NCBI GenBank assembly: GCA_017558005.1
Contig: JAFYWN010000028.1
Location: forward strand, 1 to 32,142
Reading direction: 5' to 3'
Source: Kiritimatiellia bacterium
Lineage (GTDB): Bacteria; Verrucomicrobiota; Kiritimatiellia; RFP12; DVOR01
Length of the DNA stretch: 32,142 bases
Shown here: one piece after another, positions 1 through 32,142 of the stretch
How positions within the stretch are numbered: position 1 is the stretch's first letter
How the letters are laid out: each line of letters opens with the position of its first letter
Program-made: the position numbers and the translations under genes
The notes under the pieces: model-generated
Told to the model about the DNA's origin: nothing
Databases searched by the model: none
What the model saw: only the letters and a program-made list of their open reading frames with translations

Positions 1-82
1 AGGCGCACGACCGCACCACGGCGCGATGGCCTGCGGCCCCGTGGATGCTGGCTCGTGCTTTTGCGAAGCATGTAAAGGACTG
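1..82 (-). repeat. Interspersed repeat unit A, copy 1 (cut by window edge)
   Basis: This is the first of six copies of a roughly 105-bp palindrome-rich unit; the others are at 1420, 2850, 3058, 10479 and 23215. Read on the minus strand it starts at the CAGTCCTTTACATGCTTCGC end and continues through a CCACGG...CCGTGG stem enclosing GGCC-GCA-GGCC. It is truncated by the window start. Confidence 0.85.
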
Positions 83-282
83 ACGTTCGCTATGCTCTCT
101 GACTCGACAGGCTCGTCCCCATTTGCCAGTGTGGTTAATTCTCCACGGGGCTTCATTTCTGCCTTTGTGACAGTTATCCCCTCGGCTGGTGAGGACTGCG
201 AGTGGCTTTCAAGCCTACCTTCCGTACGGCCATGAACAGTTAAACCCACAAAGGTTCTGCGGCCTTTGCTCCGCGAAGGCAT
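1..282 (-). other. Open minus-strand frame running off the window start; status unclear
   Basis: On the minus strand an ATG at 282 opens a frame without stops to the window edge (94 codons). Its beginning reads MPSRSKGRRTFVGLTVHGR and its last third lies inside repeat unit A. I recognise no family and see no convincing ribosome binding site. Because unit A is open in several frames, the openness of the final third means little. The non-repeat part (83-282) is not explained by anything else here. It may be a gene start, a remnant of a mobile element, or chance. Confidence 0.15.
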
Positions 283-356
283 GGCCCTCGAGTTGACCGC
301 CCTCCCACAGGACGTACCGCCACCCCGCGAAGCATCTTAAGCACCCGCCTCACCCC

Positions 357-523
357 AGCGGCTTCGCCAGCGCTCTCCACGAGCGTAGCTCGTTAACCAG
401 CGGCTCTGCCGCGAATCCACAGCACCGTAGGTGCGTAATCCACAGCGAGCACCGCGAGCGTAATCTACAGGTGCGCAGCACCGTAATCCACAGTGCCTAC
501 GGTGCATCGCACCATTAACAGCG
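357..523. repeat. Unit C repeat cluster (short palindromes joined by ATCCACAG)
   Basis: A string of short palindromes such as GCGGCTCTGCCGC and GAGCGTAGCTC is joined by short linkers of the type AATCCACAG or TTAACCA. It lies directly downstream of the stop codon of the minus-strand membrane protein gene. The same style of cluster recurs at 1300, 10585, 22963, 23445 and 31797. Confidence 0.8.
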
Positions 524-1228
524 CTATCGGCGCGGAAGCCCTTCACGGAGTAAGACGGCCGCAACCACAAAGCATGGCACGAAGAAAAGCCCTATGATGG
601 GGAAGAAGGTGAGAATTAAATACGCAGAAAAGCCAAAGCCCGCCACGGTCTTACGATTGGCGCGTGCCCAGCTCAACGTCTCTTGCGTTGGCTCGCCACG
701 TATTAACCCGCCAGAGAAAAGATAGGAAACGCCAAAGCGATAACCGAAGATGACAAACCAAATAATCGCCCCTACCCACGGAATTAGCCAAATGAAGAAG
801 AGTGGGATTGCAAGCAACAGTGTGCAACAGCTATACCCTAATGCTTGAAGGGTATTGCGTAATCCAACCCGAAAGGGCGGGGAAGTTATAGGTTTTTGAA
901 GGATGTCACGGTAGACGCGCACCGTAATCCCATCGAAGAAAAGACCGCCAAAGGCTTCATACAGTACGGGGAAAAGGAGATAAAGTCCCCCTAATGTGAT
1001 GACGTAGGCTAAGATCTGAGAGAGGAGCAAGCGAAGTTCAAAGACCTTCGTAAAGAGCAGAAAAAAGCCATGCCACACCGAAATGGTCAACGCTACAATG
1101 AGGAGTGTAGGCAGTAAGGCCCATCCCCACCACCGCGGATGTGTCCAAAAGAGGACAATCCCTCGAAAGAGTGCCCGAATGCCAAAAAAGAAACCGGTGC
1201 CTTGATAGGTAAGTGTATTAGCAGACAT
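524..1228 (-). CDS. EI24/CysZ-like multi-pass membrane protein
   Basis: This 234-residue protein is very hydrophobic, with about five to six membrane segments. They include stretches around residues 35-60 (LLPTLLIVALTISVW), 75-100, 125-155 and 195-225. A short amphipathic N-terminus carries the motif GIRALFRG. The N-terminal FFFGIRALFRGI...HPRWWGWALLP pattern and the overall plan fit the EI24/CysZ family, whose E. coli member takes part in sulfate uptake; the substrate here is unknown. The ATG at 1228 is the first in-frame start, and a GAGGA lies about 12 nt upstream. The gene stands alone on the minus strand between repeat clusters, so context gives no hint of function. Family assignment is by recognition only. 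Confidence 0.75.
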   Translation of the reverse strand: MSANTLTYQGTGFFFGIRALFRGIVLFWTHPRWWGWALLPTLLIVALTISVWHGFFLLFTKVFELRLLLSQILAYVITLGGLYLLFPVLYEAFGGLFFDGITVRVYRDILQKPITSPPFRVGLRNTLQALGYSCCTLLLAIPLFFIWLIPWVGAIIWFVIFGYRFGVSYLFSGGLIRGEPTQETLSWARANRKTVAGFGFSAYLILTFFPIIGLFFVPCFVVAAVLLREGLPRR

Positions 1229-1291
1229 CGTAAAGTGTCCTCAATCAATTCGTGTAAGTGGGCTTTTTAAACCCACCCTAACCTACGGAGC

Positions 1292-1297
1292 AGTATA
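1292..1297 (-). promoter_or_regulatory. Possible -10 box for the EI24-like gene
   Basis: The minus strand reads TATACT here, about 64 nt upstream of the start codon. No good -35 box lies at the usual distance. The leader contains a small inverted repeat, GTGGG...CCCAC. Confidence 0.3.
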
Positions 1298-1299
1298 GC

Positions 1300-1412
1300 A
1301 TTTTTGGGGCGGCTGCGCCGCTGTTAACGGTGCGATGCACCGTGGTTAAGCGGCAGAGCCGCTGGTTAAGGGCGCGATGCGCCCTGGTTAACGAGCTGCG
1401 CTCGTGGAAAAC
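1300..1412. repeat. Unit C repeat cluster
   Basis: Successive short palindromes (GCGGCTGCGCCGC, GGTGCGATGCACC, GCGGCAGAGCCGC, GAGCTGCGCTC) are joined by TGTTAAC/TGGTTAA linkers. Together with units A, B and D it fills the gap between the EI24-like gene and the Fic gene; I see no gene in it. Confidence 0.8.
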
Positions 1413-1419
1413 TTAAACA

Positions 1420-1527
1420 CATGCTGTCCTTTTACATGCTTCGCAAAAGCACGAGCCATCATCCACGGGGCCGCAGGCCATCGCGCCGTGGTGCGGTCGT
1501 GCGCCTGCGTAGTTCGCGGAAAATCCA
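1420..1527 (+). repeat. Interspersed repeat unit A, copy 2
   Basis: This copy runs from CATGCTGTCCTTTTACATGC to the AGTTCGCGGAAAA end. It is near-identical to the other unit A copies, with a few substitutions and a 1-nt deletion near GCGCCTGCG. Confidence 0.85.
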
Positions 1528-1632
1528 CATGCAGTCCTTTACATGCTTCGCAGATGCGTTGGCTTTTCGTGTGCGAAGCCTAGTGTTACGAAAAGCTCAA
1601 CGCATCTCCTTGTGTTTATAGTGTTAACTCAC
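1528..1632 (+). repeat. Interspersed repeat unit B, copy 1
   Basis: Unit B contains a long imperfect inverted repeat: GATGCGTTG and CTTTTCGT pair with ACGAAAAG and CAACGCATC around a loop of about 15 nt. It ends in a GTGTTTATAGTGTTAAC tail. Other copies are at 2952, 23111 and 31912 (minus). Confidence 0.85.
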
Positions 1633-1654
1633 ATGCTGTCCTTTGCACATGCAG

Positions 1655-1700
1655 TCCTTTTTTTTGAGTATTTTGTGTATTTTGTGGTTTCTAATCTCAC
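1655..1700. repeat. Unit D, short A/T-rich repeat, copy 1
   Basis: A T-rich stretch containing GAGTATTTTGTGTATTTTGT followed by GGTTTCTAAT. A close relative lies at 3190-3231, again flanked by CATGCAGTCC/CATGCTGTCC joints. Confidence 0.7.
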
Positions 1701-1759
1701 ATGCTGTCCTGCGCGCAGCGCCCACTTGCCACTAAAAGCGAGCATTACAAGCACACTTC

Positions 1760-1848
1760 TATCGGCAAGATATCTTTCGGGCTCTAAGCGATTAAAAGGT
1801 TGTTTTCTTGCCGATAGCGTGCTATTATGTGAGAAAAGTTTGCCGATA
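1760..1848 (+). promoter_or_regulatory. Promoter and three candidate operator sites of the Fic gene
   Basis: TTGTTT (1800-1805), a 17-nt spacer and TATTAT (1823-1828) form a good sigma70-type promoter. Three copies of the same 9-mer surround it: TATCGGCAA at 1760, its exact reverse complement TTGCCGATA at 1808-1816 inside the spacer, and TTGCCGATA again at 1840-1848 just downstream. The arrangement suggests a repressor site overlapping the promoter. The Fic protein has an N-terminal helix-turn-helix-like segment and could bind it (inference). Confidence 0.65.
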
Positions 1849-1904
1849 CCTTTTCTCTTGAACCTACAAACAACGAATCGCCCAAGCTTCAAGGAGCACA
1901 TCCA

Positions 1905-2792
1905 ATGCAGTATTACGCAAGTGCAATAATTGCTAAAAAGTGGCAACTCTCAGAGCGGAGTGTGCGGAATTATTGTGCACAGGGGCGCGTGCCAGGCGCA
2001 ATCCTTGAGGGAAAAACGTGGCTTATTCCAGAGGATGCAGAAAAACCAACACGTGCCAAACGCACGACTTCGCGCCGTAGAACGTTGCTAAAGGTCTTAC
2101 AGGAAGAACGCATCGCGCGTCTTTCAGGCGGCATTTATCATCGTGTACAAATTGATCTTACCTACAATTCAAATCACATTGAAGGGAGTCGTCTCACCCA
2201 TGAGCAAACGCGCCATATCTTTGAGACGAATACCATTGGACTCGCCAAAGAAAGCATCCCAGTAGATGATATCATTGAAACACTCAATCACTTTCGATGC
2301 ATTGATTTAATCATTGATTGTGCCCAGGGGCCGCTAACAGAAACCCTCATCAAAAAACTTCATTTTATGCTTAAATCGGGTTCAAGTGATGCCAATAAAA
2401 CATGGTTCGCGGTTGGCAACTATAAAAAACTCCCCAATGAGGTTGGCGGCCAAGAGACTGCGCTTCCAGAAGAAGTACCTTTGAAAATGAAGGAACTCCT
2501 TGCAGATTACAATGCGAAAACGCACCCCACGTTAGATGACTTACTTGACTTTCACGTTGAATTTGAACGCATCCACCCGTTCCAAGATGGCAATGGACGC
2601 GTGGGCCGTCTCATACTCTTCAAAGAATGCCTCAAACATCAAATCATTCCCTTTGTGATTACAGATAAACTCAAGTATTTCTACTACCGCGGACTTCAAA
2701 AATGGCCGCTTGAGTGCGAGTACCTTCGCGACACCTGCCTTGCCGCCCAAGACCACTTTAGGGCACTACTTGATTATTTTAGAATAGTGTAG
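1905..2792 (+). CDS. Fic/Fido family protein (predicted AMPylase) with N-terminal HTH-like segment
   Basis: The 295-residue protein carries the complete Fic active-site motif HPFQDGNGRVGR at residues 224-235, including the catalytic His and the phosphate-anchoring GNGR. Family knowledge says such proteins transfer AMP (or another nucleotide part) to target protein hydroxyls. An inhibitory-helix motif of the S-x-x-x-E-G type (SNHIEG, residues 89-94) lies upstream, as in self-inhibited class II Fic proteins. Residues 1-45 (SERSVRNYCAQGRVPGA) look like a small DNA-binding helix-turn-helix. The ATG at 1905 has AAGGAG 8 nt upstream. The gene stands alone; the surrounding gaps are filled with interspersed repeats. 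Autoregulation through the TATCGGCAA sites is inferred. Confidence 0.92.
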   Translation: MQYYASAIIAKKWQLSERSVRNYCAQGRVPGAILEGKTWLIPEDAEKPTRAKRTTSRRRTLLKVLQEERIARLSGGIYHRVQIDLTYNSNHIEGSRLTHEQTRHIFETNTIGLAKESIPVDDIIETLNHFRCIDLIIDCAQGPLTETLIKKLHFMLKSGSSDANKTWFAVGNYKKLPNEVGGQETALPEEVPLKMKELLADYNAKTHPTLDDLLDFHVEFERIHPFQDGNGRVGRLILFKECLKHQIIPFVITDKLKYFYYRGLQKWPLECEYLRDTCLAAQDHFRALLDYFRIV

Positions 2793-2798
2793 GTTTCC

Positions 2799-2825
2799 CG
2801 CCGCCCTTCGGGCCCGGGCGCATTT
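2799..2825 (+). terminator. Possible terminator after the Fic gene
   Basis: A G+C-rich hairpin (CGCC-GCCC-TTC-GGGC, then CC and GGGCG) is followed by CATTTTGG. The U-tract is short, so termination is uncertain. Confidence 0.35.
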
Positions 2826-2849
2826 TGGCTCGCGGTAAAATCCTCTCTG

Positions 2850-2951
2850 GCAGTCCTTTACATGCTTCGCAAAAGCACGAGCCTGCATCCACGGGGCCGC
2901 AGGCCATCGCGCCGTGGTGCGGTCGTGCGCCTCGCGTAGTTCGCGGAAAAC
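2850..2951 (+). repeat. Interspersed repeat unit A, copy 3
   Basis: A near-identical copy of unit A, preceded by the joining sequence GCGGTAAAATCCTCTCTGG. That joint also appears, reverse-complemented, beside the copy at 10479. Confidence 0.85.
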
Positions 2952-3057
2952 CACATGCAGTCCTTTTACATGCTTCGCAGATGCGTTGGCTTTTCGTGGG
3001 CGAAGCCTAGTGTTACGAAAAGCTCAACGCATCTCCTTGTGTTTATAGTGTTAACTC
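2952..3057 (+). repeat. Interspersed repeat unit B, copy 2
   Basis: Near-identical to copy 1 with the same long inverted repeat. It directly joins unit A copies on both sides, so A-B-A forms a tandem mosaic. Confidence 0.85.
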
Positions 3058-3164
3058 ACATGCTGTCCTTTTACATGCTTCGCAAAAGCACGAGCCAGCA
3101 TCCACGGGGCCGCAGGCCATCGCGCCGTGGTGCGGTCGTGCGCCTCGCGTAGTTCGCGGAAAAT
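3058..3164 (+). repeat. Interspersed repeat unit A, copy 4
   Basis: Near-identical to the copies at 1420 and 2850. The A-B-A arrangement at 2850-3164 repeats the A-B order found at 1420-1632. Confidence 0.85.
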
Positions 3165-3189
3165 CACATGCAGTCCTTTGCATACGTCG

Positions 3190-3231
3190 TCCTTTTTTGA
3201 GTATTTTGCGTTTTTTGTGGTTTTAATTCTC
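3190..3231. repeat. Unit D, short A/T-rich repeat, copy 2
   Basis: Contains TTTTTTGAGTATTTTGCG and TTTTTTGTGGTTTTAAT. It is a diverged copy of the element at 1655. Confidence 0.7.
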
Positions 3232-3600
3232 ACATGCAGTCCTTTTCAAAAAAGGGGGCTTTTTCTTTCTGGAAAAAGGGCTCTTTTTGGGGGTGCATCG
3301 GCAACTTCGTGGAGGGGAGTCTATCGGCTTTAGTGAACTCAGTGAAAGGCTTACGGCAGAGGTGCTTTTATGGTGTTTTGAAGGAAGTTCACTCGCCGTG
3401 AAAAGGGAGTCGTAATCGGTCGTTTGGTGGGGCTTCGAAAAAGGGTCTCAAAGAGGGGTGTCTGCGGGGTATTAAGAGGGGCTCGAACGTGTGCTCCTGG
3501 AGAGGGTAAAAAGCGGGGGCGCGAGGAGGTAAAAAGGGGGGCCAAAAAGGGGGAAAGGGAGCTGCTAAAAGAGTGAATACAGGTGTACTAAAGAATGCAT
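3232..3600. other. Purine-rich gap without a recognisable gene
   Basis: The plus strand is strongly enriched in G and A, with many runs of the type AAAAAGGGGG or GAGGGG (3246-3300 and 3400-3580). Short open frames exist on both strands, but none has a convincing start or a recognisable protein. It may be a decayed region or a strand-asymmetric structural element. Confidence 0.5.
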
Positions 3601-3617
3601 TTTTTTGCTTTTTTTGA

Positions 3618-3671
3618 TTGCATACGTTTCGGTAGGTTTGTATAATACGCGTGTTTTTTTAACAGTACTGT
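3618..3671 (+). promoter_or_regulatory. Promoter and palindromic candidate operator of the tetR-efflux operon
   Basis: TTGCAT (3618-3623), a 17-nt spacer and a perfect TATAAT (3641-3646) form the promoter. A perfect 10-bp palindrome, ACAGTACTGT (3662-3671), lies just downstream of the expected start site and 8 nt before the tetR ATG. This is a typical place for TetR autorepression. Confidence 0.65.
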
Positions 3672-3679
3672 ATCTTTAT

Positions 3680-4291
3680 ATGAGAAGAACAAAGGAAGAA
3701 GCGCAGGAAACGCGCAAGTTAATTTTACAGACGGCGTTGGATTGTTTTTCAACGCAGGGCTATGCATTGACGACCTTTGCGGTGATTGCCGAACGAATCA
3801 AGATGACGAAGGGTGCGATTTTTTGGCACTTTGATTCGAAGGAACATCTCTTCGCAGAGGTGATTGCGTGGATGCATGAGCAGTACCAACCCCTCAAAGG
3901 GATTGATACCGCTGCGTCATTGGACGCAGTTAAGCAGTGTTTCATGGAGTGGGCGCACGAGATTTCACTGAATGAGAATCACCGTCGCTTCCTCAACTTC
4001 ATCATGAGTCGCGTGGAATGGAGTAAGGCATTAACGGAATCACTGAGCTCGCGCTTGGATGGGATGATGATTCAGGACCCATTCTTGGCATTGGAGGCGT
4101 GTATGGATCGCCTCAAGGCGAGCGGTGAGGTGACTTCTGATTTGTCGTCCACTTCAATCGCCGTGTTGTTTAGCGTAACCTTTTTTGGTGTTCATCGCGA
4201 GGCATTGTTGCGTGCGCGTGAAATTGATGTGCGGGAAACGCTTTCCCGTGGTTTGGATTTTGTTATTCAAGGAATTAGGAGTAAGGAATGA
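3680..4291 (+). CDS. TetR/AcrR family transcriptional repressor of the efflux operon
   Basis: A 203-residue protein with a classic N-terminal TetR DNA-binding domain, from ETRKLILQTALDCF through the recognition helix region MTKGAIFWHFDSKEHLF (about residues 11-60), and a divergent C-terminal ligand domain. I chose the ATG at 3680. The frame is open upstream to 3605, but the promoter's TATAAT lies at 3641-3646, so earlier starts would not be transcribed. No clear Shine-Dalgarno sequence precedes the ATG. The stop overlaps the next gene's start (ATGA at 4288-4291), so it is cotranscribed with the pump. It most likely represses the operon until a pump substrate binds, as AcrR and TtgR do. Confidence 0.93.
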   Translation: MRRTKEEAQETRKLILQTALDCFSTQGYALTTFAVIAERIKMTKGAIFWHFDSKEHLFAEVIAWMHEQYQPLKGIDTAASLDAVKQCFMEWAHEISLNENHRRFLNFIMSRVEWSKALTESLSSRLDGMMIQDPFLALEACMDRLKASGEVTSDLSSTSIAVLFSVTFFGVHREALLRAREIDVRETLSRGLDFVIQGIRSKE

Positions 4292-5544
4292 GTATGGAAG
4301 AGACAACAGCAGAACAGCCTCAGGTGAAGTCGAAGTTCTCCGTGGCAGGTTTGATCGGCACAGTGTTGGTGGCGTGTGTCGCTTTTGCGTTGGGCTGGGC
4401 GGTTCACACCATCCATATGCAGCGTGAAGTGAATGCCGAGAAGGAGGCCGCCACGGCCCAACAGATGGCCATGGCGATGAATCGCCCTGTTTCCGTTGAG
4501 ACCGTAAAGGCTTCAAAGCGCGACATGAATCCGTCTCAGAGCTACATGGGTCACATTGAACCGATCCAAGAGGTGGATTTGCGTGCGCAGATTGACGGCA
4601 CGATCGCTGAAGTGGCCTTTAAGGAAGGTTCGATGGTGAAGGAGGGCGATGTCCTCTTCTTGATCGATGCGCGTGTCTATGAAGCGCGTGTGAAGCAGGC
4701 GGAGGCCGCCCTCTCGAAGGCAAAGGCTGCAAGTGAGAATGCCGACCGCTATTACGCGCGTATTAGTAAGGTAGATAAGCGCTCGGTCACGGAGGCTGAA
4801 GTTGACCAGGCTTATGCCAACATGCTCGAAGCGCGCGCCGCGATTGCCCAGTGCGAAGCAGACCTCGCCAATGCGAAGATTAACCTCGGCTACACGCAGA
4901 TTACCGCACCGATTTCGGGTCGTATCGGCCAGAGCTTGCTCAAGAAGGGTGACTATGTCTCTCCTGCGATGGGCACCTTGGCTCGCATCGTCCAGATGGA
5001 CCCTGTGCGCGTGGTCTTCTCTGTCTCCGATAAGTCCTACCTTGAGGGTAAGAAATTGGCCAAGGCCGCAGGCGTTGAAGCGGGCATCCGTGCGCAGTTG
5101 AAGTTGGCCGACGGCACGATTTATGACCACGAAGGTACGCCCGACTTCTTCAACAACGAAATGGATACCGCCACGGCCTCTCTCTCGATTCGCTATGGCT
5201 TCCCCAATCCTGACCAGGATTTGCTTGCCAATGCTTACGTGACGGTGTTGCTCAGCGCCCGTGTGCCAACCCTCCGCCTGGCCATTCCCTCCAATGCCGT
5301 CTTGGCGAACGCCACCGGTGACTATGTCTATGTGTGCAAGGAGGGCAAGGCCGAACGTCGCATCGTGAAGATGGGCGAACTCCAGGCGGGCTATGTTGAA
5401 ATTCTCGCAGGCCTCGAAGAGGGCGAAGAGGTGGTGACCGAAGGTGCCGTGAATGTCTCTGAAGGTTCCATCCTCAATGTGATTAATCCTGCCGTGCCTG
5501 CCACGGGCATCCCGATGGCAACCGCTTCCTCAACCGAAGAGTAA
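4288..5544 (+). CDS. RND efflux periplasmic adaptor (membrane fusion protein, AcrA/MexA type)
   Basis: A 418-residue protein that should link the inner-membrane RND pump to the outer-membrane channel across the periplasm. It has one N-terminal membrane anchor (about residues 14-35) instead of a lipobox. A barrel-sandwich/lipoyl half-motif ([19 protein letters not shown], about residues 93-111) is followed by an alanine-rich coiled-coil hairpin (residues 130-205). The returning lipoyl half ([17 protein letters not shown]) and beta-barrel domains complete the family plan. It overlaps tetR by 4 nt and is followed 11 nt later by the RND gene with AAGGA upstream. Substrate specificity cannot be read from the sequence. 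Confidence 0.95.
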
Positions 5545-5555
5545 GGATTTTCCCA

Positions 5556-8500
5556 ATGGCCAATAAAGAACGTTCGATGAGCCTTGAGGAAATCGAGGCC
5601 AATGAGCGCAGAATCATTGAGGAGGCGGTGAAGGACCTGCCGAATCGTTCGATTCTGTCGCGCATCTTTGTGAATCGCCCCCGTTTGGCGTTTGTGATTG
5701 CCATTGTGATGACGCTGGTGGGCGTCATCGCATTGAAGACGTTGCCGATTGAACAGTATCCCGAAGTGGCTCCGCCGACCGTGCAGGTGAGTTGCTCGTA
5801 CCCTGGTGCGAATGCGACGGACCTCGCGAATACGGTTGCGATCCCGATTGAATCGGAAATCAACGGTGTGGAAGACATGCTCTACATGAGCGCGTCGTGT
5901 TCGGACAATGGTCGCTACTCTTTGACCATTACCTTCGCGGTGGGTTCTGACCGTGACATGAACATGGTGCGTGTGCAGAATCGTGTGGCGCGCGCCGAAC
6001 CGAAGTTGCCCGTGGAAGTCACCAAGCAGGGTGTTTCGGTGAGTTCGCGTTCGGAGTCCATGCTGGGCTTCTTGTCTTTCCGTTCGCCAGGTGGGCAGTT
6101 GACGAAGTTGCAGATTGCTGACTTCCTTTACTCGAATGTGCGTGATGCCTTGCTGCGTGTGCATGGTGTGGGTGGTGCAGACGTGCACGGCGCAAAGATC
6201 GCCATGCGTATCTGGTTGGACCCCGAACGCTTAGCTGCGCAGTCGATGGATGCGAAGGAGGTTATCGCGGCGATTGAATCGCAGAACCGCCAAGCAGCGT
6301 TGGGTTCTGTCGGTGCGTCTCCTGTGGCTGACCCGCGCATTAAAAATGTCTATAGCGTCGTGACGGATGGTCGTTTGGGTTCCGTAAAGGAATTCGAAGA
6401 GATTGTCGTGCGTACCGCTGAAGATGGCGGCTTGGTCCGCTTGAAGGATATCGCTCGCGTGGAAGTGGGCGAACAGAGCTACGGCAATACGGGCTTCTTC
6501 GATGGCGCAGCCTGCGTCTCGATGGGCTTGAACCAAACCCCTGGCACGAATGCAATTGATGCCGTGGACGCCGTGAAGGCGGAGTTGGAACGTCTCAAGC
6601 CGACCTTCCCGGGTGACTTGGAGTGCGTCTTCGCCTATGACGCCACGGAAGTGGTGCGTATGTCCATTAAGGAAATCGTCTCCACGTTGATCGAAACCTT
6701 CGTGCTCGTGGTGATCGTGTGCTTCATCTTCTTGCAGGATTTCCGCGCCACGCTCGTGCCGTTGTGCGCCATCCCCGTCTCGTTGATGTGTACCTTCGCC
6801 GCCCTCAAGGCCTTCGGCTTCTCCATCAATACCTTGACGCTCTTCGCCTTGGTGCTTGCAATTGGTTCCGTGGTGGACGATGCAATCGTGGTGGTGGAAC
6901 GTGTCCAGTACCACATGGATAAGAGTAAGTTGGATCGTAAGACCGCCACCTTGCTCACGATGTCCGAAGTGACCGGCGCTGTGATTGCGACGACCCTCGT
7001 GCTCTTGGCCATCTTCGTGCCGGTCGGCTTCATCGCAGGCATTACGGGCCGCATCTATTCGCAGTTCGCCGTTACGATGTCGGTGGCCATCTGCTTCTCC
7101 ACCGTGAATGCATTGACGCTATCCCCTGCGATTTGCGCCACGATTTTGGGCGTGCCGAAGGAACACAAAGCCTTCTGGGATCCCTTCACGTGGTTTAATG
7201 CGATCCTGAATTGGATGAAGCGTGGCTATGCCGCAATCTCAAAATTCTTCGCGGCGCGTCGCTTCTTGACCTTGCTCATCTTCTTGTTGACGGTGGCAGT
7301 CGCCTTGATTTGCCTTGAAAAGACGCCGACCTCCTTCTTGCCGGAAGAGGACCAGGGCGTGATCTTCGTCGACGTTTCGTTGCGTGAAGGTACGAACCGT
7401 TCCGTCACCGATAAGTTCATCCGCCGCGTGGAAGCGGAAGTTCGCCAAATCCCTGGCGTGAAGAGCGTGCTCTCCGTGGTGGGTTGGGCAATGGTTTCGG
7501 GTAACGCCGAAAACACGGGTATGTTGATTGTGGCCCTTGATACGTGGGCAAAGCGTCCCGCTCCCGAACAGGCTGCCCGCGCGATTCTCAACCAAATCAT
7601 GGCGCTTTCGGCGAATTTCCATGAAGGTAAGTTCCTCGCGATGTTGCCGCCCGCCATCCAGGGTCTCGGTGTGACCGGTGGTATGAGTATTCAGTTCCAG
7701 TCGCTCAATTCGACTGACCCCGAAGTGATCGAACGCAGCTTGCGCGGCTTCTTGGCCGAATTGAATAAGGCGCCTGAAATTGCTACGGCCTTCTCGCCGT
7801 ACACCTCTGGTACGCCGCACATCGACCTGAAGGTTGACCGTGTGAAGGCTGAGACTTACAAGGTACCTGTCTCCACCCTTTACTCCACGCTCCAGAGTTA
7901 CCTCGGCTCTTACTACGTGAACGATATCAATATCGGTACGCAGGTGAACCAGGTCGTGGTGCAGTCGGACTGGAAGGGTCGTGACACGATTGACGCCATC
8001 GGTCGCCTCTATGCGAAGAGCACCACCGGTGCGATGGTGCCCGTGAGCGCCATGGTGGAGACCTCCACGGTTGGTGGCACGCGCAACTACTCGCGTTACA
8101 ACCTCTTCCCCTCGGCGAAGATTACGGCCAATATTCAGAATGGTTATGCTTCGGGTCAGGCAATGGCCGCCGTGAAGCGTGTGGCACAGTCGACCATCTC
8201 GCGTGACTTCAATTTCGAATGGACAGACCTCTCCTTCCAGGAAGCTTCCACCGAAGGTCAGACGGTCATCCTCGTGATTGCAGCCTTCGTCTTCGGTTAC
8301 CTCTTCTTGGTGGCTCAGTATGAAAGCTGGACCTTGCCCTTGCCGGTGATGACCTCCATTGTGGTGGGTTGCGCAGGCGCATTGCTCGGCTTGATGTACT
8401 GGGGTCTCTCGCTCTCGATTTACGCTCAGTTGGGTCTCTTGCTCTTGGTCTCCTTGGCCGCAAAGAACGCCATCTTGATCGTTGAATTCGCCGCCACCCG

Positions 8501-8783
8501 CCGTGAACAGGGCCTCTCGATTATCGATGCCGCAGGTGAAGGTGCTGGTGAACGTCTGCGCGCCGTGCTCATGACCGCACTCACCTTCATTCTCGGTGTG
8601 CTCCCGATGGTGTACGCCACCGGTGCAGGTGCGGCAAGCCGTCAGCACATCGGTGTGACGGTGTACACGGGCATGCTCGTGGCCACCACGATGGGTCTCT
8701 TGATGATTCCCGCACTCTTCTCGCTCTTTGAGAAGATGCGCGAAGGCACGTATTCCCTTTTCGGTTCGTCTCATAAGAAGTAA
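5556..8783 (+). CDS. RND multidrug efflux transporter (AcrB/HAE-1 type)
   Basis: The 1075-residue protein is the proton-driven inner-membrane pump of the tripartite system. Family hallmarks include the first membrane segment followed by [17 protein letters not shown], and the paired Asp residues in TM4 ([16 protein letters not shown]). The essential Lys lies in TM10 ([14 protein letters not shown]), and there are two large periplasmic loops and about twelve membrane segments in all. An N-terminal cytoplasmic extension of about 30 charged residues ([16 protein letters not shown]) makes it somewhat longer than AcrB (1049 residues). The ATG at 5556 follows AAGGA. It sits between the adaptor and channel genes, so the three form a complete unit. 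Confidence 0.97.
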
Positions 8784-8795
8784 GGAGGAGACAAA

Positions 8796-10382
8796 GTGAA
8801 GAGCTCTCTTTTGACAGTAGGCGCACTCGTGATGTTGACTGGGTGCACCACAATCGGTGAAAAGTATGAAGAAAAGTCTGTGATGGATGTCCTCACAGAT
8901 GCCACGGTGGCCGCAGATACGCGCCCGGATGCGCTTCCTGTTGTGACGGCGGCGCCGGATGTGCGTGCGGATGCATGGTGGACGCGCTTCGGCGATGAAA
9001 CCTTGACGCGCTTGATCTCGAAGGCTTACACCGCCAATCATTCGCTCGCCATCGCCCGCGCCAATCTGCACGCCGCCCGTGCCGCATGGAAATACCAACG
9101 CGGCGCTCTCTTGCCGATGGTAAATGCAGGTGGCGATATCACCCGTAGCCGCACCTCGGATAATGGCCTCTCCGGTCGTAATCGTTACACGGACTACAAC
9201 CTTGCCGCTACGGCCCGTTGGGAGTTGGACCTCTTTGGTCGCCAGCAGAGCCTGATGGATGCCGCCGAGGCTCAGGCAGAGGCCACCGAAGCCGATTTGA
9301 AGGCGATGTGGGTCTCGATCTCCTCTGCAGTGGCAAATGCCTACCTCGAATTGCGCACCTTGCAGGGCCGCTTGATGGTGGCTGAGGATAACCTCAAGCT
9401 CCAACAAGACAACTACGACCTCCAGGCCGATCGCGCCGCAGGTGGTTTGTCCAATGAACTCGTGAAGAATCAGGCCGAGTATGACCTGCGTTCGACCGCT
9501 GCCACGATTCCGAGCTTGAAGGCTCAGATTGTGGCCATCGAAAATGCGCTCGCCATCCTCTGCGGCACGACGCCGGGCACCTTGCCCCCTGAAATCGTGG
9601 CGCCAGTCCGTGTGGTGACAGAAACGCCCGCGCCGTCTGCTGAGGGTGAAGAAAAATCCCTCCCCGCAGGTCTGCGTCCCACCGGCATCCCCCAACCCGA
9701 AGAGATCCGCTTGGATGTGGGCATCTCCGTGGAGGCCCTTCGCCGTCGTCCGGATGTGATCGCCTCCGAACGTCTCTTGAAGGCCGCCGTGGAGGAGTTG
9801 AATTACGCCAAGGCTGAGCGTTATCCTAACTTCTACATCACCGCCGCACTCGGCGTGGATTCGATCCACTTGAGCGACTTGTTGGACTGGGATAGCCACT
9901 TCTATCAGTTCGGTCCTGGCTTCTCGTTGCCCATCTTCCGTGGTGGTCAGATTGAGGCCAATATCGAAATGAAGACCGAAGCCCAACGCGCCGCCTTCGC
10001 CGCCTATGAGGAGACCGTCCTCATGGCCCTCAGCGATATCCGCACCGCTTACGCCGCCTACACCCAGGAGTTGGAACGTCTCTCCCAACTCCGCCGTGGT
10101 GTTCAGGCCGCCCAAGCCGCCTATGAAATCGCTTCCAATAAGTACAATGCAGGCCTCGGCGACTTCTTTGACGTCCTCGATGCCCAACGCAAACTCTTCA
10201 CCCTCGACGAAGCCCGCGTGATCAGCGAAGGTGAAATTGCCGCGAGCCAGGTCGCCCTCTATCAATCGCTCTGTGGCGGTTGGGCAGGGGAGGAAGCGCC
10301 CGAAATCGCCGAACAGCTCTTTGGCGTAAACGACGCCTCCGAGCCCTTGCTCAAGCCGATGGACGACCTCTCTACGAAGTAA
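8796..10382 (+). CDS. RND efflux outer membrane channel lipoprotein (NodT/OprM type)
   Basis: A 528-residue TolC-like channel of the NodT/OprM lipoprotein class. It starts with GTG at 8796, preceded by AAGGAGGAG. The signal peptide ends in a lipobox, MLTGC, giving acylated Cys near residue 16. The body shows the family layout of two repeated halves with long helices, for example ANHSLAIARANLHAARAAW and SVEALRRRPDVIASERLLKA, and a C-terminal helix around NAGLGDFFDVLDAQRKL. An insertion of about 35 residues rich in Pro and Glu (around 270-305) separates the halves and is longer than usual. It is the last gene of the operon and is followed by a strong terminator. Confidence 0.95.
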   Translation: MKSSLLTVGALVMLTGCTTIGEKYEEKSVMDVLTDATVAADTRPDALPVVTAAPDVRADAWWTRFGDETLTRLISKAYTANHSLAIARANLHAARAAWKYQRGALLPMVNAGGDITRSRTSDNGLSGRNRYTDYNLAATARWELDLFGRQQSLMDAAEAQAEATEADLKAMWVSISSAVANAYLELRTLQGRLMVAEDNLKLQQDNYDLQADRAAGGLSNELVKNQAEYDLRSTAATIPSLKAQIVAIENALAILCGTTPGTLPPEIVAPVRVVTETPAPSAEGEEKSLPAGLRPTGIPQPEEIRLDVGISVEALRRRPDVIASERLLKAAVEELNYAKAERYPNFYITAALGVDSIHLSDLLDWDSHFYQFGPGFSLPIFRGGQIEANIEMKTEAQRAAFAAYEETVLMALSDIRTAYAAYTQELERLSQLRRGVQAAQAAYEIASNKYNAGLGDFFDVLDAQRKLFTLDEARVISEGEIAASQVALYQSLCGGWAGEEAPEIAEQLFGVNDASEPLLKPMDDLSTK

Positions 10383-10401
10383 TCCACCGCGCACAGCACC
10401 T

Positions 10402-10431
10402 AAAAAAGGACGGCCCCGCCGTCCTTTTTTT
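10402..10431 (+). terminator. Intrinsic terminator of the efflux operon
   Basis: A perfect 7-bp stem, GGACGGC-CCC-GCCGTCC, is preceded by six A and followed by seven T (10425-10431). The A/T flanks would make it bidirectional. Confidence 0.93.
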
Positions 10432-10478
10432 ATGCCTTCCCGTGCGAAGCATGCAAAGGACTGCCAGGGAGGATTTTA

Positions 10479-10581
10479 CCGCGAACTACGCGAGGCGCAC
10501 GACCGCACCACGGCGCGATGGCCTGCGGCCCCGTGGATGCTGACTCGTGCTTTTGCGAAGCATGTAAAAGGACTGCATGTG
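10479..10581 (-). repeat. Interspersed repeat unit A, copy 5 (left edge of island)
   Basis: A near-identical copy in minus orientation. The joint GCCAGGGAGGATTTTACCGC on its left matches (inverted) the joint beside the copy at 2850. Confidence 0.85.
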
Positions 10582-10584
10582 TTT

Positions 10585-10735
10585 AGGTTTTCCGCGAGCG
10601 CAGCTCGTCAACCAGCGGCTCTGCCGCTTAACCACGGAGCATCGCGCCGTTAACCGCGCCGCAGCCGCGAATCCACAGTGCCATCGGCACATAATCGTGC
10701 GCCCAAACGGGCCACTGTGGCGAAGCCACTCCTCA
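10585..10735. repeat. Unit C repeat cluster at the left edge of the accessory island
   Basis: Short palindromes (GAGCGCAGCTC, GCGGCTCTGCCGC, GCCGCAGCCGC) are joined by AACCAC/ATCCACAG linkers. The sequence becomes abruptly A+T-rich after about 10735. A 14-mer, ACTGTGGCGAAGCC, occurs both here (10714-10727) and at the right-hand repeat block (23612-23625). Confidence 0.75.
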
Positions 10736-10860
10736 TTATTAAATATTTACGTAGGCGTGCGTGTTGCTTGTTAAATATCTATAGATTTTATGAAATATAT
10801 TTCAACTGTGCGTAGTTTTGATGCGTTAGAAGTGTTTGTTTATTTTTTCGTGAAAAACAA

Positions 10861-10930
10861 AATATTTGAAAAATGTTGACAATATTTTGAAAATATGAAA
10901 AACTAATAATGTGATTTTTCAAAATTATTT
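10861..10930 (+). promoter_or_regulatory. Candidate promoter/operator region of the RHH gene
   Basis: TTGACA (10876-10881) is a perfect -35 box, but no clear -10 lies at 16-18 nt. A perfect 15-bp palindrome, ATATTTTGAAAATAT (10882-10896), abuts it. Related sequences lie at 10861-10874 (AATATTTGAAAAAT) and, inverted, at 10912-10927. Repeated palindromes of this kind would suit autoregulation by the ribbon-helix-helix protein encoded next. Confidence 0.45.
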
Positions 10931-10950
10931 ATAGGAAAGGCTGGTGTATC

Positions 10951-11217
10951 ATGGCAACGAAAGTGATAACCCAAGATGCAAGTAAGCGACTTGTTAACTT
11001 TTATTTGGATGAGGCTGATGCTGTGCGTCTTGATAAGTATTGTGCAGATAGAGGTGTTTCGCGTACCCAGTTTCTTGCAGGTGTGGTTGCGCAATTCACC
11101 GCGCATATCACTTTAACAGAGGAAGATATTGCGTTGATTAATGAGAAAATTCAGAAGCGTATTGAAAAAGGGTATCCTCAGAACTTTCGTTCCGAGTCTC
11201 GTTACAAGCGTGATTAA
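10951..11217 (+). CDS. Small ribbon-helix-helix-like DNA-binding protein
   Basis: An 88-residue protein. Residues 12-50 (RLVNFYLDEADAVRLDKYC followed by ADRGVSRTQFLAGVV) match the Arc/CopG ribbon-helix-helix plan: a short strand with alternating hydrophobics, then two helices separated by a G-x-S turn. The C-terminus is charged. The ATG at 10951 is preceded by AGGAAAGG. A second small gene follows 24 nt downstream. Such pairs are common on mobile elements, where the RHH protein acts as a regulator or partition factor; the specific role here is unknown. Base composition is clearly more A+T-rich than in the efflux operon. Confidence 0.75.
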   Translation: MATKVITQDASKRLVNFYLDEADAVRLDKYCADRGVSRTQFLAGVVAQFTAHITLTEEDIALINEKIQKRIEKGYPQNFRSESRYKRD

Positions 11218-11241
11218 TTTTGAAGAGAGGAAGGATTTGTT

Positions 11242-11481
11242 ATGAAAAAGGCTGATACAGAAAACAAACGTGATAAGTTTGTTCGTATTGCAGAAGCACG
11301 TACGATTAAAATCATTTCAATGTTACGTTTATTGGGTAATTGCTCAAACCAAAGCGTTTACGAATATAGCGACAAAGACGTGCAGAAGATTTTTGCGGCG
11401 ATTGAAAACGCAACGGCTGATGCCAAGCGCCGTTTCAAGAATTCGCCCGAAAAGTCTAAAAAACTCTTTTCGCTTGATTAA
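11242..11481 (+). CDS. Small conserved-type protein of unknown function, partner of the RHH gene
   Basis: A 79-residue, Lys-rich, probably helical protein. The stretch RIAEARTIKIISMLRLLGNC followed by YEYSDKDVQKIFAAIE resembles small uncharacterised proteins I associate with integrative elements of gut bacteria, usually beside regulators. I can give no function. A good ribosome binding site (GAGAGGAAGGA) precedes the ATG at 11242. It is probably cotranscribed with the RHH gene 24 nt upstream. Confidence 0.7.
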   Translation: MKKADTENKRDKFVRIAEARTIKIISMLRLLGNCSNQSVYEYSDKDVQKIFAAIENATADAKRRFKNSPEKSKKLFSLD

Positions 11482-11549
11482 TGCTTCTTGTTAAAGTGAG
11501 GTGTGTTTTCATACTGATATAAGCACTTTCTTAATACTCTTAAACATGT

Positions 11550-11555
11550 TATGAT
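11550..11555 (+). promoter_or_regulatory. -10 box upstream of RNA element copy 1
   Basis: TATGAT lies 20 nt before the conserved 40-nt RNA core. The -35 region (TTTCTT, 11527-11532, 17-nt spacer) is weak. The equivalent box before copy 2 is TATACT at 15450. Confidence 0.45.
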
Positions 11556-11570
11556 TTGAGAGTAGATTTC

Positions 11571-11660
11571 TCATGGCCAGTTGGTGAAACCTAGGAAATT
11601 TCAAGACTGTTAGGCTTTGAGGATTATCCCCTCTTGTTGGGGCATCCTTAATGTGTACTG
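11571..11660 (+). ncRNA. Unrecognised structured RNA element, copy 1 (leader of the GHKL-ATPase operon)
   Basis: The core 11576-11615 is identical over 40 of 40 nt to 15481-15520. The core can fold with CAGT (11578-11581) pairing ACTG (11606-11609) and TGAAA pairing TTTCA. The loop CCTA can pair with TAGG at the 3' side, a possible pseudoknot. A second hairpin follows: 11617-11624 pairs with 11644-11651 (8 bp), and CCCC (11628-11631) pairs with GGGG (11639-11642). It ends in the shared TGTGTAC (11652-11658). Hairpin sequence differs from copy 2 but pairing is kept (T-A here, C-G there). No open frame lies across it. I cannot match it to any RNA family I know. It could be a cis-regulatory leader or a separate small RNA. 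Confidence 0.7.
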
Positions 11661-11664
11661 TTTT

Positions 11665-11690
11665 ACGAACGTGATGAACGTGCGTGTTTT
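11665..11690 (+). terminator. Weak terminator-like hairpin before the GHKL-ATPase gene
   Basis: ACGAACGT pairs with ACGTGCGT around GATGA (7 bp and one A-G mismatch), followed by GTTTTAC. It sits between the RNA element and the start codon, like the stronger hairpin after copy 2. The U-tract is poor. Confidence 0.3.
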
Positions 11691-11705
11691 ACTTTGGAAT
11701 TTCCT

Positions 11706-13700
11706 ATGATGAATTTTGATGGCGCAAAGTGGATTGTGTCTCCTTCAGACAACAGCATTAAAGGCCTTAATGACTCTGGCATTGAGACTTTTAGAGGACA
11801 TCTTGTCCAGGCATTAGCACGTGAAATTTGCCAAAACTCTGTTGATGCTAGAAAAGATAGAACGAAGCCTGTGGTGGTAGAGTTTTCTGCGTTTAACACC
11901 TCTATTGACAACTTCCCAAATAATGAAGAATACAAGGAAGAGTTAATGAGGATTGAACACTTTTGGAAAATGCGTAAAAACGAACAAGTTGGCGCGTTTT
12001 TTGAAGAAACAATGCCCAAATTTAAAAAAAATCTTTCTTGGATACGTATTAGCGACTTTAATACCACGGGATTGACTGGAGTTTCACAAGCAGACAATCT
12101 TTGGGACGCTACAACTTGGAATTCTTTGGTAAGAGCCGATGGAGACTCCCAAAAGGATGGAATAGGATCATTTGGCATTGGTAAGAGTGCACCATTCTCG
12201 TGTTCTTATTTCCGCACGGTTTTCTATGCAACAAAGGCAACCTTTGAAAATAAGGTAGGTTTTTTAAGAACAGAAACGGTTGAAGAAGAGGGATTTATTG
12301 GTGTTGCCCGATTACTTGCTCGTCCTATTGGGCAAAATTCTAAAAATACACTAACTTCTGGTAAGATGTTTTTTGAAAAAGAGAATTGTCAAGTGTGCTC
12401 GCGATGCATTTCTCTTGATCCTGCGTTTAAGCGTGAGGAAACAGGTACAGACATCTATATTCCTGGATTTATTCCAATGTACAGGGGAAATGGATGGGTT
12501 GATGAAATTGTAGAGGCTGTCATAAACAGTTTTTTGTATGCCATCTATCAGGAAAATCTTATTGTAAAAATTAAAACCTCTGAGAAGAATATAACTTTAG
12601 ACAAGGCATATTTAGATGAAACTTATGGAAATAGTACTTTTTCTTCAAATGAAAAATTTAATTTTACCATTCAGCAAAAATATCAACTTTTAGCATCTCC
12701 TGATGTACATTCTGCACTGTTCAAATGGTCAGGATATGAGGGCTATGTTGATGTTCGCTTTTTGCTTGGTTCGCCAGATTATGACCGCCGTATTACGGTG
12801 GTGCGTGCGCCTGGGATGAAGATTTTTGACAAGGATCATATCTCTGGTAAAATCGCTTTTACAGGCATGGTAATCGTTTGTGGAGATGGGTTAAATAAGC
12901 TCTTTAAGAACCTTGAAAATCCAGCACATACGGAATGGGAGATAAATCGAAGCGTAGAAGGTGCGAAGGCGATGAAGGAGCTATTTGCTTTTTGCAAGGG
13001 CTTGCTTAAAAGTCTTGTAATGACGAATGTGACTGAGGAGATTGACTCTGGTCTTGGGGCAATTCTTCCACAAGAAGACGGAGATGGTTCAAAGCAAGAA
13101 ACAGATTCTATTACCCCAATTAGCCGAAGCATTGAGCGAGGGAAGTCTACGAAGCGAGGAAAGAATCCTCCCAAAGAAGATGAAGACGAGAACGAGGATG
13201 ATACTCCTGCTGGATACACACCAACTGACGAACCTGGTTCTGGTGGCGGAGAACATGGGAGTTCTAAGAGTAAAAATACGGAAAAGAAGAAGGATGGTTC
13301 TTTAGAGGGAGATCAAAACGGACCCAATGAAGGCGACAACACTGAACTTCAGGGCGAGGATGAAAAAACTCATTCGGGCAAGAAAAGTCTAATCAAAATA
13401 CTTCAGGAGCGGAGCTGTTGCATTGATCGTAAAGAAGGAAGGTATCGTTTTATTTTCACCCCTTCTAAAAATGTTAAAAATGCATCACTTACGCTGTATT
13501 CTGCTGCGGAAGCAGACTTCTATTATGCTCCACTGTGTTCAGCAAAAAATCACGAAACAGGAGAGGAATTAAAGGTAAACGTAGAAACAAGTTCAATTGA
13601 AGGATTAAAGCTTAAAAAGAAAAAACCCGTAGTACTTGAATTGACGTTTGATTATAGTGATTATCTTTCGTTGGAGGTTGAATGTTATGAACATAACTAA
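11706..13700 (+). CDS. GHKL (Hsp90/MutL-type) ATPase, probable defence or restriction component
   Basis: A 664-residue protein with all GHKL nucleotide-binding motifs: N-box REICQNSVDA (residues 39-48), G1 box ISDFNTTGL (115-123) with the key Asp, and G2 box GIGSFGIGKSA (152-162). A transducer-like region follows to about residue 430. Next comes an acidic/Lys-rich low-complexity linker (about 455-560), then a small C-terminal domain. Iyer, Abhiman and Aravind described GHKL (MutL/MORC-like) ATPases in prokaryotic restriction-modification clusters with C5 methylases, which fits this context. The start is uncertain: ATG at 11706 or 11709, or TTG at 11694. Shine-Dalgarno is poor (GGAA). The next gene overlaps by 14 nt. 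Confidence 0.85.
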   Translation: MMNFDGAKWIVSPSDNSIKGLNDSGIETFRGHLVQALAREICQNSVDARKDRTKPVVVEFSAFNTSIDNFPNNEEYKEELMRIEHFWKMRKNEQVGAFFEETMPKFKKNLSWIRISDFNTTGLTGVSQADNLWDATTWNSLVRADGDSQKDGIGSFGIGKSAPFSCSYFRTVFYATKATFENKVGFLRTETVEEEGFIGVARLLARPIGQNSKNTLTSGKMFFEKENCQVCSRCISLDPAFKREETGTDIYIPGFIPMYRGNGWVDEIVEAVINSFLYAIYQENLIVKIKTSEKNITLDKAYLDETYGNSTFSSNEKFNFTIQQKYQLLASPDVHSALFKWSGYEGYVDVRFLLGSPDYDRRITVVRAPGMKIFDKDHISGKIAFTGMVIVCGDGLNKLFKNLENPAHTEWEINRSVEGAKAMKELFAFCKGLLKSLVMTNVTEEIDSGLGAILPQEDGDGSKQETDSITPISRSIERGKSTKRGKNPPKEDEDENEDDTPAGYTPTDEPGSGGGEHGSSKSKNTEKKKDGSLEGDQNGPNEGDNTELQGEDEKTHSGKKSLIKILQERSCCIDRKEGRYRFIFTPSKNVKNASLTLYSAAEADFYYAPLCSAKNHETGEELKVNVETSSIEGLKLKKKKPVVLELTFDYSDYLSLEVECYEHN

Positions 13701-14610
13701 TCGACTTTATCCTTATCCTATTTTGTCGAAAACAAATGGGACTATTTTGGATAGTACTTTTGATGTTGTAGTTAAACCAAAGATTATTCAAGAGGGTCTA
13801 GTTATCACCTGTTCGGTTACGGCAACATTGAAGAATAAAGACTTAAAACAATTGGTGGAAAATGGGAATGCGGGAATTTTTGTTCACGTAGAATGTCCAA
13901 CCACAACATTTCGAGAGGTGTATCAGATTACTCCCGAAGAGTGTCGGAGTCTTAGTAATGAAACGCTTCAAGGCGAGACCGTGATTGAAATCTCCTCTGG
14001 GAAAATTTCTGGCAAAGTAGAAATCTGCCCGTTTATCATTGCCCGCAACGATTTTGTCTATTCAAATCAAAAGGCTGAAGCGTTCTATCAAGGGATGACG
14101 TTTGATATCGATGCAGGAGCAATCTTAGCAGAAGGGGTTCCTACTGATTTTAGGGTTAACATCGCGCGAACGCAATTGAAATCAACGAATTCAATTTTTG
14201 TAACCGTTCCGTCTACAGATGAGAAACAGACGGCAATGAACGTAGATTGTGAAAATAATCGAATTCGAATTTCAATGCCTCAAGCGATGTTTCAATGTTA
14301 TCAAGCAATGAAGACGTCTACAGCAAATGATTCAATGTTGTGGTCGCTCATCATTATTCCTGCGTTTGTGAGTACATTAGAGCAGGTTAAGCTTGCGCTG
14401 AAATATGAGACAGGAGTGTTTGGAGATTTTTCGCAATATTCTTGGTTTGCAAGTGTTAATAGAGCGTTAATTGAGAAGTTCGGCTTTGGATTGGATTCTG
14501 AGAAGTTTGTTCAGTCTGATACGGTAGAGCTGGCGTCTGTTCTCATTGGCAATCCGCTTGAGTCTGTTTTGAACGAATTAGTGCATGGAGAAGGGGAGGA
14601 TGAACAATGA
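13687..14610 (+). CDS. Uncharacterised protein encoded between the GHKL ATPase and a DUF6339-like gene
   Basis: A 307-residue protein starting at ATG 13687, which overlaps the ATPase gene's end; GGAGG lies 9 nt upstream. The N-terminal half (NRLYPYPILSKTNGTILDST and onward) is predicted to be mainly beta strands. The C-terminal half (about 190-300) is more helical and contains SMLWSLIIIPAFVSTLEQV. I recognise no catalytic motif. The YPYPILS-type opening reminds me of unnamed proteins found beside similar ATPases, so it is likely an obligate partner of the ATPase. It is also the most likely place for an undetected nuclease or substrate-recognition domain (inference). The stop overlaps the next start (ATGA, 14607-14610). 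Confidence 0.75.
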   Translation: MNITNRLYPYPILSKTNGTILDSTFDVVVKPKIIQEGLVITCSVTATLKNKDLKQLVENGNAGIFVHVECPTTTFREVYQITPEECRSLSNETLQGETVIEISSGKISGKVEICPFIIARNDFVYSNQKAEAFYQGMTFDIDAGAILAEGVPTDFRVNIARTQLKSTNSIFVTVPSTDEKQTAMNVDCENNRIRISMPQAMFQCYQAMKTSTANDSMLWSLIIIPAFVSTLEQVKLALKYETGVFGDFSQYSWFASVNRALIEKFGFGLDSEKFVQSDTVELASVLIGNPLESVLNELVHGEGEDEQ

Positions 14611-15383
14611 AAATCTACTTTTTAAAGGATATTGCACTTGAAACGTTAAAGGCAAATATTCAAATCTTTTTACCGTATTTTGCAGAAGAAACAAATACTT
14701 CTTTGATTAAGGCGTTGAAACAAACGCTTCAAGAAGTTGATGATCGTGCTATTTTTGAATATTCTGGCTACGATGTCCCAGACGGAATTGAACAAACGTT
14801 AATTGATAATTACAAAGCCTGTCGCAATGGTAAAGATGGAGATAATGCCTGTATTCTCTTTGATGCGCTAAAAAACCTTCCACCTACGGTTGCTTGTGAC
14901 GAACGCTTTTGGGCTGGCTTTACACTGTTATCTTGTTGGAACTTTGTGCGTGAACGTTGGGAAATGAAAAATGACAAGAGCAGAACTGTTAGTAATGTGG
15001 AAACGCATTTTTTCTTTAAAGACGGTATTCGTAGAGCAATAATACGTAATGCGTTGTCACGGTTATGGTGGATTGGTTACATAACATATCGCAGTGACCT
15101 TGATGACCCTTATATGTTTACTCGTGAACTTGGTAAAGAGTCAGACTATATTGGAAATCTATTTGAACGTTCATATTCAAATAGCCGAACTGTGGTTTTC
15201 GCGATTGTTGAAATGGTCGCAGAAATTTGCAAAGAGTATTCAATTAAATATAAGCGAGAGTGGGCTCGTCCTCTTTTAAAATACGTTAATATGCTTGGTG
15301 GGATTTACGTACTTGAAACGCTTCCACCACAGGTATTAAGACAAAAAATTAAAGCAAAAGCTGAAATATGTTTGAAAGGATAA
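14607..15383 (+). CDS. DUF6339-like protein, third gene of the GHKL-ATPase operon
   Basis: A 258-residue, mostly helical protein. The central segment with RLWWIGYITYRSDLDDPYMF followed by GNLFERSYSNSRTVVFAIVE resembles my recollection of DUF6339, an uncharacterised family; this is not verified. Conserved-looking Trp, Arg and Asp residues in that segment could be functional, but no known catalytic motif is visible. It starts at ATG 14607, overlapping the previous stop by 4 nt, so the three genes are probably translationally coupled and made in fixed ratio. A second copy of the structured RNA follows about 90 nt downstream. Confidence 0.7.
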   Translation: MKIYFLKDIALETLKANIQIFLPYFAEETNTSLIKALKQTLQEVDDRAIFEYSGYDVPDGIEQTLIDNYKACRNGKDGDNACILFDALKNLPPTVACDERFWAGFTLLSCWNFVRERWEMKNDKSRTVSNVETHFFFKDGIRRAIIRNALSRLWWIGYITYRSDLDDPYMFTRELGKESDYIGNLFERSYSNSRTVVFAIVEMVAEICKEYSIKYKREWARPLLKYVNMLGGIYVLETLPPQVLRQKIKAKAEICLKG

Positions 15384-15449
15384 CTCCTACTAAAATTGCT
15401 TTTCTTTGAAAACGGCGAGCCTTTAGCTGCACGGTTTGGTTACTTTTGT

Positions 15450-15455
15450 TATACT
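15450..15455 (+). promoter_or_regulatory. -10 box upstream of RNA element copy 2
   Basis: TATACT lies 25 nt before the conserved 40-nt core. No good -35 is present at 17 nt. Its position mirrors TATGAT before copy 1, so both RNA copies probably have their own promoter. Confidence 0.45.
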
Positions 15456-15472
15456 GAAACCATTAGTACAAC

Positions 15473-15573
15473 TCTCATATGCCAGTTGGTGAAACCTAGG
15501 AAATTTCAAGACTGTTAGGCATCGAGGGTTGGCCCCTTTTGTATCAATTTGGGGCCGCCTTGATGTGTACAGT
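15473..15573 (+). ncRNA. Unrecognised structured RNA element, copy 2 (leader of the methyltransferase gene)
   Basis: The core 15481-15520 is identical to copy 1. The following hairpin keeps the fold but not the sequence: TCGAGG (15522-15527) pairs with CCTTGA (15558-15563). One position is C-G where copy 1 has T-A. The inner stem is GGCCCC (15531-15536) with GGGGCC (15551-15556), two pairs longer than in copy 1, with a 14-nt loop. The conserved TGTGTAC follows (15564-15570). The identical core beside a compensated, divergent hairpin argues for a functional RNA rather than a simple DNA repeat. About 30 nt downstream lies a terminator-like hairpin directly before the methyltransferase start. 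Confidence 0.7.
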
Positions 15574-15604
15574 CAGGCTTCCTAGGGCCTCGCCATCACC
15601 TCTC

Positions 15605-15637
15605 AAGGCGCGCCCCTTTTATTGGAGCGCGCCTTTT
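15605..15637 (+). terminator. Terminator-like hairpin between RNA copy 2 and the methyltransferase start
   Basis: AAGGCGCGC (15605-15613) pairs with GCGCGCCTT (15627-15635) around a 13-nt loop, followed by a run of four T (15634-15637). Only 12 nt separate it from the ATG at 15650 and I see no promoter in between. It therefore either ends a separate small RNA or acts as an attenuator that must be bypassed to express the methyltransferase. Confidence 0.65.
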
Positions 15638-15649
15638 GCGTAGGGTTCA

Positions 15650-16891
15650 ATGGCTAAAAAAGAAATTTGTTTTAATTTGGGCGAATTATTTTGTGGACCA
15701 GGTGGAATGGCTATTGCTTCTACCATGGTAAGCTCCGTTTCTTCTAAAAAAGGGAAAAGGTTTTCGTTGTCGCACTCATGGGGTGTGGATTATTCTCACG
15801 CAGCTATTGAAACTTTTCGAGCGAATTTAGGCCGAGAAAATGGCTTCGAAATGGACGCGAATGAGTTTGTGGCTAATGAGTTGACCCCTGAACGTGCTAT
15901 TAATGCGCTTGCATTTGGATTTCCATGTAATAGTTTTAGTTCTGTTGGAAAAAGTAAGGGGTTAAAAGATTCTAAGTTTGGACAGTTGTATAAAGCTGGT
16001 ATTGGAGTATTAAATAAGTATAACCCGATTTGGTTCATTGCAGAAAATGTGAGTGGTATTTCAAAGATTGAAAAAGGTGGACAGTTTGCAAAAATTCTTC
16101 AAGAACTTGCAGATGCTGGGACGGGGTACAATGTTGTCGCACATTTGTATAAGTTTGAAGAATATGGAGTTCCGCAAGCTCGCCATCGTTATGTGATTGT
16201 CGGTATCCGTAAGGATATTGCAGAGAAAGAGAAGATAGAATTTCTCCCTCCAGCCCCGACACATGGACCAGGTCTTTTACCGTATGTAACAGTAGAAAAG
16301 GCGCTTTGTAACGTAAAAAATGAAACATCGTGGGGGCAAACTTTTACGCGACAATCTAAAAATGTTGTTTGGCGATTAAAGTTTACACCGCCAGGAGAAA
16401 ATGCATGGAAGTTGGATGAATTAGTAGATCCAACGGTTTACTCAGATGAAAAATTGATGGAGTATTTACAGAAATTGCCATGGTTTGATTCTGATATAAA
16501 ACAATTAGGGGATGTAGATGCTATTCGTCAAAAGATTGAAGAGTGTCGTTTGCATTGTAAAAGTGCACGCATGAGTCATATTTATCGTCGATTAAATCCT
16601 GACAAGCCCGCCTATACGCTAACAGGAAGTGGTGGCGGTGGAACACACATTTACCATTGGAAAGAACATCGCGCATTGACAAATGAAGAACGTGCAGCAC
16701 TACAAACGTTTCCTAAGGATTTTGTCTTTAAAGGCTCTTCAGAACAAATCCGTAAGCAAATCGGAATGGCCGTTCCAACAGAAGGCGCTAGAAAAATATT
16801 TGAAGCAATCCTTAAAACTTTTGCAAAAATTCCCTATGATACAGTATTGCCAAATCCAGAGTTGGTAATTAAACCGTCAAAAGAGAATTAA
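15650..16891 (+). CDS. C5-cytosine DNA methyltransferase
   Basis: A 413-residue protein that should transfer a methyl group from SAM to carbon 5 of cytosine in a specific DNA site. Ordered motifs: I ELFCGPGG (12-19); IV GFPCNSFSS with catalytic Cys93; VI ENV (132-134); VIII QARHR (176-180). A target-recognition region follows (about 200-320), then PAYTLTGSGGGG and a motif X of the form GMAVP instead of the usual GNAVP. The ATG at 15650 has only a weak ribosome binding site (TAGGG). No cognate restriction enzyme gene is obvious. The upstream ATPase operon, which carries the same RNA leader, is the natural partner candidate. A hairpin terminator follows at 16901. Confidence 0.95.
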   Translation: MAKKEICFNLGELFCGPGGMAIASTMVSSVSSKKGKRFSLSHSWGVDYSHAAIETFRANLGRENGFEMDANEFVANELTPERAINALAFGFPCNSFSSVGKSKGLKDSKFGQLYKAGIGVLNKYNPIWFIAENVSGISKIEKGGQFAKILQELADAGTGYNVVAHLYKFEEYGVPQARHRYVIVGIRKDIAEKEKIEFLPPAPTHGPGLLPYVTVEKALCNVKNETSWGQTFTRQSKNVVWRLKFTPPGENAWKLDELVDPTVYSDEKLMEYLQKLPWFDSDIKQLGDVDAIRQKIEECRLHCKSARMSHIYRRLNPDKPAYTLTGSGGGGTHIYHWKEHRALTNEERAALQTFPKDFVFKGSSEQIRKQIGMAVPTEGARKIFEAILKTFAKIPYDTVLPNPELVIKPSKEN

Positions 16892-16900
16892 TCCATTTTA

Positions 16901-16920
16901 CGCGCCTTCGGGCGCGTTTT
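16901..16920 (+). terminator. Terminator of the methyltransferase gene
   Basis: CGCGCC-TTCG-GGCGCG is followed by TTTT: a 6-bp stem with a stable TTCG loop. Confidence 0.8.
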
Positions 16921-16991
16921 ACATTTTTCTACCAGACATTGCACTTTCATCGCGTGGCCGTAGTTGTAGCCCATAGCCCGCGCCGCTTCGC

Positions 16992-17020
16992 TTGTCTTTA
17001 AAAGGTATGTTTGGTAGGAT
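16992..17020 (+). promoter_or_regulatory. Cassette-type promoter of the DUF262 gene
   Basis: TTGTCT, a 17-nt spacer, then TAGGAT. The 35 nt from 16991 differ from those before the Sel1 gene (21876-21910) at only one or two positions. The same boxes precede the small membrane protein gene at 22738. Confidence 0.7.
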
Positions 17021-17056
17021 AGTGGTATTCACTGGTTACAAGAAGGGTGAAGTAAG

Positions 17057-18874
17057 ATGAGTAATAGCATTGAAAAGTATTCGGTTAGTCAATATTCAGT
17101 AAGTTCGGTATTGAGTTTTATTGAGGCAGGGGAGATTGCGATTCCTGAAATTCAACGTCCGTTTGTTTGGAAGGGACGTCAGGTGCGTGATTTAATCGAT
17201 TCACTTTACAATGGATATCCAACGGGATATTTGATTATTTGGCAGAATCCAGATGTGAAGTTGAAGACAGGGGAAAGTGCTGTAGGCAAAAAGATTTTAA
17301 TTGATGGTCAGCAGCGTGTTACGGCATTGATGACATCAATTGGTGGTCATAAGGTACTAAATGAGAATTATGATCTTAAGCAGATTGCGATTGCCTTCAA
17401 TCCTTTAGCAAAGGATGATGAGGAACGTTTCGCGGTGCGGACACCCGCACATGAGAAGAGTTCTTTTTGGATTCCTGATATTTCGGTATTATTTAATCCC
17501 AAGTTTGATTCGTTTAGCTTTGTTTTAGGGTATGTGGAGAAGAATCCTGGTGTTACACCGCAGGAGGTGAATGAAGCAATTACACGTTTGAAGGGGATTC
17601 AAAATTGTCAGATAGGTGTGATTACTTTGGTGCCGCAGTTGGATATTAGTGAGGTTACTGAGATTTTTGTTCGCATCAATTCGCAGGGAAAGCGTTTGAA
17701 CGAAGCAGACTTTGCGATGTCAAAGATTGCGGCGGATGAGCAATTTGGTGGAAATCTTTTACGTAAGGCGATTGATTATTTCTGTCATTTAGCGGTGGAT
17801 CCAGCGTTTTATCATCAGTTGGCTGCAAAGGATGAAACGTTTATGCAGTCTGAATTTGCAAAGCGTTTGAAGTGGTTAAAGGATGATAATAGCAATATTT
17901 ATGACCCTGAGTATAGCGACATGCTTCGAGTGTCGTTTATGCATCAGTTTGGTAGAGGTAAGCTGGGAGATTTGGTGAGTTTGCTATCTGGGCGTGATTT
18001 TGCGGAGCGCACGTTTAAGGAAGATATTGCAAAGGAGAGTTTTGAAAAATTGTCTACTGGCGTGATGAACTTCATGAATCAGTATACGTTCGAGCAATTT
18101 GTTGTGGCGCTTCGTGGGGCTGGTTTTGTGCATCCAAGGCAATTGAATTCTCGAATGACATTAGATTTTGCCTATACACTTTATTTACTTTTAAATGAGA
18201 GTAATGAGATTAGCAAAATTCAAATCAAGCCATATGTCCAGAAGTGGTTTGTACTTTCTACCTTAACGGGACGTTACATCGGCTCGCCAGAATCGCAAAT
18301 GGATCGTGACTTAAGGGCAATCTCGGTGAAGGGTTTCTTGCCGTTCTTTAAGGAGGTGGAAGAGGCCGAACTTTCTCAGTCATTCTGGGATGTAGGCTTG
18401 GTGCAAAACTTGGAAACTTCTTCAATCTCAAGTCCTTATTTCAACACCTTTATTGCTGCACAGGTGCATGGAGGTGATCGTTCGTTGCTGTCAAATACGG
18501 TTAAAGTGGATGACTTACTTTCTGCAGGGGATGTACATCATATCTTCCCGAGAGAGTTCTTGAAAAAGAATGGTATTACGGACAAGTCGCTTTACAATCA
18601 AGTGGCGAATTACACTTATTTGGATACGGGGATTAATATTTCTATAGGTAAGCGTGCGCCTAGTGATTATTTTTCTGTCGCAAAGCAACAATGCGAGACT
18701 AAAGAAATCAAGATTGGAACAATTGTGGATGAAGAACAATTCCTTCAAAGTTTGGAAACGAATTGTATTCCTATGGAAATTTGTAATATGACTGCGGCGG
18801 ACTATTCCACCTTTTTACGAGAACGTCGCGTGAGAATGGCAAAGAAAATTAAAGCATATTACGAATCTCTATAA
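17057..18874 (+). CDS. DUF262 and HNH domain protein (GmrSD-like, predicted modification-dependent restriction)
   Basis: A 605-residue protein. The N-terminal DUF262 (GmrS/ParB-like) domain shows PEIQRPFVW (residues 30-38) and the nucleotide-binding motif KILIDGQQRVTALM (about 75-88). The C-terminal domain has a GmrSD/DUF1524-type His-Me finger: DVHHIFPREF (about 491-500) followed by NYTYLDTGIN and the IGKRAP turn. In this family NTP binding is coupled to cleavage of modified (for example glucosylated) phage DNA, or otherwise to antiphage defence. It is a single-gene unit with its own promoter and terminator. GAAGGGTGA precedes the ATG. It is likely an independent defence gene, not part of the upstream methyltransferase system. 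Confidence 0.92.
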   Translation: MSNSIEKYSVSQYSVSSVLSFIEAGEIAIPEIQRPFVWKGRQVRDLIDSLYNGYPTGYLIIWQNPDVKLKTGESAVGKKILIDGQQRVTALMTSIGGHKVLNENYDLKQIAIAFNPLAKDDEERFAVRTPAHEKSSFWIPDISVLFNPKFDSFSFVLGYVEKNPGVTPQEVNEAITRLKGIQNCQIGVITLVPQLDISEVTEIFVRINSQGKRLNEADFAMSKIAADEQFGGNLLRKAIDYFCHLAVDPAFYHQLAAKDETFMQSEFAKRLKWLKDDNSNIYDPEYSDMLRVSFMHQFGRGKLGDLVSLLSGRDFAERTFKEDIAKESFEKLSTGVMNFMNQYTFEQFVVALRGAGFVHPRQLNSRMTLDFAYTLYLLLNESNEISKIQIKPYVQKWFVLSTLTGRYIGSPESQMDRDLRAISVKGFLPFFKEVEEAELSQSFWDVGLVQNLETSSISSPYFNTFIAAQVHGGDRSLLSNTVKVDDLLSAGDVHHIFPREFLKKNGITDKSLYNQVANYTYLDTGINISIGKRAPSDYFSVAKQQCETKEIKIGTIVDEEQFLQSLETNCIPMEICNMTAADYSTFLRERRVRMAKKIKAYYESL

Positions 18875-18890
18875 TTCCCTCCACTTTTAC

Positions 18891-18913
18891 GCGCCTCACC
18901 CGAGGCGCTTTTT
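18891..18913 (+). terminator. Terminator of the DUF262 gene
   Basis: GCGCCTC-ACCC-GAGGCGC is followed by TTTTT. The same stem sequence ends the next three genes. Confidence 0.88.
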
Positions 18914-18921
18914 GTTTCATT

Positions 18922-18951
18922 TTGTGGTTTCGGGGTTAATTTTGATAGGAT
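18922..18951 (+). promoter_or_regulatory. Cassette-type promoter of the NERD gene
   Basis: TTGTGG, an 18-nt spacer, then TAGGAT followed by AGGG, related to the promoters at 16992, 21877 and 22738. Confidence 0.6.
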
Positions 18952-18987
18952 AGGGATGGTAAAGGAATTACTATTTGAAGTGATGGT

Positions 18988-19647
18988 ATGAGCTTTATAA
19001 CTTGCTTTAATTTGGTGCTTTGTCCGATCGCATTGCTACTTGTGGCCGCATGTCTTTGGTTGCGGACGAAACATGCTAAGGGTGTTTTGGGTGAGTTCGC
19101 AGGGAAACTTGCTGTAAAACAGTGGTTGCCTGAGTCGGGATATGAACTCTTCTCAGATGTAATGTTGCAGGATAAGCGTGGCACAACGCAAATCGATCAT
19201 GTGGTGGTGTCACGGTTTGGCATCTTTGTGATTGAGGCAAAGGGTATTTCGGGAAAGTTGTATGCTTCCAGTGAGACGAAGTATCGTACATGGAAGGTCT
19301 ATCGAAATGGACGTGGATACACGTTCCAGAATCCGTATTTGCAGAATTATCGTCATCGGTGTGCATTATCAGAAGTGCTTGATGTGCCATTAGATGCATT
19401 ACATGATGTTATCTTTTTCCCACACGAGGATTTGGTGCTTGCCACTCCTGAAAAGGTGGCAGCGAGTTTTGTCACGGGCAGACGAAAATTGGCCGAGTAT
19501 ATCCTTTCATTTAAGGAACAACGTTTTACCGCTGAAGAGGTCGCACGTTTAGCCGCCATTCTAAATTTGAAGCGAATGGAAAATTCGCATGAAAATAAGA
19601 AAAAGCATACGGCAGACCTAAAAGCACGTTGGGAAAAGAAATCTTAA
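18988..19647 (+). CDS. Membrane-anchored NERD (nuclease-related) domain protein
   Basis: A 219-residue protein. An N-terminal hydrophobic segment (residues 5-25, LVLCPIALLLVAACLW) should anchor it in the inner membrane. A NERD domain follows: GEFAGKLAVKQWLP (helix), LQDKRGTTQIDHVVVSRFGI with the Asp of the predicted active site, VIEAKGISGKLY with the Glu-x-Lys pair, and the conserved NPYLQN element. NERD is related to PD-(D/E)XK nucleases and often accompanies DNA-processing or defence genes. The ATG at 18988 is chosen to include the anchor; an ATG at 18983 is in another frame. No strong Shine-Dalgarno is present. The gene has its own promoter and terminator. Confidence 0.88.
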   Translation: MSFITCFNLVLCPIALLLVAACLWLRTKHAKGVLGEFAGKLAVKQWLPESGYELFSDVMLQDKRGTTQIDHVVVSRFGIFVIEAKGISGKLYASSETKYRTWKVYRNGRGYTFQNPYLQNYRHRCALSEVLDVPLDALHDVIFFPHEDLVLATPEKVAASFVTGRRKLAEYILSFKEQRFTAEEVARLAAILNLKRMENSHENKKKHTADLKARWEKKS

Positions 19648-19661
19648 CTACCCCTTTCCAC

Positions 19662-19690
19662 GCGCCTCAACCGAGGCGCTTTTGTTTTTT
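19662..19690 (+). terminator. Terminator of the NERD gene
   Basis: GCGCCTC-AACC-GAGGCGC is followed by TTTTGTTTTTT, the same stem as at 18891. The T-tract overlaps the -35 box of the next gene's promoter. Confidence 0.9.
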
Positions 19691-19709
19691 ATGGGTAGAT
19701 GTCTATAAT
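19682..19709 (+). promoter_or_regulatory. Promoter of the PLD-ATPase gene
   Basis: TTGTTT (19682-19687), a 16-nt spacer and a perfect TATAAT (19704-19709). It overlaps the U-tract of the preceding terminator, so spacing between the units is minimal. Confidence 0.65.
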
Positions 19710-19778
19710 TGTGGTAGACTATTAGTATTGGTAGTTGGATTTACATCTCTGCGTATTTGTGTGAAAAAGGAGGGGATG

Positions 19779-21776
19779 ATGGAAAACTTGGATCTCTTTG
19801 GCGAGAATAGTGAAAACTTTAACACTTGCGGTGTTAAATTAGATGTCGTCAAGTTAGAGTATCTTTCGTCAGAGTCTCTTACGTGGCAGGAGCTTTTTTC
19901 GGGGTATAATCGAATCAAGGCGATTACGTTTTCGTCTGGGATTGGTTTTGTAGGTGACTTGCTAAAACTCTTTGATGACGCAGAGATTATCTTTGGGTGT
20001 GAACACGTCATTTCAAATACTTTTCAAGAGGTGCTTGCTTATCAAGCAAAACTGTTGGAGCGTATTCGTGAAGGCTCTTCTGTAACGCAACAATATTTGA
20101 TTGAACGAGTAGAACGGGAAAGTTTGCGTTTATGGGTTTCTCGTCAGCAAGTGTCTCATGAAAAGATTTACCTTTTAGAGTCTGATGATGGGAAACGTCG
20201 TGTCGTAATGGGTTCTGCAAATCTTTCATTGAATGCGTTCGGAGGGCGCCAACGTGAAAATATTACGTATATGGACGGTGATCGTGCATATGAACGTTAT
20301 TTAGAGATATTTGAAACATTGAAAGAAAGTTCTTCTGACCGTATTACAAAAAGTGCACTTCTTTCAGCGAATATTACAGACCAGTTGGATAATCTTCCTA
20401 TTGCAGAAACAATTCGGGTGCAAAAGGCTATTTATTTAGAGGCGCCATCGCAAGATGAAAAGTCTGATGTCAAATTTATTTTAGATACGCATCAACTCGC
20501 AAAGAAGATCGCACCGTCTATTTCAATCTCAAAAGAACAAAAGAAATCGGGGCGTATCTTAGTTTCCGCAGATGTGATTCAGAAAGTTAAGCGGCAACGA
20601 ATTCGCGAGGAGGAGAAGGAACGCGAGGTTCGGAGTGAATATCCACAGTTGGGAATTGATGCAGAACAAGGTCTTGTTTTTCTCAATGATAAGATGCTTG
20701 ATTTGAATCCTTCTGAACAGAAGGTAAAAGAGGATATTGACCTTTTTGTGATGTATATGTCGGGATATAGTGGATTCCATGGCGATGCGCAGGGGATGCA
20801 AGTGCACTACTATGAATTCGCAAACTGGTTTTTTGCGTCACCGTTTATGGCTGTCATGCGTAATACTGCTTTGCGTTATGACCAAAAAACGCTTCCTTAT
20901 CCTGTTTTCGGGCTTGTGTATGGTCAATCAAAAGCGGGTAAAACGTCATTCCTTGAAACATTGCTCAAGATGATGATTGGGCAAAAAATTAAAGTCAGTG
21001 CACCTGATTTTACACGAACAACCGTTGACGGATTACGTCGAACGGTTCAAGGTGCTCCAATTATTGTGGATGACTTGACTAATACGCGTTTCAATCAGCA
21101 TGCAATTGAAACGATTAAAAACGATGATTTTGGATATGCCGAAGATTTGTTGAATTATCCTGCGGTAGTGATTAGTGCAAATGAAGACGTGAAGGCGGTG
21201 GCGCCTGAAGTGACGCGTCGAACAGTAATTTGCCGTGTTCAAGCTGGGTTGACGAATACTGAAGTGATGCGAAGTAATCTTGTTCGCTCTGTGCAACAGA
21301 AAATAGGAACGGCTTTTTATCGCACCTATTTGCGTGAAATGTTGAAGGTTCTTCCAGACTTAACGGAGCAACTGAAAGATGACAATCCTGAGTCTGAAGC
21401 TCCTGACATTCTTAAGGTGTCTGCTGAAATTTTGTATAACCTTTTCTCAAAATATTTAGATGATGTGCCACATTACATTCGATTGTTGTCATTAGATAAT
21501 TACTTTAGTGAAAAGGTGACGGGTCGCCACACATTACAAGTCATTCGTGAGGCATGGCAAACGACGCCTGAGGCCTTTGTTGTTAGCACAAAAAAGAATA
21601 TTTTACGATATGATGCTGGAGATAACTGGGATGCAGACCGCCTTATGAAGGAGTTGCCAGAAACGCTTTGCGCTCGTCGTACTCGAAACACGATTGTAAT
21701 GGATTTAGATGCGGCTAAAGAGTTTTTTGAGATAGATTTTAAACAGCGTTCGTTGTTAATGCGTCTTTTAAAGTAA
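19779..21776 (+). CDS. Phospholipase-D-like nuclease domain fused to a P-loop ATPase, predicted defence protein
   Basis: A 665-residue protein. The N-terminal part (about 1-190) ends in a PLD-type half-site: HEKIYLL, then GSANLS about 15 residues on, as in phospholipase-D nucleases such as BfiI and Nuc. A charged linker follows (about 265-300). The C-terminal half carries Walker A GQSKAGKTSF, Walker B APIIVDDLTN, and a sensor/arginine stretch VVISANEDV...TRRTV reminiscent of AAA/SF3 ATPases. The frame is open back to 19629, but the promoter and the strong AGGAGG at 19768-19773 favour ATG 19779 (ATG 19776 is next to it). I infer ATP-driven DNA sensing or cutting. The HKD motif is slightly divergent, with Glu where Asp is usual. 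Confidence 0.85.
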   Translation: MENLDLFGENSENFNTCGVKLDVVKLEYLSSESLTWQELFSGYNRIKAITFSSGIGFVGDLLKLFDDAEIIFGCEHVISNTFQEVLAYQAKLLERIREGSSVTQQYLIERVERESLRLWVSRQQVSHEKIYLLESDDGKRRVVMGSANLSLNAFGGRQRENITYMDGDRAYERYLEIFETLKESSSDRITKSALLSANITDQLDNLPIAETIRVQKAIYLEAPSQDEKSDVKFILDTHQLAKKIAPSISISKEQKKSGRILVSADVIQKVKRQRIREEEKEREVRSEYPQLGIDAEQGLVFLNDKMLDLNPSEQKVKEDIDLFVMYMSGYSGFHGDAQGMQVHYYEFANWFFASPFMAVMRNTALRYDQKTLPYPVFGLVYGQSKAGKTSFLETLLKMMIGQKIKVSAPDFTRTTVDGLRRTVQGAPIIVDDLTNTRFNQHAIETIKNDDFGYAEDLLNYPAVVISANEDVKAVAPEVTRRTVICRVQAGLTNTEVMRSNLVRSVQQKIGTAFYRTYLREMLKVLPDLTEQLKDDNPESEAPDILKVSAEILYNLFSKYLDDVPHYIRLLSLDNYFSEKVTGRHTLQVIREAWQTTPEAFVVSTKKNILRYDAGDNWDADRLMKELPETLCARRTRNTIVMDLDAAKEFFEIDFKQRSLLMRLLK

Positions 21777-21828
21777 TCGGAATATTTTAGGATTGAAGTA
21801 GATGCTGTTTTGATTAATCCACTTCCAC

Positions 21829-21852
21829 GCGCCTCTTCGGAGGCGCTCTTTT
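21829..21852 (+). terminator. Terminator of the PLD-ATPase gene
   Basis: GCGCCTC-TTCG-GAGGCGC is followed by TCTTTT. It has the same stem as at 18891 and 19662 with a different loop. Confidence 0.85.
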
Positions 21853-21876
21853 CTTTCCTAAGAGTCGCCACTTCGC

Positions 21877-21905
21877 TTGTCTTTAAAAGGTATGTTTGAT
21901 AGGAT
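21877..21905 (+). promoter_or_regulatory. Cassette-type promoter of the Sel1 gene
   Basis: TTGTCT, a 17-nt spacer, then TAGGAT. It is nearly identical through the spacer and initial transcribed region to the promoter at 16992, although the genes are unrelated. Confidence 0.7.
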
Positions 21906-21959
21906 AGTGGTATTCATTGGTTTTTTGATGATTTTACAACGATGTATGAAAGGTGTAAG

Positions 21960-22655
21960 ATGAAAAAGCTAATGGTATTTTTAATTTGTATGGTCGCATT
22001 TGTTACTTCCTTAGGTGCCACGACATCCGCGGAAATGGCAGACTTAAAGCGTCGTGCCCAAGAGGGCGAAGCAAAAGCACAAATGGCTTTAGGGGGTCGT
22101 TATCGGTTTGGTGAAGGGGTACCCAAGAATTTAGTAGAGTCTATAAAGTGGTTTCGCAAAGCGGCAGAACAAGGAGATGCGGATGCGCAATATCTTTTAG
22201 GGGGATTTTATCGCAATGGCGATGGAGTTTCCAAGAATATCGAAGAAGCTGTTAAGTGGTATCGCAAAGCTGCAGACCAAGGGAAAGCCACTGCGCAATG
22301 TTTATTAGGGTATTGTTATCACGAAGGTAAAGGCGTTCCCAAGAATTTAGTAGAGTCTGTAAAGTGGTATCGCAAAGCTGCAGAGCAAGGGCTTGGCGAG
22401 GCCCAATTTGTTTTAGGGTGTAGTTATGAGTTTGGTTGGGGTGTTCCAGCAGATTACGAAGAGGCAACGAAATGGTATCGTAAGGCGGCAGACCAAGGTC
22501 ATGTTGATGCGCAATTTGATTTAGGGCGTTGTTATGAGTATGGCCAAGGTGTTTCAGCAAATTACGAAGAGGCAACGAAATGGTATCGTAAGGCGGCAGA
22601 CCAAGGTCATGCTGAAGCAGAAAGGCGATATCGTAAACTTACAACTGGTGAGTAA
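21960..22655 (+). CDS. Secreted Sel1-repeat (TPR-like) protein
   Basis: A 231-residue protein with an N-terminal signal peptide (KKLMVFLICMVAFVTSLG, cleavage probably near residues 20-25), so it is likely periplasmic. Five 36-residue Sel1 repeats follow, each of the form AQ-x-x-LG-x-x-Y-x-x-G-x-GV...A-x-KWYRKAA, then a partial sixth. Sel1 repeats are protein-protein interaction solenoids. Repeats 4 and 5 are nearly identical in DNA over about 55 nt, so one duplicated recently. I place the start at ATG 21960, giving a clean signal peptide, not at 21942. It lies in the defence island with the shared promoter type; its role there is unknown. Confidence 0.9.
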   Translation: MKKLMVFLICMVAFVTSLGATTSAEMADLKRRAQEGEAKAQMALGGRYRFGEGVPKNLVESIKWFRKAAEQGDADAQYLLGGFYRNGDGVSKNIEEAVKWYRKAADQGKATAQCLLGYCYHEGKGVPKNLVESVKWYRKAAEQGLGEAQFVLGCSYEFGWGVPADYEEATKWYRKAADQGHVDAQFDLGRCYEYGQGVSANYEEATKWYRKAADQGHAEAERRYRKLTTGE

Positions 22656-22695
22656 TCACTTGAAATCGTAAGCAGATATTTTCCGCTCCTTTCCA

Positions 22696-22715
22696 CGCGC
22701 CTCAACCGAGGCGCG
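22696..22715 (+). terminator. Terminator-like hairpin after the Sel1 gene
   Basis: CGCGCCTC-AACC-GAGGCGCG is the same stem family as the preceding terminators, but it is followed by TTCCTGTG rather than a T-run, so it may be degraded. Confidence 0.6.
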
Positions 22716-22737
22716 TTCCTGTGACTCGCCGCTTCAC

Positions 22738-22766
22738 TTGTCTTTCACTTCATGCTTTGGTAGGAT
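22738..22766 (+). promoter_or_regulatory. Cassette-type promoter of the 58-residue membrane protein gene
   Basis: TTGTCT, a 17-nt spacer, then TAGGAT. It has the same boxes and spacing as at 16992 and 21877, though the first part of the spacer has diverged. Confidence 0.65.
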
Positions 22767-22788
22767 AGGGGGCAGTTGAGGATTTTGA

Positions 22789-22965
22789 ATGAAAAAGAAG
22801 ATTTGGGAATGGCTCTTAGAAGCATTGGCAACCTTATTGGCTGGGTTGCTTTTGTGGTGGTCGCCGGTGGCCTTTGTTTGTGTGGTGGCGGTGGGGGTCA
22901 TCGGCTTCATCTGCTTTATTCTTTTTATTGATACAATCGGTGGATGGATCCAGCGGAAGCGTTGA
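22789..22965 (+). CDS. Small two-segment membrane protein (58 residues), last gene of the island
   Basis: The frame from ATG 22789 to TGA 22965 encodes 58 residues: a basic start (MKKKIWEWLL), a hydrophobic segment (about 12-25) ending in WWSP, a second hydrophobic segment (about 28-50) and a basic tail (GGWIQRKR). A positively charged N- and C-terminus with two membrane spans suggests a hairpin in the inner membrane. I recognise no family. Its promoter, of the type shared by the other island genes, lies 22-50 nt upstream, which argues that the gene is real; GAGGA at about -10 could serve as ribosome binding site. Small membrane proteins in such islands can be effectors or toxins, but that is speculation. 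Confidence 0.6.
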   Translation: MKKKIWEWLLEALATLLAGLLLWWSPVAFVCVVAVGVIGFICFILFIDTIGGWIQRKR

Positions 22966-23105
22966 CGGTGCTTTGCACCTGTGGATTACGCACCTACGGC
23001 GCTGTGGATTACGGTGCTTCGCACCTGTAGATTACGCTCGCGGTACTCGCTGTGGATTCGCGGCTACGCCGCTGGTTGACGAGCTGCGCTCGTGGAGAGC
23101 AAAGC
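22963..23105. repeat. Unit C repeat cluster at the right edge of the island
   Basis: Palindromic pieces (GGTGCTTTGCACC, GGTGCTTCGCACC, GCGGCTACGCCGC, GAGCTGCGCTC) are joined by TGTGGATTACG-like linkers. It begins directly at the stop codon of the small membrane protein gene. Confidence 0.8.
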
Positions 23106-23110
23106 GCACA

Positions 23111-23214
23111 CATGCAGTCCTTTACATGCTTCGCGGATGCGTTGGCTTTTCGTGGGCGAAGCCTAGTGTTACGAAAAGCTCAACTCATCTCCTCGTGTTT
23201 TTAGTGTTAACCAC
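23111..23214 (+). repeat. Interspersed repeat unit B, copy 3
   Basis: The same long inverted repeat as copies 1 and 2, with several substitutions. It is preceded by GTGGAGAGCAAAGCGCAC, which also borders copy 4 at 31990. Confidence 0.85.
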
Positions 23215-23320
23215 ACATGCAGTCCTTTACATGCTTTGCAAAAGCACGAGCCAGCATCCACGGGGCCGAAGGCCATCGCGCCGTGGTGCGGTCGTGCGCC
23301 TCGCGTAGTTCGCGGTAAAC
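23215..23320 (+). repeat. Interspersed repeat unit A, copy 6
   Basis: A near-identical copy in the same B-A order seen at 2952-3164 and in the opposite orientation to the copy at the left side of the island (10479). Confidence 0.85.
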
Positions 23321-23356
23321 CACATGCTGTCCTTTGCATGCTGTCCTTAGAGGGCG

Positions 23357-23406
23357 AGCAGTAATCGTGGGGCGCTGAAAGCGCCATCGCGCCGCGATTA
23401 GCTGCT
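23357..23406. repeat. Long cruciform-forming inverted repeat
   Basis: Nested stems: AGCAG pairs with CTGCT, TAATCG with CGATTA, and GGCGCT with AGCGCC around GAA. No T-run follows, so it is not an obvious terminator. It lies within the repeat-filled gap 22966-23672. Confidence 0.6.
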
Positions 23407-23444
23407 GCCCGCATCGCGTGGCTAGCGGAAAACCACATGCAGTC

Positions 23445-23632
23445 CTGCGCCGCAGGCGCCGATGGCGCTGTGGATTACGGTGCTTCGCACCTGTAGATTA
23501 CGCTCGCGGTGCTCGCTGTGGATTACGCACCTACGGTGCTGTGGATTCACTGCGCCGCAAGCGCTAACTGGCCACTAGGAACTATAGCGAGCATCGCGAG
23601 CGAAACTCGCAACTGTGGCGAAGCCGCCCCCA
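23445..23632. repeat. Unit C repeat cluster before the PncC-IlvE gene
   Basis: Short palindromes (GCGCCGCAGGCGC, GGTGCTTCGCACC, GCGAGCATCGCGAGC) are joined by CTGTGGATTACG linkers. It ends directly at the promoter of the next gene. Confidence 0.8.
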
Positions 23633-23633
23633 C

Positions 23634-23663
23634 TTGCCACTTGGCTCGGTATTATGGTATTAT
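23634..23663 (+). promoter_or_regulatory. Promoter of the PncC-IlvE gene, very close to the start codon
   Basis: TTGCCA (23634-23639), an 18-nt spacer and TATTAT (23658-23663). The expected transcription start (about 23670) is only a few nt from the ATG at 23673 and no Shine-Dalgarno is present, so the mRNA may be leaderless. Confidence 0.55.
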
Positions 23664-23672
23664 GTTGTAGTT

Positions 23673-25193
23673 ATGGATGGAGTCTTTACCGACAAATGTA
23701 TGGAATACGCACGGCAGTTGCTTGAAAAGTGCCGTGCTTGTGGTGTGCACCTTGGCACCGCAGAATCCTGCACGGGTGGGCTCGTGAGCGGGCTTTTGTC
23801 CGCTATTCCTGGCGCAAGCGATGTCTTTGATGGCGCTGTGGTGGCGTATCAGAATCGCATTAAACAGAAGTTGCTGAATGTGTCCGCAAAGACGCTCGCC
23901 ACCATGGGAGCTGTGAGTGCGGAGTGCGCTGAAGAGATGGCGCAGGGCGTGTGCAATTTGCTGGGAGTGCCGCTGGGGATCGCCGTAACGGGAATCGCAG
24001 GGCCGGGGGGCGCAACGCCCGAAAAGCCCGTTGGGCGCGTCTATATCGCCGTGGCGTATCGCGGGATTGTGGCGGTCAATGAACACACTTTTGATGGAAC
24101 ACGCGCGGCTGTAAGGGCCGCAACGGTGGAACATGCTTTGAGATTGGCACAGACGTGCCTGGAGAAAGAGACAACTAAAATGGCAGAAATTGATTGGTCG
24201 AACCTTGGGTTCGCGTATATGCCCACGCGGAGTCATATCCGTTATACGTGGAAGAATGGTGCTTGGGATGGCGGAGAGCTCGTGAATGAGCCCACGATTA
24301 CAATGTCGATCGCCGCTGGGTGCCTTCATTATGGTCAAGAGTGCTTTGAAGGTTTGAAGGTTTTTCGTCAGAAGGATGGCAAAATCGTAGCATTTCGTCC
24401 GCAGGCTAATGCGGAGCGTATGCAGCGCACTGCTTGCAAGACGGTGATGCCGCCGGTGCCGACGGAGCTGTTTTTGGATGCGCTGAAGCGCGTGGTGCGT
24501 GACAATATTGACTTTGTGCCGCCGTATGGCTGCGGTGCATCGATGTATGTGCGCCCGCTTTTAATTGGTACGGGTCCGCAGATTGGCGTGGCACCTGCCA
24601 ATGAGTATACTTTTATTATGATGGTAATGCCGATGGGCAATTACTACAAGGGCGGTATTAAGCCTGTGCGTGCGATTATCTTTGATGATTATGATCGCGC
24701 TGCGCCTCAGGGCATGGGTGATGTGAAGGTGGGTGGCAACTATGCTGCAAGCCTTTTCGCACATGAGAAGGCAAAGCACATGGGCTTCCCTGTGGAACTC
24801 TATCTGGATGCTAAGACGCATACGTGCGTGGAAGAGTTCGCAACGTCTAACTTTATCGGTTTTAAGGCGGATGGTACGTTTGTGACCGTAAAGTCCTCTT
24901 CGGTGTTGCCTTCGGTGACGAATTTGTCGCTGCAACAGCTCGCCGCGGACTTGGGTCATAAGGTGGAAATCCGTCAGATCCCTTATGAGGAGCTTCGCGA
25001 ATTCTCTGAAATCGGCGCTTGCGGCACGGCCGTAGTGGTTACGCCGGTGTGCGAAGTCCATCGCAATGGCGAAGTGATTGAAGTCGGTTCGAAGACTGAC
25101 TGCGGCCCCAACCTGCGGAAGTTGCATGACACGATGCAGGATATTCAGTTTGGCCGTATCGCCGATGAGCACGGTTGGTGCTACGAACTCTAA
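23673..25193 (+). CDS. ilvE: Fusion of a CinA C-terminal (PncC-like) domain with branched-chain aminotransferase IlvE
   Basis: A single 506-codon frame holds two complete proteins. Residues 1-165 match the CinA C-terminal domain (nicotinamide mononucleotide deamidase, PncC): TAESCTGGLVSGLLSAIPGAS and VTGIAGPGGATPEKPVG. From the internal Met at residue 170 (24180) begins a full type II branched-chain aminotransferase. It has ECFEGLKVF and FRPQANAERM, the PLP-lysine region DVKVGGNYAASL, and EEFATSNFIGF. IlvE makes Leu, Ile and Val from their keto acids using glutamate. No stop codon lies between the domains; GAAAGAG before ATG 24180 could allow a separate IlvE start. ilvB and ilvN follow, supporting the pathway role. 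A frameshift error in the read cannot be excluded. Confidence 0.9.
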   Translation: MDGVFTDKCMEYARQLLEKCRACGVHLGTAESCTGGLVSGLLSAIPGASDVFDGAVVAYQNRIKQKLLNVSAKTLATMGAVSAECAEEMAQGVCNLLGVPLGIAVTGIAGPGGATPEKPVGRVYIAVAYRGIVAVNEHTFDGTRAAVRAATVEHALRLAQTCLEKETTKMAEIDWSNLGFAYMPTRSHIRYTWKNGAWDGGELVNEPTITMSIAAGCLHYGQECFEGLKVFRQKDGKIVAFRPQANAERMQRTACKTVMPPVPTELFLDALKRVVRDNIDFVPPYGCGASMYVRPLLIGTGPQIGVAPANEYTFIMMVMPMGNYYKGGIKPVRAIIFDDYDRAAPQGMGDVKVGGNYAASLFAHEKAKHMGFPVELYLDAKTHTCVEEFATSNFIGFKADGTFVTVKSSSVLPSVTNLSLQQLAADLGHKVEIRQIPYEELREFSEIGACGTAVVVTPVCEVHRNGEVIEVGSKTDCGPNLRKLHDTMQDIQFGRIADEHGWCYEL

Positions 25194-25211
25194 TGTAATG
25201 CGTTGAATCCT

Positions 25212-25259
25212 CGGCGGCAGATGCTCTTTCTGGCACCCGCCGGCGCTTTCCCTTTTTCC
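25212..25259 (+). promoter_or_regulatory. Hairpin and T-rich tract between ilvE and ilvB, possible attenuator
   Basis: CGGCGG (25212-25217) can pair with CCGCCG (25237-25242), followed by GCGCTTTCCCTTTTT. The short frame across it is not rich in Leu, Ile or Val codons, so a classical leader-peptide attenuator is not supported. Confidence 0.25.
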
Positions 25260-25289
25260 CAATCAGCCTATAGACTGAAAGGTAGTATT

Positions 25290-27116
25290 ATGACTCAGGC
25301 CCCCCAATATCAGCAGTTCGTCGGCCGTCCTGGAAGTGTTTCCGGTGAGAGCTTGACGCAAGAAATGCTCCGAAAGCAGGGCCGTAGCGGCGCTCAGTGC
25401 GTGGTGGACGGTTTAATTAGCAATGGTTGCAGTGTGCTTTTCGGGTATCCCGGTGGCACGGTAATCGATATTTTTGACAAGCTTTACGATTCGCCGTTGA
25501 AGTTTGTCTTGCCGCGCCATGAGCAGGGCGGAATTCACATGGCTGATGGTTATGCACGTGCCACGGGTAAGGTGGGTTGTGCATTGGTGACCTCTGGCCC
25601 TGGTGCTACGAATGCTGTGACGGGTTTGGCAACCGCTATGATGGATGGTGTGCCGCTCGTCGTGATTTCGGGTCAGGTGGCGATGAATCTCATCGGTACG
25701 GATGCCTTCCAGGAAGCCGATACGACGGGGATTACGCGTGGCGTGACGAAGCACAATTTCTTGGTGCGTTCGGTGGATGATTTGCCGCGTATTATCGCAG
25801 AGGCCTTTTTCATCGCAAGCACGGGTAAGCCGGGTCCTGTATTGATCGATATCCCGAAGAATATTCAGCAACAGTATACGCTCCGTCCGGATGTGAGTAT
25901 GCAGGATGTCGCAATCCGTGCTTATCAACCGACGCTTTTGCCGCCGCCTGAGCAGGTGGCCCGTTTGGCAGAGGCGATCAATAAGTCGCATCGTCCGGTG
26001 CTTTATGTGGGTGGTGGTGCGATTGTCTCGAATAGCTGCTCCTTACTGCGTTCGCTCGCTGAGACGTATGATATTCCTGTCTGCACGACGTTGATGGGGT
26101 TGGGCGCTTTCCCTGAAACGAGCCCGCTCTCGATGTGGATGGTGGGCATGCATGGTTCGGTGGCGGCTAACCAGGCGATCCAACAGGCTGACTTGGTGAT
26201 CTCTGCGGGTGCTCGTTTTGATGACCGTGTGACGGGCCGTACGTCGGAATTTGCGTGCTCGGCACAGATTGCACACATTGATGTGGATGCTTCGGCTATC
26301 GGTAAGAATGTCGGCACGGATATCGCTGTGTGCGCTGATTTGCGTCAGACCTTGGAGGCCTTGTTGCCGCTCGTGCGTAAGGTGGACCGTTCGGCATGGT
26401 TGAAGCAAATCGCCGTGTGGCGTGAACAGAAGCCCGCAGTTTACTTGCCGCGTAAGGATGGTAAGATGTTGCCGCAGGCGGTGATTGAGGCGATTGACCG
26501 CGCGTCTGCAGGGAAGGCCACGATCGTCACTGACGTGGGTCAGAACCAGATGTGGGCGGCCCAGTTCTATCGTTATACGCGTCCGCGCTCGTTCTTGAGC
26601 TCGGGTGGCTTGGGCACGATGGGCTTTGGTGTGCCGGCGGCGGTCGGTGCGCAGTTGGGCACGCCGGATGCACTGGTGGTTTCCATCAATGGTGATGGTG
26701 GCTTCCAGATGAATATCCAGGAATTGGTCGTGGCCGTGGAACATAAGCTGCCGGTGAAGTTTGTCGTTTTGAATAACTCGCACTTGGGCATGGTGCGCCA
26801 GTGGCAGGATCTCTTCTATGGTGGTCGTCATTGTGCAACCGTCTTGACGCCGAATAATCGTCCGACAAATGAACGCATCACGTGTGATGAAGCGGAGCCT
26901 GTCTATCTGCCCGATTTCGTGAAGGTGGCAGAGGCTTATGGCATTCGCAGCAAGCGCGTGAAGACGATTGAAGAGGCTGAGGCAGTCTTTAATGAAGCCT
27001 TTAATGACCCGCATCCGTGGTTGATTGAGTGCATTGTCGCAGAGGACGAGAATGTGTTGCCGATGGTTCCGCCTGGAGCAGCACTCTCGGAGATGATTCT
27101 TCCCCCGCGAGCCTAA
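25290..27116 (+). CDS. ilvB: Acetolactate synthase large (catalytic) subunit
   Basis: A 608-residue thiamine-diphosphate enzyme that condenses two pyruvates to acetolactate, or pyruvate with 2-oxobutyrate, the first common step to Val, Leu and Ile. It shows FGYPGGTVIDIFD and the catalytic Glu region LPRHEQGG. It also has GPGATNAVTGLATAMMDGVP and a ThDP/Mg motif, NGDGGFQMNIQELVVA...VVLNNSHLGMVRQWQ. I start it at ATG 25290 behind GAAAGG; the upstream extension to 25203 is not conserved-looking. An unusual insert of about 20 residues (NNRPTNERITCDEAEPVYLP) follows the FYGGR region. ilvN follows 12 nt later, so the holoenzyme is made from one transcript. Confidence 0.96.
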   Translation: MTQAPQYQQFVGRPGSVSGESLTQEMLRKQGRSGAQCVVDGLISNGCSVLFGYPGGTVIDIFDKLYDSPLKFVLPRHEQGGIHMADGYARATGKVGCALVTSGPGATNAVTGLATAMMDGVPLVVISGQVAMNLIGTDAFQEADTTGITRGVTKHNFLVRSVDDLPRIIAEAFFIASTGKPGPVLIDIPKNIQQQYTLRPDVSMQDVAIRAYQPTLLPPPEQVARLAEAINKSHRPVLYVGGGAIVSNSCSLLRSLAETYDIPVCTTLMGLGAFPETSPLSMWMVGMHGSVAANQAIQQADLVISAGARFDDRVTGRTSEFACSAQIAHIDVDASAIGKNVGTDIAVCADLRQTLEALLPLVRKVDRSAWLKQIAVWREQKPAVYLPRKDGKMLPQAVIEAIDRASAGKATIVTDVGQNQMWAAQFYRYTRPRSFLSSGGLGTMGFGVPAAVGAQLGTPDALVVSINGDGGFQMNIQELVVAVEHKLPVKFVVLNNSHLGMVRQWQDLFYGGRHCATVLTPNNRPTNERITCDEAEPVYLPDFVKVAEAYGIRSKRVKTIEEAEAVFNEAFNDPHPWLIECIVAEDENVLPMVPPGAALSEMILPPRA

Positions 27117-27128
27117 GGAGTAAGTACG

Positions 27129-27605
27129 ATGCAGAGACATATCTTAAATGTGTTGGTGGAAAATAGTCCTGGCGTGTTGGCAAGGATTGTTGGCCATATC
27201 TCCGGTCGCGGTTACAACATTGAGACGTTGAATGTGGGCCCGACGACGGATCCTTCGATTTCGAAGATGACAATCGGTATCCCTGGTGAGCCTGAGGTCA
27301 TCACGCAGGTGGTGGCGCAGTTGGCGAAGCAGATTAATGTCTTTAGCGTGGTGGATGTGACGGCAAAGTCGCACATTGACCGTGAAGCGCTCTTGGTGAA
27401 GGTGGGCACGCGTGCAACGGGTCGCGCACCGGTCATCGAAGTGGCGATGCTCTTCGGAGCAAAGGTCTTGGGCGTGCATCCGGACTCGTTGACAATTCAA
27501 ATGGTGGGTTCGCAGATGCAGGTGGAACAGTTCCTTACGTTGTTGCACCCCTTTGATGTGATGGATATCTCGCGATCGGGATCCATCGCGATGGCTCAAG
27601 AATAA
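27129..27605 (+). CDS. ilvN: Acetolactate synthase small (regulatory) subunit
   Basis: A 158-residue protein with the ACT domain that binds valine for feedback control: ILNVLVENSPGVLARIVGHI, SGRGYNIETLNVGPT and SKMTIGI at residues 3-60. The C-terminal domain (HIDREALLVKV, FGAKVLGV) follows. The size is typical of the IlvH/IlvN family. AAGGAG precedes the ATG at 27129. It activates the large subunit encoded immediately upstream. A terminator-like hairpin follows at 27613. Confidence 0.96.
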   Translation: MQRHILNVLVENSPGVLARIVGHISGRGYNIETLNVGPTTDPSISKMTIGIPGEPEVITQVVAQLAKQINVFSVVDVTAKSHIDREALLVKVGTRATGRAPVIEVAMLFGAKVLGVHPDSLTIQMVGSQMQVEQFLTLLHPFDVMDISRSGSIAMAQE

Positions 27606-27612
27606 TCCTTAC

Positions 27613-27636
27613 GCCCGTTTGCTCTGCAGACGGGCT
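27613..27636 (+). terminator. Terminator-like hairpin after ilvN
   Basis: GCCCGTTTGC-TCT-GCAGACGGGC is a 10-bp stem with one G-T pair, followed by TTCATCACCTTTTT. The T-run is displaced by about 9 nt, so termination may be partial and aroE may be read through. Confidence 0.5.
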
Positions 27637-27662
27637 TCATCACCTTTTTACGGAAGAGTACA

Positions 27663-28502
27663 ATGAAACGTTTTGCCGTGCTCGGTCATCCCATCGGTCA
27701 CAGCTTTTCGCCGATTATGCATACGGCAAGCTTTCGTGTGATTGGCTTTGAGGGTGAGTATACGCGTCGGGATGTGCCGCCAGAAACTTTGCAGGAGGCC
27801 TTAGTGGCTTTGGCTCAGGAGGGACTGGAGGGCGTGAATCTGACAATCCCGCATAAGCAATTGGCCGTGCCGATGATGGATGTGCTCACGCCTGAGGCCC
27901 AACGCTTAGGCGCGGTCAATACGGTGCGTTTCAAAGACGGCAAGATGTATGGCCACAATACGGATGGCCCGGGCTTCTTGGCCGCCGCAAAGGCTTTATT
28001 GGACTTTTCTCCGCAGGGGGATACGGCAGCGGTGATTGGCTGCGGTGGCGCTGGTCGCGCAGTGGCTCTTTCGCTCGCACATGGCGGCGCAACGTGGCTC
28101 GGCCTCATCGATGTGGATGCCAACCGCGCGGCCCAATTGGCCACCGAAATCTCTCAAACCACGGCTTGCCGCGCTGAGGTCATCTCGCAGGCGCGTTTGG
28201 CTGAGGCGCATTTGGTGGCGCAGTGTTCGCCGAGTGGGCTCGCAATTATGCCTGAGGCGGCGGCTCCGGCATCGGCTTTCCGCGCAGATCAGGTGCTTTA
28301 TGATATTGTCATCCCGCCAGGCGCACCTGAAACGCCGACGATGCGCGCCTATCGTGAGGCGGGTGGAACGCGCTGTGCCAACGGCATTCGGATGTTGGTG
28401 GAGCAGGGGGCGCTCTCGTTTGAATACTGGACGGATGGCATTCGCGCAGATCGCGAGGCGATGTTGGCCGCAGTCGAAGCAGAGGTGGCGCACCATGGCT
28501 GA
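27663..28502 (+). CDS. aroE: Shikimate dehydrogenase
   Basis: A 279-residue enzyme reducing 3-dehydroshikimate to shikimate with NADPH on the way to aromatic amino acids and folate. The substrate site is GHPIGHSFSPIMH; the catalytic Lys lies in NLTIPHKQ; GAVNTVRF and GHNTDGPGF complete the active site. The nucleotide-binding loop is IGCGGAGRAVALSLA (a GxGGxxxA variant). It starts at ATG 27663; GGAAGAG is upstream. Its end overlaps the prepilin peptidase start by 8 nt (ATGGCTGA). Confidence 0.95.
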   Translation: MKRFAVLGHPIGHSFSPIMHTASFRVIGFEGEYTRRDVPPETLQEALVALAQEGLEGVNLTIPHKQLAVPMMDVLTPEAQRLGAVNTVRFKDGKMYGHNTDGPGFLAAAKALLDFSPQGDTAAVIGCGGAGRAVALSLAHGGATWLGLIDVDANRAAQLATEISQTTACRAEVISQARLAEAHLVAQCSPSGLAIMPEAAAPASAFRADQVLYDIVIPPGAPETPTMRAYREAGGTRCANGIRMLVEQGALSFEYWTDGIRADREAMLAAVEAEVAHHG

Positions 28503-29577
28503 GTTTTTGATGGCGCTTTCGGAGGAGGAGGCTACGTTACTGTCGCGTGTGGCGATTGGCTTCGTGGTCTGTCTCGGGGCGATTATCGGCAGCTTCTTAA
28601 ATGTCTGCATCTATCGTATCCCGATAAATCAGTCGGTGAGTTATCCGCGGTCGCACTGTTTTAGTTGCGGTAAGACGATTCCGTGGTATCACAATATCCC
28701 TGTGCTGACGTGGTTTATCCTGCGTGGGAAGTGCGCGAATTGTAAGGCACCGATTAGTTTTCGTTATCCTGCGATTGAGGCTATCACGGCGGTGCTCTTC
28801 TTAATGGTCTTCCAGATGTGGGGGAATCCAAAGCTCTTTGGGTTGAACCCGCTCTCGATTCCGGAGTTAATCCCGTTCTTCTGGTTGTTCGTGGCCTCGA
28901 CGGTGGTGGATGTCATGATTGATATTGACCATCGAATTTTGTTGGACCGTATCTCCTTGGGTGGAACGCTCTTAACCTTTGTGGTCGCGGGGGCGTTTCC
29001 TGCATTGCATGGGAGTAATCTCTGGTATGAGGGGGTGCTAACGTCATTTTGCGGGGCGTTGGCCGGGTTTGGGATTGGCTTTGCGATTGCCTTTTTGGGG
29101 GAACGCATCTTTTTGCAGGATGCCTTTGGCTTCGGCGACGTGAAGTGGATGATGCTCTTTGGCGCTATTTTTGGTTGGCAAGGGCTCTTGTGGATTATGC
29201 TCATGGCTTCGCTCATCGGTCTTGTGATGGGATGCGGGGTCTTGATTTACAACCGCGTGAAGGGGCTTTCGGATGAACAGGCGGTGGCGATTCCCTTCGG
29301 GCCGGCTTTGGGCACGGCGGCGCTGGTGTGGTTGTTCTGGAGTCGTGCTATTTTGAAGGGTTTTTTGGCGGCGCGGAATTGGGTCCTCATGCATGAGCAG
29401 GGCTTTTTATGGGTCTTTGTGCCGGTGCTGCTCTTGATGTCGGGTTGGCTCGTCTTCCGGATTCGGATGATTCGTAAGTACAACCGCGAACTGATGGAAG
29501 CAGAGGCGGCAGAGGCTGAGGCAACGCTTGAGCCGATCGCAGAACCCACCACAGATCAGGAGCATCCCCATGCGTGA
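28495..29577 (+). CDS. pilD: Type IV prepilin peptidase (A24 aspartic protease)
   Basis: A 360-residue inner-membrane enzyme that cleaves prepilin/pseudopilin leader peptides and N-methylates the new terminus. Two CxxC pairs (HCFSCGK, KCANCKAP; about residues 54-86) form the zinc-binding cytoplasmic domain. The two catalytic Asp motifs are IDIDHRILLDR and GFGDVK, followed by several membrane segments. It is longer than PilD (about 290 residues) because of an extra C-terminal membrane segment and an acidic Glu/Ala-rich tail. I start it at ATG 28495, which overlaps aroE; the open frame upstream lies wholly inside aroE. No pilin genes are in the window, so the substrates lie elsewhere. Confidence 0.94.
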   Translation: MAEFLMALSEEEATLLSRVAIGFVVCLGAIIGSFLNVCIYRIPINQSVSYPRSHCFSCGKTIPWYHNIPVLTWFILRGKCANCKAPISFRYPAIEAITAVLFLMVFQMWGNPKLFGLNPLSIPELIPFFWLFVASTVVDVMIDIDHRILLDRISLGGTLLTFVVAGAFPALHGSNLWYEGVLTSFCGALAGFGIGFAIAFLGERIFLQDAFGFGDVKWMMLFGAIFGWQGLLWIMLMASLIGLVMGCGVLIYNRVKGLSDEQAVAIPFGPALGTAALVWLFWSRAILKGFLAARNWVLMHEQGFLWVFVPVLLLMSGWLVFRIRMIRKYNRELMEAEAAEAEATLEPIAEPTTDQEHPHA

Positions 29578-29926
29578 TCAGATTGTATTAGAGGGGCTGC
29601 GCGTGGAGTGCATTGTGGGTGATTTGCCACATGAACGCACTTTTCCGCAGGAACTCTTTCTCGATATGACGCTCACTTGTGACCTTGCACCCGCAGGGGC
29701 GAGTGATCAATTGGCCGATACGGTGAACTATGTCGCAGTGATTGATGCCGTGCGTCAGACGTTGATTTCGGCGAAGTGTCAGATGATTGAACGCGCCGCG
29801 CAGTTGGCTGTTGAGGCGGCCTTTGCTGTGGATGCGCGCGTTTTGGAGGCTGAGGTCACGGTGCGTAAACCGCATGCGTTGCCAGGTGTGGTCGCAGGGG
29901 TGCGGATTCATCGCGTGCGGCCGTAA
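29570..29926 (+). CDS. folB: Dihydroneopterin aldolase
   Basis: A 118-residue protein of the folate pathway that converts 7,8-dihydroneopterin to 6-hydroxymethyl-dihydropterin and glycolaldehyde. FolB signatures: LEGLRVECIVGDLPHERTFP with the pterin-contacting Glu, DTVNYVAVIDAV, and IERAAQLAVEA. The length is typical. ATG 29570 overlaps the prepilin peptidase end by 8 nt (ATGCGTGA), with CAGGAGC upstream. A clear terminator follows at 29945. Confidence 0.92.
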   Translation: MRDQIVLEGLRVECIVGDLPHERTFPQELFLDMTLTCDLAPAGASDQLADTVNYVAVIDAVRQTLISAKCQMIERAAQLAVEAAFAVDARVLEAEVTVRKPHALPGVVAGVRIHRVRP

Positions 29927-29944
29927 CGAACACAGTTTTTGTGG

Positions 29945-29972
29945 CCGCGCTCTTCGGCGCGGTTTTCTTTTT
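29945..29972 (+). terminator. Terminator after folB
   Basis: CCGCGC-TCTTCG-GCGCGG is followed by TTTTCTTTTT. This closes the ilv-aro-pilD-folB stretch. Confidence 0.9.
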
Positions 29973-29996
29973 CTCTCTCTTTGGAGTTTTTTTGTG

Positions 29997-31802
29997 ATGC
30001 AACAACCCACCATCGCGTTTTTACTGGGTGCCGGCTTCGGTGAACGGCTGCGCCCGATGACCCTCTCCACACCCAAACCCTTGATGCCGATTTGGAATCG
30101 TCCCTTGTTGGCGCACACTTTGGCTCAATTGGCCACATGGGGGGTGCGTGAGGTCTTTATCAATACGCATTGGTTGCCTGAACGAATTCGTGAGTTTATC
30201 GCCGCGTATGAGGGGCCGCTCTCTTTGCATGAGTTGCATGAACCCGAAATCCTCGGCACAGGGGGCTGCCTGCGAGCGCTAAAACCGTATTTGACGGATG
30301 CGCCCTTTTGGTTGGTGAATGGGGACATTGTCTTCACGTGTCGGCCAGAACCGCTCATGGAGGCCTTTGAGGCATCGGGGCGCTTTGCGGCGGCATGGTT
30401 GGAGGCGAAGCGTGGACCGCGGACGGTGGAGGCTGATTATGCCGACCGCATTACGTGTTGGGCCTCGCCAACGCCTGGGGTGGAGCATACGTACACCTTT
30501 ACTGGTGTCAGCCTCTTGAGTCCTGAAGTGATTGACTTCTTGCCGGCAGAGCAGGCGATGTGTTCGGTCGTGGAGGCTTTTAATGCGGCGATGTATGCAG
30601 GGAAATTTGTCCGCGCAGCCTATCAGAAGGAGGCGTACTGGAATGACGCAGGGACGTTGCAGGCCTATTTGCAGGTGCATCGGGATGTGAAGAAGGTGCC
30701 CGCATTGGCCGCTTATGGCGAGGCGGCAGGTGTTTTGCCCGCGCCCGCAGTGAAGAAGGTCTTAACGGCGCTGAAGTGGAAGTTGGAGGAGACGATTGTA
30801 ATTCCACTGGGGACGCGTGGGAGCCAACGCACCTTTTGGCGGTTGGTCGGCCCGCGCCGTTCGGTGATTGCGATCGCCTATGAAACCGCGGGGCGCGCCG
30901 AGAATGCGCGTTATGCCGCTTGCGCAAAGGCGCTCGCCGCCGCAGGGGTGCCCGTGCCGAAGGTGATTTTGGATAAGCCGCATCTCTTGGTGTTGGAGGA
31001 TTTCGGCGATGATACGTTGGACCACTACGCGAAAACAGTGCGGGAGGTTTTGGCTGTGCCAACGTGTACCTGCGGTCATGACCACGGCGAGGAGCACACG
31101 TGCGATTGTGGTTGCGACCATGATCACGGCGAGGAGCACACGTGCGATTGTGGTTGCGACCATGACCATGGCGAGGAGCACACGTGTACCTGCGGGCATC
31201 ATCCCGCGCCGCACAGTCCGATGTTGGGGCAGGTGATGGAGATGTTGGCCGCATTTCATCAGGCGGAGATTGGCGATTTGCCGTTGGAACCGCGCTTTGA
31301 CCAGGCGCTCTATGATTGGGAAGTGGGGCTGTACGAACAGTTTGTCGCGCCTTTCTCGCCTGAGGCAAAGGCGGAGTGGCAACGTCTCCAAGCGGTATTG
31401 CTCGCAGAACCTGAGGTGCTCGTACACCGCGATTTCCAGAGTTCGAATATTTTGTGGCATGACCAACGCCCCTGTATCATTGATTTCCAAGGGATGCGTC
31501 GCGGTCCTGCATTGTATGACTTGGCGTCGTTCCTCTTCGATCCGTACACGGACTGGGGTGCGGCAGCGGTGCCCGATGCCTTACAGGCTTACGCCAAGGC
31601 ATCGGGTCGTGACCTGGATGCGCTCAAGGCGGCCTTGCCGTGCGCCGTGGTCCAACGTCTCACTCAGGCCATTGGCGCCTTCTATCGCCTCGCTTCGGTG
31701 GGCCAACCCCGCTTCTTGGCCTATGTCCCTGTGGCCCGTGCGCGTGCCGCCGCGGCGGCAGAGGCCGCCGGCTTCCCTGCCATCGCCGCCGCGCTGCGGT
31801 AG
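29997..31802 (+). CDS. murU: MurU-AmgK fusion: MurNAc-1-phosphate uridylyltransferase plus MurNAc/GlcNAc anomeric kinase
   Basis: A 601-residue protein for the peptidoglycan-recycling shortcut that bypasses de novo UDP-MurNAc synthesis. Residues 1-240 are a sugar nucleotidyltransferase: GAGFGERLRPMTLSTPKPLM, GTGGCLRAL, VNGDIVF, YWNDAGT. Residues 260-595 are an aminoglycoside-phosphotransferase-fold kinase like AmgK, with VLEDFGDDTL, catalytic VHRDFQSSNILW (about 476-487) and Mg-binding IIDFQGMRRGP. In Pseudomonas these are the separate enzymes MurU and AmgK. A His/Cys-rich 14-residue tandem repeat (about 356-401) interrupts the kinase half. The start is ATG 29997 (GTG 29994 is also possible). 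It is transcribed after a terminator, so probably independently. Assignment to MurNAc rather than another sugar is by similarity. Confidence 0.85.
   Translation: MQQPTIAFLLGAGFGERLRPMTLSTPKPLMPIWNRPLLAHTLAQLATWGVREVFINTHWLPERIREFIAAYEGPLSLHELHEPEILGTGGCLRALKPYLTDAPFWLVNGDIVFTCRPEPLMEAFEASGRFAAAWLEAKRGPRTVEADYADRITCWASPTPGVEHTYTFTGVSLLSPEVIDFLPAEQAMCSVVEAFNAAMYAGKFVRAAYQKEAYWNDAGTLQAYLQVHRDVKKVPALAAYGEAAGVLPAPAVKKVLTALKWKLEETIVIPLGTRGSQRTFWRLVGPRRSVIAIAYETAGRAENARYAACAKALAAAGVPVPKVILDKPHLLVLEDFGDDTLDHYAKTVREVLAVPTCTCGHDHGEEHTCDCGCDHDHGEEHTCDCGCDHDHGEEHTCTCGHHPAPHSPMLGQVMEMLAAFHQAEIGDLPLEPRFDQALYDWEVGLYEQFVAPFSPEAKAEWQRLQAVLLAEPEVLVHRDFQSSNILWHDQRPCIIDFQGMRRGPALYDLASFLFDPYTDWGAAAVPDALQAYAKASGRDLDALKAALPCAVVQRLTQAIGAFYRLASVGQPRFLAYVPVARARAAAAAEAAGFPAIAAALR
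31066..31203 (+). repeat. In-frame 42-bp tandem repeat coding a His/Cys-rich loop
   Basis: Units begin at 31086, 31128 and 31170 (two complete, one partial), period 42 nt. Each codes GEEHTCDCGCDHDH or a variant. Cys and His make up more than a third of the residues, as in metal-binding sequences. Near-identity of the units suggests recent expansion. Confidence 0.9.
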
Positions 31803-31860
31803 CGGCAGAGCCGCTGGTTGGCGGCTTCGCCACAGGACTGCCAGTGTGGATTTAACGCGA
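31797..31860. repeat. Unit C repeat cluster after the MurU-AmgK gene
   Basis: GCGGTAGCGGCAGAGCCGCTGG and GGCGGCTTCGCC begin right at the stop codon (31800-31802) and could also act in transcript ending or stability. Confidence 0.7.
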
Positions 31861-31911
31861 GCAACGCGAGGTCTTTTTCCCGAGTATGCCGACGGAACGC
31901 TTAGATCTTTT

Positions 31912-31990
31912 TTAACACTAAGAACACGAGGGGATGCGTTGAGCTTTTCGTAACACTAGGCTTCGCCCACGAAAAGCCAACGCATCCTCC
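31912..31990 (-). repeat. Interspersed repeat unit B, copy 4
   Basis: A minus-orientation copy with the long inverted repeat (GATGCGTTG...CAACGCATC, with the AAGCTTTTCGT-type arms). It is bordered by GTGGAGAGCAAAGCGCAC at 31991-32008, as is copy 3. Confidence 0.85.
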
Positions 31991-32004
31991 GTGGAGAGCA
32001 AAGC

Positions 32005-32050
32005 GCACGCTGGCGAAGAAATGGATATGTGCCCATTTCTCGCAGCGTGC
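32005..32050. repeat. Long imperfect hairpin
   Basis: GCACGCT, GCGA and GAAATGG pair with CCATTTC, TCGC and AGCGTGC: about 18 bp with two single-base bulges and a short loop. No T-run follows. It is unlike units A to D, and its function is unknown. Confidence 0.6.
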
Positions 32051-32105
32051 AAGATTGTGTTGGTAATATATTCCGCGTTCTTTCTAACAAGAGCAGTATT
32101 CGGAG

Positions 32106-32135
32106 TTGAAAGACTGCCACGTATGAGAGTATGAT
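32106..32135 (+). promoter_or_regulatory. Promoter pointing out of the window
   Basis: TTGAAA (32106-32111), an 18-nt spacer and TATGAT (32130-32135). It probably serves a gene beyond 32142. Nothing else is seen in 32051-32142. Confidence 0.5.
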
Positions 32136-32142
32136 ACGGAAC

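Follow-up and report, generated by a model that had tools for sequence, protein, structure and literature searches.

A widespread 5'-leader RNA family of Kiritimatiellae and Bacteroidota, predicted to act as a two-state transcription attenuator

We analysed a window of 32,142 nucleotides from a Kiritimatiellia bacterium (contig JAFYWN010000028.1), in which two copies of a structured RNA lie on the plus strand, copy 1 ahead of the genes PDC-M33A, PDC-M33B and PDC-M33C and copy 2 ahead of the gene of a DNA methyltransferase. Copy 2 (about 15478–15623) represents a large family of structured RNAs in complete form. The features of the locus are:

11550–11555, plus strand: −10-like box TATGAT of copy 1, read from the sequence
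11576–11653, plus strand: copy 1, with a P0a-P1a-P2a-P3a-P0b core (11576–11615) equal to that of copy 2, followed by a different hairpin P4
11698–11706, plus strand: AATTTCCTA at the start of PDC-M33A, complementary to TAGGAAATT of the core (11592–11600)
11706–13700, plus strand: PDC-M33A gene behind copy 1; the start codon is our choice, the longest open reading frame beginning at 11694
13648–15383, plus strand: PDC-M33B and PDC-M33C genes
15450–15455, plus strand: −10-like box TATACT of copy 2, read from the sequence; a box is frequent in this region of Kiritimatiellae copies
15479–15483, plus strand: P0a, ATGCC, partner of P0b in the predicted OFF state (sequence, family test)
15487–15491, plus strand: P1a, TGGTG, partner of 15591–15595 (covariation, family test)
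15491–15507, plus strand: conserved GAAA ... TTTC around P2a, possible hairpin HpA, which shows no covariation
15495–15501, plus strand: P2a, CCTAGGA, partner of 15580–15586 (covariation, family test)
15510–15515, plus strand: P3a, partner of 15569–15574 (best-stem search, fold)
15518–15522, plus strand: P0b, GGCAT (sequence, family test)
15521–15536, plus strand: P4a, 5' strand of the apical hairpin (fold)
15551–15564, plus strand: P4b, 3' strand of the apical hairpin, with a second complement at 15603–15616
15569–15574, plus strand: P3b (best-stem search, fold)
15575–15590, plus strand: conserved AGGC ... GCCT around P2b, possible hairpin HpB, with family support in Bacteroidota only
15580–15586, plus strand: P2b, TCCTAGG (covariation)
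15591–15595, plus strand: P1b, CGCCA (covariation, family test)
15603–15623, plus strand: downstream segment EP, TCAAGGCGCGCCCC, then TTTTATT, the predicted 3' arm and U-tract of a terminator
15624–15635, plus strand: GGAGCGCGCCTT, likewise complementary to EP (local hairpin, fold)
15650–16891, plus strand: gene of a C-5 cytosine DNA methyltransferase behind copy 2

Direct comparison confirmed that 11576–11615 and 15481–15520 are identical over all 40 nt, as an earlier note on this DNA had reported, and folding of both copies bore out that the hairpins behind the two cores have diverged in sequence while retaining their pairing. The TATxxT boxes described there were likewise found, 20 nt (TATGAT) and 25 nt (TATACT) upstream of the cores. 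Against dinucleotide shuffles the fold of copy 2 reached z = −6.2 and that of copy 1 z = −3.4, and together with the covariation among homologues these values place the structure in both copies above chance. The motif TGTGTAC does follow both hairpins, but it is not the end of the element, since copy 2 extends farther, through a second conserved half containing P3b, P2b and P1b (15569–15595) and then through the downstream segment with its U-tract; by folding, EP also takes part in a second, local hairpin. Copy 1 (11576–11706) has kept the 5' half and lost most of the 3' half, P3b, P1b and EP being absent by inspection. It appears to be a diverged copy, the core of which may be able to base-pair around the start of PDC-M33A; the complementarity of AATTTCCTA to TAGGAAATT was equalled in 38 of 5000 shuffles.

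The earlier assignment of the RNA to the defence system of the PDC-M33 genes could not be upheld. At E ≤ 1e-10, PDC-M33A was found in 5 of 194 genomes of the phylum, with four weak matches and the window's own as the sole strong one, and this rarity speaks against a general link between RNA and PDC-M33. The RNA is also no constant part of the PDC-M33 system, in that other copies precede proteins of other families, and in two bacterial groups the RNA is found ahead of numerous unrelated genes. Using models and a DNA pattern, we found the family in Kiritimatiellae, in the wider phylum and in Bacteroidota, with a maximum of 27 matches in one Kiritimatiellae genome of 1.7 Mb; Niabella and Pedobacter are among the carriers in Bacteroidota. 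The sample comprised 247 distinct copies besides copy 1, after removal of 10 duplicates (same place, two collections) from 257.

The core of the family consists of a variable and covarying P1, a P2 of 7 bp, a variable stem P3, conserved internal loops and the apical hairpin P4, and is crossed at P1 by helix P0. In a MAFFT alignment of 78 sequences, five pairs of P1 were altered on both sides in 41–51 sequences with pairing kept; 98.8% of cells were paired, versus 71.4% in shuffles, and 327 both-side changes were counted, versus 90.7 in shuffles and 23–53 with slid partners. Among 245 distinct parsed copies, with a parse that chooses the best-pairing register, the pairs of P1 were intact in 236–245 (composition predicts 96–113 for five of the six pairs) and those of P2 in 242–245. 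P3 is the reading of a best-stem search run without a shuffled control, alignment A4 being too poor for this stem. The CAGT/ACTG pairing of the earlier note persists, though as part of P0, which is supported family-wide, with matched arms exceeding mismatched ones at p = 3e-8 in Kiritimatiellae, 2e-4 in other members of the phylum and 5e-25 in Bacteroidota. By contrast, the CCTA/TAGG pseudoknot placed inside the core has no covariation role, the covarying pair being P2a with P2b. TGAAA/TTTCA is conserved without covariation across the family. The corresponding HpA was dropped from our claim for this reason, as was HpB, whose covariation support is confined to Bacteroidota. By eye the 5' leader segment seemed able to pair with P4a or with EP; this idea was rejected, as no matched signal emerged.

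P4b of each copy is complementary to the copy's own downstream segment EP, which is usually followed by a U-tract. Mean duplex energies of EP with its own P4 and with mismatched ones were −50.9 and −40.9 for 106 Kiritimatiellae copies (p 6e-28), −44.6 and −37.6 for 28 copies from the rest of the phylum (p 4e-6) and −36.0 and −30.3 for 111 Bacteroidota copies (p 4e-18), and the matched signal was similar in a subset of 219 less similar copies. A U-tract follows EP in 77/106, 17/28 and 86/110 copies of these groups, respectively, versus at most 14/101, 4/28 and 31/111 in controls, and is absent from the tested window of 29/106, 11/28 and 24/110. Where a U-tract is present, the P4b:EP stem is 21, 18.5 and 19 bp long at the median, and no more than 3 nt separate its end from the tract in 82/85, 18/20 and 89/95 cases. 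P4b can therefore be paired in two ways, inside the RNA, which would permit read-through, or with EP, which would form an intrinsic terminator. The fold with the terminator (OFF) lies above the alternative (ON) by a median of 0.8, 9.0 and 4.3 kcal/mol in the U-tract copies of the three groups and is the lower fold in just 38/85, 2/20 and 14/95, so that kinetics or a ligand would often be needed to reach it. Judged by sequence, the element combines the alternative hairpin and U-tract of a transcription attenuator with the conserved, structured 5'-leader domain and competing expression platform of a riboswitch.

The surroundings of the copies were examined in the same three groups. A −10-like box was present in 74/106 Kiritimatiellae copies, versus 3–5 of 100–103 in control windows, and was weak in the other members of the phylum (15/28, controls 5–7 of 25–27); in two of the three groups most copies bear a promoter-like box. 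The nearest downstream open reading frame is on the same strand in 98/105 Bacteroidota and 19/21 other phylum copies, and in only 62/94 Kiritimatiellae copies, where the simple caller favours GC-rich antisense frames. Genes behind the RNA encode several types of DNA methyltransferase, surface-glycan functions and PEP-CTERM proteins, the methyltransferase relatives lying downstream of the RNA and not upstream.

We propose a model in which copy 2 belongs to a widespread family of 5'-leader RNAs that probably function as two-state transcription attenuators and would constitute a new riboswitch-like class. With P1, P2, P3 and P4 formed, EP would stay single-stranded and RNA polymerase would continue (ON), while capture of P4b from P4a by EP would yield a long hairpin with U-tract at which transcription stops (OFF), leaving the 5' half free to form P0. 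In many Kiritimatiellae copies EP would additionally lie over an apparent Shine–Dalgarno sequence, which would shut off translation too. The loops, being nearly invariant, suggest a ligand or protein that sets the balance between the states. For the window, the model would put the cytosine methyltransferase under the control of copy 2.

A switch acting on translation or without any ligand, in which the RNA hides the ribosome site or chance partition between near-equal folds makes expression noisy, is a possible though rather doubtful reading. Start codons lie 22–31 nt past P1b in 60/106 Kiritimatiellae copies (53–83 nt in 31/106), which puts EP over the position of the ribosome site, the Shine–Dalgarno sequence being read by eye; the small Kiritimatiellae energy gap points the same way, and glycan, restriction and surface genes are often phase-variable. 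Against it stand the U-tract after EP in all three groups, the larger gaps outside Kiritimatiellae and the near-invariant loop nucleotides, which suggest recognition. That the element is a trans-acting small RNA ending at the U-tract and located near genes by chance seems improbable: most copies do have a terminator-like end, but the same-strand genes of Bacteroidota and the other phylum members, the Kiritimatiellae start codons soon after EP and the one-sided placement of methyltransferase relatives speak against chance. More improbable still is a recognition site for a specialised NusG paralogue of RfaH, UpxY or LoaP type, which would carry the polymerase through long accessory operons by processive antitermination. 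Factors of this kind classically act on polysaccharide operons, but among 17 genomes of the genus 15, carriers of 26 and 27 copies among them, hold a single NusG-domain gene and the other two, 84% and 50% complete, yielded none; no additional NusG-like factor was thus found among the 17, and the candidate was rejected for the genus tested. Hardly any credence is left for a dispersed DNA repeat or a recombination site of a mobile element. Genomes with up to 27 matches would suit it, and the earlier note had named scattering like a DNA repeat as a refuting outcome; however, this does not fit copies that covary (which largely refutes it), are complementary each to its own downstream segment and for the most part have a promoter-like box of their own. 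Viral contigs gave no match in exact 32-mer and pattern scans, nor did copy 2 in blastn against plasmids, phages and E. coli.

For comparison with known families, Rfam 15 was run on the window, on the window plus 9 loci in E-value mode, on 18 loci at gathering threshold and on 19 loci in E-value mode; across the window and 46 loci, the element drew no family at the gathering threshold or at an E-value below 1. Two matches, both scoring far below threshold, overlap or border an element, sroD (locus L071, E 1.4, 25 of 50 bits) and Ref64 (locus L012, E 8.9), and are taken as chance. In the literature searched, no title or abstract opening describing the element was found, passages of PMC11109978, PMC8632094, PMC2864571, PMC6429828, PMC9723704 and PMC12255303 having been searched by term; some motifs of the 2010 survey that are not in Rfam, e.g. 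the GUCCY-hairpin, lie outside this comparison. Covariation, position and orientation, and the Rfam result support the earlier proposal of a new structured cis-regulatory RNA.

In transcriptional riboswitches such as purine and SAM-I, an internal helix and an intrinsic terminator compete for one strand. The element resembles them in its 5'-leader position, conserved structured domain and predicted strand exchange with a terminator, and differs in occurring many times per genome, ahead of unrelated genes, and in reaching no Rfam threshold, a difference that applies to all RNA families compared here. Riboswitches for c-di-GMP (GEMM) likewise occur in many copies per genome ahead of surface genes; in contrast to these, the element occurs in a genus without a GGDEF gene (0/17 genomes, with the same search positive in 8/14 control genomes). 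On this ground c-di-GMP was discarded as signal in the genus tested, where we consider it, like a specialised NusG paralogue, unlikely. c-di-AMP may be less likely, as the DAC domain for its synthesis, present in 17/20 genomes, is absent from three that bear copies (G096, G101 and G102, with 8, 11 and 3). JUMPstart/ops, EAR (epsC RNA) and LoaP leaders share with the element their place as leader RNAs ahead of polysaccharide genes, and differ in that the genus has no NusG paralogue. Both JUMPstart and epsC appear in the motif table of PMC2864571. Control by C-proteins and RptR also concerns restriction-modification genes, and passages of PMC6237814 and PMC12255303 describe these regulators as DNA-binding proteins, whereas the present family would exert control through an RNA leader.

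We tentatively suggest that this riboswitch-like class of Bacteroidota and the phylum of Kiritimatiellae may respond to one signal that jointly induces genes for DNA modification and restriction, surface sugars and secreted surface proteins, a possibility on which we would not yet rely. Since the class is common and compact and its two-state design directly testable, the ligand or partner can be searched for by standard methods. If the suggestion is true, it would describe a 'coat and defence' regulon under RNA control, with as many as 27 leaders in a genome. Control of restriction-modification is known mainly from DNA-binding proteins, and an RNA leader found in two bacterial groups ahead of methyltransferases of unrelated kinds, enzymes of surface glycans and secreted proteins would show that bacteria set both defence and surface identity by one RNA signal.

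From sequence comparison, we conclude that copy 2 (approximately 15478–15623) is a complete member of a new class of structured 5'-leader RNAs, which appears to act like a transcriptional riboswitch or attenuator. The RNA comprises the core helices P1, P2 and P3, an apical hairpin P4 with arms P4a and P4b, and a helix P0 which crosses P1 (a and b denoting 5' and 3' strands), followed by a downstream segment, EP, complementary to P4b. Structure, orientation, EP complementarity and a U-tract are shown by the comparisons, as are promoter-like boxes in two of the three groups of carriers, namely a Kiritimatiellae genus, other members of the window's phylum, and Bacteroidota. The Rfam search proposed in the earlier note, made against Rfam 15 for the window and 46 loci, returned no family whose threshold this RNA reached; two matches touching or adjoining it lay far below threshold (sroD, E 1.4, L071; Ref64, E 8.9, L012). 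No description of the element was found in the literature covered, with subscription papers mostly and bioRxiv outside this scope, so that a prior report is possible.

By blastn, same-genus genomes yielded two close relatives beyond the window's two copies, plus two short partial matches, with matches in 5 of 95 genomes, the window's own included. A covariance model (R1) built from copy 2 and four blastn-found sequences matched 133 places (E ≤ 1) across 14 of 17 same-genus genomes, G001 having 27 of them, G005 26 and G016 16. At least 114 stretches of the species-genome collection fit a DNA pattern in which 22 bases are fixed. Among the 80 matches listed, all matched by R1 too (81 matches), the record names are, save two 'uncultured bacterium', those of Bacteroidota or Kiritimatiellae/Verrucomicrobia/Lentisphaerae. 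A second model (R2), built from 78 sequences, matched 50/288 genomes of the window's phylum, GTDB Verrucomicrobiota, which extends beyond Kiritimatiellota, a phylum in the NCBI ranking. It further matched 31/296 genomes of the phylum of Niabella, where at most 10–11 candidates were scored per genome and copy numbers are lower bounds, and 9/9 genomes picked as carriers, with 1–11 copies each. E-values of both models are rough owing to short calibration. Altogether 264 places were collected, leaving 257 besides copy 1 after clean-up and, minus ten duplicates, 247 distinct copies. Parsing succeeded for 245 of these (106 from the Kiritimatiellae genus, 28 from other phylum members, 111 from Bacteroidota) and failed for one each in L053 and L256. 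Several copies (L043, L045, L049, L025, L010, L011, L097) lie less than about 300 bases from the end of their contig, as though assembly had been interrupted by the RNA or by what surrounds it, and an rteR sRNA (Rfam RF04181) is located at L316:10–92, about 1.4 kb from one copy.

P1 and P2 were given by RNAalifold on a structure-free MAFFT alignment of 78 sequences. Here, 98.8% of the cells were paired vs 71.4% in shuffles, and both sides had changed in 327 cells vs 90.7 in shuffles and 23–53 with slid controls, which is evidence of covariation. Some P2 positions were fixed in the pattern search, while the variable P1 positions were all free. With the best-pairing register chosen for each copy, P1 pairs were kept in 236–245 of 245 copies, where composition predicts 96–113 for five of the six pairs and 228 for the G–C pair next to the loop. 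P2 pairs were kept in 242–245, retention was the same among the 219 less similar copies, and copies found by model only carry P2 variants beyond the pattern with, by eye, pairing still kept. P3 is a variable stem, mostly of 5–12 bp and in a few copies of 3–4 bp, as obtained from a best-stem search without control. For P0, within-copy pairing beats between-copy pairing in the Kiritimatiellae genus, the other phylum members and Bacteroidota (p 3e-8, 2e-4 and 5e-25; this group order is kept below).

The alternative pairing was assessed by duplex energies between the P2a–P2b interval and about 62 bases starting at the end of P1b. In each of the three groups these energies favoured partners from one copy over partners from different copies (p 6e-28, 4e-6, 4e-18). 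In the duplexes displayed, EP pairs for the most part with P4b and the linker leading to P3b. A T-run follows EP in 77/106, 17/28 and 86/110 copies, compared to at most 14/101, 4/28 and 31/111 in five control windows. Where a T-run is present and the upstream sequence is long enough (85, 20 and 95 copies), forcing P4b to pair with EP gives a stem of median 21, 18.5 and 19 bp. Its distance from the U-tract is 3 nt or less in 82/85, 18/20 and 89/95 copies, a distance which was bounded but not forced, since the EP window stopped at the T-run. The forced fold lies a median of 0.8, 9.0 and 4.3 kcal/mol higher than the EP-free fold and is the lower one in 38/85, 2/20 and 14/95 copies. Of seven forced folds displayed, several include P0 or a hairpin enclosing P2a or P2b. 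For copy 2, the two folds compared here were computed at -65.6 and -62.4.

A -10-like TAT..T box precedes P2a by about 70–75 nt in 74/106 Kiritimatiellae copies (controls 3–5 of 100–103). In Bacteroidota, a box resembling TAn(2-4)TTTG, the promoter motif of this phylum, is found about 60 nt before P2a in 62/111 copies (controls 5–17 of 97–111); a looser TA...T box shows a weak excess in other phylum members (15/28; controls 5–7 of 25–27). Downstream of the RNA, the closest ORF shares its strand in 98/105 Bacteroidota copies (6 more without ORF), 19/21 other phylum copies (7 without) and 62/94 Kiritimatiellae copies (12 without); in the last group the caller is misled by antisense ORFs rich in GC. 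Searching the same strand within 170 nt gave a start codon for 106/107 Kiritimatiellae copies, 60 of them 22–31 nt after P1b, 31 at 53–83 nt and 15 elsewhere; the value for copy 1 is 54 nt.

In the window, the identical 40-nt cores reported earlier (11576–11615 and 15481–15520) match exactly. Copy 2 has a fold much more stable than its shuffles (z -6.2), copy 1 (11576–11706) one that stands out less (z -3.4). Copy 1 shares the P0a–P0b core and carries a P4-like hairpin, without P3b, P1b and EP; R1 matches it at E 3.7e-7, R2 weakly (E 2.87). Nine nucleotides across the start of the defence gene PDC-M33A are complementary to the core of copy 1, equalled in 38/5000 shuffles, and this pairing is present in the predicted fold of that copy. 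Copy 1 may have degenerated, or may be a variant acting on translation. The genes concerned are:

11694–21776, + strand: dense defence cluster, its consecutive genes being PDC-M33ABC, cytosine methyltransferase, GmrSD-like, NERD and PLD-type nuclease

Beside them lies an efflux operon (3605–10382; TetR regulator, HlyD-type adaptor, AcrB-type pump and OEP outer-membrane gene, one after another). Four copies were matched by R1 (E ≤ 1) in the window's own genome (2.05 Mb, 37 contigs), preceding PDC-M33A (copy 1), the cytosine methyltransferase (copy 2), a methyltransferase-like protein (L104; best PADLOC E 2e-8, no Pfam hit) and a protein resembling, by eye, a membrane O-acyltransferase (L105).

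Across Kiritimatiellae, Pfam was run on 86 of 94 non-redundant downstream proteins, 8 doubtful ORFs having been removed by hand, and gave PEP-CTERM (22), acyltransferase (10), GtrA (5), glycosyltransferase group 1 (4), EcoRI-type methylase (4), cytosine methylase (3), N6 methylase (3) and Mrr/ResIII (3). For Bacteroidota together with the other phylum members (93 of 116 proteins, 23 removed by hand), it gave TonB plug (7), EcoRI methylase (5), N6_Mtase (5), MmeI methylase (5), Eco57I (4) and HsdM_N (3), and PADLOC found type I, II and IIG methyltransferases; many Bacteroidota genes received no name. With 17 phmmer seeds drawn from the downstream sets themselves, kinship with a DNA methyltransferase, a restriction enzyme or PDC-M33A was scored for 21/94 and 27/116 downstream proteins, or 16 and 15 after removal of seed self-matches, and for 0/204 nearest upstream proteins. 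The methyltransferase-like motif [NDS]PP[YFW] occurs in 10/94 and 13/116 downstream vs 1/102 upstream proteins, and the 25 listed of 100 Pfam families from 93 upstream neighbours include no DNA methylase. The small secreted proteins among these (MKKTLLTAAFAALAL..., with PEP-CTERM in 22/86 as above) make up a large family behind the Kiritimatiellae RNA (L088, L091, L095, L100, L107, L108, L111, L114 and others), with a start-codon gap of about 80 nt vs about 27 otherwise. Short unnamed Niabella proteins behind several copies of the RNA (L128, L158, L247, L255, L257, L270) are alike by eye; the member examined (L128) had no Pfam or PADLOC hit.

As signal, c-di-GMP is unlikely in the genus, with GGDEF in 0/17 genomes, and c-di-AMP would not be a general one; a NusG paralogue is likewise improbable in the genus. 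We propose a model in which the conserved loops would take a sensing role, the P4b:EP state would lead to termination and the P1–P4 state to read-through into the genes behind the RNA.
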